The notes under the pieces are model-generated. The model did not search any database. It saw nothing but the letters and a program-made list of their open reading frames with translations, and was not told where the DNA came from. From assembly GCF_008041935.1 (NCBI RefSeq), contig NZ_VKAC01000005.1, positions 62,001 to 126,000 on the forward strand: a DNA stretch of 64,000 nt, given 5' to 3'. The DNA comes from Quadrisphaera setariae (GTDB lineage Bacteria > Actinomycetota > Actinomycetes > Actinomycetales > Quadrisphaeraceae). Positions 1 through 64,000 of this stretch are shown here, in pieces. Positions within the stretch are counted from its first letter, which is position 1, and every line of letters starts with the position of its first letter. The translations under genes and the position numbers were made by a program.

Positions 1-939
1 CGCGCGGCGCCCCGCACCGGCTGGATGCGGCCGACCCGCCCGGCCCCCGGCGAGCGCCGCCACCGGTTCGAGTACCAGCAGGACGTCACCGAGGCGTACG
101 AGACGGCCATGCGCCTGGCGCCGGCCCTCGTGGAGGACCGTCCCCTGGAGCTGGCGCTGTGCCAGGCGCGCTACCCCGCCCAGCTGTGGTTCTGGGTGCC
201 GCTCCTGCTCCGCAGCCGCCCGCCGGGGCACCCGGACCTCCCTTCGCTCACGCACCTGCGCCACCAGCACGACGTCGTCGTCGTCGTCGGAGCGCGGGGG
301 AGCGGACCCGAGGCGGTGGGGGCGTGGCTGGCCCGGGACGCGGGGTTCGGCTTCTTCAGCACGTCGCTGGAGGCGCAGCGGGTGTACGGCCGCAGCTTTC
401 CGCCCACCGAGCGGCAGCGGTTCCTCCACGCGCGGCAGGCGCGGTGGGTGGGGGCCGCGGCGCTGCGCCCGTCGCGCTGGCACGGGTACGTGGTGGCGCA
501 CGCGCCGGCGCAGTCCGCGCACGACCTCGTGCACGACGTCCACGTGGAGCCACCGGGCAGCCGCGTGCTGCTGGTGCACCTGCGCGCCGGCGCGGAGCTG
601 GGGGAGTTCGTGCGCGACCACTTCCCCCACGACGCCGACACCCAGGTGGAGCGGCCGGGCGCCGGCGGTCGCACCAAGTGGGCCCTCAACCGCGACAGCA
701 CCGCCGGCGGCGTCGCCGAGGTGCTGCAGGCCACCACCGCCGGTGGCGCCGCGCCGGGAGGGGCGGCGTCGGTGCGGGTGGTGGAGGTGCAGGTGGACCT
801 GTCGGTGCTCGCCGGGCTGGTCCGCACGCGCCTGGCGCGGCGCGCCACGCCCAGCGACGACCTGCTGGCCCTCAACGAGCACACCTACCGGCAGCTGCGC
901 CGGGAGCTGGCGGCCGAGCCGGAGCGAGCCGCGCCCTGA
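1..939 (+). CDS. Uncharacterised protein, probably cut by window edge
   Basis: The reading frame is open from the first base of the window, so the true start is probably upstream; the first ATG inside the window is at 25. From there it encodes 304 residues of a soluble, Ala/Arg-rich protein with no signal peptide or membrane segment. A run of hydrophobic and acidic residues near residues 80-95 and a ARRATPSDDLLALNEHTYRQ-like tail are the only visible landmarks. I do not recognise the family. Codon use matches the surrounding high-GC chromosome, which supports real coding. The next gene, a LuxR-type regulator, follows on the same strand after about 105 bp, so cotranscription is possible but not shown. 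Confidence 0.6.
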   Translation, partial: RAAPRTGWMRPTRPAPGERRHRFEYQQDVTEAYETAMRLAPALVEDRPLELALCQARYPAQLWFWVPLLLRSRPPGHPDLPSLTHLRHQHDVVVVVGARGSGPEAVGAWLARDAGFGFFSTSLEAQRVYGRSFPPTERQRFLHARQARWVGAAALRPSRWHGYVVAHAPAQSAHDLVHDVHVEPPGSRVLLVHLRAGAELGEFVRDHFPHDADTQVERPGAGGRTKWALNRDSTAGGVAEVLQATTAGGAAPGGAASVRVVEVQVDLSVLAGLVRTRLARRATPSDDLLALNEHTYRQLRRELAAEPERAAP

Positions 940-1044
940 CCGCCAGCCGCGCTGGCGGTGGTGACCCCCGTGTCGCGTGGACCGCTTCCGCGGGCGGGTG
1001 CCACCCTCCACGAGGTCACACGCTCACCTGGGGAGGGGGGTCGC

Positions 1045-1635
1045 GTGGAGCACGGGAACGACGCGGTGGTGCACCTGCGACGAAGTGCTGCGACGGTCCT
1101 CGAGGACCGTCCGGTCGTGGCGCTGGGTCTGGAGACCGCCATGGCGGACGTGCCCGACACCGCGGGCGTGGTGCTGGTCGGACGGGTGCCGCAGCAGCTG
1201 GAGGCCGTCTCGGCCGCCGCCGCGCGCGGGCAGCACGTGGTGGTGCTCCTCGACGACGCCGACAGGACCGCTGACGCGGCTGCCGCCCTCGACGCCGGCG
1301 CTCGCGGCATCGCGCTCACCAGCGGGACCATCGCGGAGCTGACGGACGTGGTCAGGTCCGCGGTGCACGGGCGCGTGGCGGTGGCGTCCGCCGTGGCGAC
1401 GCGGCTCGAGGCGCTGCAGCAGCTGCGGTCGGCGTTCACCGGGCGGGAGCTGGAGGTGCTCGCGCTGTACGCGACGGGGCTGCCGGCGAAGTCGGTGGCG
1501 CGGCGGATGGGCGTGGGCCTGGAGACGGTGAAGACGTACGTGAAGCGGCTGCGCACCAAGGCCGAGCCGCTGGGCATCCCCACGACCACCCGCATGGAGC
1601 TGGTGGACCTCGCGCGTCGCCTCGACCTCCTCTGA
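1045..1635 (+). CDS. LuxR/FixJ-type HTH regulator, response-regulator-like
   Basis: A 196-residue transcription factor. Residues 1-110 resemble a receiver domain (VVLVGRVP, HVVVLLDDAD and a GARGIALTS segment), and residues about 132-190 form a LuxR-type helix-turn-helix: FTGRELEVLALYATG, then KSVARRMGV and ETVKTYVKRLRTK. The start chosen is GTG 1045 because GGGGAGGGGGG lies just upstream at 1030-1040; an in-frame GTG at 958 would add 29 poorly conserved-looking residues. The usual phosphoacceptor aspartate is not obvious, so it may be an atypical, non-phosphorylated regulator. No histidine kinase is adjacent. Two copies of an intergenic repeat follow the stop codon. Confidence 0.85.
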   Translation: MEHGNDAVVHLRRSAATVLEDRPVVALGLETAMADVPDTAGVVLVGRVPQQLEAVSAAAARGQHVVVLLDDADRTADAAAALDAGARGIALTSGTIAELTDVVRSAVHGRVAVASAVATRLEALQQLRSAFTGRELEVLALYATGLPAKSVARRMGVGLETVKTYVKRLRTKAEPLGIPTTTRMELVDLARRLDLL

Positions 1636-1653
1636 CCTCCTCTGACCTCCCAT

Positions 1654-1712
1654 CGTGATCATGGGCGTTGCGTACACCACCCGCCGTGATCATGGGCGTT
1701 GCGTACGCCACC
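1654..1712 (+). repeat. Two tandem copies of a dispersed intergenic repeat
   Basis: Two 28-bp copies start at 1654 and 1685 (period 31 bp). Both begin CGTGATCATGGGCGTTGCGT and end in a CCACC block. The same motif family recurs at 46541, 46767-46789, 46811-46821, 62597-62624 and 62634-62661, always just after or across the 3' end of a gene. The core TGATCA is palindromic. The function is unknown; the positions fit a terminator-associated or REP-like element. Confidence 0.7.
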
Positions 1713-1835
1713 CTCGTTGATGACGATCAAGCGCCTGCGCGTCACTCCTCCGTGACGACGCGGGGTCCTCGTGCCGCGTACAGGCGCCATGCCGGCGTCG
1801 GCGGCGCGAGCGGGGGCAGGTCTTCTGTCGTGTCC

Positions 1836-1870
1836 ACTCAGGTGGACATGTGTGTACTCCGGTGGACGCG
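1836..1870 (+). promoter_or_regulatory. Tandem operator-like repeat, copy A (20-bp period)
   Basis: ACTCAGGTGGACATG at 1836-1850 is followed by ACTCCGGTGGACGCG at 1856-1870, exactly 20 bp (two helical turns) apart. TGTCCAC/GTGGACA at 1831-1837 and 1842-1848 also forms a perfect 7-bp dyad. A homologous pair with the same spacing sits at 4876-4910, in front of the nucleotidyltransferase gene. Here it precedes only a 16-codon open stretch (1862-1912) that may be a gene remnant. Confidence 0.5.
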
Positions 1871-1921
1871 CCCCTGGTGGTCGAGGAGGTGCAACGCCTG
1901 CTGGGGGTGTGAGACCGCCCC

Positions 1922-2908
1922 TCAGCCGCCGCGGGCCACCACGGTCATCGTCGGCCGGTGCCGTGCGCCCGACCAGTCCTCGTTGCTCAGCACGGTGAAG
2001 CTCGTGACCGTCCCGACTGACGGCGTCACCATCACGTGGTCGATCGGCATGGCCACCAGCGACGGCAGGTGCGTCCGCCACGTGCCCACCCCCGCGCTGC
2101 GCCGCAGCGTCGCGGCGTCCTCGCACTGACCGAGAGAGGGACCGCCGAAGTCGTCGGTGCTCGCGTTGAAGTCACCCGCCACCAGCACCGGGTCTCCGGA
2201 GGAGCACTCCGAGGCCACCCAGTCGACGTCCTCGCGCCACCCCGCGAGCCGCCCGCCGACCGGCCACGGCGCGTGCAGCGCCAGCACCGTCGGCAGCGAC
2301 GGGGTGTCCGAGTGCAGCTCCACGGTCTTCACCGGGTCCGGGCCCGGCTCCGACGCGTAGTGCCTGGCCAGCTGCGGGGCCATCCACACCGCCACCTGCG
2401 TGGTGGCCGAGTGCCGGTTGACGCGCATGAGCGTCACGCCCGCCGCGGCGAACGCGCGCCGGTAGTCGCTGCCGGAGTGCAGCTCGACCTGGGGCAGGAC
2501 GACGACGTCGGCCGCCTGCTCCGCGGCCAGCTGCGCCACGACGTCCGGGGTGACCAGGTCTCCGTTGGTGTTCCACTCCAGCACCCGCAGCTGCCCTGTG
2601 GCCGGCGCCGCGACCGGCTCGCCGACCACCCCGCGCTCCAGCATCACCGGCAGGTGCAGGCCCGTGGCCACGGCGAGGGCCACCGCCACCGGCACGGCCA
2701 CCCGCGGTGACCAGGTGCGCCTGACCAGCAGCACCACGACGACGACGAGCGCCAGCGCGAACGCCACCCCCAGCGCGCCGCGCGCCGGCAGCGCGGCGGC
2801 GATGACCTGCCACCTCTCGGCGCCCACCCGCGGCGCCGCGAACAGCGCGGCCGCGACGACCACGACGGCGACCGAGGAGGCCCACGCCCAGGTCGTCGCT
2901 CTCCGCAT
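1922..2908 (-). CDS. Endonuclease/exonuclease/phosphatase-family membrane protein
   Basis: A 328-residue protein whose N-terminal third has three membrane segments (about residues 8-27, 44-63, 70-90), followed by an endonuclease/exonuclease/phosphatase (EEP) domain on the far side of the membrane. Signature motifs are all present: LEWNTNG near residue 110, VLVAGDFNAS, MPIDHVMV and a C-terminal RHRPT in place of the usual SDHRP. The layout resembles the YafD/UPF0294 group of EEP proteins, whose substrates are mostly unknown. I chose the ATG at 2908 because the upstream in-frame ATG at 2968 adds 20 residues of non-hydrophobic sequence ahead of the first membrane segment. It stands alone on the minus strand. 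Confidence 0.85.
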   Translation of the reverse strand: MRRATTWAWASSVAVVVVAAALFAAPRVGAERWQVIAAALPARGALGVAFALALVVVVVLLVRRTWSPRVAVPVAVALAVATGLHLPVMLERGVVGEPVAAPATGQLRVLEWNTNGDLVTPDVVAQLAAEQAADVVVLPQVELHSGSDYRRAFAAAGVTLMRVNRHSATTQVAVWMAPQLARHYASEPGPDPVKTVELHSDTPSLPTVLALHAPWPVGGRLAGWREDVDWVASECSSGDPVLVAGDFNASTDDFGGPSLGQCEDAATLRRSAGVGTWRTHLPSLVAMPIDHVMVTPSVGTVTSFTVLSNEDWSGARHRPTMTVVARGG

Positions 2909-3066
2909 CCGGCGATCGTGGGGCGCGCACCTGGGGGAGACCTGGACGGCAGACCCGTTCGGCCGCACCTCCTGGCGCTGCTGGCTCCTGCGACTAGGTC
3001 GCGCGCGTCACGCAGAGGGGGCGGATGCCGGTCCTCGGGGAGCACCGCTCGTGACACGCCTCATGA

Positions 3067-3108
3067 AACTATCATTGAGGTAACTATCATTCATGTTACT
3101 TTGTGCTC
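3067..3108 (+). promoter_or_regulatory. AT-rich promoter with direct and inverted repeats; probable leaderless start
   Basis: The direct repeat AACTATCATT occurs at 3067-3076 and 3082-3091 (15-bp period), and GTAAC/GTTAC at 3080-3084 and 3095-3099 forms a dyad. TTGAGG at 3075-3080 and TACTTT at 3097-3102, 16 bp apart, fit -35 and -10 boxes and would start transcription near 3109, the GTG of the downstream gene. The AT content stands out sharply from the flanks. Confidence 0.45.
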
Positions 3109-4533
3109 GTGGGTCAAGCAGGGGCGTTCATCGGTCGGCGTGGACAGCTCGACGAGCTGCAGCACCTCCTGGACGTCGTCAGGGCCGGAGGAGAACGGCC
3201 CGGGCGAGCGCTGCTGGTGCGAGGGCGTCGTCGCGTGGGCAAGTCACGGCTGGTGGAGGAGTTCCTCCAGAGGACCGGGGTGCCCCACATCTACTTCACC
3301 GCCTCCCAGCAGCGCCCTGACCTGGAGCTGCGGCTCTTCGCGGAGGAGGTGGCGGCGTCGTCGTTGCCTGGCGCTGAGCTCTTCGCCGATGTGACGCCCG
3401 GGTCGTGGGAAGCCGCGCTCGGCCTGGTGGCCGGGGCGTTGCCGACCGACGGCCCCGCCGTCGTCGTCATCGACGAGCTGCCGTACCTGACCGGCGCGGA
3501 GCCGGCGCTGGAGGGCACGCTGCAGAAGGTCTTCGACAGGGTGCTGTCCCGGCGGCAGGTGCTGCTCGTGGGGATCGGGTCCGACCTGGCGATGATGGAG
3601 GCGCTCAACGCCTACGGACGCCCGTTCCACCAGCGGGCCACGGAGCTGGTGGTGCCGCCGCTGAGCCCGGCGGAGGTCGGCGAGATGCTCGGCCTCGAGG
3701 CCGCAGACGCGATCGACGCGCAGCTGATGACGGGTGGGCTGCCGATGGTCTGCGAGGAGTGGCGATCGGGCCTGACGCTGTGGGAGCACCTCGAGGAGGC
3801 GCTGGCCAGGTCGACGTCGGCGCTGGTGGTCAGCGGGGAGAGGTCGCTCGCGGCTGAGTTCCCCTCCGACGTCCAGGCTCGCAGGGTGCTCAGCACGATC
3901 GGTGCGGGGGAGCGGACCTTCTCGGCGATCGGCCAGAAGGCAGGAGGTCTGCAGGCGGCGTCGTTGCAGCGCTCGCTGGAGCTGCTGCAGGACAAGCGCG
4001 TGGTCGCTGCGGACGTACCGCTGTCCACGAAGGCGTCGCGGGAGAAGCGCTACCGCGTGGCCGATCCCCACCTGCGGTTCTGGCTCGCCTTCCTCGGGCC
4101 CCACCTGGCGGAGGTCGAGAGGGGCAGGGGAGACCTGGTGATCGAACGCATCCGGTCGTCGTGGCCGTCGTGGCGCGGCCGTGCGGTGGAACCGCTGGTC
4201 AGGGAGTCCCTGGCGCGCCTGGACGTCGAGCACCGCGGCGGCGCTGACGGGGTGGTCGGTGGCTACTGGACGCGCAGCAACGACGTCGAGGTGGACCTGG
4301 TGCTGGCTGACCGCGCTCCGGTTGCAGAGCGCGTCATGGCTGTGGGGTCGGTGAAGTGGCTGGAGCGGCAACCCTTCGACGATCACGACCTCGCTGAGCT
4401 GGTCCGCGCACGCGAGCGCGTGCCGGGGGCGTCCAGCGCCACCCCGCTGCTCGTGGTGAGCCGGGCCGGCAACCGCGTGCCGGGGGTGGCGACGACGATC
4501 GGGCCTGAGCAGCTGGTCGACGCCTGGCGCTGA
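3109..4533 (+). CDS. Archaeal-type AAA ATPase with C-terminal DUF234/nuclease-like domain
   Basis: A 474-residue ATP-binding protein. It has FIGRRGQLDEL at the N-terminus, a Walker A loop GRRRVGKS at about residues 39-46 and a Walker B VVVIDELPYL at about 118-127, followed by an arginine-rich sensor region and a winged-helix-like part (about 255-320). The last 130 residues match the DUF234 pattern, where EVDLVLADR and GSVKW could form a PD-(D/E)XK-like site. Such STAND-like ATPases are common in archaea and actinobacteria; many are accessory and several are suspected of defence or transposon-linked roles. GTG 3109 is chosen because no ribosome binding site precedes it and a promoter places +1 there; GTG 3103 would add two residues. 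It is monocistronic as far as I can see. Confidence 0.8.
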   Translation: MGQAGAFIGRRGQLDELQHLLDVVRAGGERPGRALLVRGRRRVGKSRLVEEFLQRTGVPHIYFTASQQRPDLELRLFAEEVAASSLPGAELFADVTPGSWEAALGLVAGALPTDGPAVVVIDELPYLTGAEPALEGTLQKVFDRVLSRRQVLLVGIGSDLAMMEALNAYGRPFHQRATELVVPPLSPAEVGEMLGLEAADAIDAQLMTGGLPMVCEEWRSGLTLWEHLEEALARSTSALVVSGERSLAAEFPSDVQARRVLSTIGAGERTFSAIGQKAGGLQAASLQRSLELLQDKRVVAADVPLSTKASREKRYRVADPHLRFWLAFLGPHLAEVERGRGDLVIERIRSSWPSWRGRAVEPLVRESLARLDVEHRGGADGVVGGYWTRSNDVEVDLVLADRAPVAERVMAVGSVKWLERQPFDDHDLAELVRARERVPGASSATPLLVVSRAGNRVPGVATTIGPEQLVDAWR

Positions 4534-4875
4534 CGGCCAGTGGCCGCGACGACGGACCGCCCGTCAAGCGGTGCTGTCGAGCGCGAGGACGAGCTACCTC
4601 CGCCTCTCCTGCGTGATCGTCACGTCCGTCAAGCCTGTGTGGAAGTGACGCGCGAGTGCCGCCTTGTCCGTCTCGCGCCACCGCGTCTGCAGGTCCGCTG
4701 CACTCGTGGGCGAGAGCAGCTGGACGACGTGCAGATCGGGGAGGGTCGTGGCTGCGAGCTCAGCGAGCGGTGCTTGACCTCGTCGCCATTGCGGCGCGTG
4801 AGCAGCGGTCGTCCGCGCTGGTGCGGTGCGCCAGCCCCTCGGTCAGGCCAGCGTGAGCCTCTCGCGGCGATAGAT
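4534..4875. other. Gene-poor stretch
   Basis: This stretch lies between the ATPase and the tandem operator at 4876. No complete gene is visible on either strand. It contains the coding remnant listed at 4594-4770 on the minus strand, and otherwise nothing that I can identify. Confidence 0.5.
4594..4770 (-). pseudogene. Possible 3' remnant of an unknown gene
   Basis: On the minus strand, a frame ending in TAG at 4594-4596 reads PLAELAATTLPDLHVVQLL and continues with TDKAALARHFHTGLTD before stopping. The alternation of hydrophobic and polar residues looks like genuine protein. The frame stays open back to about 4855 but has no ATG, GTG or TTG, so it cannot be a complete gene. I do not recognise the family. 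It fits decay of an accessory gene within this islet. Confidence 0.3.
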
Positions 4876-4910
4876 ACTCCGGTAGACATGTATCAACTCC
4901 GATGAACATG
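4876..4910 (+). promoter_or_regulatory. Tandem operator-like repeat, copy B, upstream of the MNT gene
   Basis: ACTCCGGTAGACATG at 4876-4890 is followed by ACTCCGATGAACATG at 4896-4910, 20 bp apart. The spacing and consensus match copy A at 1836-1870. A -10-like TAGATA lies at 4871-4876, so a protein bound here would cover the start of transcription. The winged-helix part of the next protein is the natural candidate binder; this is inference. Confidence 0.55.
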
Positions 4911-4917
4911 CGACAGG

Positions 4918-5604
4918 GTGATCGCACTGGTGTCAGTGCTTGATGTGGAGGTGGTCGTGGACTGGCGCTCGCCGTTGTCAGTGCTCTTCCCGCCCGTGCA
5001 GGGGGCAGTCCTGTTCGCGCTGTGGAGCCGGCCGGTCCCGCTGACAGGACGTGCGGTGCACCTGCAGGCCGGTGTGGGTTCCTACCCAGGAACGCTCAAC
5101 GCGCTGGCGAGGCTCGTCGAGCACGGGCTCGTCTCTGCGCGCGACGTCGGGCGCGCTACGGAGTACGTGTTGAACACCGAGCACGTCCTCTACCCCGTGG
5201 TCGACGCAGCGATGGGCACGTACCGGCCCAGGGCTGAGCTCGACCGTCGACTTCTCGACCTCCTCCGCAGCGCTCTGGGGTCGGGGGCCCGCGCGACCAC
5301 GGTCGCCTACTTCGGTTCCTACGCCCGGGGGGAGGCCACGGCCAGCAGCGACATCGACCTGCTCCTGGTGCTGCCTGAGGCGTTCGGGCCCGCTGAGGAA
5401 GATGCGCTGCTGGAGGACCTCGAGGCGGCGGTCCGGCGGTGGACGGGCAACCAGCTGCAGGTGTACGCCACCCGGCCATCAGGTCTCGCGCGGGCCGTCG
5501 AGGCAGGTGATCCGATCATCGACAGCTGGGACACTGAGGCCCAGATGCTGGCTGGGCCTGACCTGAGGCGCCGGCTGAGGGCGCTGAGGAGCGCGGTCTC
5601 GTGA
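4918..5604 (+). CDS. HTH-nucleotidyltransferase (MNT-type), antitoxin-like
   Basis: A 228-residue protein. Residues about 25-100 look like a winged helix (SYPGTLNALARLVEHGLVSA), and residues about 105-228 are a minimal nucleotidyltransferase domain with F132-GSYARG and the metal-binding pair D145-x-D147 (SSDIDLLLV). MNT proteins paired with HEPN toxins (type VII systems) inactivate the toxin by AMPylation, and the added HTH suggests that this one also represses its own promoter. The frame opens at GTG 4918; GTG 4930 is an equally plausible start. The stop overlaps the GTG of the HEPN-like gene by 4 bp, so the two are translationally coupled. Confidence 0.75.
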   Translation: MIALVSVLDVEVVVDWRSPLSVLFPPVQGAVLFALWSRPVPLTGRAVHLQAGVGSYPGTLNALARLVEHGLVSARDVGRATEYVLNTEHVLYPVVDAAMGTYRPRAELDRRLLDLLRSALGSGARATTVAYFGSYARGEATASSDIDLLLVLPEAFGPAEEDALLEDLEAAVRRWTGNQLQVYATRPSGLARAVEAGDPIIDSWDTEAQMLAGPDLRRRLRALRSAVS

Positions 5605-6014
5605 GTCCGCGAGGAGCGCCGGCGATGCGGGACATGACCGCGGGTGAGGTGCGGGCCCGGGCTGAGGTCGCCCGCAGCTTCTTCGAGGTGGCTCAACTCA
5701 TCGCTGAGGAGGAACCGGAGAGCTACGCCTCGGTGGCGGGTTCCCTGTGCGTGCTGGCCGGCATCGCTGCCAGCGATGCCATCTGCGGGCACGTGCTCGG
5801 TAAGCGGCCGCGAGGTCAGGACCACGGGCAGGCGGCCGAGGTCCTCGGAACCATCCGAGGAGCGGGGGACAGCACGAGGGCCCTGAAGCGGCTGCTGGAG
5901 GAGAAGGACACGGCGCAGTACGGCACCAGCTACCTGAGCCGGGACAAGGTGCGTCAGATGCTCAGGCGCGTCACCGTCATGCTCGACGGCATGGATGCCG
6001 TGCTGAGCCGATGA
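5601..6014 (+). CDS. HEPN-like protein, putative toxin partner of the MNT protein
   Basis: A short, largely alpha-helical protein of 137 residues (129 if it starts at ATG 5625). It has AEVARSFFEVAQLIAEEEP, a conserved-looking GIAASDAIC helix and KRPRGQDH, which offers the R-x(3-5)-H arrangement of HEPN RNase sites. It begins inside the stop codon of the MNT gene, the classical arrangement of HEPN-MNT toxin-antitoxin modules. In this family the HEPN partner is an RNase whose activity is blocked by AMPylation. The spacing is not the textbook R-phi-x3-H, so RNase activity is inferred. Confidence 0.6.
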   Translation: MSPRGAPAMRDMTAGEVRARAEVARSFFEVAQLIAEEEPESYASVAGSLCVLAGIAASDAICGHVLGKRPRGQDHGQAAEVLGTIRGAGDSTRALKRLLEEKDTAQYGTSYLSRDKVRQMLRRVTVMLDGMDAVLSR

Positions 6015-6235
6015 CATCGAGGTGGGCTGTAGTGCCCCGTCCGGTGGCGTCGTGGTTGTCCGGTGCGTGGTCGACGGATGTCGTCACCGGCGGCAGAATT
6101 CCTCTGCACACGCGACGGTCTTCGCGCGGAGAATCCGTGGCCGAAGGCGTCGTGCTTCACAGGTAGGCCACGAGAGCCTTCAACGCGCGCCCGCGTGGAA
6201 GCCGCGATGTCAGAGAGGACCTCCATTCTGCCGCT

Positions 6236-6619
6236 ATGACCAGACCTGCGGAGCGCGACGACCTACTGCTGGAACATCTGCTGGCGCGTGATGAACCGCG
6301 CGCACAGGCCCCGCGAAGAGATCTGGCGGCCATGATCTCGATGATCGTCAGCCTCTCGGGGCTGGCTGCAGCCATCTTCCTCGGGGCGGTGAGGTCTCAG
6401 CTGGCTGAGTTCTACCGTCCCCTCGGTGTGAGTCTCGAGGACGTGCAGCTCGCGGCGCCCTACGGCGGCGCCTCCTTCTGGAGCCTCGGCGTGTTCCTCG
6501 GACTGCTCGCCCTCTTCGCAGCGTTCGCCTCGCTCGGTGTCGTCGTGAGGAGGTCTCGCCCAGGCCGCTGGGCGGCAGTCGAGGTGCGCCGATCCCGTCG
6601 AGCCTCGTGGCTTGCCTGA
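6236..6619 (+). CDS. Small membrane protein of unknown function
   Basis: It encodes 127 residues. An acidic and basic N-terminus (about 30 residues) is followed by a membrane segment at about 32-50 (MISMIVSLSGLAAAIFLG), a short loop with a YRPLGVSLEDVQL stretch, a second segment at about 80-102 (WSLGVFLGLLALFAAFASLG) and a basic tail. Both ends are therefore predicted on the same side of the membrane. No family is recognised. It lies alone between the HEPN-like gene and the insertion sequence, and its stop is about 100 bp from the left end of that element. Confidence 0.55.
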   Translation: MTRPAERDDLLLEHLLARDEPRAQAPRRDLAAMISMIVSLSGLAAAIFLGAVRSQLAEFYRPLGVSLEDVQLAAPYGGASFWSLGVFLGLLALFAAFASLGVVVRRSRPGRWAAVEVRRSRRASWLA

Positions 6620-6721
6620 TTCACTGTCGGGCTTCCCGTGACGGCGCTCATCTCAGCGCCACGGCTCGGTGTCCAGCCGTTCGTCTGGGGCCTCCTCGCT
6701 TCGGTGGTGTTGGGACTCTGG

Positions 6722-8220
6722 CAGGGCCCCGGCAAAGTCGTCATGTCAGCCCGAAGGTGACCAGCGTCCGGAGTGGATCTCGCGCATGACGGCGTAGCTC
6801 TGCGGCGATATTCACCGCCCCCTCCAGCCTCAACGCGCTGATCGCCAGGTTCGCCAACGCCGACAGCACCTGCGGACCGGACCCGACGCGGACCTGACTG
6901 GTGTCCTCCCCAAAGGTCACGTCACGCACCCAGTGCAGGCTGTTCTCGATGCGCCAGTGCCCACGGATCCAGGCCGCCAGCAACCCAGGGTGAGCGTCTC
7001 GGTATGTCAAGGACGGGATCGCATACACCGTCTCGGTGTGCCAGCGCCCATCACGACGACGGACCCGGCGGATCAGCTTGATCGCCTGGGCGGCGTGGGG
7101 GAAGAACTCGACCACGCCGTAGCGGTCGCGGTCGGGGATGTTCTCGATGCTCATCACGTACACCGTGCGGGTCTCGCGGCGGCCGTGGCCGACGTCGCGG
7201 ATCCGGTCCCCGACGGGCACATCAGCCCAGTTCAGCGCCTTCAGTCGAGCCTGCAGGGTGGGCTGGTTCCCCTTCACAGTGAAGATCCAGTCCGCGCCTG
7301 CGTCGTGCAGGTAGTCGGCTTGAGAGCGCTGGGTGTGGAGGGCGTCCATCGTCACGACCGCACCGGCGAGCAGTCCTCGTTGGCGCAGGTCGCTCAGGAC
7401 CGACGCGGCGGTGGCGATCTCTTCGCCCTTGCCCGCGACCATGTCGCAGGCGGCCTGGCCCAGGACGACACCGGCTTCCACGTCCAGAGCCGCGACCAGG
7501 TGCACGCGTCCGCCGCCTGCGGCGGCGATGGCGTCGGCTTCGGGGGCGCCGCGCTGCGCTGAGCCTCGGCGGGTCTTGCCGTCCAACGCGATGACGCGGG
7601 TCCGTTCGGCGCGAGGCAGGAGGCGCCGTGTGGGGTCCAGGCGGCGCTGACCCGCCAGGCGTCGGGCGGCCCAGGAGCACAGCGCGGCTTCCAGCGCGGG
7701 GGCATCGATGCTGTTCAGGAGCCTGCGGATCGTGGACTCGCACGGCAGAGGCCGCCCGGTGGCGAGCGTGCCCCAGCCCACGGCGTCCAGGACCGCCGGG
7801 CCGCTGTCGGTGACCCACTCGGCGATGGCGACGTAGGAGGAGTTCCCGGCCAGGACCGCGCAGCACGCCAGCACCAGGACGACGAGCAGCTCGTGGCGAA
7901 CCCCGCGAGCACGCCGTGGGTCAGGTAGAGCGGCCAACGCTTCGCGTAGGCAGGGCAGCTGTTCAGCGCGGCCTGGTGGCGTTGCGGATGAGAGGTGGTC
8001 GGTGACGGCGGCGGCGAGACGGCCAGGCAGCGAAGGTGAGACTGGCTGGTCGCTCGGCGCCGTGGCAGGGGAAGATGCCAAGGCGGGCACAGGCTTTCGG
8101 TGGGTGGACTGGCGTAGACACCCACATCCTCACGCCGGGGTCTGTGTCCGCCTGCATCGGCGTTGATGCTGGTCAGAACCGCAGGTCACGCACCGTATTC
8201 ACGACTTTGCCGGGGCCCTG
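6722..8220 (-). mobile_element. ISAs1-family insertion sequence, complete
   Basis: The element is bounded by perfect 20-bp inverted repeats: CAGGGCCCCGGCAAAGTCGT at 6722-6741 and its exact complement at 8201-8220. It carries one intact transposase whose stop codon touches the left repeat. A direct target duplication is not clear: 10 bp outside each end (6712-6721 and 8221-8230) match at only 6 of 10 positions. This could mean an old insertion or a rearranged flank. Confidence 0.88.
6741..8090 (-). CDS. ISAs1-family transposase
   Basis: A 449-residue DDE transposase. The N-terminal DUF4372-like region includes LPDPRRARGVRHELLVVL. The catalytic core shows RTRVIALDGKTRRGS (first Asp), AGAVVTMDALHTQRSQ (second Asp) and, near the C-terminus, RGHWRIENSLHWVRDVTFGE (the catalytic Glu). 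Length and motif order are normal for the family and no frameshift is visible, so it is probably active. It is transcribed against the neighbouring genes. The transposase ends inside the left inverted repeat (stop complement at 6741-6743), which is usual for compact insertion sequences. Confidence 0.93.
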   Translation of the reverse strand: MPALASSPATAPSDQPVSPSLPGRLAAAVTDHLSSATPPGRAEQLPCLREALAALPDPRRARGVRHELLVVLVLACCAVLAGNSSYVAIAEWVTDSGPAVLDAVGWGTLATGRPLPCESTIRRLLNSIDAPALEAALCSWAARRLAGQRRLDPTRRLLPRAERTRVIALDGKTRRGSAQRGAPEADAIAAAGGGRVHLVAALDVEAGVVLGQAACDMVAGKGEEIATAASVLSDLRQRGLLAGAVVTMDALHTQRSQADYLHDAGADWIFTVKGNQPTLQARLKALNWADVPVGDRIRDVGHGRRETRTVYVMSIENIPDRDRYGVVEFFPHAAQAIKLIRRVRRRDGRWHTETVYAIPSLTYRDAHPGLLAAWIRGHWRIENSLHWVRDVTFGEDTSQVRVGSGPQVLSALANLAISALRLEGAVNIAAELRRHARDPLRTLVTFGLT

Positions 8221-8310
8221 GGGAGGACGGCGACGCGCCTCCCGTGTCCCAGGCATCCGCGTCATTACCGTGCCTTCTCGGACTGCACGCACGTGACGAG
8301 GGGTTGCTCA

Positions 8311-9051
8311 GTGCCAGAGCCACACGAGATCGAAGGACCCTTCGCGGGAATCGCGGCTGACGTGGTCGCGGGGGCGGTCTTCGCAGCCGTCGCGGGTGGC
8401 GGCGTTGCTGGAGTCCTGGCGGGAGCGTTCCAGCCGATCGCTACGCGGGCTCTTGAGCTCAGCTCCCGGGAGATGGTGGGGCACCAGCAACGAGGCGTCG
8501 CCGTGTACGTCGTGGGCGCTGCACAGGCGGGTGTCGAGCCCCAGGAGCTGCTCGACAAGGCTGCTGAAGGCCCTGACCGGCTCCACCTCGCATGCAGCGC
8601 CGCCCAGGCGGCAGGGGAGAGCCGGTATCCCGAGCGCATCATCGCTCTCGGGCGTGCACTGGCTCGAGGTCTGCTCGCTGAGGACGACGCAGTTTTGGAC
8701 CACGAGCAGCTCGTCGTCGAAGCCCTCTCGCGCCTCGACCGGCCGCACCTCGTCGTCTTGTGGGCGCTCCTGGAGGACGAGCCTGGACGTAGTCCGGGAT
8801 CGTGGCGTCAGCTGACGTTGAGCTGGGTCGAGCTCCAGGAGAGGATCCCCGGCTACGGGGCGGCGTCGCTGACCCGGCTCGTGGCGGCGCTGGACCGGGA
8901 AGGTCTGCTGGACACTCCGACGATGTCGACGGTGGCTCCTGACGACGGTCGCCCCGACGATCTCCACCCGGGAGAGTTCCTGGCAGTCAGCGACTTCGGT
9001 ATCGACGTCATGACCGAGCTCCTCCAGGCCGGGTTGCAGCGACCTTCCTGA
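8311..9051 (+). CDS. Orphan protein with Gly/Ala-rich hydrophobic N-terminus and possible C-terminal winged helix
   Basis: It encodes 246 residues. Residues about 12-42 form a Gly/Ala/Val-rich hydrophobic stretch (GIAADVVAGAVFAAVAGGG) that could insert in a membrane. A middle region of short helices follows, and residues about 170-215 (SWVELQERIPGYGAASLTRL, ALDREGLL) resemble a winged helix. Start GTG 8311 is preferred because GAGGGG lies 7 bp upstream; GTG 8293 lacks such a site. No family is recognised. It lies between the insertion sequence and the patatin-kinase pair, 235 bp from the latter, on the same strand. A functional link is possible but unproven. Confidence 0.6.
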   Translation: MPEPHEIEGPFAGIAADVVAGAVFAAVAGGGVAGVLAGAFQPIATRALELSSREMVGHQQRGVAVYVVGAAQAGVEPQELLDKAAEGPDRLHLACSAAQAAGESRYPERIIALGRALARGLLAEDDAVLDHEQLVVEALSRLDRPHLVVLWALLEDEPGRSPGSWRQLTLSWVELQERIPGYGAASLTRLVAALDREGLLDTPTMSTVAPDDGRPDDLHPGEFLAVSDFGIDVMTELLQAGLQRPS

Positions 9052-9286
9052 GAGGTGTCGCTGCCCTGGGGTCAGTTGTGGGGCGCGCCTGTGGGTGACG
9101 GGTGGCTGCGGGCGTCACAGTCGCTGACGCGCCCGAAGGGCAGACGTCTGTGGTGAAGCCTCGCCGATCTCTGCCGCGCATGCCTCGTCCTCGAAGGGGT
9201 GACACGCCCTTTCGTCACAGAGCGTGGTTGTGGCCTTAGATTCCGACGCTCGCACCACCCTCTCGAGCACGGATGGTGAGCCATCG

Positions 9287-10357
9287 ATGGCTTTTTTGAC
9301 GCACCGCACCTCGGGGGCTGGCTGGACGTCGGCCTGGGCTCCCGACCACCCCGTGCTGGAGGTCCTTCGAGCACGCCGTCAGTCGAGCAGCAAACCGGGT
9401 AGCCGGACCGACGGCTTCCGCGTCGCGCTCGCCCTTGAGGGCGGTGGCATGCGGGGGGCGATCTCCGCCGCCATGGTCAGCGCGATCGAGGAGTGCGGCT
9501 TCCGAGACGCGGTCGACGTGGTCTACGGCACGTCGTCAGGGGCGGTCAACGCCGCCTATTTCGTGGCTGGCACCACCTGGCTCCCCCTGTCGATCTACTT
9601 CGACGACCTTCCGTCACGCACCTTCGTCGACTTCCGCCGGGCCCTGGTCCGCCGCCCCATCATGAACATCGACTACGCCTACGAGGAGGTCGTGAGGACG
9701 AGGAAGCCCCTCGACCACGGGGCGGTCGTCCGATCTCCGATCAAGCTGGTGGTCACCGTCTCCGACGTCGATGCGCTGACGACCCTGGCTGCGACCGACT
9801 TCACCTCCACCGAGGACCTACACGCCGCGCTGAGGGCGAGCGCCTGGCTGCCGATCGCCGTGCGCGGCACGACCGACTTCCGGGGACGGCGCAGCGTGGA
9901 CGGGGGAGTGCTCATGGCCCATCCGCGGACGCAGGCGCTGAGGGACGGCGCGACGCACGTCCTGTCGTGCAGCACCAAGCCCATGGGATCGCCGCGGGGC
10001 GGGGTCCGACCGGGCACCCGGTTGGTGATCCGCTACATGGACCGGCTCGAGCCGGGGCTCGGGGCCGGCTACCGCCGTGCCCTGGAGGCCTTGAAGGACG
10101 ACCAGGGCGACCTGGCGCGGCAGAGGGTTTCGCCTGCTCCCCGGGGACCGTGGGTGCTCGACGCCGCCCCGTTGCCGGGCACCGAGCCGCTCGGGCGCCA
10201 GGAGATGCGGCCGTGGAAGATCCTCCAGGCCTGCCGGGACTCGTTCACGCTCATGGCCAGCATGTTGGAGGGGGTGCCCGAAGCGGCGGTACGGAGCGGA
10301 GAGGTGTCTTCCGTGCCCCGGCTCGCCCTCGTGAAGGGCGGTCGGCCGTGGGCGTGA
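9287..10357 (+). CDS. Patatin-like phospholipase
   Basis: A 356-residue serine lipase-fold protein. All patatin signatures are present: the oxyanion loop EGGGMRG at residues 51-57, the nucleophile elbow GTSSG at 81-85 with Ser83, and the dyad aspartate D205 in VDGG. Bacterial patatins hydrolyse membrane phospholipids; several are effectors of anti-phage systems such as CBASS, where lipid cleavage kills the infected cell. ATG 9287 is chosen because GGTGAG lies 6 bp upstream; the frame runs back to GTG 9224. There is no signal peptide, so it acts in the cytoplasm or at the inner membrane face. Its stop overlaps the GTG of the kinase gene, so the two products are made together. Confidence 0.88.
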   Translation: MAFLTHRTSGAGWTSAWAPDHPVLEVLRARRQSSSKPGSRTDGFRVALALEGGGMRGAISAAMVSAIEECGFRDAVDVVYGTSSGAVNAAYFVAGTTWLPLSIYFDDLPSRTFVDFRRALVRRPIMNIDYAYEEVVRTRKPLDHGAVVRSPIKLVVTVSDVDALTTLAATDFTSTEDLHAALRASAWLPIAVRGTTDFRGRRSVDGGVLMAHPRTQALRDGATHVLSCSTKPMGSPRGGVRPGTRLVIRYMDRLEPGLGAGYRRALEALKDDQGDLARQRVSPAPRGPWVLDAAPLPGTEPLGRQEMRPWKILQACRDSFTLMASMLEGVPEAAVRSGEVSSVPRLALVKGGRPWA

Positions 10358-13300
10358 CGCTGCCGGAGCTCATCGCCGGCGTCCAGGCCGCTGTGCACCC
10401 CGGTGCCACCACCGGTGCGGAGGTCGCGCGGGTCGGTGGCCAGGTGGGCCTGGCGCTGGTCGACCAGATCAAGCGTGATGCGCTCGTCGCGGCACACGCC
10501 CTCCCGGCCTCGAGGAGGCCGCTGCGAGGTGCCGGTGCCCTCGTCTCTGTGTGGGCCGGAGCAGCCAGCATGCCCACGACCGCGGCGGATGCCGCGCTCG
10601 TGGAGCCGGCGGTCGACTGGAACGAGCTCTGCGCCGCGGTGCTCCGGCCGCTTCCGGCGGGGAGCGAGGGCTGGCGCCGAGGGCTGCGCGCTGTCGGGGG
10701 ACTCCTCTGCCTGACGTGGTTCGGGCTGCGGGCCTCTGAGCACATCAGGACGAGGTCGGAGGCCCGGTGGGTGAGCGACGCGGGACACGACTGCTCCCGC
10801 CTCTGCACTCCCTTGGTGGCTGACCGAGATGTCGCCGCTCTGCTCAGAGCGCTGCTCCAGCCCAGCGAGGAGGGTGCTCGGGGCGTCTACCGCGCGTCCG
10901 TCATGGGCACGAGCCTCGCCTTCCACCGGCACGGTACGACGTCGACGATCCTGCGCGTCGACAGGCTCCACGAAGAACCACTGGCCATGAAGGTGCTCCT
11001 GCCGCCCTTCCAGAAGGTGCCAGCGATCGCCCAGTCCGCGCGGACGCACTTCGCCACCTACGGAGGGCTGGTGAAGAAGGGCGGCGCAGCCGACCTCGTC
11101 GACGTCCGCGGGAGCAGCGAGCGCTGGGTGCTGATGGACTTCGTACCGGGTATCACCTTGGCCGAGTACCTCAGGCTGCCCGAGCTGATCCGCCACAGGG
11201 CGACCGTCCGGGGCAACCGCGAGTCGGTCAGCATCCTCGACGCGCTGACAGCTGAGGTGCGATCTGCCGAGGCCGTCCCTGCCGCGCGTCGACTCGTGGA
11301 GCGTCTCGGACGGCCGCCGGAGGACATGACCCTCGACGAGCTGCTCGGTGTCGTCCGGGTCGCGTGGCTGTCAGCTGACCTGCCTCGGGTGAGGGGCTGG
11401 GCGGAGTCCATCGTCACGTCGGCTCGCCAGCGCCAGCTGGGCGCCTCGAGCCGTCTGCTCCGCTTCGAGGAGTTCGGAGGCGGCCTGGCGGCGGGCCGCA
11501 CCAAGGTGCAGCTGCTGGTCGACGAGCTGCGCACAGCGGCGAAGGACGCCCCCGACATGGTCCAGGTGGTGCTGGACTCCTGTCCCGAGCATCTCGATGA
11601 CGGCTCCTGGCGCTATGTCAGCTTGCAGGACCTGAAGGCGGACCTCCCCGCGGGGGCTGAGCTGATGTCGCTCGCCACAGCCCAGCGCGCCGTGCGACTC
11701 CTGTGGCGCGCTGAGCGCTTCCAGGAGGAGCAACCTTCGGCGGACCTGATGATGGTCAGACTCAACCACATGGCTCCGGCACTCTTCGCCGTCCTGGAAC
11801 GCCTCAGGGCGGCCAGGGCCGAGGGCCAGGAGGCGGGCGACGGCACGACCGGGTTCATCCACGCCGACCTCACCCCGTCCAACCTCATCGTGGCGGTGGA
11901 GGAGTCCGCGATGAAGCTGACTGTGGTCGACTTCGGCCGGAACTACCTGCACACACGGTCGGTCTCGGGCCAGCAGGGCCGCGACGCGCTGTTCGTGGCA
12001 CCCGAGGTGCTCGAGAACGAGTCCGACGTCGAGTCGGCGGACTTCTACTCGCTGGGGCAGCTCCTGATAGCCGCCGCGGGGGCGGAGGTGGTGCCCGGTG
12101 GTGTGGTGCCGGACGCTCTCTACCCGTACACACCGATCATCGCTCGCTTCTGCGAGGACCTCGTGCAGGTCAGTCCAGAGCAGCGGCTCCTGCTCTACGG
12201 GGGTGCGCAGCGCGCTGATGTGTCGATCCCTGACCTCCGGGCCGTCTTCATCCACGAGGTGGACGTCGTTCAGGGGGCGCTGACGTTTGAGTCGTCACTG
12301 GAGAAGTCGAAGCCCAGCTACCTGGTCAGGCGCATCCCGCGGCCCTTCGCCGCTCCGGTGCTCCAGGCCCGTCTCCTGCGAGGGCTTCAGGAGGCGGTAT
12401 CTCCGGGCACGCGCACCGGCCGTGACCCGCTGCTGCGGAACGCTCGAGACCTCATGGCCTGGTCGGTGATCAGTGCGGCGCTGACGGTGTTCGTGGGTGC
12501 AGCGGCGACAGACGCCGTGCTGGGGCTGTTCAAGATCGGCGGCGGCACCTCGCCGTTGCAGTGGCTCGTGGCACGGATCGGCGAGGCGGTCGGATGGCAA
12601 GAACCCGGGTGGCTCGCCCACCTGACTCACCGGGACTTCACCCGCGACGACATCCCCGCCCTCCTCGTCGGCTTCAGCTACCTGCTGGTCGGCTCGCAGT
12701 ACTACCAGGCGCTCTTCTCGGGGACGTCTCCGCTGTTGGGAGCCCACAGGAGCGCAGCTGGCTGGCGCAGCTGGCTGGCGGCCGTGGTCGTCCGGGTGCA
12801 GATCTTCTCGGCGCCGATCCTGGTGGGCCTCGTCGTCTTCGGGGACACGGAGTGGTGGCCGCAGGCAGTGGTCGCCGGGCAGGTGTTCGTCTTCGTCTGC
12901 AACGTCGCCGTCGCCACCTTCTTGAGGGCGACCTTCCGAGCCGCTCGGGTGGCTGAGCTCTCGACTGTGCCGTCGGACGAGAGCCAGATCACCGGCTGGT
13001 ACAGCTTCCGCCGCTGGTGGCCGAGCTCGCTCGTCTACGCCCTGGTCACCGCCCTGGTCGCCTACTTCCTGCTGACGGAGCGGTGGCAGGACCGGGACTT
13101 CTACACGACCGTCGTGGCGGGCTTGAACGTGGTGCTCTTCTACTTCGTCAAGTGCGGCCTGGACGCGCCGATCGTCCGCATCGCCATCACCCGCGGCTGT
13201 CTGGCGGCCGAGCGTCTGCGCGCCTGGCACGGCGCCCCTGCTGCCGGCACTGCTCGCGGAACCGATGCGCTGGACGCGCCGAACACCATCATCGAGCTGC

Positions 13301-13377
13301 CCGAGACTGCGGACCTCTCAAGGCGAGTCAGAACGCGACTGCTACGAGCCCGGCTCGGCGTTCGGCGTGATGCGTAG
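10354..13377 (+). CDS. Membrane-anchored Ser/Thr protein kinase fused to about six membrane helices
   Basis: A protein of about 1007 residues. Residues 1-185 are a helical, unrecognised N-terminus. A protein-kinase fold follows with the ATP lysine K213 (LAMKVLLPP), the catalytic loop FIHADLTPSNLIV with D505, VVDFG with D526, APE at 549-551 and ADFYSLGQLL. The stretch between lysine and catalytic loop is about 290 residues, far longer than the roughly 100 of ordinary kinases, so a domain of some 190 residues is inserted. From about residue 703 there are six hydrophobic segments (WSVISAALTVFVGAAA, ALLVGFSYLLVG, IFSAPILVGLVVFG, VFVFVCNVAVATFL, VYALVTALVAYFLL, VVAGLNVVLFYFV). The start is GTG 10354, inside the patatin stop, or GTG 10348 with AAGGGCGG upstream. 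All catalytic residues are kept, so it is probably active. I know no described family with this layout. Confidence 0.82.
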   Translation: MTLPELIAGVQAAVHPGATTGAEVARVGGQVGLALVDQIKRDALVAAHALPASRRPLRGAGALVSVWAGAASMPTTAADAALVEPAVDWNELCAAVLRPLPAGSEGWRRGLRAVGGLLCLTWFGLRASEHIRTRSEARWVSDAGHDCSRLCTPLVADRDVAALLRALLQPSEEGARGVYRASVMGTSLAFHRHGTTSTILRVDRLHEEPLAMKVLLPPFQKVPAIAQSARTHFATYGGLVKKGGAADLVDVRGSSERWVLMDFVPGITLAEYLRLPELIRHRATVRGNRESVSILDALTAEVRSAEAVPAARRLVERLGRPPEDMTLDELLGVVRVAWLSADLPRVRGWAESIVTSARQRQLGASSRLLRFEEFGGGLAAGRTKVQLLVDELRTAAKDAPDMVQVVLDSCPEHLDDGSWRYVSLQDLKADLPAGAELMSLATAQRAVRLLWRAERFQEEQPSADLMMVRLNHMAPALFAVLERLRAARAEGQEAGDGTTGFIHADLTPSNLIVAVEESAMKLTVVDFGRNYLHTRSVSGQQGRDALFVAPEVLENESDVESADFYSLGQLLIAAAGAEVVPGGVVPDALYPYTPIIARFCEDLVQVSPEQRLLLYGGAQRADVSIPDLRAVFIHEVDVVQGALTFESSLEKSKPSYLVRRIPRPFAAPVLQARLLRGLQEAVSPGTRTGRDPLLRNARDLMAWSVISAALTVFVGAAATDAVLGLFKIGGGTSPLQWLVARIGEAVGWQEPGWLAHLTHRDFTRDDIPALLVGFSYLLVGSQYYQALFSGTSPLLGAHRSAAGWRSWLAAVVVRVQIFSAPILVGLVVFGDTEWWPQAVVAGQVFVFVCNVAVATFLRATFRAARVAELSTVPSDESQITGWYSFRRWWPSSLVYALVTALVAYFLLTERWQDRDFYTTVVAGLNVVLFYFVKCGLDAPIVRIAITRGCLAAERLRAWHGAPAAGTARGTDALDAPNTIIELPETADLSRRVRTRLLRARLGVRRDA

Positions 13378-13472
13378 CTGACGTCGCGGGCGCACCGAAC
13401 GCTGTGGCGACGATCCGGAACTCCGTGTCTGCGCTCTCCACGGGTCCTGCTGAGGACGACGCCGGCCGGTCG

Positions 13473-13922
13473 TCAGGCGTCGGTCTCCGGGCGGGCGTAG
13501 TCGTCCTCGAGGCGCACGATGTCCTGCTCGTCGAAGTGGCCGAAGGCCACCTCGAGGATGCGGCCGGCCCGGGTGCCGGAGTTGCCCAGGCGGTGCAGGG
13601 ACCCGGCGGGGGTGTAGATGCGCTCCCCGACCTGCGCGGTCCACCGGCGCTCGCCGACCTGCACGTCCAGGGGGACGTCGAGCACCTGCCACAGCTCGTC
13701 GCGCAGGGCGTGCTTCTGCAGGGACAGGCGGCAGCCGGGCTCGACCGTGATGAGCTTGACCGTGCAGTGCTGGTTCAGCACGAACTGCTGGAACTGGCCC
13801 CAGGGCCGCTCAGCGACGAAGACCGCGCTGCGGCGCTGGTCCTCCAGGTGCTGGGCCTCGGGGGACTGGTCGGTCGAGAGCTGTGCCGTCACCGCCCAGA
13901 CGGTAGTGGTTCTCATCTGCAC
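13473..13922 (-). CDS. Cupin-fold mannose-6-phosphate isomerase-like protein
   Basis: A single-domain cupin of 149 residues resembling the C-terminal domain of type II phosphomannose isomerases. It shows ERPWGQFQQF, VKLITVEPGCRLSLQKHALRDE (metal-binding His), VQVGERRW and IYTPAGSLHRLGN (second metal His), ending in FGHFDEQDIVRLEDDYAR, a hallmark of this group. In larger enzymes the domain interconverts mannose-6-P and fructose-6-P; stand-alone versions are common in actinomycetes and their activity is less certain. It starts at GTG 13922 or ATG 13916. It may support GDP-mannose supply for the polysaccharide loci further along, but it is not in their operons. Confidence 0.85.
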   Translation of the reverse strand: MQMRTTTVWAVTAQLSTDQSPEAQHLEDQRRSAVFVAERPWGQFQQFVLNQHCTVKLITVEPGCRLSLQKHALRDELWQVLDVPLDVQVGERRWTAQVGERIYTPAGSLHRLGNSGTRAGRILEVAFGHFDEQDIVRLEDDYARPETDA

Positions 13923-13952
13923 TCGGGGTGCTTTCGTCCCGTTCCGTGCCGG

Positions 13953-15194
13953 TCACACCTCGTCGTCCCACTCCTCGTCGTCGTCGACCTCGTCGAAGGC
14001 GATCTCCTCCAGGAGGTCCAGCACCGGGCCGGCCAGCACCTTCTCCAGGCCCGGCGTGACCACCACGCTGCCCGGGGAGGTGCCTTCGCGGAGCACGCCG
14101 AGGTCGCTCAGCTCAGCGATGAGCGCGCCGGTGTCCGCGAGCTCGTCGGCAGCGGCCAGCACCTCTGCGGAGACCTCCCCACCGCACGCCGCGGCTCCCA
14201 GCAGGGGCAGCACCGCGACCGCCGTGGCGCTGGGCGGGGCGAGGTCGTCGTCGTCGAGCTGGTCCTCGTCGAACGCGGTGTCGTCGATCTCGTCGTCGGC
14301 GGCGTCCTGGAGCAGCTCGGAGATCACAGCCCCGACGGCGTCGCGCAGCTGCTCAGCGGGGATCGGCGCGTCGCTGGCGAGGGCGTCGGACCCGAGGGCG
14401 GTGGTCACGCGCCCGTCCTCGTGGCGGAGGAGGTCTGCGGCATCGAGCGCCACCCACGCCGCCCACAGCCGCGGGACGTCGGCGAGGGTCTGCGGGGGCT
14501 GCGCCGGGTCCACGGTCACGCCGATGGCGGCGGCCGCCTCGGGCAGGTCCTGGGGGCGCGGCTCGAGGTCCCCCGTCTCCTCCCGGCCCGGCTCGACCCA
14601 GCGCAGCAGCGACACCAGGTGCTTCGCCAGCGGCAGCTCGGTGAGCGCCGCGGCCTCGGCGGCCTGCGCGGCGGGGTCGTCGGGGCGGTCGAGCACCTCG
14701 GCGAGCGCCCGTGCCTGCACGGCCGCGGGGGAGAGGTGGTCGAGCAGGGAGTGCACGTCGTCGAGGTCTTCCTGGGTGCCGGTCCAGCGGTCCGTGCTCA
14801 CGAGGAACACCGTGAGCGGCCCCAGCGCAGCGACGACGCGCTCGGTGAGGTCGGCGACCGCGGGGTCGACGCCGCCAGCGTCACCGGCGTCCTCGATGAG
14901 CCGCCCCTCCACGTGAGAGGCCGCCGCGACCAGGGCCTGGACGTGCTCGATGGTCCACGCGCCGAGGTGGGTCAGCCCCGCGGCCTCATGAGCCATCCTG
15001 ACGGTGATGGCCATGTCCCGGTGGATCGACTGCAGCTCGTCGGCGCCCAGGTCGGGCGCCGTCTCGGCCAGCCAGGCCTCCACCTCGTCGTGCAGGGACG
15101 TGAACTTCTCCAGCGGGGTGACCACCGAGGAGGCGCGCACCGGCGCGGTGCGACGGCGGTTCGGGGCCGGGCGGTGAGAGCGCTTCGCAGGCAC
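13953..15194 (-). CDS. Acidic protein of unknown function
   Basis: It encodes 413 residues. A short basic N-terminus (AKRSHRPAPNRRR) precedes a predominantly helical, Ala/Leu/Asp-rich body. Acidic clusters occur at about residues 315-330 (DDEIDDTAFDEDQLDDDD) and at the extreme C-terminus (FDEVDDDEEWDDEV). No signal peptide or membrane helix is visible, and I recognise no domain. GTG 15194 is chosen because GGAG lies about 8 bp upstream; the frame is open to 15251. Codon use is typical of the chromosome. The cupin gene follows 30 bp downstream on the same strand, so the two could be cotranscribed. Confidence 0.7.
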   Translation of the reverse strand: MPAKRSHRPAPNRRRTAPVRASSVVTPLEKFTSLHDEVEAWLAETAPDLGADELQSIHRDMAITVRMAHEAAGLTHLGAWTIEHVQALVAAASHVEGRLIEDAGDAGGVDPAVADLTERVVAALGPLTVFLVSTDRWTGTQEDLDDVHSLLDHLSPAAVQARALAEVLDRPDDPAAQAAEAAALTELPLAKHLVSLLRWVEPGREETGDLEPRPQDLPEAAAAIGVTVDPAQPPQTLADVPRLWAAWVALDAADLLRHEDGRVTTALGSDALASDAPIPAEQLRDAVGAVISELLQDAADDEIDDTAFDEDQLDDDDLAPPSATAVAVLPLLGAAACGGEVSAEVLAAADELADTGALIAELSDLGVLREGTSPGSVVVTPGLEKVLAGPVLDLLEEIAFDEVDDDEEWDDEV

Positions 15195-15383
15195 GGCTCC
15201 ACCCTGCCCGACGGCTCGAGGCGGGGTGATGACGCTCCCCGCCGCAGGCACGGCGTCCGTCCCTCGCGGAGGTGGAGGAGGACGACGACGAGCGGCTCAG
15301 CGCGGGCCGCTGCGCGCCACCTGAGCCCTACCGTGGGGGAGGAGCCGGCGGCCGTGCAGGTCGCGGCGTGCGAGGGGGAGCAC

Positions 15384-15791
15384 ATGAGCGACGACGACGC
15401 CTACGGCCGGCCGCCCACAGGGCCCGGCCAGCCAGGTCAGGTGCAGCCCTACGCCGGGTACGGCGGTCAGCCGCTGCCCCCGCCGGGCTACGGCCCGGGG
15501 CTGACGATGTTCCCCCAGCAGTACAAGGACACGACCGCGGCGTGGTTGCTGTGGTTCTTCCTCGGGCACCTGGGTGGGCACGACTTCTACCTGCGCCGCA
15601 CCGGTGCCGCTATCGCCAAGATCGTGCTGACGCTCATCGGGTGGGTCACGGTGTGGGTCTTCATCGGCATCGTCCCGCTGGCAGCGGTGCTCGTGTGGTG
15701 GATCGTCGACGCAGCGACCATGAGCGGGCGCCTGCAGCACGTCAACGCCCAGGTCTACGCGCACAACCGGGCCCTCGGCGCCGCGCACTGA
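15384..15791 (+). CDS. TM2-domain membrane protein
   Basis: A 135-residue protein. The N-terminal 45 residues are Pro/Gly/Gln/Tyr-rich and disordered (GQPGQVQPYAGYGGQPLPPP). The TM2 domain follows: KDTTAAWLLWFFLGHLGGHD is the first helix plus the conserved GxHxFY turn (GGHDFYLRRTG), then IAKIVLTLIGWVTVWVFIG and a third hydrophobic stretch containing WWIVDA. TM2 proteins are small integral membrane proteins of unknown function, frequent in actinobacteria. ATG 15384 has GAGGGGGAG just upstream at 15372-15380. The truncated LOG-like reading frame lies directly downstream. Confidence 0.88.
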   Translation: MSDDDAYGRPPTGPGQPGQVQPYAGYGGQPLPPPGYGPGLTMFPQQYKDTTAAWLLWFFLGHLGGHDFYLRRTGAAIAKIVLTLIGWVTVWVFIGIVPLAAVLVWWIVDAATMSGRLQHVNAQVYAHNRALGAAH

Positions 15792-15862
15792 CCAGCGCCC
15801 CGGAGGGCTCGGTCGACGACGACGCAGCCCCGTCGAGCGTCCGCACCGCAGGGAGGTCCGTC

Positions 15863-16117
15863 CTGGAACGTCGAGCAGCTCGTCCGGTCGGTGTCATCGG
15901 CCCAGGTGCCGATGACGCCACCGAGGCGCAGGTCCGTGAGGCGGAGCTGGTGGGGCTGGGTCTGGCGCGCGCCGGTGTGCCGGTGATCTGCGGTGGGCTG
16001 TTCGGGGTGATGGATGGCGTCGCCCGCGGGGTGCGCGCTGGTGGCGGTGACGTCACCGGGGTGGTGCCGGGCACTGACGTGTCGGTCGCCAATCCTGCGC
16101 TAACGCACATCATCGCT
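15863..16117 (+). pseudogene. Truncated LOG/TIGR00725-family gene
   Basis: The frame reads RPVGVIGPGADDATEAQVRE, then GLGLARAGVPVICGGLFGVMDGVARG and VVPGTDVSVANPALTHIIA. This is the N-terminal half of TIGR00725/LOG-like nucleotide-binding proteins. Recognisable similarity stops at about 16117, before the GGxGT loop that should follow. It also has no ATG, GTG or TTG: the only candidate start is CTG 15863, 6 bp after GGGAGG. The break coincides with the end of the WecG gene on the other strand and with the drop in GC, so it marks the left junction of the imported polysaccharide locus. Confidence 0.7.
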
Positions 16118-17000
16118 GGTTTGGAGGGGCACCCCGGCGGACATCCCCGTCGATGTCATACGCCTCCCGGGGCGTAGATTGTGAGGCATTGGCGTGCCCG
16201 CTCCTACTTGCCCGCTCCATTGCCTCCAGACCTCCCGCGCCATCAGTCAGCAGTGCGGCGCGGAGCCGGTTGCGCACCCGGGCCGCTCTAACTGCTTCCA
16301 GGGTGTAACGCCGCCAGAGCCTCTGTGGCTCACGCGCCACCCGAATCAGCCAGTTGAGGCGATACTTATAGGCAAAGGATGGATAGTACGTCGGCTGCGT
16401 GATCTGGTCGAGCCAGCCGCCACAAGTGATGATCAGGCGGACACTAGCGCAGGTGTCCTTGAGGATCAGTGCCCACTCGTCCTGTAGAGGCGCACCTAGG
16501 CCCAGTACGAGGATGTCTAGGTGAGCGTCATCGACCTGTTGGATCACAGCCTTGCGGTCAGCCAGCCCTGAGAAGCCGTCGATGGTCAAGGCGACGTCCG
16601 GACTGTTCGGCCCGGCCTTGATAATCTCGGCGGCCGCCTCCAGCTGCTGGCTGGTGCTGCCAATCAGCCCGATGCGGCAGCCGGGCCCCATCTGATCGAG
16701 AATCTTGGGCAGCATCAGGTCGGCGCTAGTTCGCGCCATATTGGGAGCAATGAGGCGACGGAGAAAACTCCCATCCAAACCAATGTAGTCGAATTTTGAG
16801 AGTTCAGTTCCCGCGTCCATGGTGACTTGCAATGTGTGGTGGTTAAACCACGTCACCGTTCTCGGCGCGTCAGCGCGCCTGAGGTCGACCAAAGTTCTAG
16901 CCGCATTCTCGCTCCACTGCTGTTCCACAGACAAGCCCTTCGTGCGCCGGGGAAGCTGCCGGATCGGGCGACAAGACCCATGTCCACGCAGGCCAAACAA
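16110..17000 (-). CDS. WecG/TagA/CpsF-family glycosyltransferase
   Basis: A 296-residue GT26-family enzyme. It shows VTWFNHHTLQV near residue 50, YIGLDGSFLRRL, CRIGLIGSTSQQLE, then LDILVLGLGAPLQDEW and ITCGGWLDQITQ, ending in LNWLIRVAREPQRLWRRY, the family's membrane-binding C-terminus. These enzymes transfer a sugar to a lipid-linked precursor, for example UDP-ManNAc to undecaprenyl-PP-GlcNAc. The last 40 residues after VRAARVRNRLRAALL look like run-on across the junction into the truncated LOG gene. It starts at ATG 17000; GTG 16928 is an alternative. It faces away from the rest of the locus, and its GC is lower than that of the core genes. Confidence 0.85.
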   Translation of the reverse strand: MFGLRGHGSCRPIRQLPRRTKGLSVEQQWSENAARTLVDLRRADAPRTVTWFNHHTLQVTMDAGTELSKFDYIGLDGSFLRRLIAPNMARTSADLMLPKILDQMGPGCRIGLIGSTSQQLEAAAEIIKAGPNSPDVALTIDGFSGLADRKAVIQQVDDAHLDILVLGLGAPLQDEWALILKDTCASVRLIITCGGWLDQITQPTYYPSFAYKYRLNWLIRVAREPQRLWRRYTLEAVRAARVRNRLRAALLTDGAGGLEAMERASRSGHANASQSTPREAYDIDGDVRRGAPPNQR

Positions 17001-17645
17001 CCGGCCGACCCCTTGGGCGTTGGCCAGTATGCTCCGAGCCTAGGGAACGGTGGGACGCTTTGGGTGGGTTCTGCCAAATCTGGGCGCGACCCATCCATCC
17101 TGGCCGGCGCCCTGGTACGACAGGCTTTCGGCGCGTACCTGGGACCAACGAGCGACTTGGGTCAGCGAGTCGCCCCGGCATGGCGCCCTCGCCCACGGCG
17201 CGGACGAGAGTTCAGCCCGAGGAGGAGGGACACCAGTGAGGCAATCTCCCACCGGGGAGGCGACCCAACAGGCCTCGTCTTGTTCGGTGGTTCCGCGACA
17301 CAAGCAGCGTTAGCCGGGAAAGGTGCCTATGCCGCACTGATGTTCCATCTAAAGCTGCGGTTCTTCTATGAGGGTGCAGCAAATGGAGGCGGCCGAATGT
17401 AGATTCCGCCAGTATGTATCTGCCGCAAGAGGGTACTTTCGCGGAGATGGGGCGATTGCAAAAAGTCCGACACGCTGCCGTTCCGACCTGAAAGACGTAA
17501 AAAGTCCTGCCAGCAGGGAACTAGAAGCGTTTCAGAGCCCGAGGTTGCTGAGTCGCGCTTCCCGACAACCAACCGCTGATGGACCACGCTAAAGTGATAG
17601 ACGCAAGACCACTGACTTTACGAGACCTACAACGATTGGTGGAAA
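17001..17645. other. Intergenic region of the imported polysaccharide locus
   Basis: These 645 bp separate the divergent WecG and pyruvyl-transferase genes. Several short frames are open on both strands, but none has a convincing protein composition or ribosome binding site. The first half is still GC-rich, and the second half (from about 17330) has the lower GC of the locus. The region should hold the promoters of both transcription units; I see no clear -35/-10 pair or repeat. Confidence 0.5.
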
Positions 17646-18842
17646 ATGGCGACTCCCAATGCGACAGGAACGCGCACGTCGCTCCCGCGAGTTCTCACTA
17701 TCGGAGCTTACGACCGATTCAACTACGGAGACCTACTCTTTCCCTTAATCCTTGACGAGCTGCTTGTCAAGAATGGTTACAGTCCGCGTCACTTGTCGAT
17801 GAGGCTTCGCATCGACGGAGTGGCTGGCGCACCTCCTACGTACAAGTCCGCTCCGGTGCTCTCGCATAGGGAGAACAGTCATGTTCCCCTGATCATAGGT
17901 GGCGGCGAAGTTCTGGGCGCCACGTGGACACACACACTTGGGTATCTACTCCCGAATTTTCTCGGGGATCCCCTAGCGCGAGTGTACAATCGGGGCTTTC
18001 GGCGCCCTCTTGATTTCGCTTCAAGACGGGTCCTTGGCGATAAATCCCCCGGGCCCTATGTGCCTAAGAAAGATTGGCTCGAAAAACGACTATGGTCGAC
18101 GAACGCCATTGGCGCTTCATCATTGAAGGTGCTTAACGCAAAAGACCAAATGCGTATCACCGAGACTCTCAGATCAGCAAACTATGTCGGAGTTAGAGAC
18201 CAGTCAAGTGTAGACATCCTTGCCAGTCGCGGCATTGAGGCCCATCTGCACCCCGACAGCGCAGCCGTGATGACCAGCCTCTACTCATCTAGTCTCGAGA
18301 AGTCTGGAAAAAATGCAACCTTCCAGTGCTCAATGCCGTGGTTGCGAGAGCATGGACTCGCTAACGCCACTTACGCCGTTCAGGCAATGGCCGCACGCTT
18401 TGAGAACGTCCTCTTGATTCCGATTGGCTTGGCGGGGGCTCACTCTGATCAATTCGCCCTCCGAAGCATTCTTGAACAAAGTGACGAGCGATTAAAGAGA
18501 CAACTGACACTGGTAAACCCTGCTGATGTACATGAGGTTCGTAGAAGAATCAGCACATCCGAGCTATTCGTTGGAAGCAGTCTCCACGGGCACATCACGT
18601 CGATGGCATACGGAGTTCCAGCTGTCGCGCTTCAGGGGATACCAAAATTGGACCAATACATTGGCACATGGGGAGGAGACCTAACCCCCCTCGAGGGCCA
18701 GTACCCCAGCATTGGCGAGGCTATTGACAAGGCAGTCCAGCAACCCGTGGATGCGTTGCAAAAGCGGGCACAAGAGTTGGATGGTCTCGCGATGGAGGGG
18801 ATAAGAAGGGCAGCTTCCGCCGTAGGGAGGGGGCTCCGCTGA
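17646..18842 (+). CDS. Polysaccharide pyruvyl transferase-family protein
   Basis: A 398-residue protein of the PssM/CsaB-like superfamily. It shows LTIGAYDRFNYGDLLFPLIL at the N-terminus (the family N-x-GD motif), VPLIIGGGEVLGA, YVGVRDQSSVDILASRGIEA and ISTSELFVGSSLHGHITSMA, the conserved GSSLHG...A substrate site. Members add ketal pyruvate to exopolysaccharide sugars from PEP, which gives the polymer an acidic group. ATG 17646 has GGTGGA 4 bp upstream. Its stop shares one base with the ATG of the following GT4 gene (TGATG), so it opens a translationally coupled operon. Codons such as TTA, ATA and AAA are frequent, unlike the rest of the chromosome. Confidence 0.85.
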   Translation: MATPNATGTRTSLPRVLTIGAYDRFNYGDLLFPLILDELLVKNGYSPRHLSMRLRIDGVAGAPPTYKSAPVLSHRENSHVPLIIGGGEVLGATWTHTLGYLLPNFLGDPLARVYNRGFRRPLDFASRRVLGDKSPGPYVPKKDWLEKRLWSTNAIGASSLKVLNAKDQMRITETLRSANYVGVRDQSSVDILASRGIEAHLHPDSAAVMTSLYSSSLEKSGKNATFQCSMPWLREHGLANATYAVQAMAARFENVLLIPIGLAGAHSDQFALRSILEQSDERLKRQLTLVNPADVHEVRRRISTSELFVGSSLHGHITSMAYGVPAVALQGIPKLDQYIGTWGGDLTPLEGQYPSIGEAIDKAVQQPVDALQKRAQELDGLAMEGIRRAASAVGRGLR

Positions 18843-20041
18843 TGTCGCATGCCAACACATCTTCAGCACAGTTGTCAGAAGGTCACACGACCCTGGCAGT
18901 ATTAGCCGCTACTTCAGACGGGGGCCATCCCGAGTACGTCAACAAGTTTTTGCGGGGGGCGCTAGACGCCTCCAGCGGACGACTGCACATCGAATGGCCG
19001 ATACAGCGCAACGCAACCCCGTTCAGTCAACTTCCACGGACAACCTTTCCTAAGCAGATCTCCCATCCCGGGTCTGGACGTCAGGATGGCTGGTTAAAAT
19101 GGGTGACCAGCCGAGTGAATCCTGCCAGACGCCACGACCTCTCCTACATTCGTTACCTTCTGGGCGCCTCTGCTCGTATTGACGTCGTCCTTGTCGAAGA
19201 GCTGCAGCGCTTTACTTTACCGCTAGTTGTATGGGCCGCGAAAGCACGAAAAAGGCGACCGGTGATTACTCACCTGCATAATGTTCGCCGGCATGATTAC
19301 CGAGGTTCAATCGTCGATCGCCTCGACATAATCGCGACTGGCTATGGCCTACGCAGCAGCGACGCTGTTGTAGTGCATGGTGAAGCGTCAGCCAGGCTTG
19401 CAATAAAAACATACAGCTTGCATGAACCGCCAGTCGTGATTCCTCATGGGCTCGAGAGCAGGGTGGCGAGGGCATACCCCACGCCAGCTCAACCAACTGT
19501 TCTTTTCTACGGGGTGAACCGTCGCAACAAAGGCCTCAGGCATCTCATTGATGCCTTAAAGCAGATGGAGGATCCTCCTACACTAGTTGTGGCCGGCCAG
19601 ACCCCGGCGGATATGCGTGAGGAGACGTTAGCGCTACTCGAGACCTATCCAAACGCGCAGTGGCATGATGGGTTTGTATCCCCGGATGCAACCGAGAAGC
19701 TGTTCTCCGAAGCCACCTGTGTAGTCCTTCCCTACGAAGGATTTGAGGCCCAAAGTGGTGTTCTTCACCTCGCAATCGAATATGCCGTTCCTGTCGTAGT
19801 CTCCGATGCGGGGGACATGGGGGAGACCGTTGCCAAACACCGTCTGGGGCGCGTGGTCAGCCTTAAAGAGCCGGGGGAGCTCCGGGCCGGACTCACTCAC
19901 GTTATGGATGCCACGATCAACGCAGAGTTGCGTCAAAACTGTCTGAGCGCGCAGGCAAATCTGGCCTGGGGCAATAGCGGCGGGAAACTCTACGAACTGG
20001 TGGTCGACTCGTTAAAGAGGAAGGTCTGCCAAAGTGCTTAA
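18842..20041 (+). CDS. GT4-family glycosyltransferase
   Basis: A 399-residue retaining glycosyltransferase. The N-terminal Rossmann half includes VVLVEELQRF and VITHLHNVRRHDYRG. The C-terminal half shows the nucleotide-sugar region VLFYGVNRRNKGLRHLIDAL and LPYEGFEAQSGVLHLAIE, a slightly expanded version of the EX7E signature. It should add a sugar to the growing lipid-linked repeat unit at the cytoplasmic membrane face. It starts inside the previous stop codon and its end overlaps the acyltransferase start by 8 bp. The sugar specificity cannot be read from the sequence. Confidence 0.85.
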   Translation: MSHANTSSAQLSEGHTTLAVLAATSDGGHPEYVNKFLRGALDASSGRLHIEWPIQRNATPFSQLPRTTFPKQISHPGSGRQDGWLKWVTSRVNPARRHDLSYIRYLLGASARIDVVLVEELQRFTLPLVVWAAKARKRRPVITHLHNVRRHDYRGSIVDRLDIIATGYGLRSSDAVVVHGEASARLAIKTYSLHEPPVVIPHGLESRVARAYPTPAQPTVLFYGVNRRNKGLRHLIDALKQMEDPPTLVVAGQTPADMREETLALLETYPNAQWHDGFVSPDATEKLFSEATCVVLPYEGFEAQSGVLHLAIEYAVPVVVSDAGDMGETVAKHRLGRVVSLKEPGELRAGLTHVMDATINAELRQNCLSAQANLAWGNSGGKLYELVVDSLKRKVCQSA

Positions 20042-20657
20042 GAAACTTCTTAGAGCCGTTGTCATGAAAACTGGGAAAGGTGCGCAGGTCTGGCGCTATT
20101 GGGCTCACCCCAACGGAACTGAGTGGACGGCGTACGTGAAGAAGTGGGGCGGCCTCCAGCATATCGGGGAACATTGCAGCATAATTCCAGGCACAAAAAT
20201 CTTAGATCCAGCCTATGTCTGGTTGGGTGACAACGTTCATTTCTCGGCATGCGCTCTGATTGGTCATGATGGATCCATCGCAATGTTGAACAGAGCGTTC
20301 AACACGTCGCTGGAAGCAGTCGGTCCGATTATTATCCATGACAACGTCTTCATCGGCTATGGTGCCGTCATCCTGCCTGGCGTAACAATCGGTGCGAACA
20401 GCATCATCGCCGCAGGCGCGGTTGTTTCGAAGGATGTGCTAGAGAACTCCGTTGTAGGTGGGGTCCCCGCCCGAAAAATCCGAGGTACGGATGAGCTAGT
20501 CAAGCAGTATGAGTCAGACTTGGAGTCCCTTCCTTGGTCCGGTCTGATTCGTGAACGCGGAGTGAAGGGGTATGACGAAAGGTTAGAAGCAGAACTCATC
20601 TCGCAAAGAGTCGCTCATTTTTTTGGGAAGGACAAGAGCTCAAGGGAGACCCCGTGA
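20034..20657 (+). CDS. Hexapeptide-repeat acyltransferase (WbbJ/LbH type)
   Basis: A 207-residue left-handed beta-helix acyltransferase. Hexapeptide repeats run from about residue 45 to 150: GEHCSIIPGTKILDPAYVWL, GPIIIHDNVFIGYGAVIL, GVTIGANSIIAAGAVVSKDV and NSVVGGVPARKIRG. The His of the IGHDGS turn (residue about 82) is the likely catalytic base. Such enzymes O-acetylate a sugar of the repeat unit using acetyl-CoA. It overlaps the previous gene by 8 bp, consistent with one operon, and is of normal length for the family. Confidence 0.87.
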   Translation: MLKKLLRAVVMKTGKGAQVWRYWAHPNGTEWTAYVKKWGGLQHIGEHCSIIPGTKILDPAYVWLGDNVHFSACALIGHDGSIAMLNRAFNTSLEAVGPIIIHDNVFIGYGAVILPGVTIGANSIIAAGAVVSKDVLENSVVGGVPARKIRGTDELVKQYESDLESLPWSGLIRERGVKGYDERLEAELISQRVAHFFGKDKSSRETP

Positions 20658-20706
20658 TGGCTTGGCGGGGAGTCACGCTGAGCGAGTGCGGACAGACGGG
20701 TCGGCG

Positions 20707-21984
20707 GTGACGGGGACGCGCCGCGCCGTCTGGCGCTTTACTGACTCGCCGGCGATCTTAGTAGTAGCGCGTGTCAGTGGCCTAGCACTGGGCTTATTGT
20801 CCGCACCCTTGTTGGCCAGAGGTCTGTCGGTTGATGACCGTGGCACTTTCGCTGCAACGGCAGCCTGCCTGGCCGTTATCCCCGTTCTTGTAGGTTTGGG
20901 CCTCCCGACTGCAGTGCGACGCCTTGTTGCGGGAGGAGCTGAGGCGGCAGCTGTTTTGGGTTCCGCGCGTATCTTGATAGCCATCGCGAGTGTCTTTAGT
21001 ATCCTCCTAGGATGGCTTGCGGGGAGAACCTTGCTACCTGGCTTAACGGGCGCCGAGCATTGGGCGCTACTGGGTGCTTCCGCCTTAAGCGTTTTTCAAA
21101 TCTCTTGGGTATGCGAGGCCACGTCGCTTTCCGCCCAACAGAAATTTCGCAAGCTGGCAATCGTGAACCTTCTCCAACAGATCGTATTCGTATCAAGCGT
21201 GGCGACGCTATTTTGCTTCGGGGAGTTGTCGCTACTGAGGGCAATTTTGTCGTTCAGTTTTGCTACGGTGATTACCGCGGCGGCGGCGCCCTCGATCGCA
21301 CGGACTGGCCTTCGCCTGTCGCCCAGATTCGCTAAGCAACTTGCGCGTGACGGGCTTCGCTACACCGGGAGCGAAATTGTTGAGGTCGCGAACAATCGAC
21401 TCGACCAAGTGTTGATGCTGCCCGTGATCGGGGCTATCCAGGCGGGGTACTACGCGGTGGCAGTAACTCTGTCATCTCTACTAGTTGGTGTCGGGCAGAG
21501 CTTTGCTGCCGGATCTTTTAAGCAGTTTATGCAGGACCCCTTTGGCACAGCGGAGATTAGGCGTACGTTGAGCACTGCAACCCTAGTGAGTCTTCTTGGC
21601 GCGGCCATGCTCACCTGCATCGCGCCGTTCGCAATCCCCTTGGTTTTCTCGAGTGCTTATCGAGAGGCAACGCCGGTTAGCCTTGTATCTCTGATTGGAG
21701 CCTTCACTGTGGTGCCCTCCTCCGTAGGCGCAGCGCTCATGCTCGCAAGGGATCGCGCGCGAGCTTTGATGCTTTGTCAGTCAACCGGACTCGCCTGCGG
21801 GATTGGAACACTTTATGTTCTAGGGCCTCCGTTTGGAGCAACGGGAGCCGCCGCGGCTTCGACCCTGGGGTACATAGCCGCTGCCATTGCCATATTCTGG
21901 AGTCTTCGGGTTCCAGTGCGATGTTGGATCCCGTCGCCGGCGACGTTCAGATCGGGAATATCCGTGTTCGTCTACGGAAGGTAG
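20707..21984 (+). CDS. Wzx-like polysaccharide flippase
   Basis: An integral membrane protein of about 425 residues with twelve or more hydrophobic segments, of the MATE/MOP flippase superfamily. LLSAPLLARGLSVDDRGTFA near the N-terminus is the typical first-helix motif, and YTGSEIVEVANNRLDQVLML in the middle is the usual start of the second half. It moves the completed lipid-linked repeat unit across the cytoplasmic membrane. The start is uncertain. GTG 20707 overlaps a short frame ending at 20709, and the frame is open back to 20623; the extra residues are not hydrophobic, so I favour 20707. Confidence 0.85.
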   Translation: MTGTRRAVWRFTDSPAILVVARVSGLALGLLSAPLLARGLSVDDRGTFAATAACLAVIPVLVGLGLPTAVRRLVAGGAEAAAVLGSARILIAIASVFSILLGWLAGRTLLPGLTGAEHWALLGASALSVFQISWVCEATSLSAQQKFRKLAIVNLLQQIVFVSSVATLFCFGELSLLRAILSFSFATVITAAAAPSIARTGLRLSPRFAKQLARDGLRYTGSEIVEVANNRLDQVLMLPVIGAIQAGYYAVAVTLSSLLVGVGQSFAAGSFKQFMQDPFGTAEIRRTLSTATLVSLLGAAMLTCIAPFAIPLVFSSAYREATPVSLVSLIGAFTVVPSSVGAALMLARDRARALMLCQSTGLACGIGTLYVLGPPFGATGAAAASTLGYIAAAIAIFWSLRVPVRCWIPSPATFRSGISVFVYGR

Positions 21985-21993
21985 ATCCTAAAA

Positions 21994-22959
21994 ATGGTGG
22001 GGCAAGCAAGTAGCGGAGTCACTACCGTTTGTATCGTTGTCAATTACTTCTCTTCGACAATGATTGAGCGCTGCCTTGAGGCGATGCTGACAGAACTCCC
22101 GAACCGCATAGTCATCTACGACAATAGTTGTGACGAGTCAGAGTACCAAAATCTTGAAAGACTCAAACTCGGGTATCATAACCTGGAGGTTTTGCGTGGT
22201 GCGAAGAATCTGGGATTCGGGGCGGGCGTTAACGCTGCGATAGGCCACACCGCGCAATACGAACCATGCATCTTCTGGGTGCTTAATCCAGACGCTGTCC
22301 CACAACCTGGTTGCCTGAATGCGTTGCAAGAAGCGGTCGAGGCAAATGAGATGTGCCTTGTGTCATCAGTCGTATCATTTGGAGAAACCCCAACCGCGGA
22401 TCAGAGTATTTGGTTTTATCGTGGCGGCTATGATCTGATCGCTGGAAAGGTATGGCACGACGATTTCCGCGCTCCTCTTAACAAAATGCTCGAAAGTCAA
22501 CCCAAAACCTGGACGACGCCTTTCCTCCCAGGAACTTCGTTCGCTACCAATCTTGAGACGTGGGAGCGTCTTGGAGGTTTTCGGGAAGACCTATTTCTTT
22601 ACTGGGAAGATGTCGAGCTGTGCGAAAGAGCGCAGAAGTCGAGTATCAAGACGCTTGTAGCCCGTGATGCTCTCGTATGGCACGGAGAGGGTGGGACAAC
22701 AAATTTTGGCGAGGATGGCCACAGTAAGACTTACTATTACTGGATGAACAAGAATAGGTATGTGATTTCAGGTACACACAGCGGGCGCAAGTTTGTCGGC
22801 AACCCTGCGGTTGCATGGGAGACTTTCAAATGTATCTCCCGCCCCCTTTTGACTCCGCAGAAAGATCGATTAGGGAAGACCTGGTCGGCCATTCGCGGCA
22901 CCAAAGACGGAATAATGGCACTGCTGTGGCCGCCAAGGCCATCCGAAGTAAGCAAGTAA
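21994..22959 (+). CDS. GT2-family glycosyltransferase (rhamnosyltransferase-like)
   Basis: A 321-residue inverting glycosyltransferase. It shows VCIVVNYFSSTMIERCLEAM, IVIYDNSCDES, LRGAKNLGFGAGVNAAI, FWVLNPDAVPQPGCL (N-P-D in the DXD position), FLPGTSFATNLETWERLGGF and LYWEDVELCERA. The GFGAGVN and LYWEDVEL signatures are typical of the rhamnosyltransferase-like branch. It acts in the cytoplasm on the lipid-linked intermediate. The gene follows the flippase after 9 bp and belongs to the same low-GC operon. Confidence 0.87.
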   Translation: MVGQASSGVTTVCIVVNYFSSTMIERCLEAMLTELPNRIVIYDNSCDESEYQNLERLKLGYHNLEVLRGAKNLGFGAGVNAAIGHTAQYEPCIFWVLNPDAVPQPGCLNALQEAVEANEMCLVSSVVSFGETPTADQSIWFYRGGYDLIAGKVWHDDFRAPLNKMLESQPKTWTTPFLPGTSFATNLETWERLGGFREDLFLYWEDVELCERAQKSSIKTLVARDALVWHGEGGTTNFGEDGHSKTYYYWMNKNRYVISGTHSGRKFVGNPAVAWETFKCISRPLLTPQKDRLGKTWSAIRGTKDGIMALLWPPRPSEVSK

Positions 22960-22980
22960 TTACGGAGGAGATCGCGCGAG

Positions 22981-24045
22981 TTGGGACTGGATCATATGAA
23001 GATACTGCAGATTGTGACTCAACTTGAGCGGGCAGGGGCTCAGACTTTCGCTGCCTGGCTGGAAAAGACCTTATCTGAGCCCGGTGCGGGGGTTTCCGCA
23101 CAAACAAGATTCTTTTACCTTAAGCAAGAGAGCGATCTCTTCTCGGCCGTCAACTGCTATGTTAAAGGGAAGCCATCGAAGCCGGGTCAATTAATAGAAA
23201 TGTTGCGGCTGTTTCGTCGAGATGTGAGCAGCTGCGATATTACCATTTGCCACACTCATTACTCGATAGCCCTTACGTATTTAATCTTAATGACCATACC
23301 TCGCAAGCGTCGGCCCAGTGTAATTTCCGTTCATCATTGGCCGCTTGACAGGTATCCTAATTGGGTGCAAGCGCTTCTAAGGTTCCGTTGGCTGCGTCCA
23401 AGAAGAGTTATCGAGGTGTCCGTCGCCGACGACCTAGTCGAAGGAAGCACGGTGATCTACAACCCGGTCCCTCGCGGCGAGAGCTTGCGTGACAGCGGTG
23501 CTGGGGTACTCGGCCCCAGTTTTGACCTTATTGCTGTCGCTCGCCACAGCCATGAGAAGGGTCTAGATACGCTCATCAATGCACTTGGGCGTCTACCGGA
23601 TCGTCACCTGACGCTCTTCGGATCGGGAGCATTGACTGAGGACCTCGTAAAGCTCGCGCAGAACACTGGCGTCGCTTCTAGGGTGACTTTCGCTGGGTCA
23701 CGACCGCGCCCCGATGTCCTGGGGGCAATGTCGCGATGCCGCACTCTCGTCATGCCTTCAAGATGGGAGGCCATGCCGATGTCTCTCTTGGAGGCGGTTT
23801 CCGTTGACTCCCCCATAGTATTAAGCGATATTGCCGCCCACCAGCGATTTATTGAATTTGGTGCAGGCGTGCCATTCAGAGTTGACGATGACGTCGACCT
23901 CGCCAATGCGATAGAAGCGTGTGGCCGGGCGGTGGTCCAGGCGCAACTGGTTAATGGTCGGAGCAGGCTTCGGGCGGAGCAGTCAGAGTCTGTAATTGGG
24001 CGGTCCTGGCTGTCACTGGTGAAGTCGCAAGGTGGGGTGGCGTGA
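22981..24045 (+). CDS. GT4-family glycosyltransferase
   Basis: A retaining glycosyltransferase of about 354 residues. It shows MKILQIVTQLERAGAQTF at the N-terminus, HTHYSIALTYLIL, SVHHWPLDRYPNW, FDLIAVARHSHEKGLDTLIN and the EX7E motif in SRWEAMPMSLLEAVSV. The ribosome binding site GGAGGAG (22964-22970) is 10 bp before TTG 22981 but 25 bp before ATG 22996. TTG may therefore be the true start, although the protein family normally begins at the MKIL methionine. Its stop overlaps the polymerase start (GTGATG). It is part of the same operon. Confidence 0.85.
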   Translation: MGLDHMKILQIVTQLERAGAQTFAAWLEKTLSEPGAGVSAQTRFFYLKQESDLFSAVNCYVKGKPSKPGQLIEMLRLFRRDVSSCDITICHTHYSIALTYLILMTIPRKRRPSVISVHHWPLDRYPNWVQALLRFRWLRPRRVIEVSVADDLVEGSTVIYNPVPRGESLRDSGAGVLGPSFDLIAVARHSHEKGLDTLINALGRLPDRHLTLFGSGALTEDLVKLAQNTGVASRVTFAGSRPRPDVLGAMSRCRTLVMPSRWEAMPMSLLEAVSVDSPIVLSDIAAHQRFIEFGAGVPFRVDDDVDLANAIEACGRAVVQAQLVNGRSRLRAEQSESVIGRSWLSLVKSQGGVA

Positions 24046-25565
24046 TGTCCCTCCAAAGAGGTCCCAAGTATCTGTACTACACTTTCGTGGCAATCGCCGT
24101 TTTCCTTGTGGGCATTCTTGTAGGAAGAAGTGCGCTTGGAGTTGTTCTCTTCGTACTGCTTGGCGCAGTGTTTCTGCTGTTGCTATTGCGGCCGATGCTC
24201 TGGTTCCACGTCACTCTCGTCTCGGCGTTCTTGGCGAGCCCGACATTGTTCCCGTATGGCTTACCCATTGGGGTCACCGTCTATGTATATGAACTGACCT
24301 TGGCGGGCAGTCTCATATTCGGGCTGCTTCTGCTGCGGCGACCTAAACATGCAAGCACATCTATGCCATGGGTGATTGAAAACAAACAGGTCACTACTTC
24401 TTTGAAGCTCTACTGGACGCCAATGGTTGCAGTGGTAATATTTGGCGTACTAAGTGGACTAATTAGAGGCTACGACAAGTTTGAAGTGCTAGGCGATATG
24501 CGCACCACATATGATGTTGCTGGCGGTGCTGCATTCGTTGTTTTAGCCGCAAGGTTGGGCTTCCTCAGGAAGCTAGGCCAGACCTGGCTGTACGTCATGA
24601 TTGCTTCTGCCCTCCTGATTACTCTTTCGAGCGCGACGGGGTTCCCTCTGAATGGCCGTTCGCTGAGCGCCCAACTCTATCGGGCTGGAGGTGGGATGCT
24701 TGGTGCCCAAGCAAGTGCCAATCGTATTCTTACACCTACGACCGCCGCAGCCCTCGCAACTCTAGCTTTTATTGTTGCCGCCTCTGTGCGAGGTGTGCGC
24801 ATTCCATATTCACAGAGCCTTCTGCGAGTGGCGACGATTGCTTGCATTTTGATTTCATTCTTCAGTTTCTCGCGGAATGCTCTTCTTGCGCTTGGGGCGT
24901 CACTGCTGACGGCTACTCTAGTGTGTCTCATTTCAGGTAAGTTCAAGATCGTCTTGAGGGCCAGCATGCGGGTGACGCTCATTGCCGTCGGAACGCTGGC
25001 AACATTTGCTGCGTTTGCTTTTTTGCCCCTGGGAAACTCTTTCGTTGGTGCTCAGATCTCCGCCTACTCAGAGAGAGTGGTAGATGGTCTGTCGCCTTCG
25101 TCGCGGGCTGATGACTCATCTACCCAGGATCGCTTGCAGGAGGATCGTTACATGGCAGCAGGTATCCGACAGCATTCGATTGTTGGATCAGGCTTCGGGT
25201 TTGCCTACAAACCTGCCATGGGTCCTGCAAATGAGTTTGCTGCCGACCAAGGCCGTTTCTATGCTCATAATTTCCATCTGTGGGTTCTACTCAAGACGGG
25301 AGTATTAGGTCTCGGCGCGTGGACTTTGCTGAACCTAGGTCTGACCGTTAGAGCGATGATGGGTTGGGATAGCGGACTTGGTGTTGCGCTGGCGGGAACC
25401 TCGGTGGCCTTTCTTGCCGTTATGGCAGTTTCTCCCACGCCTTTGGACTTCCCGGGATCGCTGTTATATGGGCTTCTTGTTGGCCTCCTCTTGATAGTTG
25501 GGAATCGAGGGAAGTCGACGCTTCCAATGGTTCGTGCTCGTTCGTCGCAGCTGGCTAGGTTGTAG
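24042..25565 (+). CDS. Wzy-like O-antigen/exopolysaccharide polymerase
   Basis: A 507-residue protein with about twelve membrane helices. A large periplasmic loop lies between SERVVDGLSPSSRADDSSTQ and GPANEFAADQGRFYAHNFHL. The loop motif IVGSGFGFAYK together with AHNFHLW is the Wzy_C/O-antigen ligase signature, with the essential His in AHN. It joins flipped repeat units into polymer at the outer membrane face. Translation starts at GTG 24042 or ATG 24045, overlapping the previous stop. This is the last gene of the low-GC operon; the following 150 bp return to high GC before the IS701-family element. Confidence 0.85.
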   Translation: MMSLQRGPKYLYYTFVAIAVFLVGILVGRSALGVVLFVLLGAVFLLLLLRPMLWFHVTLVSAFLASPTLFPYGLPIGVTVYVYELTLAGSLIFGLLLLRRPKHASTSMPWVIENKQVTTSLKLYWTPMVAVVIFGVLSGLIRGYDKFEVLGDMRTTYDVAGGAAFVVLAARLGFLRKLGQTWLYVMIASALLITLSSATGFPLNGRSLSAQLYRAGGGMLGAQASANRILTPTTAAALATLAFIVAASVRGVRIPYSQSLLRVATIACILISFFSFSRNALLALGASLLTATLVCLISGKFKIVLRASMRVTLIAVGTLATFAAFAFLPLGNSFVGAQISAYSERVVDGLSPSSRADDSSTQDRLQEDRYMAAGIRQHSIVGSGFGFAYKPAMGPANEFAADQGRFYAHNFHLWVLLKTGVLGLGAWTLLNLGLTVRAMMGWDSGLGVALAGTSVAFLAVMAVSPTPLDFPGSLLYGLLVGLLLIVGNRGKSTLPMVRARSSQLARL

Positions 25566-25712
25566 AACTTCTTTTGAAATGATGTGCCGTGTGTTGGCTC
25601 TTCGTGTTCGGGAGTCCAAGCGGTGTTGCCCCGGTAATGAGGCAGAGGTCGAGGTCTGCGGGAGCGGGTAAGTCTCACGCCAGCCGCCGAGAGGACCTCG
25701 ACGTCTTCGACG

Positions 25713-27289
25713 CTTAGTACTGCAGCCGTAGATCGTTACTGAGCGTGGGACCCGATGACCAGCAGGAACGGTCGCCGCGCCAGCATCGGTAGGTGTGTGG
25801 ACTACTGACGAAAACGCGACGACCGCATGGCCAGCGTAGGAGTGGCCGCCTTCGCGCGGCACCTGGACGACCTCGGGAGGCGGATCGCTGAGCATGCTGC
25901 GCGGCCCGAGACCCGTGAGCGGATCCCGAAGGTCATCGCCGCACTCGCCGCGGACCTGCCGACCAAGAACGCCTGGACGATCGCCGAGCACGCCGGGGAA
26001 GACGACCCCCACGGAGTGCAGCACCTGCTGAACCGGGCCTCCTGGGATGAGGACGTCGCCAGCGAACAGCTGGCCGGCTTCATCGCCGACTACCTCGCCG
26101 ACCCAGACGCGATCCTGATCGGCGATGAGACCGGGGACATCAAGAAGGGCACGGCCACCGTCGGGGTACAGCGCCAGTACACCGGCACCGCGGGTAGGAC
26201 CGAGAACGCCCAGGTCGCGGTGTACCTGGCCTACGCCACACCTCGCGGTCACGCCCTGGTCGACCGGGAGGTGTACCTGCCGGCCTCCTGGACCGAGGAC
26301 CGGGGACGGTGTGAGCGGGCCGGTGTGCCGCAGGAGGTGGATTTCGCCACCAAGCCGACGCTGCTGGGCGACATGGTCGAACGCGCCCTGGCCGGCGGCC
26401 TGCCGGCCTCGTGGGTGACGGCCGATGAGGCCTACGGCGGGGACCCGAAGCTGGCCAGGCGCCTGGAAACCCTGTCCGATGCGCGCGTCCAGGACGACGA
26501 GCAGGGCCTGGGGTACGTGCTGGCGATCTCCGCCACGCGCAAGGTGCCGATCACCGCGACGACGTCGCGGCCCGCGTCGCGGGTGGCAGCTGACCTGCCC
26601 AAGCGGTCCTGGCAGAGGCGCTCGGCCGGCGCTGGTGCGCACGGTCAGCGGGTGTACGAGTGGGCCCAGGTGGACCTGCACCCGCGGATCACCGAGAAGC
26701 CGAACTCCGCGCCACGGGTCGGTGGCAAGGACGGGCGGCCGACGCACTCGAAGGCGTGGGCGGCGATGCTGGAACGCACCACCGAGCGTGCCCGGGCCCG
26801 CGGGCATCGGTGGTGGCTGCTGGTGCGCCGCAACCCCAGAACCGGCGAGATGGCGTACTACTTGGCCTTCGCGCCGAGGCCGGTGCCGCTGGCGGCGTTG
26901 GTGGCGGTGGCGGGGCGGCGCTGGGCGATCGAGGAGTCCTTCCAGGCGTCCAAGGGTCTGACCGGCCTGGATGAGCACCAGGTGCGCCGGTGGACTTCCT
27001 GGCGGAGGTGGACGTTGCTGGTGATGGCCGCCCACGCGGTGCTGGCGATCGCGACGCTGACCGCCAGGGCCCGCGACCGTGACGTCGCTCGACGTGAGGG
27101 ACTGATCCCGTTGACGTGCGCGGAGATCCGCCGGCTGGTCGTCGCTGCGGCACATCGCGTGGTCGAGGTGGCCTTCATCGAGGCCTGGTCCTACTGGAGA
27201 CGCCGGCACCAAGACAGAGCCCGGACCAGCCACTACGCCGCCCGGGGGCAGGTCCCGCCGACGAAATGATCTACGGCTGCAGTACTAAG
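25713..27289 (+). mobile_element. IS701-family insertion sequence
   Basis: CTTAGTACTGCAGCCGTAGA (with TC following) at 25713-25734 is the exact complement of 27268-27289, giving 22-bp perfect terminal inverted repeats. The similarity continues imperfectly outward (TTCGACG at both ends). The single transposase gene stops inside the right repeat. The left part (25735-25826) is the untranslated leader. The right end lies only 11 bp from the stop of the LCP gene. I could not assign an unambiguous target duplication. Confidence 0.85.
25827..27269 (+). CDS. IS701-family transposase
   Basis: A 480-residue DDE transposase of normal family length, with no frameshift. The catalytic blocks are AILIGDETGDIKKGTATVGV (first Asp, in the ETG context typical of IS701), ASWVTADEAYGGD (second Asp) and RRWAIEESFQASKGLTGLDE (Glu, Y(2)R(3)E(6)K-like signature). 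GC content matches the high-GC chromosome rather than the low-GC locus to its left. The element therefore seems to have been acquired or spread separately from the polysaccharide genes. It is probably active. Confidence 0.92.
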   Translation: MASVGVAAFARHLDDLGRRIAEHAARPETRERIPKVIAALAADLPTKNAWTIAEHAGEDDPHGVQHLLNRASWDEDVASEQLAGFIADYLADPDAILIGDETGDIKKGTATVGVQRQYTGTAGRTENAQVAVYLAYATPRGHALVDREVYLPASWTEDRGRCERAGVPQEVDFATKPTLLGDMVERALAGGLPASWVTADEAYGGDPKLARRLETLSDARVQDDEQGLGYVLAISATRKVPITATTSRPASRVAADLPKRSWQRRSAGAGAHGQRVYEWAQVDLHPRITEKPNSAPRVGGKDGRPTHSKAWAAMLERTTERARARGHRWWLLVRRNPRTGEMAYYLAFAPRPVPLAALVAVAGRRWAIEESFQASKGLTGLDEHQVRRWTSWRRWTLLVMAAHAVLAIATLTARARDRDVARREGLIPLTCAEIRRLVVAAAHRVVEVAFIEAWSYWRRRHQDRARTSHYAARGQVPPTK

Positions 27290-27300
27290 AACGTCGAAAG

Positions 27301-28386
27301 TCAGCGGACGGTGTCGCCGAGGGCGGCCGCGGGGTTCTGCGCCAGCCAGGTCGCGGCATCGTCGTCCTTGAGAGAGGCCCATAGGGGCGCACCGGCGGCC
27401 TGGTCCAGGTAGACGACGGACGCGGAGCCCTCCCTGCCCGTGGCGGGGTTGGCCAGGGGAGCGGTGAGGAAGGCGACCTTGTCTCGCTGGAGGCCGCGCA
27501 TGTCCCATGCGAGGGAGACGAGCTGGGTGTCGCCGAGGCCGTCGTCGGTGCGCACCCAGGCGGCGACCTCGCGGACCACGGAGGCAGCGCGGATCGGGTC
27601 CTGCAGCAGCCCCTTGCCCGCGACTCCCTTGAGCACCGCGCGGATCCAGTTCTGCTGGCGGTGCATCCTGTCGAAGTCTCCGCTGGGCAGGGTCTTGCGC
27701 TGGCGCACGTACTCCAGGGCCTGCTCGCCGGTCATGGTGGAGCAGCCGGCGGGCACGGTGCCGATGCCGTCCGTGACGGTCTGCGGCACGCAGATGTCCA
27801 CGCCGCCCAGGGCGTCGGTGATGTGGGCGAAGCCGACGAAGTCGATGGCGACCACGTGGTCGATGCGCAGCCCGGTGAGCTGCTCCACGGTGTGCACCGC
27901 CAGCGGGGCGCCGCCGTAGCTGTACGCCGCGTTGATCTTCGTGGTGCCGTAGCCGGGCACCGGTACCCAGGAGTCGCGGGGGATCGAGATGAACTGGGCG
28001 TTGGTGCGGTCGGCGGACAGGTGCAGCACCGCGAGGACGTCGGAGCGCTGGCCGCCGCGCGTCCAGTCGTCGGTGTCGCCGTCGGAGGCGCGGCTGTCCG
28101 AGCCGATCACCAGGATGTTCATCGGGCTGGCGGGCGCACTGGGAGCAGATGGTGCGGCGGTGGGGCGGTCGGCGGCGGGGATCGCCGCGAAGGGGTCGCC
28201 GAGGTGCTGGACGGTCGTCGCCGACCGTGCGAGCTGGACGGCGGTGACCGCTCCGGTGACGACCAGCACGAGCGCCATGAGCATGACCATGACGCGACCA
28301 CGGGTGCGGCCTCGCGGCTTCGGCGTGGGCGGCCTGGACTCGAAGAGGTCGTCGAGGTCCGGGCGTGGTCCGAGGACCCCGTTCAT
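27301..28386 (-). CDS. LCP (LytR-CpsA-Psr) family glycopolymer transferase
   Basis: A 361-residue protein. The cytoplasmic N-terminus (about 30 residues) is followed by one membrane helix (VMVMLMALVLVVTGAVTAV) and an extracytoplasmic LCP domain. Signatures are NILVIGSDSR, GQRSDVLAVLHL, FISIPRDSWV, GTTKINAAYSYGG, ALGGVDICV and GEQALEYVRQRK. The arginines bind the pyrophosphate of the polyprenyl-linked substrate. LCP enzymes attach teichoic acid, arabinogalactan or capsule to peptidoglycan. Its position between the two polysaccharide loci suggests that it anchors one of the products. The IS701-family element ends 11 bp after its stop codon. Confidence 0.92.
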   Translation of the reverse strand: MNGVLGPRPDLDDLFESRPPTPKPRGRTRGRVMVMLMALVLVVTGAVTAVQLARSATTVQHLGDPFAAIPAADRPTAAPSAPSAPASPMNILVIGSDSRASDGDTDDWTRGGQRSDVLAVLHLSADRTNAQFISIPRDSWVPVPGYGTTKINAAYSYGGAPLAVHTVEQLTGLRIDHVVAIDFVGFAHITDALGGVDICVPQTVTDGIGTVPAGCSTMTGEQALEYVRQRKTLPSGDFDRMHRQQNWIRAVLKGVAGKGLLQDPIRAASVVREVAAWVRTDDGLGDTQLVSLAWDMRGLQRDKVAFLTAPLANPATGREGSASVVYLDQAAGAPLWASLKDDDAATWLAQNPAAALGDTVR

Positions 28387-28532
28387 GCGTCCCCCGCGCG
28401 GTGACTGGTCTGTGGTGGTTCATCCGGTGTGCCGGACCGTGTCGATGGTGCCGCATCGCGGGTGCGCCTGACCGGGATCTGATCGAAGTCGTCGCGTGGG
28501 TTGGCCGGTGGTTCGGTTGGCAGGATGCCCCG

Positions 28533-28835
28533 ATGCCCGCAGAGTTCCGCCCCTCGCTCCTGGTCGCGCTGCTCGTAGGGCTCGCCCTCCTCGCGCTCGC
28601 TCTCCAGTGCGCCGCGGTGCTGGTGCAGCACCCCGTGCCGCACGGGGCGTGGCGGGTGGGGCTCAGCGCCGTCGTCGTCACCGGGGTGTGGTGGTTGCTG
28701 AACGGACCGTTGGAAGGCCCGACGCTCGTCTTCATCACCTACGGGCACGGACTGACGCTCGGAGACGTCATTGGTGTGCCCGCGCTCCTGCTCGGTGGAG
28801 TCGTACTCGCCCTCTCCGTCCCTGCGCCGGCCTGA
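28533..28835 (+). CDS. Small membrane protein of unknown function
   Basis: It encodes 100 residues with about three hydrophobic segments (LLVALLVGLALLALALQ, VGLSAVVVTGVWWLLNGP, VIGVPALLLGGVVLALSV). ATG 28533 is preceded by AGG at 28522-28524. Composition and codon use are those of an authentic actinobacterial membrane protein, but no family is recognised. It converges on the PucR-type regulator, with 17 bp between their stops. The region upstream of it (28387-28532) carries the LCP promoter on the other strand. Confidence 0.55.
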   Translation: MPAEFRPSLLVALLVGLALLALALQCAAVLVQHPVPHGAWRVGLSAVVVTGVWWLLNGPLEGPTLVFITYGHGLTLGDVIGVPALLLGGVVLALSVPAPA

Positions 28836-28852
28836 CGTCCGGCAGGGCGGCG

Positions 28853-29974
28853 TCAGCGACGCTGTTGCGAGGCCAGCAGGGCCACCGTGAAGGCGGTCGC
28901 GCCCTGCAGCGTGGTCGGGTCCGTGCCGGTCAGCTCCCGGATGCGCGACAGGCGGTGCCGCACCGAGTTGACGTGCAGGTACTGAGACCTGGCGACGCTC
29001 ACCAGCGAGCCGTCGGCGGCGAGGAAGGCGCGCAGGGTGTCGAGCAGGCCGGAGTCGCGGCGGCGGTCCGCCTCGGCGAGGGGACGCAGCAGCGCGTCGA
29101 CGAACGGCGCGAGCACCTCCGGCGGCTGCCCCGCCACGAGCGCGGCGAGCGTGGCCCTGCCGCGGGCCGCGCCGATGGCCTCGGCGGCCTGCGCGGTGAG
29201 CGCGGCGGCCAGCTCGGCGCGGGCGCGCCGCAGGGCGGCGCCCAGCTCGCGCCACGGCGTGGGCCCGACCGCACCCCACGGCACGTCGAGCTCGTCAGCG
29301 ATGGTGGCGAGGTCGAGGTCGTCGGAGGTCACCAGCAGCACCGCCTCGCCCTCGGTGGCCAGGAGGTGCGGCGCGGCGGCCACGGCCAGCGCCAGGTCGC
29401 GCGCGGCGCCGAGCGGCCACGCGGAGGCCCTCAGGTGGGCGCGCCCCAGGCCGGCGTCCACGAGCGCCGGCAGCATCGCCTCGGGCGCCAGCTGCCCCTC
29501 GGTGAGCAGCTCCAGCAGCTGCCCGGCCCGGCCACCCGCCACCGCGGCCCGCACCCGCAGCGAGGCCAGGTGCTCGGTGAGCCCCATGAACGGGGTGCCC
29601 GGCCCGGCCACCAGCAGCGCCAGGCCGTGCGCGGCGCACCCGGCGAGGAGGGCCGGCGGCACCTCGGCGTGCACGTCACCCACCCCGAAGCAGACCCCCA
29701 CCGACCCCGCACCGCCCACGGCGGCGGTGAAGGCGGCGCACGCGTCGTCGTCGTCCAGCGCCTGGCCGACGGTGCAGACCAGCTCCCCACCGCGCAGGTA
29801 GGGGGAGGGGTCCACCAGCTCGGTGGCGTGCGCCCAGCGCACCGCCGCGCCCGCGACGCCCGGCAGCAGCGCGGTGAGCCCCAGCGACGGCTCGGCCACC
29901 AGCTCCGCGACGGTCGGCCCGGTGTCCTCCGCGGCCTGCCCGCCGGCGCCGGCACTCCTCAGCACCCGCAGCAC
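28853..29974 (-). CDS. PucR-family transcriptional regulator
   Basis: A 373-residue regulator. The N-terminal PucR domain covers about residues 20-130 (LRGGELVCTVGQAL, ALLVAGPGTPFMGLTEHL). A GGDEF-like middle follows, and the C-terminal PucR helix-turn-helix is clear: LRAFLAADGSLVSVARSQ, LHVNSVRHRLSRIRELTG. PucR proteins often control catabolism of purines, amino acids or polyamines in response to the substrate. It is transcribed away from the permease operon; the 168-bp gap holds an 18-bp palindrome. This arrangement strongly suggests that it regulates that operon. Confidence 0.85.
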   Translation of the reverse strand: MLRVLRSAGAGGQAAEDTGPTVAELVAEPSLGLTALLPGVAGAAVRWAHATELVDPSPYLRGGELVCTVGQALDDDDACAAFTAAVGGAGSVGVCFGVGDVHAEVPPALLAGCAAHGLALLVAGPGTPFMGLTEHLASLRVRAAVAGGRAGQLLELLTEGQLAPEAMLPALVDAGLGRAHLRASAWPLGAARDLALAVAAAPHLLATEGEAVLLVTSDDLDLATIADELDVPWGAVGPTPWRELGAALRRARAELAAALTAQAAEAIGAARGRATLAALVAGQPPEVLAPFVDALLRPLAEADRRRDSGLLDTLRAFLAADGSLVSVARSQYLHVNSVRHRLSRIRELTGTDPTTLQGATAFTVALLASQQRR

Positions 29975-30008
29975 GCTACGGCCCGTCCGGGCTGATCAGA
30001 GCGCACCC

Positions 30009-30026
30009 GTTGGAGGTTCCTCCAAC
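30009..30026 (+). promoter_or_regulatory. Perfect palindrome in the PucR/permease divergent promoter region
   Basis: GTTGGAGG at 30009-30016 and CCTCCAAC at 30019-30026 form 8-bp arms separated by 2 bp. It lies 35 bp from the regulator start and about 117 bp from the permease start. It is too compact for a terminator and is the best candidate operator for the PucR-type protein. Confidence 0.5.
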
Positions 30027-30142
30027 CGCCGCCACCGCGCTGGGGGTGGGCACGACGTCAGCGGCCAGGGGGTGTCGCTGCGGCGGGTGTCGGGCCACGG
30101 TGACCACACACCCCGCCCGACCAGCACGTGCAGGAGGTCACC

Positions 30143-31627
30143 GTGAGCACCACCGCCACGCCCCCCATCGGCTCAGCTCCTGCCACCGAGCTCAAGCGCG
30201 AGTTCACGCTGTGGAGCTCGTTCGCCTTCGCCTTCGCCTTCATCAGCCCGATCGTGGCGCTGTACGGCATCTTCGGCCTGGCCATCAGCACCGCCGGGCC
30301 TGCCTTCTGGTGGACCTTCCTCATCGTCTTCGGCGGGCAGCTGCTCGTGGCCCTCGTCTTCGCGGTGCTGGTCTCCCGCTGGCCCCTGGAGGGCTCGATC
30401 TACCAGTGGTCGCGCGGCCTGCTCGGCACCGGGTACGGCTGGTTCGCCGGCTGGGCCTACCTGCTGACCCTGGTCATCGCCATGACCACCGTCGCCCTCG
30501 GCGCCGCCGGCTTCGTGGCGGACATCGTCGGGCTGCCCTCGGCCACCAGCGGCCAGAAGGCGCTCATCGCCCTCGCCATCCTCGTGGCCGGCACCCTGCT
30601 CAACCTCGTCGGCCGGGTGGCGCTGAAGGTGTTCCTCACCGCCTCCATCGCCGCCGAGGTCGTCGGCTCGCTCGGCCTGGGCACCTGGCTGCTGCTCTTC
30701 CACCGCGAGCAGCCGGTCAGCGCGCTGCTGCACGGCATCAGCACCGACGGCGGGGGACCGGCCTACCTGGCCCTGTCCGGCCCGTTCCTCGTGGCCATGG
30801 GCTACGTCGCCTTCTCCTTCGTCGGCTTCGAGAGCGCGGGCTCCATCGCCGAGGAGGTCCGCGAGCCCCGGCGCGACGTCCCCCGCGCGGTGATCCTCAG
30901 CCTGACGCTCATCGCCGCCGTCGTCATGTACTCCGCCGCCGCGATCATCCTGGCCATCCCCGACCTCGACGCCGTGCTCGACGGCACCGACGGAGACCCG
31001 GTCTCCTCCACGCTCACCACGCAGCTCGGCGCGGGGGTCGCCACCCCGGTGGAGGTCCTCTTCGTCATCGGCTTCCTCGCTTCCTTCCTCGCGCTGCAGA
31101 CCTCCGCCAGCCGCGTGGTGTGGGCCTACGCCCGCGATCGCGCCCTGCCCGGCGGCCGGGTGCTCTCCCGCCTCTCGCCCGGCACGGCGCAGCCCTCGGT
31201 GGCGCTGCTGCTGGTCTCCGGCGTCGGCGCGCTCCTGCTGCTGCTCAGCCTCGTGGCCGGCGACGTCTACACCCTGATGATCAACTTCACGACCGGCGGG
31301 TTCTACGTCGCCTTCCTCTTCCCCCTGCTCGGCTTCGTGGTGGTGCAGCTGCGCGGCCGCTGGCGCGCCGGGCCCTTCACCCTCGGGCGCGGCACGCTGC
31401 CGGTCTCGGTGGTCGCGGCGGTGTGGGCGCTGTTCCAGCTCTTCAACATCGCCTGGCCGCGCCCGGTCAACGAGCAGCGCTGGCTCGACTGGTCGGTGTG
31501 GATCGCCGTGGGGATCTTCGCCGTCATCGGCGCCGCCCTCTACGCATCCGTGCGCCGCCACGTGGCCCCCGCGGCCACCCCTGACGAGGAGGCCGCCGCG
31601 GTCGCCCACGAGGGGGCGGGACGATGA
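30143..31627 (+). CDS. APC-superfamily amino acid/amine permease
   Basis: A 494-residue transporter with about twelve membrane helices. The N-terminal signature FTLWSSFAFAFAFISPIVAL and the later GFESAGSIAEEVREPRRDVP (the APC loop with the conserved E and PR) define the family; the whole resembles the GABA/polyamine or choline permease branch. GTG 30143 follows AGGAGG at 30132-30137. It opens a tightly coupled operon: its stop overlaps the ATG of the first SDR by 4 bp. It probably imports the nitrogen compound degraded by the downstream enzymes. Confidence 0.9.
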   Translation: MSTTATPPIGSAPATELKREFTLWSSFAFAFAFISPIVALYGIFGLAISTAGPAFWWTFLIVFGGQLLVALVFAVLVSRWPLEGSIYQWSRGLLGTGYGWFAGWAYLLTLVIAMTTVALGAAGFVADIVGLPSATSGQKALIALAILVAGTLLNLVGRVALKVFLTASIAAEVVGSLGLGTWLLLFHREQPVSALLHGISTDGGGPAYLALSGPFLVAMGYVAFSFVGFESAGSIAEEVREPRRDVPRAVILSLTLIAAVVMYSAAAIILAIPDLDAVLDGTDGDPVSSTLTTQLGAGVATPVEVLFVIGFLASFLALQTSASRVVWAYARDRALPGGRVLSRLSPGTAQPSVALLLVSGVGALLLLLSLVAGDVYTLMINFTTGGFYVAFLFPLLGFVVVQLRGRWRAGPFTLGRGTLPVSVVAAVWALFQLFNIAWPRPVNEQRWLDWSVWIAVGIFAVIGAALYASVRRHVAPAATPDEEAAAVAHEGAGR

Positions 31628-32340
31628 CCGGCGTGGACGGACGCGTCGCCCTGGTCACCGGAGCGGCCTCCGGCATCGGCGCCGCCTGCGCAGCGTCGCT
31701 CAGCGCCCGCGGGTGGCGCGTGGCGGGCCTCGACCTCGCGGCGCTGCCCGACGGGTCGCCCTGCGCGGTCGGCGTCGCCGTCGACATCGCCGACCCCGCC
31801 GCCGTCCGCGCCGCCGTCGACCACGTCGTGCTGCAGCTGGGACCGGTGGAGGCCGCCGTGCACGCCGCCGGCCACTACGCCGAGATCCCCTTCGAGCAGA
31901 CCACCACCGAGCAGCTGCACCGCATGCTGCGCGTGCACCTCGGCGGCGCGCTGCACGTGCTGCAGGCCGTGCTGCCCGGCATGGTCGAGCGGGGCGACGG
32001 CGCCGTCGTGGCCATCAGCAGCGAGCTCGCCGTCGGCGGGGGCGGCGCCGGAGACGCCGCGTACTCCGCCGCCAAGGGCGCCGTGCTCGGCCTGGTCCGC
32101 AGCACCGCCGCCGAGGTGGCACCGCACGGGGTGCGCGTCAACGCCGTCGCTCCCGGCCCCACCGACACCCCGCTGCTCGCCCCCGACTCCCCGTGGCGCG
32201 CCCCCGACTACCTCGCCACCCTCCCCACCCGGCGCCTCACGACACCGCAGGAGGTGGCGCGCTGCGCCGTGTGGCTCCTCGAGGAGGGCACCTACGCCGT
32301 CGGCGAGGTCCTCAACCCCAACTCCGGAGCGGTGATCTGA
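31624..32340 (+). CDS. SDR-family NAD(P)-dependent oxidoreductase
   Basis: A 238-residue short-chain dehydrogenase. It shows the dinucleotide motif VTGAASGIGAAC, a catalytic Ser in VAISSELAVG, the active-site YSAAK in AAYSAAKGAVLGL, and VRVNAVAPGPTDTPLL. It belongs to the classical SDR type of normal length. The ATG lies inside the permease stop (ATGA). Its substrate is unknown; in this context it may oxidise or reduce a carbonyl/hydroxyl intermediate of the imported compound. The second SDR starts 1 bp after its stop. Confidence 0.88.
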   Translation: MTGVDGRVALVTGAASGIGAACAASLSARGWRVAGLDLAALPDGSPCAVGVAVDIADPAAVRAAVDHVVLQLGPVEAAVHAAGHYAEIPFEQTTTEQLHRMLRVHLGGALHVLQAVLPGMVERGDGAVVAISSELAVGGGGAGDAAYSAAKGAVLGLVRSTAAEVAPHGVRVNAVAPGPTDTPLLAPDSPWRAPDYLATLPTRRLTTPQEVARCAVWLLEEGTYAVGEVLNPNSGAVI

Positions 32341-32341
32341 C

Positions 32342-33130
32342 GTGACCGCCACCAGCAGCCCCAGCGCCCCGGCCGACAGCCGCGGCAGGGTCGCCCTCGT
32401 CACCGGCGCCGCCGGCGGCATGGGCGGCGCGCACGCCCGGCGCCTGGCCGCCGACGGCTGCACCCTCGCCGTCGCCGACCGCACCCTCACGCCCGCGCTG
32501 CAGGCGCTCGCCGACGAGGTCGGGGGAGCGGCCTTCGCCGCCGACCTCGCCGACCCCACCGCCCCGGCGGCCCTCGTCGCGCAGGTGCGCGAGCGCCTCG
32601 GCGACGTCGACGTGCTCGTCGCCAACCACGCCCACATGACCATGGGGCCCACCGCCACCGTGGCGCCCGCGGACTTCTGGTCCGTGGTCGACGTCAACCT
32701 CGCCGCCACCTTCGCCCTCGTCCAGGCCGTGCTGCCGGGCATGGAGCGGCGCGGGGGCGGGCGCGTCATCGTCGTCGCCAGCGAGTGGGGCCTGACCGGC
32801 TGGCCGGAGGCCGCCGCCTACGCCGCCTCCAAGGCCGGCCTCGTGGCGCTGGTGAAGACCCTCGGGCGCGAGCTCGGCCCGCGCGGGGTGCTGGTCAACG
32901 CCGTCGCGCCCGGCGTCATCGACACCCCGCAGCTGTCCGTCGACGCCGCCGCGGCGGGGGTGAGCGACGAGCAGGTCCGCGCCGACTACGCCGCCGTGAC
33001 GCCGCTGCGCCGCATCGGCGCGCCCGAGGAGGTGGCGGCAGCGGTGTCGCTGCTGGCCGACCCCGCCCTCGGCGCGGTGGTCGGGCAGGTGCTGCAGGTC
33101 AACGGCGGGACGACGAGGGGACGAGCATGA
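32342..33130 (+). CDS. SDR-family NAD(P)-dependent oxidoreductase (second copy)
   Basis: A 262-residue classical SDR. It shows [20 protein letters not shown] for cofactor binding, [12 protein letters not shown] where NNAG is usual, the Ser in [24 protein letters not shown] for the catalytic Tyr and Lys, and [17 protein letters not shown]. It is clearly diverged from the preceding SDR, so the two probably catalyse different steps. It starts at GTG 32342, and its stop overlaps the ATG of the ureohydrolase by 4 bp. Confidence 0.88.
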
Positions 33131-34140
33131 GCGCAGACGCACCGGGGACGACGGCGGCTGCACGGCCAGCGGAGCAGCCGCCCGTGGGGCAGGTCGACGC
33201 CACGGTGGTGCCCCGCTACGCCGGGCTCACCACCTTCGCGCGGCTGCCGCGCCGCGAGGACGTGCCCGCCCACGACGTCGCCGTGCTGGGCGTGCCCTTC
33301 GACGCCGGCGTCACCTACCGGCCCGGCGCCCGGTTCGGCCCGAGCGCCATCCGCGAGGCCAGCCGCCTGCTCAAGCCGTACAACCCCGCGCAGGACGCCG
33401 CCCCCTTCGCGCTGGCGCAGGTGGTGGACGCCGGCGACGTCGCCGCCAACCCCTTCGACCTCACCGAGGCGCTGGCGTCGGTCGAGGCCGCGGTGCACGA
33501 CCTCACCGACGACGGTCGCTCCGTGGTGCTGCTCGGCGGTGACCACACCATCGCCCTGCCGTCGCTGCGGGCCCTGGCCCGGCGCCACGGCCCGCTCGCG
33601 CTGGTGCACTTCGACGCCCACCTCGACACCTGGGACACCTACTTCGGCGCGCCGTGCACCCACGGCACCCCGTTTCGCCGGGCCTCGGAGGAGGGCCTGC
33701 TGGTCAAGGACCGCTCCGCCCACGTGGGCATCCGCGGCTCCCTGTACGACCGCGCCGACCTCCTCGACGACGCCGTGCTCGGCTTCACCGCCATCCACTC
33801 CCGCGACGTCGACGACATCGGCGTGCGTGGCATCGTCGAGCGGGTGCGCCAGCGCGTGGGCGACCACCCCGTCTACATCAGCGTGGACATCGACGTGCTC
33901 GACCCGGCCTTCGCGCCCGGCACCGGCACCCCCGAGGCGGGCGGCCTGACCAGCCGCGAGCTGCTGGCCGTGCTGCGCGGCCTCGCCGACCTGCCGCTGG
34001 TCGGCGCGGACGTGGTGGAGGTGTCCCCGGCCTACGACCACGCCGAGGTCACCGCCGTGGCGGCGGCGAACGTCGCGTACGAGCTGGTCACCGCTCTGGC
34101 CCTGAGGTCTGCGGCCCTGCAGAAGGCGGCCCGGCGGTGA
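33127..34140 (+). CDS. Agmatinase/ureohydrolase-family enzyme
   Basis: A 337-residue binuclear manganese hydrolase. All six metal ligands are visible: H140 (LLGGDHT), D163, H165 and D167 (HFDAHLD), and D254 and D256 (SVDIDVLDP), followed by [27 protein letters not shown]-like sequence near residue 65 ([17 protein letters not shown]) is shared by agmatinases and guanidinobutyrases. The enzyme should release urea from a guanidino compound. Substrate choice (agmatine, guanidinobutyrate, guanidinopropionate or another) cannot be decided here. It is coupled by 4-bp overlaps on both sides. Confidence 0.88.
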
Positions 34141-35030
34141 GCCGGCTGCCCCCGCCGCTGCCCTGGCCCGGTGGGGCACGCGCCGCGGCGTCGTTCACCT
34201 TCGACCTCGACGCGGAGTCGGGCCTGCTGTGGGAGTCCTCCGCGGTGGCCGCGCGCGCCAGCGTCATCACCCACCAGTCCTACGGCCCGCTGGTGGGGCT
34301 GCCGCGCCTGCTCGACCTGCTGGAGCGCCACCGCGTCCGCTCCACGTTCTTCGTGCCGGGGTGGACGGCCGAGCGCTACCCCGGCGCCGTGCGCGACGTC
34401 GTGGCCGCCGGCCACGAGGTCGGCCACCACGGCTACCTCCACGAGCAGCCCTCCGCCCTCACCGCCGAGCAGGAGGCGACCGCGCTCGACAGGGGCCTGG
34501 AGGCGCTGGAGGCCGTGGCCGGGGTCCGGCCCGTCGGCTACCGCGCGCCCATGTGGGACGCCTCCTGGCGGACGGCCTCGCTGCTGGCCGAGCGCGGCTT
34601 CCTCTACGACTCCTCCCTCATGGACGCCGACACCCCCTACGAGCTGGCGGTGCCGGCTGGCGACGGGGACGACGACGGCCAGCCGACGTCGTCGTCCATC
34701 GTCGAGGTGCCGATCCACTGGGCCCTGGACGACTGGGAGCGCTACGCCTACCTGCCCGACCTCGTGGGCAGCGGCCTCATCGAGGCGCCGGCCGTGGCGC
34801 GGGCGGTCTGGGAGGCCGAGCTGGACGGGCTGCGCGACGCGGGCGGGTGCTGGGTGCTGACCTGCCACCCCTTCCTGTCGGGGCGTCCGGGCCGGGCGAT
34901 GGAGCTGGGGCGGCTCATCGAGCGGGTGGTCGGCATGGACGACGTGTGGCTGGCGCCGCTGGAGGACGTCGCGCGGCACGTGCGGTCGCTGGGCCTGCCG
35001 CCGCGGACGCTCACCCCGCCGCAGGTCTGA
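34137..35030 (+). CDS. Polysaccharide-deacetylase-fold hydrolase (PuuE-like)
   Basis: A 297-residue NodB-fold enzyme. The metal site is [13 protein letters not shown] at about residues 20-32 plus HHGYLHEQ (H-x3-H); [12 protein letters not shown] and [13 protein letters not shown] complete the fold. The FDLDAE signature belongs to the subgroup that includes allantoinase PuuE and HpPgdA rather than to true chitin or peptidoglycan deacetylases. In PuuE the enzyme opens a cyclic ureide. Together with the ureohydrolase and PucR-type regulator this points to degradation of a cyclic or ureido nitrogen compound. It starts inside the previous stop (GTGA) and is the last gene of the operon. Confidence 0.82.
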
Positions 35031-35241
35031 GCGGGGAAGCTCTCTCGCCGGCGCCACTCACTGCTACCGCGGGCCGGTACTGCGTCGGCACCGTGCAGGG
35101 GCCGGCAACCTTCGACCGCCAGGTCGCTCGTGGACGCGGACTACTCCGTTCGGGTGAACTTCGAGTCGCGAGAAACGCTGCCTTGTGCAGGGGCTCTGCA
35201 CGCGCGTTCGACTGTCGGTGGTGGTCTCTAGCGTCAGCTGC

Positions 35242-37095
35242 ATGACCTGGACCGGCTCCGAGGCGCCCCATGGAGGCGCCTCCGACGCTGCCGGTCTGGG
35301 CGGCGGAGGTGGCTGGATCCCCGAGCGGCTGCCGCCCGGGGCACTCGGCGCCGACACCCGCTCCGCGGACCACGGCGACGTCGATGGCGCGCTCTTCGCC
35401 GACCTGCCCCCGCTGCCGCTGACCGGCCCACTGGCCGACGCCCTGTCCGCCGCCCGCACCGCGGCGGAGAGCGCCGCGCAGGCTTCGTGCTACCTGGCCT
35501 CCACTGAGCCCGATCAGCGCCTCGATGCTCTGCGTCAGACCGCCACCACCCGCGACCTGCTCGACGCGACGCTGCTGCGGCTGGTCAGCTCCTTCACCCC
35601 CGAGCAGGTCCGTGCCGTCGGGGCGACGTCGCTGACCGATCTCGTGCTCACCCACACCGGAGCAGACCCGAAGCGAGCAGCCACCGAGGTCAGGCTCGCC
35701 ACCGCACTCACCGCCCCCGTGACACCCGTCTCCGCAGACGACGGCCCTGACGGTGTCGATGGCCATGGCGCACCCGACGGCGCTGGCGGCCCCTCGGCCG
35801 GGTCCTCCGCCGTGGCCCTGGGACGGGTGGGAGCCGCCCATGCTGCGGGGGAGCTGTCCACCGACGTCGCGGCCCTGGCCCAGCGCACCGTCGCAGACCT
35901 GCCCGCTCGCGTGCGCCGCGAGCAGGGCACCCACGCTGACGCCTCCCTGGCTGAGCTGCTGCCGGGCCTGACCCACGCGCAGGCGCGCATCGTGTGCACC
36001 ACCCTGGCCCACCGGCTCGACCCGGACCGCGCCGACCGCGGCTTCGACCCCGACGACATCGACAAGCGCAACCTGACCATCACCGTCCACGCCGACGGCA
36101 GCGTCGACATCCGCGGCCACTTCGACCCCGTTGCCGGCGCGGCGATCAAGGCCGCCATCGACCACCACTCCAAGCCCGACCCCACCGTGCACGCGCCCCT
36201 CGCCGACCAGCAGGAGCCGCTGCCCGGCCTGGACACCGACCGCACCGCAGGACGTGGCGACGGCGACGGCGATGCCGGCACCCGGGAGACCACCGAGCGA
36301 GTGCCGCCGAAGGCCGGCGTGCCCGTGCGTGATCCGCGCACCGCAGGGCAGCGCCGCGCCGATGCGCTGAGTCACCTGGTCCGCTCCGGGGTCGCCGGTG
36401 ACCACACCCGCTCCACCGAGGGCGCCCGCGTCATCGTCACCACCACCGATGCCGCCCTGCGCGGAGAGGCGGGCGCCGAGCCCGCCCACTGCGAAACCAC
36501 TGATCGGCCGCTGACCACCGCCCAGCTGCGGGTGGTGGCCTGCTCCGGAACCCTTCAGGCCGTCCGCCTCTCGTGCGAGGGTGCCGACGCGTCGGCGCTG
36601 TCGCTGGGGCGGGCAGTGCGCCTGTTCAGCGCCGGTCAGCGCCGGGCGATGCTCGCCCGTGACGGCGGGTGCGCGATCCCCGGCTGCACCGCCCCGCCCG
36701 GGTGGCTCGAGGCCCACCACGTGCACGAGTGGGTGGCGGGTGGGCCCACCGACGTGGACTGGGGCGTGCTGCTGTGCACCCGCCACCACGTGCTCGTCAC
36801 CCTGGGCATCTGGGCGGTCCGCATGGTGGACGGGGTCCCGCACGTCCGACCACCACGCGCCGTCGACCCCTTGCAGCGGTGGGTGCTCAACCCTCGCCGG
36901 GGGCTACGGCAGCGGACGCTCGACCGCGTCGGTGCATCCGGCTGCGGATCTCCGCCGCCCGGGCGATCGTCATCGCCACCGGGCGCGGCGCCTTCACCAC
37001 CTGGAGTGCCGCTCGGTCTGTTCGATCCACCGGAGCCGCCCGTCGACGCGGGCTGCCCCGACATCCCCTCGCGCCACGGCACCTGCGGCTGCTGA
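35242..37095 (+). CDS. DUF222 and HNH endonuclease-domain protein
   Basis: A 617-residue protein. A DUF222 region covers roughly residues 50-440 (TATTRDLLDATLLRL, AAHAAGELSTDVAALAQRTV, LTITVHADGSVDIRGHFDPV). A C-terminal HNH domain follows: RAMLARDGGCAIPGC, WLEAHHVHEWVAGGPTD, WGVLLCTRHHVLV. This is the actinobacterial 13E12-type layout, which is often present in many copies and linked to mobile DNA; the biological role is unsettled. I chose ATG 35242, since the frame upstream to 35185 looks non-coding. The Pro/Ser-rich tail after LNPRRGLRQRTLDR is variable in this family. Confidence 0.88.
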   Translation: MTWTGSEAPHGGASDAAGLGGGGGWIPERLPPGALGADTRSADHGDVDGALFADLPPLPLTGPLADALSAARTAAESAAQASCYLASTEPDQRLDALRQTATTRDLLDATLLRLVSSFTPEQVRAVGATSLTDLVLTHTGADPKRAATEVRLATALTAPVTPVSADDGPDGVDGHGAPDGAGGPSAGSSAVALGRVGAAHAAGELSTDVAALAQRTVADLPARVRREQGTHADASLAELLPGLTHAQARIVCTTLAHRLDPDRADRGFDPDDIDKRNLTITVHADGSVDIRGHFDPVAGAAIKAAIDHHSKPDPTVHAPLADQQEPLPGLDTDRTAGRGDGDGDAGTRETTERVPPKAGVPVRDPRTAGQRRADALSHLVRSGVAGDHTRSTEGARVIVTTTDAALRGEAGAEPAHCETTDRPLTTAQLRVVACSGTLQAVRLSCEGADASALSLGRAVRLFSAGQRRAMLARDGGCAIPGCTAPPGWLEAHHVHEWVAGGPTDVDWGVLLCTRHHVLVTLGIWAVRMVDGVPHVRPPRAVDPLQRWVLNPRRGLRQRTLDRVGASGCGSPPPGRSSSPPGAAPSPPGVPLGLFDPPEPPVDAGCPDIPSRHGTCGC

Positions 37096-37182
37096 CGGAC
37101 GCCGTCCCGACTCCCCACCGCTCTCTCCCCGCCGGGGGACACGGTCGAGGCCCTCCCCAGCGGGGAGCGGGTCCCCGTCGGT

Positions 37183-37335
37183 GTGCGCCAACGGCCCGCT
37201 GCCGCGACACCGGCCGTGTTCGCCGGGCTCGCCGTGGAGAGGGACGGCGAGCGGGTGGTCGTGCCAGGTGAGCTGCTCGCCGTGGTGCAGGCGGGCGTCG
37301 AGATGGCGGTCATCGTCTCGCGGAAGCACCGCTGA
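37183..37335 (+). CDS. Possible small protein, 50 residues
   Basis: In the same frame as the HNH gene, beyond its TGA, an open stretch reads VFAGLAVERDGERVVVPGEL and LAVVQAGVEMAVIVSRKHR to a TGA at 37333. The composition is protein-like. GTG 37183 is the most upstream convincing start, but its ribosome binding site is poor. It could be a small gene or the remnant of an extended C-terminus cut off by the HNH stop codon. Confidence 0.3.
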   Translation: MRQRPAAATPAVFAGLAVERDGERVVVPGELLAVVQAGVEMAVIVSRKHR

Positions 37336-37491
37336 TCTCCGAGGCGCCAGCTGTGGCAGGCGTGACGCAGCAACCCGTGCGGGACGCGAGGGGCCGGACC
37401 TGACCCGAGTTCCACGTTGCTGCTGGTCGCGCTGAGAAACCGAGCGTGTCGAACGCGTTTCATCCTGCCCCGGACGGGGGATCATGGAGGT

Positions 37492-37695
37492 GTGCTCGTC
37501 GTCGCGCTCATCGCCGCTTGGTGTCTCCTCGCTGGGATCTTCGCGCTGGTGATCGGACGGGCCCTCGCCGTCTCGGGCAAGAGCGACAGGTGGCGCCACG
37601 GCCACCGCGAGACCCGCGACCTCCGCAAGCTGCACCCCGTCCCTCTGATGGTGCCGCGGCAGGCGACCTCCGATGAGGAGCGCACCGCGGCGTGA
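37492..37695 (+). CDS. Small single-span membrane protein, first of the row
   Basis: It encodes 67 residues. The hydrophobic segment VALIAAWCLLAGIFALVIG near the N-terminus is followed by R-A-L-A-V, a charged SGKSDRWRHGHRETRDLRK stretch and a Pro-rich tail. The pattern of one helix, G-(R)-x-L, then a basic amphipathic stretch is shared with the three small frames that follow. GGAGG lies only 1 bp before GTG 37492, which is unusually close, so the start may be leaderless or slightly misplaced. Confidence 0.5.
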   Translation: MLVVALIAAWCLLAGIFALVIGRALAVSGKSDRWRHGHRETRDLRKLHPVPLMVPRQATSDEERTAA

Positions 37696-37792
37696 CCGGC
37701 CGCCGGGCCCGCGCACAGGGTCTGGCGCGAAAGCCCCGCGACACGCGTCGCTCTGAGTGGCTGAGCGCTCACTGCGGGTGCATCGTTGGCGC

Positions 37793-37927
37793 ATGGTCGC
37801 TGGCGCCCTGGTCATGGCGTGGATCGTCGTGTCCGCGCTGGCTGCTGTCCTCGTCGGAGCGGCCATCCACGTGGCGGACGCGAACGCCCGCCGGCAGCGG
37901 AGCGCGGAGCCCTTCCACCTGCCCTGA
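37793..37927 (+). CDS. Small single-span membrane protein, second of the row
   Basis: It encodes 44 residues from ATG 37793: one hydrophobic helix (MAWIVVSALAAVLVG), then AAIHVADANARRQRS and a short tail. The helix, the LVG exit and the following Ala/Arg amphipathic stretch align with the first, third and fourth proteins of this row. Such a short frame could arise by chance; the match to its neighbours in order and position is the main support. Confidence 0.45.
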   Translation: MVAGALVMAWIVVSALAAVLVGAAIHVADANARRQRSAEPFHLP

Positions 37928-37993
37928 CGGGCTCGCAGCGAGCTCCCAGCCCGATGGGAGTGTGCGCTGGGCCGCCGGGGGAAACCTCCTCGC

Positions 37994-38230
37994 ATGGTCA
38001 CGTGGATCGCTTCTGCTGCACTGGTCTGGCTCGTCGTCGCGGCAGCGGCTGCCGTGCTCATCGGGCGTGGGCTCACCACCTGCGAGGCGCGCGAGCGCCT
38101 GGCGGAGCCGGCAGCGGAGCCGCAGCCGGTGACCCACCGCCCGGCCCCGCGCCCGCGGCCCCGTGGCAGCCACCACCTGACGGGAGTGAGCCGCGTCGTC
38201 GTCCCCCAGCCGGTGTACAGCCACCGCTGA
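37994..38230 (+). CDS. Small single-span membrane protein, third of the row
   Basis: It encodes 78 residues. The helix TWIASAALVWLVVAAAAAVL is followed by IGRGLTTCEARERLAEP and a Pro/Arg-rich cytoplasmic tail. The GR-x-L and RER elements match the fourth member (VGRSLAHAERRERV) closely. ATG 37994 has GGGGGAAA about 10 bp upstream. No domain family is recognised. Confidence 0.55.
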   Translation: MVTWIASAALVWLVVAAAAAVLIGRGLTTCEARERLAEPAAEPQPVTHRPAPRPRPRGSHHLTGVSRVVVPQPVYSHR

Positions 38231-38295
38231 GCCGTTCAGCCGCCTCCCAGGCGGTGTTCACCGAGTGTTGGAGATCGACCCCTAGGAATGGCCTC

Positions 38296-38538
38296 GTGGA
38301 CATCTGGTTGCTCGCCGTGCTGATCGCCTGGCTCCCCGTCTCCGTCGCGCTGGCGCTGCTGGTCGGCCGCAGCCTTGCGCACGCCGAGCGGCGGGAGCGG
38401 GTGCTCCACAAGCCCCGCGCCGGCCACCGCGCGCCGGTGGTCACCATCACCACCGCGCCCCGCCACCCCCACGTGCACGTCCAGCACGGGCACGCCCACA
38501 GCGCCCGCCGGCACGACGACCAGCGCCTCGCCTCCTGA
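38296..38538 (+). CDS. Small single-span membrane protein, fourth of the row, His-rich tail
   Basis: It encodes 80 residues from GTG 38296. The helix IWLLAVLIAWLPVSVALALL precedes VGRSLAHAERRERVLHK. The tail is histidine-rich (RHPHVHVQHGHAHSARRH), with nine His in about 25 residues, and could bind a metal or respond to pH. The core matches the third member of the row. The function is unknown. Confidence 0.58.
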   Translation: MDIWLLAVLIAWLPVSVALALLVGRSLAHAERRERVLHKPRAGHRAPVVTITTAPRHPHVHVQHGHAHSARRHDDQRLAS

Positions 38539-38614
38539 GCACCGCTCCTACCGGCTCGACCTGCTGCCGGTGGTGACGGCCCCCGCGCCCTCGGAGGCCC
38601 GCCGGGCTGGTTGA

Positions 38615-39649
38615 GTGATCCGCGTGCGGGTGAGCGTGGTGATCACGAACTTCGACTACGCGCACTTCCTCCCCGACGCCCTCGACAGCGCCCTGGCCCT
38701 CGACTGGCCCGACGTCGAGGTGGTCGTCGTCGACAACGGCTCCACCGACCGCTCCTGGGACGTCATCTCCCGCTACGGAGACCGCGTCATCGCTCTGAGC
38801 ACCGCTCATGGTCAGCAGCGGGAGGCTGCCAACGCCGGCTTCGCCAAGAGCTCCGGTGACGTGGTGGTGTTCCTCGACGCCGACGACGTCCTCCCACCCG
38901 AGACCGCACGCCGCGTGGTCACCGCCCTGGGACCCCGCACCAGCAAGGTGCAGCTGCAGATGCAGCGCTTCGACGCCACCGGCCGCCGCACCGGCGGCCC
39001 CTTCCCGCGCTACCGCCCGCCGCCGTCGCCCTCCGCGGTCCGCCACTGGACGACGACGACGTCGGCCTACCCGACCCCGCCCGGCTCCGGCAACGCCTAC
39101 GCCCGCTGGTTCCTCGAGCGGATCCTGCCCGCGGGCCCCGAGGCCGGCGACTTCCTCGACTCCGCCTGCCTGGCCAGCGCCCCGCTCCACGGCGACGTGG
39201 TCAGCCTGCCCGGGGTGCTGGTCGGCTACCGGCAGCACCCCGGGCAGGACAGCGCCCTGCTGGCCGACCCCACCCGCGTCTCCCGCGAGGTCGAGCGGGC
39301 GCGGGTGCGCTGGAGGTTCGCGCAGCGCTCCGCCGGGCTGGCGGCCCCCGACGGACCCGTCGACGAGGCGCCGCTGTTCCGCAGCCGCGAGCTGCTGCAG
39401 TTCCGCTCCGCCGCCGCCCGCCTCACCCCGGCCGAGCCCGGCCTGCCGGGCGACTCGCGCCGACGGCGCCTGGCCGACGCGCTGCGGTCGCCGGCGTGGC
39501 CCGGACCCGAGCCCCTGGGTGACCGGCTGGCCATCGCCGCGTGGGCGCTGCTCGTGCAGACCGTGCCGGACGCACTGGTCAGGCCGCTGCTGCGGCTGCG
39601 CTACGCCCCGGCGGTCCGCCGCGCGACGGGCACCTGGTTCGGCCGCTGA
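38615..39649 (+). CDS. GT2-family glycosyltransferase
   Basis: A 344-residue GT-A fold enzyme. It shows VSVVITNFDYAHFLPDALDS, VVVVDNGSTDRSWDVI, the substrate region QQREAANAGF and the DXD motif VVFLDADD. The C-terminal 120 residues are helical and variable. It lacks membrane helices, so it should act at the cytoplasmic face. GTG 38615 has no strong ribosome binding site. It is the first gene of the second polysaccharide locus and converges with the following minus-strand gene. Confidence 0.85.
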   Translation: MIRVRVSVVITNFDYAHFLPDALDSALALDWPDVEVVVVDNGSTDRSWDVISRYGDRVIALSTAHGQQREAANAGFAKSSGDVVVFLDADDVLPPETARRVVTALGPRTSKVQLQMQRFDATGRRTGGPFPRYRPPPSPSAVRHWTTTTSAYPTPPGSGNAYARWFLERILPAGPEAGDFLDSACLASAPLHGDVVSLPGVLVGYRQHPGQDSALLADPTRVSREVERARVRWRFAQRSAGLAAPDGPVDEAPLFRSRELLQFRSAAARLTPAEPGLPGDSRRRRLADALRSPAWPGPEPLGDRLAIAAWALLVQTVPDALVRPLLRLRYAPAVRRATGTWFGR

Positions 39650-39666
39650 CCCTCAGCTGGCGAGCC

Positions 39667-40536
39667 TCAGGTGGTGGGCCACGGCGCGACCGGCTGCCAC
39701 GCGCGCCACGAGCCGACCACCTGCTTGAGGTCGCTGACGTCCTCCACGCCGTAGCGGCGCGTGAACGCCCGGCACCGCTCCCACTCGGCCACGGCGTCAT
39801 AGCTGCCGCCCATCGGCACGAGGTGGTCCACCGCCACCGCGTCGACGATGGCCGAGCGCAGCCCCTCCTGCGTGCGGGAGGACCAGTGCGCCTCCATGCC
39901 CCACCCCGCCGCCGACCCCTCCGGGAACGGCAGCACCCGCCCCTGGGCCCGCGGGGAGAACGCCAGCACCGGCCCGGTCTCCACGAACAGCGAGCTGCGC
40001 GCCACCGTGAACGGGCGCGCCAGGGTGAACGAGTGGTTCCACTCGCTCGTCGCGGCGTGCGCCGGCCCGGCGACGTCGATGCGGCCCTTCTCCATGAGCG
40101 CCACGAGCTGGCCCACGGACCCGCGCGAGTAGCGGACGTCGTCGTCGGAGATGACCCAGTACGGGAGCTCCCCGGACTCCCCGGACCCGACGGCGTGCTC
40201 GCGCATGCGCTCGTGCAGGGACAGCCGCGCGCCGGGGCCGTGGCCCAGCGTCCACGGAGCGAGCTGCGGCGCCGGCTCGTCGAGGGCCCACAGCACCGCG
40301 CGGGCGCTGCTGCCGGCGGCCCGGGCCTCGGCGAGCAGGTCGCGGACCAGCCCCTCCACGAGCGCCGCACCGGCCCGCCGGTAGACGAGCGTCATGAGCA
40401 CCGGCGGCCTCGGACCACGGGTGAGGCGGGCGGAGAGCGCCGCGGTGATGCCGAGCCTCTGGCCGGCAGCGCGCACGGTGAGCACCGCGCGCGCAGCGGG
40501 GGAGCCGGCGCGGGGGAGGACGCGCACGCTCGTCAC
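39667..40536 (-). CDS. Glycosyltransferase-like protein, family uncertain
   Basis: It encodes 289 residues. The middle shows PYWVISDDDVRYSRGSVGQL, where DDD is a plausible GT-A metal site, then AGPAHAATSEWNHSFTLA and VDHLVPMGGSYDAVAEW. The order recalls DUF707/DUF616-type glycosyltransferases, but I cannot assign a family firmly. The frame begins at GTG 40536; ATG 40395 (MTLVYRRAGAAL) is an attractive alternative that would give 242 residues. It lies between two GT2 genes of the second locus and probably belongs to the same pathway. Confidence 0.6.
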   Translation of the reverse strand: MTSVRVLPRAGSPAARAVLTVRAAGQRLGITAALSARLTRGPRPPVLMTLVYRRAGAALVEGLVRDLLAEARAAGSSARAVLWALDEPAPQLAPWTLGHGPGARLSLHERMREHAVGSGESGELPYWVISDDDVRYSRGSVGQLVALMEKGRIDVAGPAHAATSEWNHSFTLARPFTVARSSLFVETGPVLAFSPRAQGRVLPFPEGSAAGWGMEAHWSSRTQEGLRSAIVDAVAVDHLVPMGGSYDAVAEWERCRAFTRRYGVEDVSDLKQVVGSWRAWQPVAPWPTT

Positions 40537-40681
40537 CCTAGGTGAGCGGATGGTCGCTCAGGGGTCGGTCGTGTCGAGGTCGTGGCGGTCCGTCACGGAT
40601 CGTGCCCGGGGCGCGCCTGGTTACAGTGCCGAGGCCACCCCAGCGCCACCGGCGTCGCGCCGCCACGGACGGAGAGACAGC

Positions 40682-41578
40682 GTGCCCTCACCCCAGGACG
40701 CCCGCGTCGCCGTGATCCTCGCCTCCGCAGGACGCCCCGACCTGCTGGGCGAGCTGGTCGCCGACCTCGCCCGCCAGACCCTCACCGGCTTCGACGTGGT
40801 GGTCTCCGTGCCCGACGCCGCCAGCCTGCCGAGCGCGCCGCTGCCGGAGCACGTGCGCGTGGTGCACGCCCGCGGGCTCACCACCCAGCGCAACGCCGGC
40901 CTCGACGCCGCGCCCGAGGCCACCCACGTCTTCTTCTTCGACGACGACGCCGTGGTCCGCCCCGACTACCTCGAGCAGGCGATGGCCTTCTTCGAGCACC
41001 ACCCCGACGTCGTCGCCCTCACCGGCCGCGTGCTGCTCGACGGAGCCGTCGGAGACGCCATCAGCGTCTCAGCGGCCGCGGAGGCGCTCGCCGCGTCGGA
41101 GACCGGACCGCTGGGCGGGCAGTGGACGCCCAGCCAGACCCTCTACGGCTGCAACTTCGCGGTGAGGCGCGCCGGCGTGCCGCACGAGCGCTTCGACGAG
41201 CGGCTCCCGCTGTACGGCTGGCTCGAAGACCACGACTACGCCCGCCGCATGCTCCGCCACGGCGCCATGGCCAAGGTCGACGACTGCGTCATCGTGCACC
41301 GCGGCGTGAAGTCCGGCGGGCGCACCGCCCACGCCCGCCTCGGGTACGCGCAGGTGATGAACCCCGCCTACTTCCACCACAAGGGCAGCTTCCCCACGGC
41401 GCTCGCCTGGGACGAGACCATGCGCCGCGTCTCCAAGAACGCCGTGCTCTCCCTCGGCGGCCCCGAGCGGGAGTGGCGCCGGCTGCGGCTGCGCGGCAAC
41501 CTCCTGGCCGCCGGCGACCTGCTGCGACGGCGCTTCACGCCCGAGCGCATGGCGCAGCTGCCGCCCGACGGCCGCTGA
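40682..41578 (+). CDS. GT2-family glycosyltransferase, paralogue 1 of 3
   Basis: A 298-residue enzyme. It shows VAVILASAGRPDLLGELVAD, TTQRNAGLDAAPEATH, the metal site FFFDDDAVVRPDYL, YGCNFAVRRAG, LYGWLEDHDYARRM and HRGVKSGGRTAH. Two close paralogues are encoded at 44055-44999 and 49678-50610. The 54 bp at 40919-40972 are identical to 44340-44393, which suggests recent duplication or gene conversion. GTG 40682 has GGAGAG about 6 bp upstream. The glycanase gene on the other strand ends 16 bp away. Confidence 0.87.
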   Translation: MPSPQDARVAVILASAGRPDLLGELVADLARQTLTGFDVVVSVPDAASLPSAPLPEHVRVVHARGLTTQRNAGLDAAPEATHVFFFDDDAVVRPDYLEQAMAFFEHHPDVVALTGRVLLDGAVGDAISVSAAAEALAASETGPLGGQWTPSQTLYGCNFAVRRAGVPHERFDERLPLYGWLEDHDYARRMLRHGAMAKVDDCVIVHRGVKSGGRTAHARLGYAQVMNPAYFHHKGSFPTALAWDETMRRVSKNAVLSLGGPEREWRRLRLRGNLLAAGDLLRRRFTPERMAQLPPDGR

Positions 41579-41594
41579 CGTCGTCGTCCTGCTC

Positions 41595-43829
41595 TCAGGT
41601 GTAGACGCGGACCCAGTCGACGTAGAGGTCCGACGTGCCACCGGTCGGGTCCAGCGCCACCGGCCAGCCGCCGCCGAGGGCCATGTCGAGCAGGAAGAAG
41701 AACGGCTCCCCGGAACGGCCCAGACCGCGCTTGTCGGCCACGAGCTGGCCGTCGATGGAGAACTGCGCGCCGTCAGGGGTGACGCGCACGCCGTAGTCGT
41801 GCCAGCCCAGCGCCCAGTCCTGCACCTGCTCGGGGGAGAGGCACTTCGAGCCGGTGCTGCCGGCGTCGTCCGGGGCGCCCCAGTCGTGCAGCGTGTGGCA
41901 CGTGAAGGACGTGTCGTGGCCGTACAGCTCCACGGCGTCGACCTCGCCGGCGGTCTTGTTGTCCGTGGTCGCGGCCTGGGAGTTGAGCATCCAGAACGCC
42001 GGCCACGTGCCCTTGCCCGCCCCGGCCAGCATCCGCGCCTCGAAGTAGCCGTACTGCGCGCTGAACCCGCCCGCGCCCACGCGCGCCGAGGAGAGCAGCC
42101 CGCCGACGTGCTGCTGGCCGTACGGGGCGTCCACCGGCAGGTCGCCCTTCGGCTCCGCCCGCAGGCGCAGGTAGCCGCCGGGGATGGTGGCCACCGTGCC
42201 GGCGCCCGTGGCCGGGTCGGCGAAGACCGCGTCGCCGAACTGCGACGTGCCCCAGCTCTCCGGCTTGCCCGCCGCGTAGACCGCGCCCGCGCCGGTGCCG
42301 CTGACCGACAGCGGGGTGTCGAAGCCGTCCTGCCACTGCAGGGTCATGCCCTTCGGCGCGTGCCCGGCGTCGGTGACGGGCTGGCCGGTGGCCTTGACCA
42401 GCTGCAGGTGCAGCGGGTCAGGTGAGGCGGCGGAGCCGCCGCTGGCCTGCGCGACCTCCAGGGCGAACGGGCCCGCCGGGAAGGTCGACGTGTCGACCGT
42501 GAGCGTGGCGCGCCCGTCGCCGCCGGCCGTGGCCGTGCCGACGGTCTGGACGTCGCCGCCCTGCTGGGGCTGCGTCGTCGCCGTGACCTGGGCCCCGGGC
42601 TCGGCCTGGACGACGACGGTGGCGTCCGACCCGGTGACCTCCGTGCCCACGGCCGGGCAGACCAGCGCCAGCTGGCCCGCGGGGGCGGACCCGACGGGCG
42701 AGCTGCTCGCGCTGCAGTCCGACGCGGTGGGCGGGGTGACCTCGTAGGTGGTGCCGGTGGTCTTCCACGGCACGGGCGTGGAGCCGGCGGTGTAGACGGC
42801 CACCTCGCGCAGGGCCGCGCTGGCGCTGGCGAAGTTCTCCTTCAGGCTCAGCCGCACCGACGTGGCCGTGCGCGGGGCGACGGCCACGGTGGTCGGCAGC
42901 GCCCCGCCGCCCTCGATGCCGGAGACCACCACGGAGCTGCCGTCGGAGAACTCCAGCGTCCCCGACAGCGGGCTCGAGCCCGAGGACGCGGCGTCGGCCA
43001 TGCGCTCGCTGGGGCCGAACACCTGCACGGCCGTGACCAGCTGCGGCTGCGACCACGCCAGCTGCACCCACGGCGTGCTGTCCGAGGAGGCGGCGCGCCA
43101 CTCGCGGCCGGTCTGCTGGGCGGGCAGGTCGCCGTCGACGAGCGCCTCCGGGGACGAGCCGGAGCGGGAGGAGGACGCGGTGGCGGTGACGCCCGCGAGG
43201 GGCGTGCTGGCGGCGGCGTCCCCGGAGGCGGACGCGGCGGTGGCGGGCGGGTCGCCGTCGTCGTCGAGGAGCAGCCGGGCCAGCCCCGCGCCGGCCTCGC
43301 CCGAGGCCACCGTGAAGCGCGCCGACGTCACCGTCTGCTGCGGGAAGCTGACCTCGGTGCTGCCGGAGGGGCCGGCGGTCACCATGACGCCCGCGCCGCC
43401 GTCCAGCGTGAGCAGGCCCGAGGTGACCGCGGGGGAGCCGTCGGCGGCCACCAGGCGCACCCGGTCGACCGCGGTGGGGGAGTCGAAGGAGACCTGCACC
43501 CACGCGCCGACCGGGTCGTCGCCGGCGGTCCAGGCGGCGGGCGCGCGGCCGCCGTCGGTGATGAGGCCCTGCTCGTCACTGACGTCGCTGCCCTCGGAGG
43601 CGGTCACGCGGTCACCGACGGGCGGGTGCGGCCGGCCCAGCAGCCACCACGCGCCACCGGCGATGACCAGGGCGGCCGCCACGATGCTCGCCACCACGGC
43701 CGTGCGGCGCCGGCTGGTGCGCTGGCGGTCGCGGGGGCGCAGCGGGGCGTCGTCCTCGGTGGGGGCTGCGGAGGCCTCGGAGGGCGCGGAGCCGTCGGGG
43801 GACTCGGGTGACGCGGAGCGGGGCGGCAC
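41595..43829 (-). CDS. GH16-family glycanase with N-terminal anchor and discoidin-like domains
   Basis: A 744-residue extracytoplasmic enzyme. A cytoplasmic N-terminus (about 50 residues) is followed by a membrane anchor (TAVVASIVAAALVIAGGAWW) and two discoidin-like beta domains (DPVGAWVQVSFDSPTAVDRV; STPWVQLAWSQPQLVTAVQV). The C-terminal GH16 domain has FSAQYGYFEARML, TWPAFWMLNS and the catalytic GEVDAVELYG (E-x-D-x-x-E). GH16 enzymes cut beta-glucans or related polymers; here it may trim or release the locus's own polysaccharide. GTG 43829 is the likely start. An open frame continues for 500 codons upstream, but that part lies antisense to the GT2 and flippase genes. A paralogue lies at 57005. 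Confidence 0.88.
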   Translation of the reverse strand: MPPRSASPESPDGSAPSEASAAPTEDDAPLRPRDRQRTSRRRTAVVASIVAAALVIAGGAWWLLGRPHPPVGDRVTASEGSDVSDEQGLITDGGRAPAAWTAGDDPVGAWVQVSFDSPTAVDRVRLVAADGSPAVTSGLLTLDGGAGVMVTAGPSGSTEVSFPQQTVTSARFTVASGEAGAGLARLLLDDDGDPPATAASASGDAAASTPLAGVTATASSSRSGSSPEALVDGDLPAQQTGREWRAASSDSTPWVQLAWSQPQLVTAVQVFGPSERMADAASSGSSPLSGTLEFSDGSSVVVSGIEGGGALPTTVAVAPRTATSVRLSLKENFASASAALREVAVYTAGSTPVPWKTTGTTYEVTPPTASDCSASSSPVGSAPAGQLALVCPAVGTEVTGSDATVVVQAEPGAQVTATTQPQQGGDVQTVGTATAGGDGRATLTVDTSTFPAGPFALEVAQASGGSAASPDPLHLQLVKATGQPVTDAGHAPKGMTLQWQDGFDTPLSVSGTGAGAVYAAGKPESWGTSQFGDAVFADPATGAGTVATIPGGYLRLRAEPKGDLPVDAPYGQQHVGGLLSSARVGAGGFSAQYGYFEARMLAGAGKGTWPAFWMLNSQAATTDNKTAGEVDAVELYGHDTSFTCHTLHDWGAPDDAGSTGSKCLSPEQVQDWALGWHDYGVRVTPDGAQFSIDGQLVADKRGLGRSGEPFFFLLDMALGGGWPVALDPTGGTSDLYVDWVRVYT

Positions 43830-44054
43830 AGGAGGTCTCCGGCGGGGAAGGGGGCCTCGGGCGTCGGTGACGGTAGCACCGGGCCCTGTGCACGCAGCGC
43901 CTCGCGGACCTCCACCGGCACCGCTCGGGGCGGGACGAACCGGGACGAAGCGGCGTCCACAGGCCTTCGGCGAACCCCGGTCCGGCGCGAGCGCCGTGTG
44001 CCAAACTGCGAGACGCCGGCGCCCGCCGAGCACTTCCCCGTCGCCGGAGGGCAC

Positions 44055-44999
44055 ATGTCCCGCACGTCTGATGCGGACGACGCCGTCCCGAGCGCACCCG
44101 GCCCGAGCGGCCCGCACCAGCCCGTCGTCGCCGTGGTCGTCGCCTCCGCGGGGCGCCCCGAGCTGCTCGGCCGCCTCGTCGCCGACCTCGCCCAGCAGAC
44201 GCACCACGACCACACCCTCGTCATCTGCACGCCGACCCCTGACGACCTGCCCGCCGGCGGGCTGCCGTCCGACGTCGTCGTCGTCCACGCCCGGGGAGCC
44301 GCCGCCCAGCGCAACGCGGGCCTGGACGCCGTGCCGGACGCCACCCACGTCTTCTTCTTCGACGACGACGCCGTGGTCCGCCCCGACTACCTCCAGCGCG
44401 CGCTGGCGTACTTCGCCGCGCACCCGGAGGTGGTGGGCGTCACCGGCCGCGTGCTGCTGGACGGCTCCGGCGCCTCCGCCCCCGAGGTCACCCGCTCCGC
44501 TGCGGAGGAGGCGCTCACCGGCTCGCTCGCCGACCCGCTGCGCGGCGCCGGCAAGCCCGTCGACGAGCTGTACGGCTGCAACTTCGGCTACCGCGCCGAC
44601 GTCGACCCGGCCCTCCGCTTCGACGACCGCCTGCCCCTGTACTCCTGGCTGGAGGACCTCGACTTCGCCGGGCGCCTCCTGCGCCACGGGTCCCTCGCCA
44701 AGCTCGACGACGCCGTCGTCGTGCACCTCGGCGTGAAGTCCGGAGGGCGCGTCGCCCACCAGCGCCTCGGCTACTCGCAGGTCATGAACCCGTTCTACCT
44801 GCGCCGCAAGGGCACCATCAGCTGGCAGCGCCTCGCCTACGAGGTGGGCCCGCGCCTGGTGGGCAACTCGATCCGCTCCGTGCGCCACCCCGAGCGCGCG
44901 TGGCGGCGACGTCGGCTGCTGGGCAACACCCGGGCCTTCGGCGACCTCGCCCGCGGGCGCTTCACGCCCGAGCGCATCCTCGACCTGCCCCCTGCCTGA
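44055..44999 (+). CDS. GT2-family glycosyltransferase, paralogue 2 of 3
   Basis: A 314-residue inverting glycosyltransferase with the same landmarks as the other two paralogues: VVVASAGRPELLGRLVADLA, AAQRNAGLDAVPDATH, FFFDDDAVVRPDYLQ, YGCNFGYRAD, LYSWLEDLDFAGRLL and HLGVKSGGRVAH. It also shares their C-terminal FTPERI/MxxLPP ending. ATG 44055 is preceded by CCGGAGGGCAC, a usable ribosome binding site. It is divergent from the glycanase gene (225 bp apart) and followed after 10 bp by the flippase, with which it is probably cotranscribed. Confidence 0.87.
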   Translation: MSRTSDADDAVPSAPGPSGPHQPVVAVVVASAGRPELLGRLVADLAQQTHHDHTLVICTPTPDDLPAGGLPSDVVVVHARGAAAQRNAGLDAVPDATHVFFFDDDAVVRPDYLQRALAYFAAHPEVVGVTGRVLLDGSGASAPEVTRSAAEEALTGSLADPLRGAGKPVDELYGCNFGYRADVDPALRFDDRLPLYSWLEDLDFAGRLLRHGSLAKLDDAVVVHLGVKSGGRVAHQRLGYSQVMNPFYLRRKGTISWQRLAYEVGPRLVGNSIRSVRHPERAWRRRRLLGNTRAFGDLARGRFTPERILDLPPA

Positions 45000-45009
45000 G
45001 GCCTGATCC

Positions 45010-46527
45010 TTGACGCCCCAGCACTCCCGCGGCCGCCACGTCGCCGAGGACGCCGTGGTCGACGCGGTGCCCGCCCCGCTGGCTGCCCCGCCGGCCGACC
45101 CGGCCACCGATCCGGTCACCGAGCCCCACGTGCCCGGTGAGACGGGCGTCCCCACCGAGAACGCCGTACCCACCGAGAAGCCGGCCGTCTCGATGCGCCG
45201 GGCCATGGCGTTCACGACGACGACGAGCATGCTCGTGCCCGTCATCGGCGTGGTCACCGCGCCCGTGCTCGCCCGCGCCCTCGGCGTGGAGGGCCGCGGC
45301 GAGGTGGCCACCGCCATGGCGCCCGCCGCGCTCGTCGCCGCCGTCGCCACCCTCGGGCTGCCCGAGGCGCTGACCTACCACCTCGCCCGCAGGCCCGACC
45401 AGACCCGCCGCGCCCTCGTGCCCGCGGCGCTGGTCAGCCTGCTGCTCGGCGCGCTGTGCTGGGGGCTGTCGTGGGCGTTCGCGTCGCTGCTCACCAAGGA
45501 CGACGTCCAGCTCATCCCCATCATGCTCATCGGCACCGCCCTCGCCCTGCCGCAGATGCTCGTCGGGCTGCTCCGCGGCGCCGCCGTGGGCCTGCAGATG
45601 TGGGGTGCCGTCGCCGCCGACCGGGCCCTGTCCTCCCTGCTGCGCCTGGTGGTGCTGCTGGCCCTGGCGCTCGCAGGCGTGCTCGACGTGCGCGTGGCGG
45701 TCATCGCGATGTCCGTCATCCCCGTCGTGACGGGGGTCGTCTACTGGAAGGTGCTGCTGCGCCGGCCGCCCGCTGAGGCTGCTGCGGGCGCGAGCGCTGG
45801 TGGGCCGCCGTCGTCGGCCTCGATCACGCGGGACGTGCTCTCGTTCGGGTCGAGCACCTGGCTGGGCGCGGTCGCGAGCATGGCCACGGGGCGCGTGGCG
45901 CAGCTCATGACCACGCCGCTGTCCGACGCGACCCAGCTCGGTCTGCTCGTGGTGGCGATCACCATCTCCGACGTGCTGTTCATCCTCATCACGGCCGTGC
46001 GCGACACCCTCTTCGGCGTCAACGCGCGCTTCGACGACCGCGAGCAGCTGATGGCCATCTCCCGCTCGGCGCTGCTGGTCGGCGCGGTCGGGGCGCTGGT
46101 GCTCGGGGCGACGGTGCCGCTGTGGATCGGGCCGGTGTTCGGGGCGCAGTTCGCGCCCGCCACCGAGCCGACGTGGTGGCTGCTCATCGCCGCGGTGACG
46201 AACATCCCCGGGCTGATGGCGGGCGCCGGGCTCGGGGCGTGGGGGCGGCCGGGGCTGCGGTCGGCGTCGTTCGTGGTGGCGCTGGTGGTGCTCGTCGGGG
46301 CGTTCCTGCTGCTCGTGCCGACGATGGGCGCCGTCGGCGCGGGGCTGGCGGCCATCGCCAGCGGGACGGCGATGTCGGTGTTCGCGGTGGTGCTCGCCGC
46401 GCGCGTGAACCGCAGCTCGCCGTGGGCGTTCGTGGTGCCGCGGGGCAGCGACGTGGTGGCGCTCGGCCACGAGGGTGCGCGCCTGGTGCGGGCCGTCCGC
46501 GCCCGCCTCCCGCGCCGCCGCTCCTGA
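45010..46527 (+). CDS. Wzx-like lipopolysaccharide/oligosaccharide flippase
   Basis: A protein of up to 505 residues with twelve or more membrane helices. The membrane part begins at SMRRAMAFTTTTSMLVPVIG, about residue 60; PVLARALGVEGRGEVATAMA is the flippase signature, and LSFGSSTWLGAVASMATGRV begins the second half. The 60 N-terminal residues are Pro/Thr/Glu-rich and disordered. TTG 45010 is the furthest start; a later one is possible. It moves the lipid-linked repeat across the membrane for the second locus. A set of nested inverted repeats separates it from the convergent polymerase gene. Confidence 0.83.
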   Translation: MTPQHSRGRHVAEDAVVDAVPAPLAAPPADPATDPVTEPHVPGETGVPTENAVPTEKPAVSMRRAMAFTTTTSMLVPVIGVVTAPVLARALGVEGRGEVATAMAPAALVAAVATLGLPEALTYHLARRPDQTRRALVPAALVSLLLGALCWGLSWAFASLLTKDDVQLIPIMLIGTALALPQMLVGLLRGAAVGLQMWGAVAADRALSSLLRLVVLLALALAGVLDVRVAVIAMSVIPVVTGVVYWKVLLRRPPAEAAAGASAGGPPSSASITRDVLSFGSSTWLGAVASMATGRVAQLMTTPLSDATQLGLLVVAITISDVLFILITAVRDTLFGVNARFDDREQLMAISRSALLVGAVGALVLGATVPLWIGPVFGAQFAPATEPTWWLLIAAVTNIPGLMAGAGLGAWGRPGLRSASFVVALVVLVGAFLLLVPTMGAVGAGLAAIASGTAMSVFAVVLAARVNRSSPWAFVVPRGSDVVALGHEGARLVRAVRARLPRRRS

Positions 46528-46540
46528 CCCCACATCCCTC

Positions 46541-46789
46541 CGTGATCATGGGCTTCCGCCACCCTCGGGTCCCACCTCCCCGGTGACGACCAAGGACGTT
46601 CCGTCCGCCCAGTGACTGCGCCGGTGCAGTGACGTGCAGATCGTGGCGATCCATCGGGCGCTGGTGCGTGAGGAGCCGATCGATCGCCACGATCTGCACG
46701 CTCGAAGGCTGGGCAGGGCCCGCTAGGGGGCGTTCGGGCGCGGAACTGCTCGATCGTCGCGGTCGGGGTGGCGGACGCCCATGATCACG
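46541..46789. repeat. Outer pair of inverted intergenic repeats around the convergent gap
   Basis: CGTGATCATGGGCTTCCGCC (with ACC following) at 46541-46563 pairs with 46767-46789 at 22 of 23 positions. A further partial copy, CCATGATCACG at 46811-46821, contains the stop codon of the polymerase gene. All belong to the same repeat family as the copies at 1654 and 62597-62661. Confidence 0.65.
46633..46700. terminator. Long stem-loop between convergent flippase and polymerase genes
   Basis: CGTGCAGATCGTGGCGATC at 46633-46651 and its exact complement at 46682-46700 form a perfect 19-bp stem. The pairing can be extended by 6 bp with one mismatch, leaving a loop of about 18 nt. It sits in the middle of the 289-bp convergent gap and could end transcription from both sides. 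No T-run follows, as is usual in high-GC actinomycetes. Confidence 0.65.
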
Positions 46790-46816
46790 GTCGGAGGGTG
46801 CTCCGGAGGTCCATGA

Positions 46817-48205
46817 TCACGAGGGGGAGGGGGAGGGGGCTTCCTCGTCGTCGGGGGAGGCCGAGGCCGCGCGCCCGTGCAGGCCGCGCGGGGACTGCTC
46901 CAGCGCCTCCTCCTGCTGCCGCACCGCCGCGCCGTGCGCGAGCACCCCGAGGCACAGCCACAGCAGGCCGGACGTGTCGTTGAGGTCGGGCCCGCTGATG
47001 AGCTTGGTCAGCAGCGCCGCCGCCAGCGCCCAGACCACGGGCCGGTACTGCCGCAGCGTCCACGTGCGCGTCACCAGCAGCACCACGGCCGCCGCGAACA
47101 GCACCGTGCCCACCAGCCCGACCGTGCTGAGCATCGACGCGAGGAACGAGCTCGGCCGGTTGGACCCGAGCCCCACCCCGAAGCCGAAGGTGTCGAAGAG
47201 GATCCGGTAGGAGTCGCCGTCGGCGCCGGAGCGGTCCCGGTAGGACGACGTGCCGACCTTCGCCGACACCTCCCCGGTGAGGAACGCCAGCACCAGCGGC
47301 ACCACGAACGGCAGCGCCGCCAGCGCCGCCGCCGCCCCGGACACGCCGCCCAGCGTCAGCTCGCGCCGCGCGATGACCACCTCCACCAGCCACACGCCCA
47401 CGGCCATCGCCACGAGCAGCGCGATGGACACGATGAACGTGGTGGACGTGGAGATCGACCCCAGGAACACCGCCATCGCCAGCACCACGCCCACGCCCAC
47501 GCGGCGCAGGCCGCGCACCTGCGGCAGCCGCGCCGTCATGTACGCGATGGTCACGAGGCACGCGACGGCCAGGCCCGCCGGCTCGGAGAAGATGCCGCGG
47601 AAGCGCACCACCCCGCCGGGCGCCCCGTCGATGTAGGCGAACGCGGGGGAGTTGTCGAAGAACCCGACCGGGAACGGCACGCCGAACGTCTTGCCGGCGT
47701 ACGCCCACAGGCTCAGCACCATCGTCAGGCCCGCGGCCAGACCGACCACCTGCGTGCGCGCCCCGGCGCCGCGGGCCAGCAGCACCACCACCGCCACCGA
47801 CAGCACCGCGTAGATGAGCTGCGCCTGGTTGGACGCCGTCAGCGACCCCGCGCGCAGCTGGTTGGGCACGCCGCCGGCGGCGTACACGGTCATCCCGTCG
47901 AACAGCAGCGGCGCCGCCACCGTCACGACGACCGCCCACACCGCCAGCAGCAGCAGCGGCGTGGTGCCCGGCGTCACCGGGTGCTCGAGCCGGCGGCGCG
48001 TGCGGGAGCGGTGCACCAGCTGCACGAACAGCACCACCAGCGCGCCCAGCGCCACGAAGTAGAAGGTCGGCACCGCCGTGCCGCCGGCCACCAGCGCGGC
48101 ACCGGCCGGTGTCGCGCCGCCCAGGGCCAGCGCCGTGGCGTAGCGGTGCGGCTTCCACAGGCCGTACGCCACCACCGCCAGCGCGAGGAGCGTCAGCGTG
48201 GTCAT
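46817..48205 (-). CDS. Wzy-like O-antigen/exopolysaccharide polymerase or ligase
   Basis: A 462-residue protein with ten or more membrane helices. The long external loop holds FFDNSPAFAYIDGAPGGVVR and FRGIFSEPAGLA. The later DSYRILFDTFGFGVGLGSNR is the G-x-G-x-G-x-N variant of the Wzy/WaaL signature. It should polymerise repeat units of the second locus. ATG 48205 lies 30 bp after the stop of the Wzz-like gene, so the two are cotranscribed. The stop codon is embedded in a copy of the dispersed repeat. The C-terminal 30 residues are Ser/Pro/Glu-rich and cytoplasmic. Confidence 0.83.
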   Translation of the reverse strand: MTTLTLLALAVVAYGLWKPHRYATALALGGATPAGAALVAGGTAVPTFYFVALGALVVLFVQLVHRSRTRRRLEHPVTPGTTPLLLLAVWAVVVTVAAPLLFDGMTVYAAGGVPNQLRAGSLTASNQAQLIYAVLSVAVVVLLARGAGARTQVVGLAAGLTMVLSLWAYAGKTFGVPFPVGFFDNSPAFAYIDGAPGGVVRFRGIFSEPAGLAVACLVTIAYMTARLPQVRGLRRVGVGVVLAMAVFLGSISTSTTFIVSIALLVAMAVGVWLVEVVIARRELTLGGVSGAAAALAALPFVVPLVLAFLTGEVSAKVGTSSYRDRSGADGDSYRILFDTFGFGVGLGSNRPSSFLASMLSTVGLVGTVLFAAAVVLLVTRTWTLRQYRPVVWALAAALLTKLISGPDLNDTSGLLWLCLGVLAHGAAVRQQEEALEQSPRGLHGRAASASPDDEEAPSPSPS

Positions 48206-48235
48206 GGGGTGGTCACGAGCTCGTCGGCAGCGGCC

Positions 48236-49501
48236 TCAGACGGCCCAGGCCTCGTCGGTGCGCGCGCCGACCAGCACCACGCCCACCGTGGTGACCCCGG
48301 CCGAGGTCAGCGACCCCGCCGCCCGCTGCAGCCCCGACCGCGACGTGCGCCCGGCGTCGGCCACGAGCAGCGTGGCGGTGGCGCGGCCGGCCACCACGCT
48401 GATCTCGGACCTGTCGAGCGCGGGCGGGCACAGCAGGACGCGGTGGTCGTAGCCGCCGGTGAGCTGGTCCAGGGCGGCGCGCCCGTCGGCGGTGCCCACC
48501 AGCGCGCCGGGCGTGGTGCCGAGGTTCTCCGGCACCAGCCAGGACACGTCGTCGACCTCACCGGCCATCACCGGCAGCCTGCCGCCCGCGCGGCCCCCGG
48601 TCAGCGCCTCGCCCCGCGCACCCAGCGGGCGGCTCGGTGCCGTCAGGTCGATGACCAGCACGGACGCACCCGTCTCGGACAGCGCCTGCGCCAGCCCGAC
48701 GGCCACCTCCTCGGCGTCCTTCTCCGACGACGACGACACGCTCGCCACCGCCACCACGGACCGGTCGCCGCCCGGCCCGGCGGTCAGCACGGCGCGCAGG
48801 CGGCGCAGGCCCTCGCTGCGCGCCTCGTCCTGCTTGCCGCGGCGGCCGTACGGCAGCACCGAGACCACGCGCAGGCTGCGGCTGCGGGGGACGTCGGCGG
48901 CGGCGCGGATCTTGTCGTCCAGGGCCTGCCACAGCGCCAGCGCCACCACGCCGAGGGCCAGGCCCACCACGGCGCCGGCGATGACGTCGTTGCGGGGGCG
49001 GGGGGCGTCGGCCACCTCGGGCACCTGCGCGACCTGCACGGGCGTGATGACCACCGCGGAGCCGTCCAGGGAGGGCGCCACCCGCGCCAGGGCGGTGGCC
49101 ACGGCGTTGGCGCGGGCCGCGGCGTCCTCACCCGTAGACGCCTCGGCGTCGATGTCGATGAGCGCGGTGTCGGTGCGCACCGTGACGTTCACGGCCTCCG
49201 CCAGCACCTGCGCGGTCAGGCCACCGCCCAGCGAGGACGCCGCCTGCGTCAGCACGGTCGAGGACCCGGCCACCCCCGCGTACGTCGGGGCCCGCTGCAC
49301 GCCGTAGGAGCTCACCTGCGCGAGGTCGCCGGGGGTGTCGTCGCCGCCGGCGCTCACCACCACGGTCGCCCGGGAGAAGTACGTGGGCGCGGTCAGCGCC
49401 GCCACGCCGAGGCCGCCGGCGGCTCCCAGCATGACCATCGCGATGAGCAGCCACGCGCCGCGGCGCGCGAGGCGCACGTAGTCCTGGAGGATCAAGGTCA
49501 C
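48236..49501 (-). CDS. Wzz/BY-kinase-like chain-length co-polymerase with degenerate P-loop
   Basis: A 421-residue protein. LILQDYVRLARRGAWLLIAM starts the first membrane helix, a periplasmic Wzz domain follows (TYFSRATVVVSAGGDDT, ANAVATALARVAPSL), then PRPRNDVIAGAVVGLALGVV with the second helix. The cytoplasmic part resembles a tyrosine kinase of the CpsD type, but where GxxGxGKS/T is expected the sequence reads VASVSSSSEKDAEE. ATP binding is therefore unlikely. It would control chain length without the phosphorylation cycle. GTG 49501 is chosen because the preceding 40 residues are Pro/Arg-rich and AGGA sits just upstream. It lies 30 bp ahead of the polymerase gene. Confidence 0.82.
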   Translation of the reverse strand: MTLILQDYVRLARRGAWLLIAMVMLGAAGGLGVAALTAPTYFSRATVVVSAGGDDTPGDLAQVSSYGVQRAPTYAGVAGSSTVLTQAASSLGGGLTAQVLAEAVNVTVRTDTALIDIDAEASTGEDAAARANAVATALARVAPSLDGSAVVITPVQVAQVPEVADAPRPRNDVIAGAVVGLALGVVALALWQALDDKIRAAADVPRSRSLRVVSVLPYGRRGKQDEARSEGLRRLRAVLTAGPGGDRSVVAVASVSSSSEKDAEEVAVGLAQALSETGASVLVIDLTAPSRPLGARGEALTGGRAGGRLPVMAGEVDDVSWLVPENLGTTPGALVGTADGRAALDQLTGGYDHRVLLCPPALDRSEISVVAGRATATLLVADAGRTSRSGLQRAAGSLTSAGVTTVGVVLVGARTDEAWAV

Positions 49502-49677
49502 GTCCTGGGGTCGGGGCCGGGGAGGCCGGGGCCGACCGGAGGGGCTCCTCGCGGCGGCCTGCACCGGCCGGTGTCGGCGCTGGGGCGTGCTCCGGCGACC
49601 ATAGCAACGCCGACTGAGCACGGAGGGTGATCTCCGCAGAGGCTCAGCAGAGATCGATCAGGGGCTCGCAGTGGTGG

Positions 49678-50610
49678 TCAGGGCGGCAGGTCGAGCACCC
49701 GCTCCGGGGTGAAGCGGCGCCGTGCGGCGTCGGCCAGGGCGAGGGCGTTGCCGTGCAGCCGTCGTCGTCGCCAGGCCCCTTGCGGGCTCCTGACCAGCGA
49801 CAGCGCCGCGTTCTTCGCGAGGCGAGGCACCACCTGCAGCAGCACCATGCTCACCGCGAAGCTGCCCGCGTGGTGCAGGTACACCGGGTTCATGACCTGG
49901 GAGTAGCCGAGCCGCAGGTGCGCGGTGCGCCCGCCGGAGCGGACCCCCCGGTGGACCACCGCGCAGTCGTCCACCTGCGCCAGCGCCCCGTGCCGCTTGA
50001 GGCGCTCGGACAGGTCGCGGTCCTCCATCCACGCGTACAGCGGCAGCCGCTCGTCGAAGCGCTCGGCGTGCCCGTCCAGCCTGATGGCGAAGTTGCAGCC
50101 GTACAGGCCGCTGATCGGGTTCCACGCACCGGTCGGCCCCGCGGCCTCGCGCGCGGCCAGCGCCGCCTCGGCGCGCTCGCGGCTGACCTCCTCGCCCTGG
50201 GCGCCGTCGAGCAGCACCTTCCCGGTCACGCCGACGACGGCGGGGTGCGCGTCCAGGAAGGCCAGCGCCGCTTCCACGTACCCGGCGCCGACCACGGAGT
50301 CGTCGTCGAAGAAGAACGCCGTGCGGGCCTGCGGCGCCGCGGCCAGGGCGGCCGCCAGGCCGGCGTTGCGCTGGGCGGGCAGCCCGCGCGCGTGTGCCAG
50401 CACCACCCCGTCCGGCAGGCCGCCGGCGGGCAGGCTCGCGGCGTCGGGCACGCACACCGCCACCACGAAGCGCGCCCCGTGCTGGGCGGCCAGGTCGCGC
50501 ACGGCCTGGCCGACGAGCTCCGGGCGCCCCGCAGAGGCCAGGACGACGACGGCGACCGCACCCCTCGTCGCAGCCGGTCGCCCGGTTGCGGTTCCGGAGG
50601 GGCCGCTCAC
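49678..50610 (-). CDS. GT2-family glycosyltransferase, paralogue 3 of 3
   Basis: A 310-residue GT2 enzyme. It shows AVVVLASAGRPELVGQAVRD, PAQRNAGLAAAL, FFFDDDSVVGAGYVEAAL, YGCNFAIRLDG, LYAWMEDRDLSERL and HRGVRSGGRTAH. It is the most diverged of the three paralogues (SVVGAGY where the others have AVVRPDY). It starts at GTG 50610, whose first bases overlap the stop of the preceding GT4 gene (GTGA). The frame remains open upstream to 51774, but that stretch is antisense-frame noise inside the GT4 gene. It belongs to the minus-strand operon of the second locus. Confidence 0.87.
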   Translation of the reverse strand: MSGPSGTATGRPAATRGAVAVVVLASAGRPELVGQAVRDLAAQHGARFVVAVCVPDAASLPAGGLPDGVVLAHARGLPAQRNAGLAAALAAAPQARTAFFFDDDSVVGAGYVEAALAFLDAHPAVVGVTGKVLLDGAQGEEVSRERAEAALAAREAAGPTGAWNPISGLYGCNFAIRLDGHAERFDERLPLYAWMEDRDLSERLKRHGALAQVDDCAVVHRGVRSGGRTAHLRLGYSQVMNPVYLHHAGSFAVSMVLLQVVPRLAKNAALSLVRSPQGAWRRRRLHGNALALADAARRRFTPERVLDLPP

Positions 50611-51857
50611 CGCTCCACCCGCCGGCGTCCCCCGTCGCGCCCTGCGCCGTCGCGCAGGTCCACCACGGGCGGACTCGAGCTGCGCCGCGGGCTCGGCACC
50701 GGGGCAGAGCCCAGCACCTGCCGGTACACGTCCGCCGTGAGCGCCGCCGTCCGCTCCCAGGAGAAGCCCGCTGCGCGGGACAGGCCCAGCGCGCCCAGCC
50801 GGGTGCGCAGCGCCTCGTCGGCGACGAGGGCGTCGACGGCGTCGCGCAGGGCGTCCACCCGCAGCGGGTCCACCGCGAGCGCGGCCCCCGCGGTCAGCTC
50901 GGCCAGCGCGCCCGCCGTCGAGGTCACCACCGGCGCCCCCGCCGCCATCGCCTCCAGCACCGGGATGCCGAACCCCTCGTAGAGGGAGGGGTAGACGAAG
51001 GCGGTGCAGCGGCGCAGCAGCTCGTGCTTGGTGGCCGCGTCGACGAACCCCAGCGGCACCACCGAGCCGCCCGCCGCGGCGAGCTCCGCCTGCAGGTCCG
51101 CGGCGTGCGCCAGGGCGGTGCCGGCGAGGACGAGGTCGTGGGAGGAGCGCGCGTCGCTGCCCGCCCAGGCCCGCAGCAGCCGGGCGAGGTTCTTGCGCGG
51201 CTCGACGTTGCCCAGGTAGAGCACGAACGGGCGCTCCCGCAGCGGCCGCGGGTCGGCGCGGCCGGCCGGGCCCTCGGCCGCCCCGACGGCCTCGGTGACC
51301 GCCAGCGGCGTCACCACCACCTTCTCCGGGGGCACGTCGCACAGCGCCACCAGCTCGTCCTTGGTGAACTGCGACGGCGTCAGCAGCACGTCCGAGCGCG
51401 CCACCTGCCAGCGCAGCGCCCGCCGCGACGCCGCGAGGTTGATCCGCGAGAACACCTGCGGCAGCCGCAGGAACGCCACGTCGTGCACGGTGCTGACCAC
51501 GCGGGTGCCCCGCGGCAGCGCCGGCAGCCGCTCGAAGTACGTGCAGTGCACGAGGTCGGCCCGGAGCCCGAACGCGCTCGCCGGAACCAGCGGCGCGTAC
51601 GCCGCCAGCCCGTTGAACGCCTTGCGGGGCACCGGCCCGGCGCCCCGCACGCCCACACCCGCGGGGGACGCCGCGAGCCCGTCGGGTCCGTCGCCGATGA
51701 CCAGCACCTGCACCTCGAGGTCCCCGGTCTCGGGGTGGCCGGCGGTCGCGGCGAGCGCGGCGGCCAGGTGCCACACGTACTGCCCGACGCCCGACAGGTG
51801 CCCGCGCAGCGGGCGCCCGTCGACCAGCACGCGGGGCCGCCCCGCCGCAGCGCTCAC
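50607..51857 (-). CDS. GT4-family glycosyltransferase
   Basis: A 416-residue retaining glycosyltransferase. It shows VLVDGRPLRGHLSGVGQYVW (the GxGxY loop of mannosyltransferase-like GT4 enzymes), HCTYFERLPALPRGTRVVST, VLTPSQFTKDELVAL-like sequence (LLTPSQFTKDELVAL), LYLGNVEPRKNLARLLRAW and SLYEGFGIPVLEAMAAG with the EX7E motif. It probably adds mannose or a related sugar. Start GTG 51857 is 8 bp from the stop of the preceding gene. The Pro/Ser/Arg-rich C-terminal 30 residues are likely disordered. Confidence 0.88.
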   Translation of the reverse strand: MSAAAGRPRVLVDGRPLRGHLSGVGQYVWHLAAALAATAGHPETGDLEVQVLVIGDGPDGLAASPAGVGVRGAGPVPRKAFNGLAAYAPLVPASAFGLRADLVHCTYFERLPALPRGTRVVSTVHDVAFLRLPQVFSRINLAASRRALRWQVARSDVLLTPSQFTKDELVALCDVPPEKVVVTPLAVTEAVGAAEGPAGRADPRPLRERPFVLYLGNVEPRKNLARLLRAWAGSDARSSHDLVLAGTALAHAADLQAELAAAGGSVVPLGFVDAATKHELLRRCTAFVYPSLYEGFGIPVLEAMAAGAPVVTSTAGALAELTAGAALAVDPLRVDALRDAVDALVADEALRTRLGALGLSRAAGFSWERTAALTADVYRQVLGSAPVPSPRRSSSPPVVDLRDGAGRDGGRRRVER

Positions 51858-51864
51858 CGGGCGA

Positions 51865-52956
51865 TCACCGCAGCGCGGTGGAGCGGGGACGCCTCGGCGA
51901 CGGTGCCGCGGGGAGCGACCGGTACACGCGGGAGTACGCCTCCGCCACGCCCGCGGGGGCGAAGCGGTGCAGGCCGTCGCGGCCGCGGCGGACGAGGTCG
52001 GCGCGGTGGGCGTCGTCGTCGAGCACCCGGCGCAGCGCGCTCGCCCACGCGTCGACGTCCCCGGCGGGCACCACGTCCCCGGCGCGGCCGTCGTCCAGGG
52101 CCTCCCGCAGGCCGCCCAGGTCGGAGGCCACCACGGGGGCGCCGGCGGCGCGCGCCTCCACCGCCACCAGCCCGAACGGCTCGTCGCGGGAGGGGATGGC
52201 CACCACGCGGCCCGCGGCCATCGCCGCGCGCGGGGAGCGGGTGAACCCGCACAGGTGCACGTGCCCGGAGGCCACCAGCGGGGCCGCCAGCTCCTCCAGC
52301 CACGGCTGGTCGCGGTTGCCGTACGCGAACAGCTGCACCGGGTCGCCGTCCTCGACGAGCCTCCCGACGGCCTCCACCAGCACGTCCACGCCCTTGCGGT
52401 GGTGGAGCCCGCCCACGTAGACCACCGAGCGCTCCGGCAGCACCGGGCCGGGGCCCGAGGGCGCCACGTCGAGGTCGACCGCGTTGTGGATGACCCGCAG
52501 CCGCCGCGCCGCCCACGGCGCGGTCCGGCGGAAGCGCTCGCGGGCGGCGCCGGAGATGCACACCACCGCCGCGCACGAGCCCATGAGCGCGCTCGAGCGC
52601 TGGAAGACGTTGTGCACCGTCGCGACGCTGCGACGGCGCAGCTCCCGCGGGCCGAGCGCCACCGCGAGGGCCGCGCGCCCGGTGTGCACGTGCACGACGT
52701 CCGCGTCGCCTGCCGCCAGGCGGGCGGCCAGCCGGACGCCCGTCCGGCGGGCCTCCAGCGGCGTGGCCACCCTGTCGATGCGCTCGAAGCGCACGCCGAG
52801 GGCGGAGAGCTCGTCGTGGTAGCTGGAGGCGGCGACCTCCGAGGCGATGCTCACCTCCAGCCCGGCGGCGCGCTGCGCCACGGCGAGCACCCGCAGCATG
52901 TTGGTGATGCCGGTGCCGTTGTCCTGGAAGTCGTTGGTGACGTGGAGGACGCGCAT
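51865..52956 (-). CDS. GT4-family glycosyltransferase
   Basis: A 363-residue enzyme beginning MRVLHVTNDFQDNGTGITN. It has a donor-binding half with VVYVGGLHHRKGVDVLVEAV, HVHLCGFTRSPRAAMAAG and SRDEPFGLVAVEARAAG (EX7E). The acceptor side shows ADVVHVHTGRAALAVAL and SVATVHNVF. It lies in the minus-strand operon, 8 bp from the following GT4 gene and 2 bp from the preceding one. The open frame upstream of ATG 52956 is antisense-frame noise within the neighbouring gene. The sugar is not predictable. Confidence 0.87.
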   Translation of the reverse strand: MRVLHVTNDFQDNGTGITNMLRVLAVAQRAAGLEVSIASEVAASSYHDELSALGVRFERIDRVATPLEARRTGVRLAARLAAGDADVVHVHTGRAALAVALGPRELRRRSVATVHNVFQRSSALMGSCAAVVCISGAARERFRRTAPWAARRLRVIHNAVDLDVAPSGPGPVLPERSVVYVGGLHHRKGVDVLVEAVGRLVEDGDPVQLFAYGNRDQPWLEELAAPLVASGHVHLCGFTRSPRAAMAAGRVVAIPSRDEPFGLVAVEARAAGAPVVASDLGGLREALDDGRAGDVVPAGDVDAWASALRRVLDDDAHRADLVRRGRDGLHRFAPAGVAEAYSRVYRSLPAAPSPRRPRSTALR

Positions 52957-52958
52957 CC

Positions 52959-54197
52959 TCACCTCGACGGGGTGGCGCTGGCTGGGGTGGCGCAGGCCGC
53001 GCCCGACGGCGCCGCGCGCAGCGGGGTGGCGGGTCGCGCGGCGGCGCTGGGCGGGAGGTGGACCTGCTGGCGCTGGGCCGGCACGGGCGCCGTGCCGAGC
53101 ACGCCGTCCACCACGGCCTGCATCTGGAAGGCGAAGCTGGTCCGCGAGAACCCCTCGGCGTGCCGGCGCACTCGCGCCGGGTCGAAGGCGGCCGGGTCGA
53201 ACGCCGCCAGCGCCTGCGCCCAGGCGTCCACCTCCCCGTCCGGCCCCGCGGGCGGCACGAGCACGCCGGACAGGCCCGGCACCACGGTGTCGAGCGCGCC
53301 GCCCTCGCCGGCGGCGATGACGGGCGCGCCGCAGGCCATGGCCTCCACCGGCACGATCCCGAAGTCCTCCACCCCCGGCATGAGCAGCGCGCGGCAGCGG
53401 CGGAACAGGTCGCGCAGCCCGGCGTCGCTGACCCGTCCGACGAACTCCGTGCGCGGCCCCGCGAGCGCCTCCACCTCCGCGCGCGAGCGTCCCTCGCCGG
53501 CCACCACCAGCCGCACACCCGCGCGGGCGGCGGCCTTCACGGCCAGGTCGGGCCGCTTGTACGGCACCATCCGGCCGGCCAGGAGGAAGAAGTCCTCCCG
53601 GGGCCCGGCCGGGGCGGGACTGAAGTAGCCGGTGTTGACCGGCGGGGCCACCACGTGCGCCTCGCGGCCCCACCAGCGGCGGATCCTCTCCGCCACGAAC
53701 GTCGAGTTGGCCACGAGCGTGTGCACCCGCTGCGCGGCGCGCACGTCGAACGGCTTGAACACCGCGGAGAACGCCGCCAGGCCCGCGACCCCCGGCCCGC
53801 TGCCCTCGCTCGTGCGCATCGACGCCTCCCACACCCAGCGGGCGGGCGTGTGCACGTAGGCCACCACCGGCACCCGGCTGCCGCTGCTGCTCAGCGCCAC
53901 CTGCGTGGCGAACGCGTGGTGGGAGGCGACGACGACGTCGGCGTCCGGCAGCCGCAGCGACCGCATCGCCACCGGCAGCGCGGGCAGGAGGTGGGCGTAC
54001 CCGCTGCCGCGCAGCAGCCGCGACAGGCGCGTGCTGCTCAGCCGGGCCTCGAGGTCCGCCGGGAGCACCCCGGGGGCGGCGACCGGGGCGAGCAGGGGAG
54101 CGGCCGGCCACTGCCGCGCGAGCGCCTCGACCACGGCCTCGGACCCCGCGTACTCGGTGAACCGCTCGTGGACGATCGTGACGCGCGGCTGGGTCAT
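52959..54197 (-). CDS. GT4-family glycosyltransferase (WbaZ-like mannosyltransferase type)
   Basis: A 412-residue enzyme. It shows VTIVHERFTEYAGSEAVVEA, the signature start of the WbaZ/mannosyltransferase branch, VVASHHAFATQVALS, VVAYVHTPARWVWE, FFLLAGRMVPYKRPDLAVKA and GVEDFGIVPVEAMACGAPVI (EX7E). The C-terminal 40 residues (VHLPPSAAARPATPLR and beyond) are low complexity. It starts at ATG 54197 after a 228-bp gap from the next upstream gene in which I see nothing specific. It is the second member of the minus-strand operon. Confidence 0.88.
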   Translation of the reverse strand: MTQPRVTIVHERFTEYAGSEAVVEALARQWPAAPLLAPVAAPGVLPADLEARLSSTRLSRLLRGSGYAHLLPALPVAMRSLRLPDADVVVASHHAFATQVALSSSGSRVPVVAYVHTPARWVWEASMRTSEGSGPGVAGLAAFSAVFKPFDVRAAQRVHTLVANSTFVAERIRRWWGREAHVVAPPVNTGYFSPAPAGPREDFFLLAGRMVPYKRPDLAVKAAARAGVRLVVAGEGRSRAEVEALAGPRTEFVGRVSDAGLRDLFRRCRALLMPGVEDFGIVPVEAMACGAPVIAAGEGGALDTVVPGLSGVLVPPAGPDGEVDAWAQALAAFDPAAFDPARVRRHAEGFSRTSFAFQMQAVVDGVLGTAPVPAQRQQVHLPPSAAARPATPLRAAPSGAACATPASATPSR

Positions 54198-54425
54198 CGG
54201 GGGGTGGCCTTCCGGGGCTCGGGAGCGTGGGGCAGCGGGCCCGCGGGCGCCCCCGGCGCCGCAGCAGCGGACCGAGGGCCGCGTCGCCCGTCGTCACCCA
54301 CCCGAGCGGGATCGGCGACCCGTCCAGCATGGACCATGAGCGAGGCCCCCATCGCGGAACGCGGCCAACGGGTCGGGCCCCCCGTGAGGACAGCGCTGGA
54401 CACGAGCGCGGCGCCCGCCGCCGGC

Positions 54426-55583
54426 TCAGCCGCGGCGGAGGACGGCGCGGACGGTGTCCTCGGCGACGTCGTCCCAGGTCCGCGCCGGCTGCGGGGACGA
54501 GGCCGGTGCCGAGCGCCCCCGGCCCGGGGCGTCGAGGTGCAGGTGGTCGGCCACGGCGCGGGCCCAGCCGTCCACGTCGAGCGCGGGCACGTGCTGCGCG
54601 CGGTCACCGCTGACCTCCACCAGCGCCGCGTCCGTGCTCGTCACGAGCGGGGCGCCCAGGTCGAGCGCCTCCACCGCGGGCAGGCCGAACCCCTCCACGA
54701 GGCTGGGGGCCAGCACCACGGCGGCGTTCTCGTAGCACCAGCGCAGGCTCGCGTCGTCGACGCCCTGCAGCTGCACCACGTGGCCGGAGGCCGCCAGCGC
54801 GGCGTGGTCGGGCCCGTAGGCCTCGGTGCCCCACGCGGGCGGGCCGACCAGCGCGAGCACCGCGTCGGCGTGCTCGGGGTGCGCGCGCAGCGCCCGCGCC
54901 CACGCCGAGACCGCCGTCGCCACGTTCTTGCGCTGCGTCGTGTCACCGACCACCAGCCCGAAGCGGCGCCCGGCGAGCACCTCAACGGGCGTCGGGTGCG
55001 CCTGCAGCAGCGCGGGGCTGGTGGCCGACAGCACCACCGACGTGCGGCCGGCCACCTGCGGGTGGTGGGCCAGCAGCCGGTCGCGCGTGGCCGCGCTGAC
55101 GCAGATCACCGAGTCCGCCTGCCGGATCGAGGCGGCGTACGGGCGCTGCAGCAGCACGCGCTTGGCGGCGGGGAAGTCCGCGGGCCGGTCGGCGAGGATC
55201 ATGTCGTGCACGGTGAGCACCGTGCGGGCGGTGAAGCCCGGCGCGCGCTGCGGCACGAGGTGCTTGGACCCGTGGACGACGTCGAAGCCGCCCCGCAGCC
55301 GCCACCCCAGCACGAACCTCTCGTACGGCGGCAGCAGCGGACCGGCGCGCCCGTCGAGCACGGCCGGCACGGCGTGCACGCGCGCGGGCCCGCCCACCAG
55401 CTCGGCCAGCGGACCGGCGGCAGCGGCGGACGTCAGCAGGTGCACCTCGACGTCGTCGCGGCGCTGCAGCGCCCGCGCCACCTCCACCGTGTACCTCACG
55501 ATGCCGCCCAGGCGCCCCGACGCGGGGACGTGCGTGGCCATGACGAGCCAGCGGGGCCTGCGCGTCCGGGGAGTCGAGGTCAC
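54426..55583 (-). CDS. GT4-family glycosyltransferase
   Basis: A 385-residue enzyme. It shows WLVMATHVPASGRLGGIVRY, FDVVHGSKHLVPQRAPGF, TVLTVHDMILADRPADFP, FGLVVGDTTQRKNVATAVSA and SLVEGFGLPAVEALDLGAP (EX7E). It is the first gene of the minus-strand operon, and its promoter must lie in the 78 bp shared with the divergent aminotransferase gene. The upstream sequence has no obvious boxes. The C-terminus is Ser/Pro-rich before the final DDVAEDTVRAVL helix. Confidence 0.87.
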   Translation of the reverse strand: MTSTPRTRRPRWLVMATHVPASGRLGGIVRYTVEVARALQRRDDVEVHLLTSAAAAGPLAELVGGPARVHAVPAVLDGRAGPLLPPYERFVLGWRLRGGFDVVHGSKHLVPQRAPGFTARTVLTVHDMILADRPADFPAAKRVLLQRPYAASIRQADSVICVSAATRDRLLAHHPQVAGRTSVVLSATSPALLQAHPTPVEVLAGRRFGLVVGDTTQRKNVATAVSAWARALRAHPEHADAVLALVGPPAWGTEAYGPDHAALAASGHVVQLQGVDDASLRWCYENAAVVLAPSLVEGFGLPAVEALDLGAPLVTSTDAALVEVSGDRAQHVPALDVDGWARAVADHLHLDAPGRGRSAPASSPQPARTWDDVAEDTVRAVLRRG

Positions 55584-55661
55584 GGGGGCTGCCTACCACG
55601 AGGCCTTCTGCGCCCGCTTGGCCCGCTCGCGGTGACCTCCGCGGACGTAGGGTGACCGGCC

Positions 55662-56855
55662 ATGGAGTTCCGGCGCATCCAGGGCCTGCCCCCGTACGTC
55701 TTCACCATCATCGACGGGCTCAAGCAGCAGGCGCGCCGAGCCGGCCGCGACGTCGTCGACCTGGGGTTCGGCAACCCCGACCTGCCCTCCCCGGCCACCG
55801 CCGTGGAGAAGCTCGCCGAGGCCGCGCACAACTCCCGCAACCACCGCTACTCCTCCTCGCGCGGGCTGCCCAAGCTCCGCGAGGCGGTCGCCGGGCTGTA
55901 CCAGCGGCGCTTCGGGGTGCACCTCGACCCCGACACCGAGGTCATCAGCACCATCGGCGCCAAGGAGGGGTTCTCCCACCTCATGTGGGTGCTGCTCCAG
56001 GCGGGGGACGCCGCGCTCGTGCCGTCGCCGTCCTACCCGATCCACATCTGGGGCCCGTACTTCGCCGGCGCCGACGCCCGGCAGGTGCCGATCGGCCCGA
56101 AGGACGCCAACGGCGTCGCCCACGACTACGTCGAGAACGTCATGGAGGCGTGGGAGTACGGCTGGCCGAAGCCCCGCGTCGTCGTCCTGTCGTTCCCGCA
56201 CAACCCGACGACGGCGATCGCGTCCAAGGAGGACCTGCAGCGCCTGGTCGACTGGGCGCGCGAGCGCGACGTGGTGCTCGTGCACGACTTCGCCTACGCC
56301 GACACCACCTTCGACGGCTGGAAGCCCCCGTCGATCCTCGAGTGCGAGGGCGCCAAGGAGGTGGCCGTCGAGCTGTACTCGATGACCAAGTCGTACTCGA
56401 TGGCCGGCTGGCGCGTGGCGTTCCTCGTGGGCAACCGCGAGGTGGTGGCGGCCCTCGCCAAGCTCAAGAGCTACCTCGACTACGGCACGTTCCAGCCCAT
56501 CCAGATCGCGGCGACCGTGACCCTCAACGAGGAGCTCGAGTACCCGCAGTGGACCTCCTCGGTGTACGAGTCGCGCCGCAACGCGCTGGTCGAGGGCCTG
56601 GAGCGCGCGGGCTGGGCGCTGCCGAAGCCCCGGGGGACGATGTTCGCCTGGGCGCGCATCCCCGAGCCGTACGCGGAGCTGAAGTCGATCGAGTTCGCCA
56701 AGCTCATCGTCAACGAGTGCGACGTGGCGGTCTCCCCGGGCGTCGGGTTCGGGCCGCAGGGCGACGACTACGTGCGCTTCGCGCTCATCGAGAACGAGCA
56801 GCGCATCGCGCAGGCCGCCCGCCAGCTCAAGCGCGGCCTGACCAAGCTCGGCTGA
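55662..56855 (+). CDS. PLP-dependent class I/II aminotransferase (AlaC-like)
   Basis: A 397-residue fold-type I aminotransferase. It shows VDLGFGNPDLPSPATAVEKL, RNHRYSSSRGLPKLREAVAG, STIGAKEGFSHLMW, LSFPHNPTTAIAS, VLVHDFAYADTTFDG and the PLP lysine in SMTKSYSMAGWRVAF. The C-terminal arginine loop is GDDYVRFALIENEQR. The spacing and SYSMAGWR resemble the AlaC/LL-diaminopimelate aminotransferase group, which transaminates alanine or glutamate. It is probably a housekeeping gene rather than part of polysaccharide synthesis, although amino-sugar supply cannot be excluded. ATG 55662. Confidence 0.9.
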   Translation: MEFRRIQGLPPYVFTIIDGLKQQARRAGRDVVDLGFGNPDLPSPATAVEKLAEAAHNSRNHRYSSSRGLPKLREAVAGLYQRRFGVHLDPDTEVISTIGAKEGFSHLMWVLLQAGDAALVPSPSYPIHIWGPYFAGADARQVPIGPKDANGVAHDYVENVMEAWEYGWPKPRVVVLSFPHNPTTAIASKEDLQRLVDWARERDVVLVHDFAYADTTFDGWKPPSILECEGAKEVAVELYSMTKSYSMAGWRVAFLVGNREVVAALAKLKSYLDYGTFQPIQIAATVTLNEELEYPQWTSSVYESRRNALVEGLERAGWALPKPRGTMFAWARIPEPYAELKSIEFAKLIVNECDVAVSPGVGFGPQGDDYVRFALIENEQRIAQAARQLKRGLTKLG

Positions 56856-56886
56856 CGCCGTCCCACCCCTGCACAGCCGGGCGCCT

Positions 56887-56930
56887 GGCTGCGGTCCGGA
56901 GCGCTTCGGGAACCGCAGCCGGGCGACCGC
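56887..56930 (+). terminator. Stem-loop terminator after the aminotransferase gene
   Basis: GGCTGCGGT at 56887-56895 and ACCGCAGCC at 56922-56930 form a perfect 9-bp stem 32 bp after the stop codon. The 26-nt loop contains a smaller GC-rich hairpin. There is no T-run. Confidence 0.5.
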
Positions 56931-57004
56931 TCGCGGTCCCAGGGGGCGACGCGCCGGGGCGCAGCCTCCCGCGGTGACGCGCTACCTGCTGCGAGGGTCG
57001 GAGC

Positions 57005-58684
57005 ATGCGGAGGTCTGCGCTGGCCGCGGTGCTCGCCGCCGCGGCGCTGGTGACCCCGCTCGCCGGAGCGCAGGCCGCCGGCCCGACCACCACCGCGACG
57101 GCGTCGAGCGGCGAGGCCGCCGCCCTGTCCGACGGGGCTCCGGCCTCCGCGCGCCTGGGCGCCGAGTGGTCCGCGAGCAGCGGTGACACCGCCCCGTGGG
57201 CGCAGCTGACCTTCCCCAGCGCCCGCCGCACCGCCAGCGTGCAGGTGTTCGGCTCCACCGCCGACGCCTCCGACCCCGCGCAGTCCACCGCCGCCGCCCT
57301 CTACGGCACGCTCCGCTTCTCCGACGGCTCCTCCGTGGACGTGCCCGGCATCGCCGCCGGCGCTGGCATGCCCACCACCGTCGCCTTCACCCCGCGCTGG
57401 GTGACCTGGGTGCGCCTGGAGCTGCGCCGCCAGATCGCCTCCGCGCCCGTGGCGCTGCGCGAGCTCACCGCCTACGACGCCGGCACCACCCCGCCGCAGT
57501 GGGCGGCCCCCGCGGGCTCACCCACCTACGCGGTGACCCCCGCGACCGCCAGCTGCCCGAGCTCGGCCGCGCCCGTGGCACCGGCGCTCGCGGGCCGCCT
57601 GACCCTGGCCTGCCCGACGCCGGGGTCGAGCGTGGACGCCGCGGCGACCGTCGTCGTCGGCGCCCCCGCGGGCAGCCAGCTCACGGCGTGGCTGTCGGTG
57701 CCCAGCGGCAACGCCCTCGACCTGCCGCTGCGGCGCGCGGCCACGGCCACCGCCGACGCCAGCGGACGCGCGGTGCTCACCGCCGACGTGCGGCGGCTGC
57801 CGCAGGGCCCGTTCGCGCTCAAGGTCACCGGGACGACGACGGCGGGCGCCGCGCTCGACCCGCTCTACGCCCAGCTGTTCCGCTCCGGCGGACAGGCGGC
57901 CTCCACGCCGTCGGCGCCGGCCGGCTCCAGCCCGCCGGCGGGCATGACGCTGCAGTACAGCGACGACTTCGACGCGCCGCTGTCCGTCAGCGCCTCCGGC
58001 TGGGGCACCCGGTACGCCGCGGTGAAGCCCGAGCCGTGGGGCGGCTCGCAGTTCGGCGACGCCCTCTTCGCCGACCCGGCCTGGGGCGCCGGCACCCTCG
58101 CGACGCTGCCCGGCGGCTACCTGCGCGTGCGCGCGCAGCCGATCGGTGTGCTCGCGCCGAAGCAGACCTGGGGCCAGGCGCACGCCGCGGGGATCCTCTC
58201 GTCCCAGCGCTGGGGCGGGTCCGGCTTCAGCGCCCAGCACGGCTACTTCGAGGCGCGCATGCTCGGCGCCCCCGGGCCCGGCTCCTGGCCGGCGTTCTGG
58301 ATGCTCAACAGCTCCAGCGGCACCGGCCGCGCCGACGGCAGCGCCGCCGAGGTCGACGCGGTGGAGCTGTACGGCCACGACACCGACGCCGCCTGCCACA
58401 CCACCCACAGCTGGGGCCCGGTCAAGGGCGGCCAGAAGGCCTGCCAGGGCTACCCGATGGACTGGGCGGCCGAGTGGCACACGTACGGCGTCGAGGTCGG
58501 CGACGGCGACGCGCAGTTCTACCTCGACGGACGCCGCGTGGCGTCGCTGGGAGAGCTGTCGCACACCGACGAGCCGTTCTTCTTCATGCTCGACCTCGCC
58601 ACCGGCGGCGGCTGGCCCGTCGACCTCGCGGCGACGGGCCAGACCACCGACCTCTACGTGGACTGGGTCCGCGTCTACACCTGA
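57005..58684 (+). CDS. Secreted GH16-family glycanase
   Basis: A 559-residue secreted enzyme. A Sec signal peptide (RRSALAAVLAAAALVTPLAG, likely cut after AQA) is followed by a discoidin-like domain (DTAPWAQLTFPSARRTASVQ), an immunoglobulin-like spacer and a C-terminal GH16 domain. The latter has FSAQHGYFEARMLG, SWPAFWMLNS, catalytic AEVDAVELYG and DEPFFFMLDLATGGGWPVDL. It aligns along its length with the membrane-anchored GH16 at 41595-43829, but it is secreted and has one discoidin domain fewer. Both probably act on the polysaccharide of the second locus. ATG 57005 follows GAGGGTCGGAGC. Confidence 0.9.
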   Translation: MRRSALAAVLAAAALVTPLAGAQAAGPTTTATASSGEAAALSDGAPASARLGAEWSASSGDTAPWAQLTFPSARRTASVQVFGSTADASDPAQSTAAALYGTLRFSDGSSVDVPGIAAGAGMPTTVAFTPRWVTWVRLELRRQIASAPVALRELTAYDAGTTPPQWAAPAGSPTYAVTPATASCPSSAAPVAPALAGRLTLACPTPGSSVDAAATVVVGAPAGSQLTAWLSVPSGNALDLPLRRAATATADASGRAVLTADVRRLPQGPFALKVTGTTTAGAALDPLYAQLFRSGGQAASTPSAPAGSSPPAGMTLQYSDDFDAPLSVSASGWGTRYAAVKPEPWGGSQFGDALFADPAWGAGTLATLPGGYLRVRAQPIGVLAPKQTWGQAHAAGILSSQRWGGSGFSAQHGYFEARMLGAPGPGSWPAFWMLNSSSGTGRADGSAAEVDAVELYGHDTDAACHTTHSWGPVKGGQKACQGYPMDWAAEWHTYGVEVGDGDAQFYLDGRRVASLGELSHTDEPFFFMLDLATGGGWPVDLAATGQTTDLYVDWVRVYT

Positions 58685-58690
58685 GCCGGG

Positions 58691-58713
58691 GACGAGCCGC
58701 GGTGCTGCTCGTC
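58691..58713. terminator. Short stem-loop between convergent GH16 and UGD genes
   Basis: GACGAGC at 58691-58697 pairs with GCTCGTC at 58707-58713. It lies in the 36-bp gap between the two stop codons and could serve both genes. The stem is only 7 bp, so support is modest. Confidence 0.4.
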
Positions 58714-58720
58714 GTCGTCC

Positions 58721-60088
58721 TCAGGCGTTGGGGCGGCCCAGGGCGCGGTAGGTGAAGCCGGCCGCGCGCCAGGCGGCGGCGTCCAGCACGTTGCGGCCGT
58801 CGATGACCTGGCGCCCGCGCGCCAGGGACGCGACGTGGGCGGGGTCGAGCTGGACGTACTGGGGCCACTCGGTGAGCAGCAGGACGACGTCGGCACCGCG
58901 CAGCGCCTCGTCGGTGTCCACCGCGTAGGTCAGGTCGCCCCACAGGCGCTGGGCGTTGGCGACGCCCTCGGGGTCGGTGACCACCACGTCGGCGCCCTGC
59001 AGGCGGGCCATGGCGGCGATGGAGATGGCGGGGGAGTCGCGCACGTCGTCGCTGTGGGGCTTGAACGCGGCGCCCAGCACGGCGATCTTGCGGCCGATGA
59101 AGGAGCCGCCGCAGGCCTCGCGGGCCAGGTCGACCACCTTGGCGCGGCGGCGCATGTTGATGCTGTCGACCTCGCGCAGGAAGGTGAGGGCCTGGTCGGC
59201 GCCGAGCTCCCCGGCGCGGGCCATGAAGGCGCGGATGTCCTTGGGCAGGCAGCCGCCGCCGAAGCCGACGCCGGCGTTGAGGAACTTGCGCCCGATGCGG
59301 TCGTCGTGGCCGATGGCGTCGGCCAGGACCTTCACGTCGCCGCCGGCGGCCTCGCAGACCTCGGCCATCGCGTTGATGAAGGAGATCTTGGTGGCGAGGA
59401 AGGCGTTGGCGGCGGTCTTGACCAGCTCGGCGGTGGGGTAGTCGGCGACCAGCACGGGGGTGCCGTTGGCGATGGGCCGGGCGTAGACGCGGCGCAGGAG
59501 CGCCTCGGCGCGCTCGCTGGTCACCCCCAGCACGAACCGGTCGGGGGCGAGGGTGTCGGTGACGGCGTGGCCCTCGCGCAGGAACTCGGGGTTCCACGCC
59601 AGCTCCAGGTGGCCGGCGCGGTGGGCCAGGTCGTCGGCGAGGCGGGCTGCGGTGCCGACCGGGACGGTGGACTTGCCCACCAGCAGGGCCGGGCCCTCCA
59701 CGACGTCGGCCAGGGACTCGAAGGCGCGCTGGACGTAGGTGGTGTCGGCGGCCAGCTCGCCCTTGCGCTGGGGGGTGCCCACGCAGACGAAGACGACCTC
59801 GCAGGCCTTGAGGTCGGCCACCTCGGTGGTGAAGGCGATGGACCCGTCCGCCTCGCCGGAGGTGACGCGGGTGAGCAGCTCGGGAAGGCCGGGCTCGAAG
59901 AAGGGGGCGCGGCCGGCGGCGAGGGCGTCGAGCTTGGCCTGGTCGATGTCGTAGCCGACGACCTCGTGGCCGAGCTCGGCCATGCAGGCCGCGTGCACGG
60001 CGCCGAGGTAGCCCAGGCCCACCACTCCGACGCGCAGAGGGGCCAGACCTTCAGCGGTGCTCTCGACCGAGGAGGGGGAAGTCGTCAT
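58721..60088 (-). CDS. ugd: UDP-glucose/GDP-mannose dehydrogenase (UDP-glucose 6-dehydrogenase type)
   Basis: A 455-residue NAD-dependent nucleotide-sugar dehydrogenase. The N-terminal dinucleotide fold is VGVVGLGYLGAVHAACMAEL, followed by VFVCVGTPQRKGELAADTTY and VGKSTVPVGTA. The middle domain shows AELVKTAANAFLATKISFIN, and the catalytic cysteine is in GVGFGGGCLPKDIRAF. The C-terminal UDP-binding domain has AAFKPHSDDVRDSPAI. It oxidises UDP-glucose to UDP-glucuronate in two steps, supplying an acidic sugar for capsule or exopolysaccharide. I chose ATG 60088, since upstream codons look non-coding. It sits at the end of the second polysaccharide locus. Confidence 0.92.
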   Translation of the reverse strand: MTTSPSSVESTAEGLAPLRVGVVGLGYLGAVHAACMAELGHEVVGYDIDQAKLDALAAGRAPFFEPGLPELLTRVTSGEADGSIAFTTEVADLKACEVVFVCVGTPQRKGELAADTTYVQRAFESLADVVEGPALLVGKSTVPVGTAARLADDLAHRAGHLELAWNPEFLREGHAVTDTLAPDRFVLGVTSERAEALLRRVYARPIANGTPVLVADYPTAELVKTAANAFLATKISFINAMAEVCEAAGGDVKVLADAIGHDDRIGRKFLNAGVGFGGGCLPKDIRAFMARAGELGADQALTFLREVDSINMRRRAKVVDLAREACGGSFIGRKIAVLGAAFKPHSDDVRDSPAISIAAMARLQGADVVVTDPEGVANAQRLWGDLTYAVDTDEALRGADVVLLLTEWPQYVQLDPAHVASLARGRQVIDGRNVLDAAAWRAAGFTYRALGRPNA

Positions 60089-60194
60089 GCGGCCATGATG
60101 CTCGTCGCGCACGGGGCGGTGGGGGCGCTCGGGAGAAGGCACCCTTCCGGACGGCACGACCGGCGCGGAGATCACCCCACCGGGCCACAGGCCG

Positions 60195-60217
60195 GCGGCC
60201 CCGCGGGACGGGGCCGC
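60195..60217 (-). terminator. Stem-loop terminator after the DUF805 gene
   Basis: GCGGCCCCG at 60195-60203 and CGGGGCCGC at 60209-60217 form a perfect 9-bp stem with a 5-nt loop, 23 bp downstream of the DUF805 stop codon on the minus strand. It also lies upstream of the dehydrogenase gene. Confidence 0.55.
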
Positions 60218-60240
60218 TGACCTGCGGCGACGCGGGTGGG

Positions 60241-60654
60241 TCAGACCTGCTGGTAGCCGTAGCCGGGGGCGAACCCGGCCACGGCCCCGCCGCGCGGGGC
60301 GCCGTGGGCGTTGGGCAGCGGGTCGGACGGCGTGCACAGCGCGACGAGCAGCAGCACCGGCCCGGCCAGCGGGATGAAGCTCATGAAGTAGTACGCGCCG
60401 GAGCGGCCCGAGTCGTGCAGGCGACGCACCGTCACCGCGAGCATGGGAACGACCGACGCCGCGATGACCAGGAAGGTCAGCGGCGTCACCGGGACGCCCA
60501 GCACCCCGACGAAGAGCGCGGAGTCGATGGCGGAGGCGGTGATCGCGGCGGCGGAGTAGGCGCCGACGAACCACCACAGCTCCGACCGGGAGGCTCGACC
60601 GCTGAAGACGGCGTACTGGCGGAGGGCGGACGTGACGGCCTGGACGGGGGACAT
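60241..60654 (-). CDS. DUF805 membrane protein
   Basis: A 137-residue protein. It shows the DUF805 N-terminus AVTSALRQYAVFSGRASRSE with the conserved RASR and ELWWFVGAYS, three to four membrane helices, the loop VRRLHDSGRSGAYYFM (RRLHD is the family hallmark), then FIPLAGPVLLLVALC. The tail is Gly/Pro/Tyr-rich. DUF805 proteins are inner-membrane proteins of unknown role. ATG 60654 is followed by a normal-length domain. It is flanked by stem-loop terminators at 60195 and 60728, so it is probably monocistronic. Confidence 0.9.
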   Translation of the reverse strand: MSPVQAVTSALRQYAVFSGRASRSELWWFVGAYSAAAITASAIDSALFVGVLGVPVTPLTFLVIAASVVPMLAVTVRRLHDSGRSGAYYFMSFIPLAGPVLLLVALCTPSDPLPNAHGAPRGGAVAGFAPGYGYQQV

Positions 60655-60727
60655 GGCTTCTCCTGAGGGGGTCTCGTGAGCTGCGGGACGCAGGTGGTCG
60701 GGTCGGTCGGGCTGACCGGCGAAGGGC

Positions 60728-60752
60728 GGTGAGCGCTGGTCAGGCGCTCACC
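60728..60752 (-). terminator. Stem-loop terminator after the metallopeptidase gene
   Basis: GGTGAGCGC at 60728-60736 and GCGCTCACC at 60744-60752 form a perfect 9-bp stem with a 7-nt loop. It begins 6 bp after the metallopeptidase stop codon on the minus strand. Confidence 0.65.
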
Positions 60753-60758
60753 GCGGGG

Positions 60759-61508
60759 TCACGGCTGCAGGCCGTCGTAGAGGCAGCCCTCCACGCCCTC
60801 GTCGACGCCGTGCTGGAAGAAGGCGATCCGCTCCTCGGCGCTGCCGTGCGAGGTGGTGTCGGTCCAGCCGGTCTCGTCGGCGACGGCCTGCAGGCCCACG
60901 GCCAGCTCCTCCTCGTCGCCCTCGTCCCACGACAGCAGGCCCTGGTCGGTGGCCTCGGCGAGGGTGGCGCCGGCGATGCAGTCGGCCTGCAGCTCCGTCC
61001 AGGGGGCGGTCCAGCCCGGCTGGCGCTGCTGGATGGCGTGGGCCCACTCGTGCGCCACCACCGCGTAGACGAAGGCGTCGCCGATCTGAGCCGTGCCCTC
61101 GTGGAGGAGGTCGTCGCTCATGGCGATCCAGTCCTCGCCGACGGGCTCGGCGCAGTGCAGCGCGTTGGAGGGCACCAGGCCCTCCTCGCCGCCGCAGGCG
61201 TAGCTGTCGACGCCGGAGGTGTACATGCCCTGCACGCCCTCGGAGCCGGTGTAGACCAGCGGCGCGGTGTACTCCTCGCCGAAGTACCACTCGTAGTTGT
61301 CGGTCCAGTACTGGTCCACCACCGTGAGGGCGTCGGTGAGCTCCTGCTCGGGGGTGACGTCCTCCGCGGCCGGCGTCGCGGCCGCGGGGACCGCGGCGGC
61401 GATGACGGCGCCTGCGGCGGCCAGGGCCGCGGCGAAGCCCCGGCGGGCGGTGCGGCGGGAGCCCCGCGCGGTCGTCCGGGAGGCGGTGCGGGGGGAGGTG
61501 GCGGACAT
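60759..61508 (-). CDS. Secreted neutral zinc metallopeptidase
   Basis: A 249-residue secreted protein. A long basic N-terminus and hydrophobic stretch (GFAAALAAAGAVIAAAVPAA) form a Sec-type signal, cleaved around ATPAAE. The peptidase core has AYAVVAHEWAHAIQQRQ-like sequence (FVYAVVAHEWAHAIQQRQPG), where HEWAH is the zinc motif, and WTELQADCIAGA, which supplies the third ligand. SWDEGDEEELAVGLQAVADE and HGSAEERIAFFQHGVDEG follow. This is the layout of the neutral zinc metallopeptidase (YpfJ-like) family. Its substrate is unknown. ATG 61508; monocistronic. Confidence 0.87.
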   Translation of the reverse strand: MSATSPRTASRTTARGSRRTARRGFAAALAAAGAVIAAAVPAAATPAAEDVTPEQELTDALTVVDQYWTDNYEWYFGEEYTAPLVYTGSEGVQGMYTSGVDSYACGGEEGLVPSNALHCAEPVGEDWIAMSDDLLHEGTAQIGDAFVYAVVAHEWAHAIQQRQPGWTAPWTELQADCIAGATLAEATDQGLLSWDEGDEEELAVGLQAVADETGWTDTTSHGSAEERIAFFQHGVDEGVEGCLYDGLQP

Positions 61509-61770
61509 GGCGGAGGGGTTCCTTCCTCACAGGGCCCCGGGCTTCTCCCGTGGGCCGTCTGGGTGACGAGGAGGAACCTGGCGGTGTCCGCTTGCGCCCG
61601 GGTTGCAAGCGCCTTGCGGCGTCCGGAGAGCTCGTGCAGAGATCGCAGAACCGCCCTCTGACCTGGAGAGATAACGGGAAGGACACGACGGGTCACGGTG
61701 TGGACACGACACGCTCGCGACACGCCGCAGGCCGTTCCGCCGCGGGGTCGCGCGCGCCGAACATCTCAGC

Positions 61771-61983
61771 GTGATCCTCCTCGCCGTCGCGCTGCTGGCC
61801 CTCGTCGTCGTCGGTGTCCTCGGGGTGGTCGTGCTGGGCGTCTGGGAGTCGCGGACGTCCGCCGCCGCGCCCGCGCGCCCCGCCCTCATGGAGGTGCTCG
61901 ACGAGGTCCTCGCGGACCGCCCCGAGGCTGCCGAGGCCCCCCGCCCGGTGCGCGCGCTGCGCGCCGTGCTCGCCGCCGCCTGA
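61771..61983 (+). CDS. Small single-span membrane protein
   Basis: It encodes 70 residues from GTG 61771. A single N-terminal membrane helix (ILLAVALLALVVVGVLGVVV) is followed by LGVWESRTSAAAPARP and an amphipathic cytoplasmic helix (LMEVLDEVLADRPEAAEAPR). It resembles the row of small proteins at 37.5-38.5 kb in layout, but not in motif. No family is recognised. It precedes the DUF427 gene by 87 bp on the same strand. Confidence 0.5.
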   Translation: MILLAVALLALVVVGVLGVVVLGVWESRTSAAAPARPALMEVLDEVLADRPEAAEAPRPVRALRAVLAAA

Positions 61984-62070
61984 CGGCTCCCGCTCGCCGA
62001 CGGCCCGCGGCCCGCGCGCAGACAGCGTCGTCTGCTCGCGGACCACGGGCCGTCGTCGCACCATGCGGGG

Positions 62071-62586
62071 GTGAGCCCACGCCCCGTCCCCGAGCCCGCC
62101 GGCCCCGGCCAGGAGTCGGTCTGGGACTACCCGCGCCCCCCGGCCGTCTCACCGTCGTCGAAGCGGGTGGTGGTGGCCTTCTCCGACGACGACGGCGGGG
62201 GCGTCCTCGCCGACACCACCGGCGCCGTGCGCGTGCTGGAGACCAGCCACCCGCCCACCTGGTACGTGCCCCGGGCCGACGTCGACGCCTCTCGGCTGCG
62301 CCCCAGCGCCGCGCCGCAGACCTCGTGCGAGTTCAAGGGCCGCGCCACCTACTGGGACGTCGTGACCCCGCGCGGTGAGGTGCTCGAGGCGGCGGCGTGG
62401 AGCTACGAGACGCCCTCGCGCGGCTTCGAGGCGGTCGCGGGGATGCTGTCGCTGCGCCCGGCCCGGCTCGTGTGCTCCGTGGACGGCGAGGTGGCGCGCC
62501 CCCAGGAGGGCGGCTTCTACGCCGGCTGGATCACCGACGACGTGGTCGGCCCCTTCAAGGGAGCCCCCGGCACCTGGGGCTGGTGA
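62071..62586 (+). CDS. DUF427-domain protein
   Basis: A 171-residue soluble protein. It shows the DUF427 start ESVWDYPRPP, then KRVVVAFSDDDGGGVLADT, VLETSHPPTWYVPRADVD, SCEFKGRATYWDVV and AAWSYETPSRGFEAVAGML, all typical of the family in order. DUF427 proteins have a compact beta fold and unknown function, sometimes linked to nucleotide-like ligands. GTG 62071 is the start. An inverted-repeat stem-loop of the dispersed repeat family follows 10 bp after the stop. Confidence 0.9.
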   Translation: MSPRPVPEPAGPGQESVWDYPRPPAVSPSSKRVVVAFSDDDGGGVLADTTGAVRVLETSHPPTWYVPRADVDASRLRPSAAPQTSCEFKGRATYWDVVTPRGEVLEAAAWSYETPSRGFEAVAGMLSLRPARLVCSVDGEVARPQEGGFYAGWITDDVVGPFKGAPGTWGW

Positions 62587-62596
62587 CCGCCGCTCC

Positions 62597-62661
62597 GGAG
62601 GTGGCCGACCGCCCATGACCACGGACGACCTTGCGTGATCATGGGGGTTCGGCCACCTCGG
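62597..62661 (+). terminator. Long stem-loop built from two inverted copies of the dispersed repeat
   Basis: Bases 62599-62623 and 62634-62658 pair at 22 of 25 positions around a 10-nt loop. Each arm is a copy of the CGTGATCATGGGSG repeat family, here in opposite orientations. It begins 10 bp after the DUF427 stop codon, so termination or transcript-end protection is likely. Confidence 0.6.
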
Positions 62662-62807
62662 TCACCTCGGCCGCTCCGCGGTGCTCCGGGCGGGCGACGT
62701 CTGTCCCGCGGTGCCCGCTGGTGATCACACTGCGTTCCGCTCAGAAGGTCACGACTGCGTCACGGGGCCTTGCCAGGTGGTGCCAGCTGCCCCTACCTTC
62801 CTCGTCA

Positions 62808-62821
62808 TCGATCCGTATCGA
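62808..62821 (+). promoter_or_regulatory. LacI-type operator upstream of the regulator gene
   Basis: TCGATCCGTATCGA is a 14-bp palindrome with the central CG typical of LacI/GalR operators, 38 bp before the regulator start. A nearly identical site lies at 63952-63965. The flanking bases TCA before and C-A after are shared too. Autoregulation is the obvious inference. Confidence 0.65.
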
Positions 62822-62858
62822 CGACGACGCGGACGCGAGCAGCGAAGGAGGTGCTCTG

Positions 62859-63911
62859 GTGCCCACCAGCCGTGACGTGGCCAAGCTGGCCGGCGTCTCC
62901 CAGAGCACCGTCTCCTACGTGCTGTCCGGCAAGCGCCCCATCTCCCCGGAGACGCGCAAGCGCGTCGAGGGCGCCATCGCCCAGCTGACGTTCCAGCCCA
63001 ACGCCGGCGCCCGCGCCCTGGCCAGCCAGCGCACGCAGGTCATCGGCCTGGTCGCGCCGTTCGGCGTGACGTCGGACCACTCCGGGCTGCTGCCCTTCAT
63101 CGAGACGATCGCCCGCAGCGTCCGCGACCACGACCACGACCTGCTGCTCGTCACCAACGACGAGGGGGCCGACGGCCTGGTGCGCGTGGCCGGCCGCCGC
63201 ATCGTGGACGCCCTCGTGGTCATGGAGGTCGAGGCGCGCGACGAGCGCATCCCCGTGGCCGCCGGCCTCGACGTCCCCGTGATCCTCATCGGCGTCCCCG
63301 ACGAGCGCGCCGGGCTGCCCTGCGTCGACCTCGACTTCCACGCCGCCGGAGCCCTCGCCGTCGCCGAGCTGGCCGCGGTCGGCTGCCGCAGCGCGGCGGT
63401 GCTCGGCTACTCCTCCGCGGAGATCGACAGGGGCATCAACTACGTCCCCCGGTTCCTCGAGGGCGTCCACGCCGGGGCCGCACGGCTCGGGCTGCCGCTG
63501 ACCGTGGTGTCGCCCGTGGAGCTCGAGAGGGCGTCGGTCGACGCCGCGCTCGACGAGGTGCTCTCGGTGGAGAGCGACGAGGGCGAGCTGCCGGGCCTCG
63601 TGCTGCCGCACACCGAGGGGGTTGCGGGCGTGCTGCGGGCCCTGGCGGACCGCGGCCTCGTGCCCGGCCGGCACCTCGGTGTGGTGGCCATGAGCACCGA
63701 CGCCGCGGCGGAGGAGTTCACCACCCCGCTGACCAACGTCTCCCTGGAGCCGCGCGACGTGTCGCGCCGCGCGGTGGAGACCCTGTTCCGCCTGCTCGAG
63801 GCGCCCGCGGACGCAGAGGCGCCCGGCATCGAGCTGGTCCAGCCCCGGCTGACGCGCCGCGCCAGCACCGCCCTGCCCCCGGCCCTCGCGGCCGCCCAGC
63901 TCACGGCCTGA
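62859..63911 (+). CDS. LacI-family transcriptional regulator
   Basis: A 350-residue repressor. The N-terminal helix-turn-helix reads SRDVAKLAGVSQSTVSYVLS, followed by the hinge helix with NAGARALASQRTQ. The effector-binding domain shows VIGLVAPFGVTSDHSGLLPF, DALVVMEVEARDERIP, VPVILIGVPDERAGLPCVDL and LGVVAMSTDAAAEEF. Such regulators bind sugars and control carbohydrate uptake or hydrolase genes. GTG 62859 has AAGGAGGTG about 6 bp upstream. Its targets are likely itself and the gene beyond the right window edge, since matching operators lie on both sides. Confidence 0.93.
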   Translation: MPTSRDVAKLAGVSQSTVSYVLSGKRPISPETRKRVEGAIAQLTFQPNAGARALASQRTQVIGLVAPFGVTSDHSGLLPFIETIARSVRDHDHDLLLVTNDEGADGLVRVAGRRIVDALVVMEVEARDERIPVAAGLDVPVILIGVPDERAGLPCVDLDFHAAGALAVAELAAVGCRSAAVLGYSSAEIDRGINYVPRFLEGVHAGAARLGLPLTVVSPVELERASVDAALDEVLSVESDEGELPGLVLPHTEGVAGVLRALADRGLVPGRHLGVVAMSTDAAAEEFTTPLTNVSLEPRDVSRRAVETLFRLLEAPADAEAPGIELVQPRLTRRASTALPPALAAAQLTA

Positions 63912-63915
63912 CCCC

Positions 63916-63936
63916 TGCGGGGGAGGAGGCCCCGCA
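63916..63936 (+). terminator. Stem-loop terminator after the LacI-family gene
   Basis: TGCGGGG at 63916-63922 and CCCCGCA at 63930-63936 form a perfect 7-bp stem with a 7-nt loop, 4 bp after the stop codon. Confidence 0.5.
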
Positions 63937-63951
63937 TCGACCGGACCGTCA

Positions 63952-63965
63952 TCGATACGCATCGA
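63952..63965 (+). promoter_or_regulatory. LacI-type operator near the right window edge
   Basis: TCGATACGCATCGA differs from the upstream operator at only two central positions and has matching flanks. It probably governs the next transcription unit, which lies outside the window. Confidence 0.6.
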
Positions 63966-64000
63966 CCACCGCGAGTGCCCCAGCACTCACTGCACGTCAG

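Follow-up and report, generated by a model that had tools for sequence, protein, structure and literature searches.

A set of six genes of Quadrisphaera setariae, at 28853–35030 of the window (the whole 64,000-nucleotide stretch of DNA that was analyzed), may form a catabolic unit under PucR control by which a small guanidino compound is used as a source of nitrogen (and carbon), with a probable route via 3-guanidinopropionate, a reading to which we give slightly less than an even chance. The operon looks like a nitrogen-scavenging pathway acting on a cyclic or acylated guanidine, a catabolism known in kind, with a gene composition that recurs in many soil bacteria. The initial annotation recognized no described pathway of this composition, and in the literature search, among the entries at the top of longer result lists, none likewise dealt with this combination of genes. 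Support is stronger for the last part of the route (from guanidino acid to β-alanine and urea) than for its first part; we infer the substrate, the steps of the two short-chain dehydrogenases (SDRs) and the order of steps.

All six genes are present where they were first placed, and their families are borne out by Pfam matches. The pucR-type regulator gene (28853..29974, minus strand, GTG start, 373 aa) encodes a product passing both PucR regulator models (PF07905, 57.7 bits; PF13556, 58.3 bits) and diverges from five plus strand genes. These encode an APC-family permease (30143..31627; 494 aa, AGGAGG ahead of a GTG start; PF13520, 140.8 bits), SDR1 (31624..32340; 238 aa; PF13561, 149.5 bits), SDR2 (32342..33130; 262 aa, GTG start; PF13561, 175.6 bits), an arginase-family ureohydrolase that is a predicted guanidino-acid hydrolase (33127..34140; 337 aa; PF00491, 329.8 bits against a cut-off of 22) and a NodB-fold protein, a predicted amide or ring-opening hydrolase (34137..35030; 297 aa; PF01522, 67.8 bits against a cut-off of 23.1). 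The junctions, described as mostly 4-bp overlaps, overlap by 4 bp in three of the four internal cases (permease/SDR1, SDR2/ureohydrolase and ureohydrolase/NodB), and SDR1 and SDR2 are separated by a 1-bp gap. ORFs resembling glycosyltransferases, so labeled by sequence inspection, lie downstream of the operon in the ~38.6–55 kb region. The gap between pucR and the permease gene contains an inverted repeat, GTTGGAGGTTCCTCCAAC (30009..30026), with 8-bp arms and a 2-bp center, which is a candidate PucR operator. A derived 16-mer palindrome (up to two mismatches) is present in 38 of 55 pucR-permease intergenic regions, the window included, and absent in 17, against about 0.2 of 55 regions expected from dinucleotide shuffles, the 16-mer having been derived from the same 55 regions, whose rows are related. 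The divergent pucR gene and the conserved palindrome are thus consistent with the PucR control proposed in the initial annotation.

At least 513 relatives of the NodB alignment were confirmed, and the best 80 loci were kept for neighborhood counts; these are best matches and not a random sample, many of them from mycolicibacteria, with genes called by our own codon-score caller. A ureohydrolase is present in 77 of these 80 loci and lies directly upstream of NodB in 75, as expected of one dedicated unit; 76 of the 77 have a match of more than 70 bits, and the remaining one (L053) is a 45-residue fragment at a contig edge. The suggested co-occurrence check by tblastn found SDR1 in 74 of the 80, SDR2 in 75, the permease in 72 and all five plus strand genes in 71; a PucR gene was found in 63 by tblastn, and gene calls combined with blast clusters place one no more than 9 kb from NodB in 70. 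Three of the 80 loci (L105, L110 and L111) have no ureohydrolase and retain SDR1, SDR2 and NodB, those of the poorly called low-GC locus L110 being known from tblastn only. When 198 Actinomycetota genomes were drawn evenly, NodB was found in 27 (E ≤ 1e-30) and the ureohydrolase in 45 (E ≤ 1e-60), and the two occurred on one contig within 15 kb in three (G000, G053 and G127, the window genome included; compared by eye). Among 11 plasmid records hand-picked from 208 with a NodB match, the ureohydrolase lies beside NodB in six and is absent there in five; NodB adjoins the ureohydrolase in none of five further records hand-picked from 105 with a ureohydrolase match. Two Acidimicrobiia loci (L102 and L107) have a minimal version consisting of an NCS1-type permease, the ureohydrolase and NodB only, which suggests a small heterocycle as substrate and NodB opening preceding the ureohydrolase.

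Trees were built from a thinned set of 72 ureohydrolases and from 51 NodB proteins. Thirty ureohydrolases from actinomycete clusters form one group (89/91, not starred), separate from those found in other contexts. At least five changes, forced by starred branches, are required to explain the label "in a NodB cluster" (35 Actinomycetota rows), the five gram-negative cluster rows need two, and in the NodB tree the label "with ureohydrolase" needs at least six. The two trees suggest that pairing with NodB took place more than once and involved different lineages of ureohydrolase. A chance neighborhood was ruled out by this repeated pairing together with the recurrence of the adjacency in 75 of 80 loci.

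The NodB protein carries the FDLDAE motif attributed to it, and its metal and catalytic residues (D23, D25, H98, H102, R136, D198, D199 and H244) are invariant in 34 rows; no signal peptide is apparent by inspection. Its closest solved relative is 3rxz (353 bits), a Mycobacterium smegmatis NodB structure 52–56% identical to it and called functionally uncharacterised in the relevant passage of PMC10967932. The AlphaFold model (mean pLDDT 84.2, with loops 47–49, 177–182, 199–205 and 211–214 under 50) has 3rxz as its first structural neighbor (VIA Z 37.5), followed by 3s6o, 3qbu, 1z7a and PuuE 3cl6 (29–31), the next being at most 21.4; CE4 enzymes rank far below these five. The model thus places the protein in the PuuE/cyclic imidase branch of its fold. 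The label "PuuE-like" holds for this branch and for a common type of NodB-fold ring-opening amidohydrolase (PuuE allantoinase: Z 29.2, 26% identity to the NodB model), but not for the family itself, and identity with PuuE allantoinase was rejected, the protein scoring 75.4 bits with TIGR03212 against a cut-off of 424.6. A parallel is found in the nicotinate breakdown of Aspergillus, where, in the passages of PMC9304392 that describe it, the SDR-type dehydrogenase HxnW, the NodB-type imidase HxnM and the amide hydrolase HxnN act in turn: a polyol-dehydrogenase-type enzyme oxidizes a ring hydroxyl next to nitrogen, and ring opening falls to a cyclic imidase that is a relative of the NodB-fold structure 3qbu. 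As described there, this branch differs in being fungal, in its imide substrate and in having an amide hydrolase in place of a ureohydrolase, and the likeness is put forward as an analogy. The structural company of the NodB protein and the HxnM precedent are in line with its predicted role in ring or amide opening.

The ureohydrolase contains the metal motifs GGDH, DAHxD and DIDxxDP at residues 137, 163 and 254, aligned to 3nip, 3nio and 1gq6, and its top solved relatives are guanidinopropionase (3nip), proclavaminate amidinohydrolase (1gq6) and guanidinobutyrase (3nio). Its identities to GpuA (47%), PAH (45%), 4dz4 (45%), GbuA (44%) and SpeB (43%) are nearly equal, so identity does not choose among them. 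The assignment to the agmatinase family stands insofar as two agmatinase models are passed (TIGR01230, 237.8 against 174.3 bits, and PRK02190), but the basic residue that aligns with Arg72 of GbuA favors a guanidino-acid hydrolase. According to PMC9772407, Arg72 can make contact with the carboxylate of the substrate; the window enzyme has Lys there, the 76 cluster ureohydrolases counted (of 79 gene calls, three of 240 aa or less being dropped) have Lys in 38, Arg in 37 and Leu in one, and the agmatinases SpeB and 4dz4 have Ala. The residue is not specific to the NodB-cluster pathway, since the 20 actinobacterial relatives retrieved from outside the clusters (20 of 54 places) all have a basic residue there as well, and in the alphaproteobacterial clusters the ureohydrolase belongs to a lineage that lacks it (4/4). 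The column of the agmatine-contacting Trp68 of SpeB is a gap in the window enzyme, yet also in 4dz4. In a Pseudomonas aeruginosa plasmid cluster the ureohydrolase is 87% identical to GpuA (3-guanidinopropionase), evidence that stems from another ureohydrolase lineage and not that of the window. With evidence on both sides, the window enzyme looks like a guanidino-acid hydrolase rather than an agmatinase, and the predicted release of urea from a guanidino compound agrees with the basic residue and with the GpuA relative. Compared with GpuA and GbuA (P. aeruginosa; human GDAH/AGMAT), it is alike in family, di-metal motifs and basic residue, but it is only 44–47% identical to them and its clade lies outside their group, beside SpeB and 4dz4 (weak support, 90/69), so that it may be said to work like a guanidino-acid hydrolase and not to be a member of that clade. 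The gpu and gbu systems are not known to include a NodB hydrolase or an SDR pair.

With respect to the upstream steps, the permease scores 197.9 bits with the urea-carboxylase permease model TIGR03428, below the cut-off of 740.45. Both SDRs match PF13561/PF00106, and their cofactor motif, when inspected, looks NAD-type; Tyr147 and Lys151 (YxxxK) of SDR1 are conserved in over 93% of 77 rows; the best 25 NCBIfam matches of each are all under cut-off, and the nearest solved relatives (FabG-type, glucose/ribitol-dehydrogenase-type and unnamed SDRs) are uninformative. In the proposed route, the permease would import the guanidino compound, a first SDR oxidation would convert an alcohol to an aldehyde closing to a cyclic hemiaminal, and a second would turn this hemiaminal into a lactam, namely a cyclic acyl-guanidine such as dihydroisocytosine. 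Hydrolysis of the lactam by the NodB-fold enzyme would give a guanidino acid, with 3-guanidinopropionate as the likeliest, and the ureohydrolase would cleave that acid to β-alanine and urea; ω-aminotransferase and malonate-semialdehyde dehydrogenase would convert β-alanine onward to acetyl-CoA, and urease would consume the urea. The end product is probably β-alanine. In the P. aeruginosa plasmid cluster, the ω-aminotransferase AptA (704.7 bits; cut-off 500) and an annotated MMSDH adjoin, and MMSDH is over cut-off in the clusters of Cryobacterium (L068), Rubrobacter radiotolerans (L037, so assigned by sequence identity with L130) and a member of Geodermatophilaceae (L114); transaminase and MMSDH are described as a β-alanine pathway (PMC4907197). 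An aminotransferase lies beside seven and MMSDH beside three of the 80 clusters, and neither beside the window cluster; candidates for the onward steps elsewhere in the window genome are a urease alpha (874 bits) and, at contig ends, an aminotransferase of 63% identity along with pieces of MMSDH.

Reductive pyrimidine catabolism opens a six-membered ring and releases a β-amino acid, which then gives malonate semialdehyde. The operon could possibly be a guanidino parallel of it, a doubtful proposal that we put at about one chance in three, in which the SDRs would build and the metal-dependent NodB-fold enzyme would open a cyclic, dihydroisocytosine-type acyl-guanidine to 3-guanidinopropionate, from which the ureohydrolase would yield β-alanine and urea; it differs in its guanidino rather than ureido intermediate, and by Pfam assignment none of the six genes encodes dihydropyrimidine dehydrogenase, dihydropyrimidinase or β-ureidopropionase. 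We know of neither dihydroisocytosine nor 3-guanidinopropanol as a common soil compound. The initial annotation had also considered a guanidino or ureido natural product as target; no result points to a special natural product. Pantothenate-type, vitamin B6-type and thiamine-pyrimidine (HMP) pathways were dropped after reading the neighbors because they left the ureohydrolase without a role or required unseen genes. For a route from arginine via 1-amidino-2-pyrrolidinone to 4-guanidinobutyrate, the chemistry fits and MMSDH does not.

A plain agmatinase or guanidinobutyrase acting on compounds derived from arginine, with NodB deacylating an N-acyl form (e.g., hydroxycinnamoyl agmatine) and putrescine or GABA as product, is unlikely, though it accounts for the two agmatinase models passed and for the weak branch joining the window clade to SpeB and 4dz4. 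The window genome has a second ureohydrolase, 67% identical, that adjoins a flavin amine oxidase, a plasmid relative adjoins an amine oxidase and a C-N hydrolase, and some non-cluster relatives lie beside apparent polyamine ABC transporters (by inspection), all of which would suit it. However, MMSDH and not succinate-semialdehyde dehydrogenase was the best model for the cluster-adjacent dehydrogenases tested (3/3), this route has no need for two SDRs or for the NCS1 versions, NodB groups with hydrolases of small cyclic amides, and the Arg72 contact position differs from that of agmatinases. The msmeg_4459 "agmatinase" is described as induced by nitrogen limitation (PMC4617892).

Ten clusters carry a Rieske oxygenase, and nine of them, in two kinds of genomic neighborhood, also have an FmdA-type formamidase gene (that of L115, the only one scored, gives 698.2 bits against a cut-off of 500), for which the urea scheme offers no explanation. 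This agrees with a formimidoylglutamase-like reading that involves no guanidine, in which NodB would first open a hydroxylated imidazole or pyrimidine ring and an N-formimidoyl (or acetimidoyl) amino acid would then be cleaved by the ureohydrolase with release of formamide or acetamide; ureohydrolase-NodB pairs also have NCS1 permeases beside them and, in one case, a CodA-type cytosine deaminase. We consider it rather improbable, given that the window ureohydrolase fails the formimidoylglutamase HutG model TIGR01227 (154.9 bits, cut-off 229.15) whereas it passes the agmatinase models, that the Pseudomonas version employs a GpuA-type guanidinopropionase and that the remaining 71 of the 80 loci have no FmdA-type formamidase clustered within 9 kb. 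That NodB is a carbohydrate or cell-envelope deacetylase of the glycosyltransferase region (~38.6–55 kb) merely adjoining the operon is highly improbable: its polysaccharide deacetylase match (PF01522) with catalytic residues and the glycosyltransferase-like ORFs after the operon (labeled by inspection) would fit, but NodB overlaps the ureohydrolase by 4 bp, has a cytosolic-looking N-terminus, keeps the identical adjacency in 75 of the best 80 loci across genera and is paired with a ureohydrolase in several lineages of both trees.

How microbes break down the nitrogen pool that guanidino compounds represent is known only in part. If the preferred reading of a guanidino catabolic unit is true, many soil-actinobacterial genes annotated as "agmatinase" and "polysaccharide deacetylase" would be misnamed, and the reading offers a concrete function for the 3RXZ family together with a small compound panel. 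If the guanidino parallel of pyrimidine breakdown is also true, the NodB fold would gain an enzymatic activity that is new for it, and the pathway would have arisen by several independent assemblies, in actinobacteria and in alpha- and gammaproteobacteria.

The operon comprises pucR (28853-29974) and, divergent from it on the plus strand, genes for a permease (30143-31627), two short-chain dehydrogenases (SDR1, 31624-32340; SDR2, 32342-33130), a ureohydrolase (33127-34140) and a NodB-type hydrolase (34137-35030). These are the six genes of the initial annotation, at the same coordinates and, by Pfam, with the same family label for every one; the 4-bp overlaps it described as prevalent hold at three of the four internal junctions, the remaining one being a 1-bp gap. 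Quadrisphaera granulorum (L047), the nearest named genome, has the identical six-gene set and order at 77–93% identity; for strain DSM 44889 of this species, the ureohydrolase and NodB proteins are 92–93% identical. Directly 3' of the operon lies an ORF (35185-37095) that by inspection resembles an HNH/DUF222 repeat-family protein. A transposase-like ORF, also labeled by inspection, occupies 25827-27269 and adjoins a lower-GC stretch (16000-26000); the three 4-kb windows covering 16001 to 28000 have GC contents of 0.58, 0.55 and 0.64, the remaining windows 0.70–0.77.

Co-occurrence of the operon genes, raised in the initial annotation, was borne out: among 80 loci, kept as the best of at least 513 confirmed relatives of the NodB alignment and, as best matches with many mycolicibacteria, not independent, a ureohydrolase is present in 77 (76 above 70 bits, one a fragment at a contig edge) and in 75 is the gene immediately 5' of NodB, in the same orientation. 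By tblastn, SDR1 was found in 74 of these loci, SDR2 in 75, the permease in 72 and all five plus-strand genes in 71; PucR lies within 9 kb in 70, as counted with our own gene caller and blast clusters. Among 198 evenly drawn Actinomycetota genomes, 27 have NodB and 45 the ureohydrolase, and in three, one of them this genome, the two lie at most 15 kb apart; the distribution of the unit is therefore patchy and not universal. Outside the phylum, the order ureohydrolase-SDR-SDR-NodB occurs on plasmids of Roseovarius, Shinella, Gemmobacter and Ensifer, and a Pseudomonas aeruginosa plasmid carries ureohydrolase-NodB-NAD oxidoreductase-SDR; of 208 plasmid records with a NodB match, 11 were examined, and five of these have no ureohydrolase adjoining NodB. 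Two Acidimicrobiia loci (L102 and L107) hold an NCS1 permease, ureohydrolase and NodB only. That the recurrent ureohydrolase-NodB unit is itself real is nearly certain.

The two enzymes appear to have been paired more than once. In a tree of 72 ureohydrolases with thinned cluster members, 30 actinomycete enzymes encoded beside NodB form one group (89/91, not starred) located beside, not within, ureohydrolases of other contexts. Outside this group fall the enzymes of Rubrobacter, L034 and L126, the alphaproteobacterial lineage, and the GpuA-type enzyme of Pseudomonas. Starred branches force at least five changes of the cluster label on the Actinomycetota rows, one of them due to a divergent second copy in L034 on a very long branch, and the gram-negative cluster rows need two. 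For NodB, a 51-protein tree in which some loci labeled as lacking the ureohydrolase are short contigs needs at least six changes of the label for its presence. Some changes may be losses, and some rows, including the Pseudomonas NodB, are long-branched. Nevertheless, the recurrence of this two-gene arrangement with a GpuA-type enzyme and a NodB from a different branch would be difficult to account for unless the reaction sequence were shared.

As to which substrate the ureohydrolase acts on, an agmatinase has to be weighed against an enzyme for guanidino acids. The window enzyme passes the TIGR01230 agmatinase model (237.8 bits versus a cut-off of 174.3) and at least one further agmatinase model, and does not reach the hutG model. 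Its nearest solved structures are guanidinopropionase, proclavaminate amidinohydrolase (PAH) and guanidinobutyrase, and its identity to all five references, agmatinases included, is 43–47%. Its clade lies outside the GpuA/GbuA group and joins the agmatinases SpeB and 4dz4 on a weakly supported branch (90/69), a placement that counts against the guanidino-acid reading. In guanidinobutyrase (GbuA), Arg72 from the neighboring subunit can contact the substrate carboxylate, according to PMC9772407. The corresponding residue is Lys in the window enzyme, Ala in SpeB and 4dz4, and His in PAH; 76 cluster enzymes (79 gene calls minus three short ones) carry Lys (38), Arg (37) or, in the divergent L034 copy, Leu. 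Since Arg is also present in every one of the 20 non-cluster actinobacterial relatives retrieved, out of 54 places, the basic residue marks a guanidino acid and not the pathway of the operon. It is absent from all four alphaproteobacterial cluster enzymes (L128, L129, L134 and L136), which belong to a separate lineage with a loop inserted at the substrate-contact position. Roseovarius has an additional GpuA-like copy (58% identical) near its cluster. A second ureohydrolase of this genome (L046, 9322-10497, contig C4 of G000) is 67% identical and is followed by a flavin amine oxidase, and a plasmid relative of it adjoins an amine oxidase and a C-N hydrolase; such neighbors are as expected for an arginine oxidase to guanidinobutyrate route.

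For the guanidino-acid reading, beta-alanine is pointed to as product by the neighbors. A class III aminotransferase and a malonate-semialdehyde-type dehydrogenase (MMSDH) adjoin several unrelated clusters, the MMSDH of Cryobacterium (L068), Rubrobacter (L037) and Geodermatophilaceae (L114) all exceeding the TIGR01722 cut-off; within range in the 80 loci, the aminotransferase occurs in seven and MMSDH in three. In the Pseudomonas plasmid cluster, the ureohydrolase is 87% identical to the 3-guanidinopropionase GpuA, the aminotransferase passes the AptA model and MMSDH is assigned by annotation. A transaminase and MMSDH pair has been shown to convert beta-alanine to acetyl-CoA (PMC4907197). A urease (874 bits) is encoded in this genome, as are MMSDH fragments interrupted at contig ends. 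One fragment adjoins an aminotransferase sharing 63% identity with the L068 enzyme; none of the MMSDH matches reaches the cut-off, in our opinion because they are truncated. These pieces lie at four contig ends (C13, C20, C24 and C25) with pairwise matching spans and scores, and a duplicated MMSDH may lie behind an assembly break.

The metal and catalytic motif residues of NodB are invariant in 34 homologues, from which a metal-dependent hydrolase would be expected. Its predicted model (mean pLDDT 84.2, four loops below 50) is nearest in fold to 3rxz (Z 37.5), followed by 3s6o, 3qbu, 1z7a and PuuE 3cl6 (Z 29–31), other CE4 enzymes scoring at most 21.4. PMC10967932 terms 3rxz, 3qbu, 1z7a and 3s6o functionally uncharacterized and raises the question of a PuuE-like allantoinase role for 1z7a and 3s6o. 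A working precedent is described in PMC9304392: HxnW, a dehydrogenase, oxidizes a ring hydroxyl adjacent to nitrogen, HxnM, a cyclic imidase related to 3qbu, cleaves the ring, and an amide hydrolase acts next; SDRs, NodB and ureohydrolase can be likened to these steps. By this analogy, the SDRs would generate a cyclic acyl-guanidine for ring opening by NodB, with the ureohydrolase acting last; the proposed SDR chemistry is less likely than not to be correct. The minimal loci L102 and L107 fit a nucleobase-like substrate requiring no oxidation. Among NodB relatives without a ureohydrolase, L044 has a C-N hydrolase as neighbor and L045 an asparaginase-family enzyme, which by analogy would again place an amide hydrolase after an opening step; in L132, L135 and L127 the neighbors are amidases with urea carboxylase-associated proteins, or M24 creatinase-like proteins with an ectoine-type transporter. 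Classical SDRs have a catalytic Asn at the position matching His105 of SDR1 (31624-32340), a histidine retained in over 93% of 77 rows.

Some clusters depart from this scheme. A Rieske oxygenase follows NodB in 10 of the 80 (L115-L117 and L119-L125), with its reductase called in nine, and a formamidase follows pucR in nine of these ten, across two kinds of genomic neighborhood; one oxygenase and one formamidase were scored against models. They suggest a hydroxylated precursor or a formamide-releasing variant. Three loci (L105, L110 and L111) have the SDRs and NodB without the ureohydrolase, so SDR1, SDR2 and NodB can work with another partner.

Positions 30009-30026, in the gap between pucR and the permease, hold a candidate operator, GTTGGAGGTTCCTCCAAC. 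The 16-mer built from this sequence and its relatives matches 38 of the 55 gaps at two mismatches or fewer, whereas dinucleotide shuffles give about 0.2 of 55; it was fitted on the same gaps, mostly from related mycolicibacteria. The other 17 have no such match. Matching gaps include those of Quadrisphaera, Nanopelagicales, Microlunatus and Cryobacterium. A second near-palindrome, GATGGAGGATCCTCCTAC, at most three mismatches from the candidate operator, lies at 19564-19581.

No account of this pathway appears among the literature matches listed for the gene set and candidate intermediates, mostly from non-subscription journals, which is weak evidence of novelty. The operon is real, conserved and catabolic, and it is best read, with slightly less than even confidence in the whole scheme, as a guanidino-acid-forming, urea-releasing route to beta-alanine.
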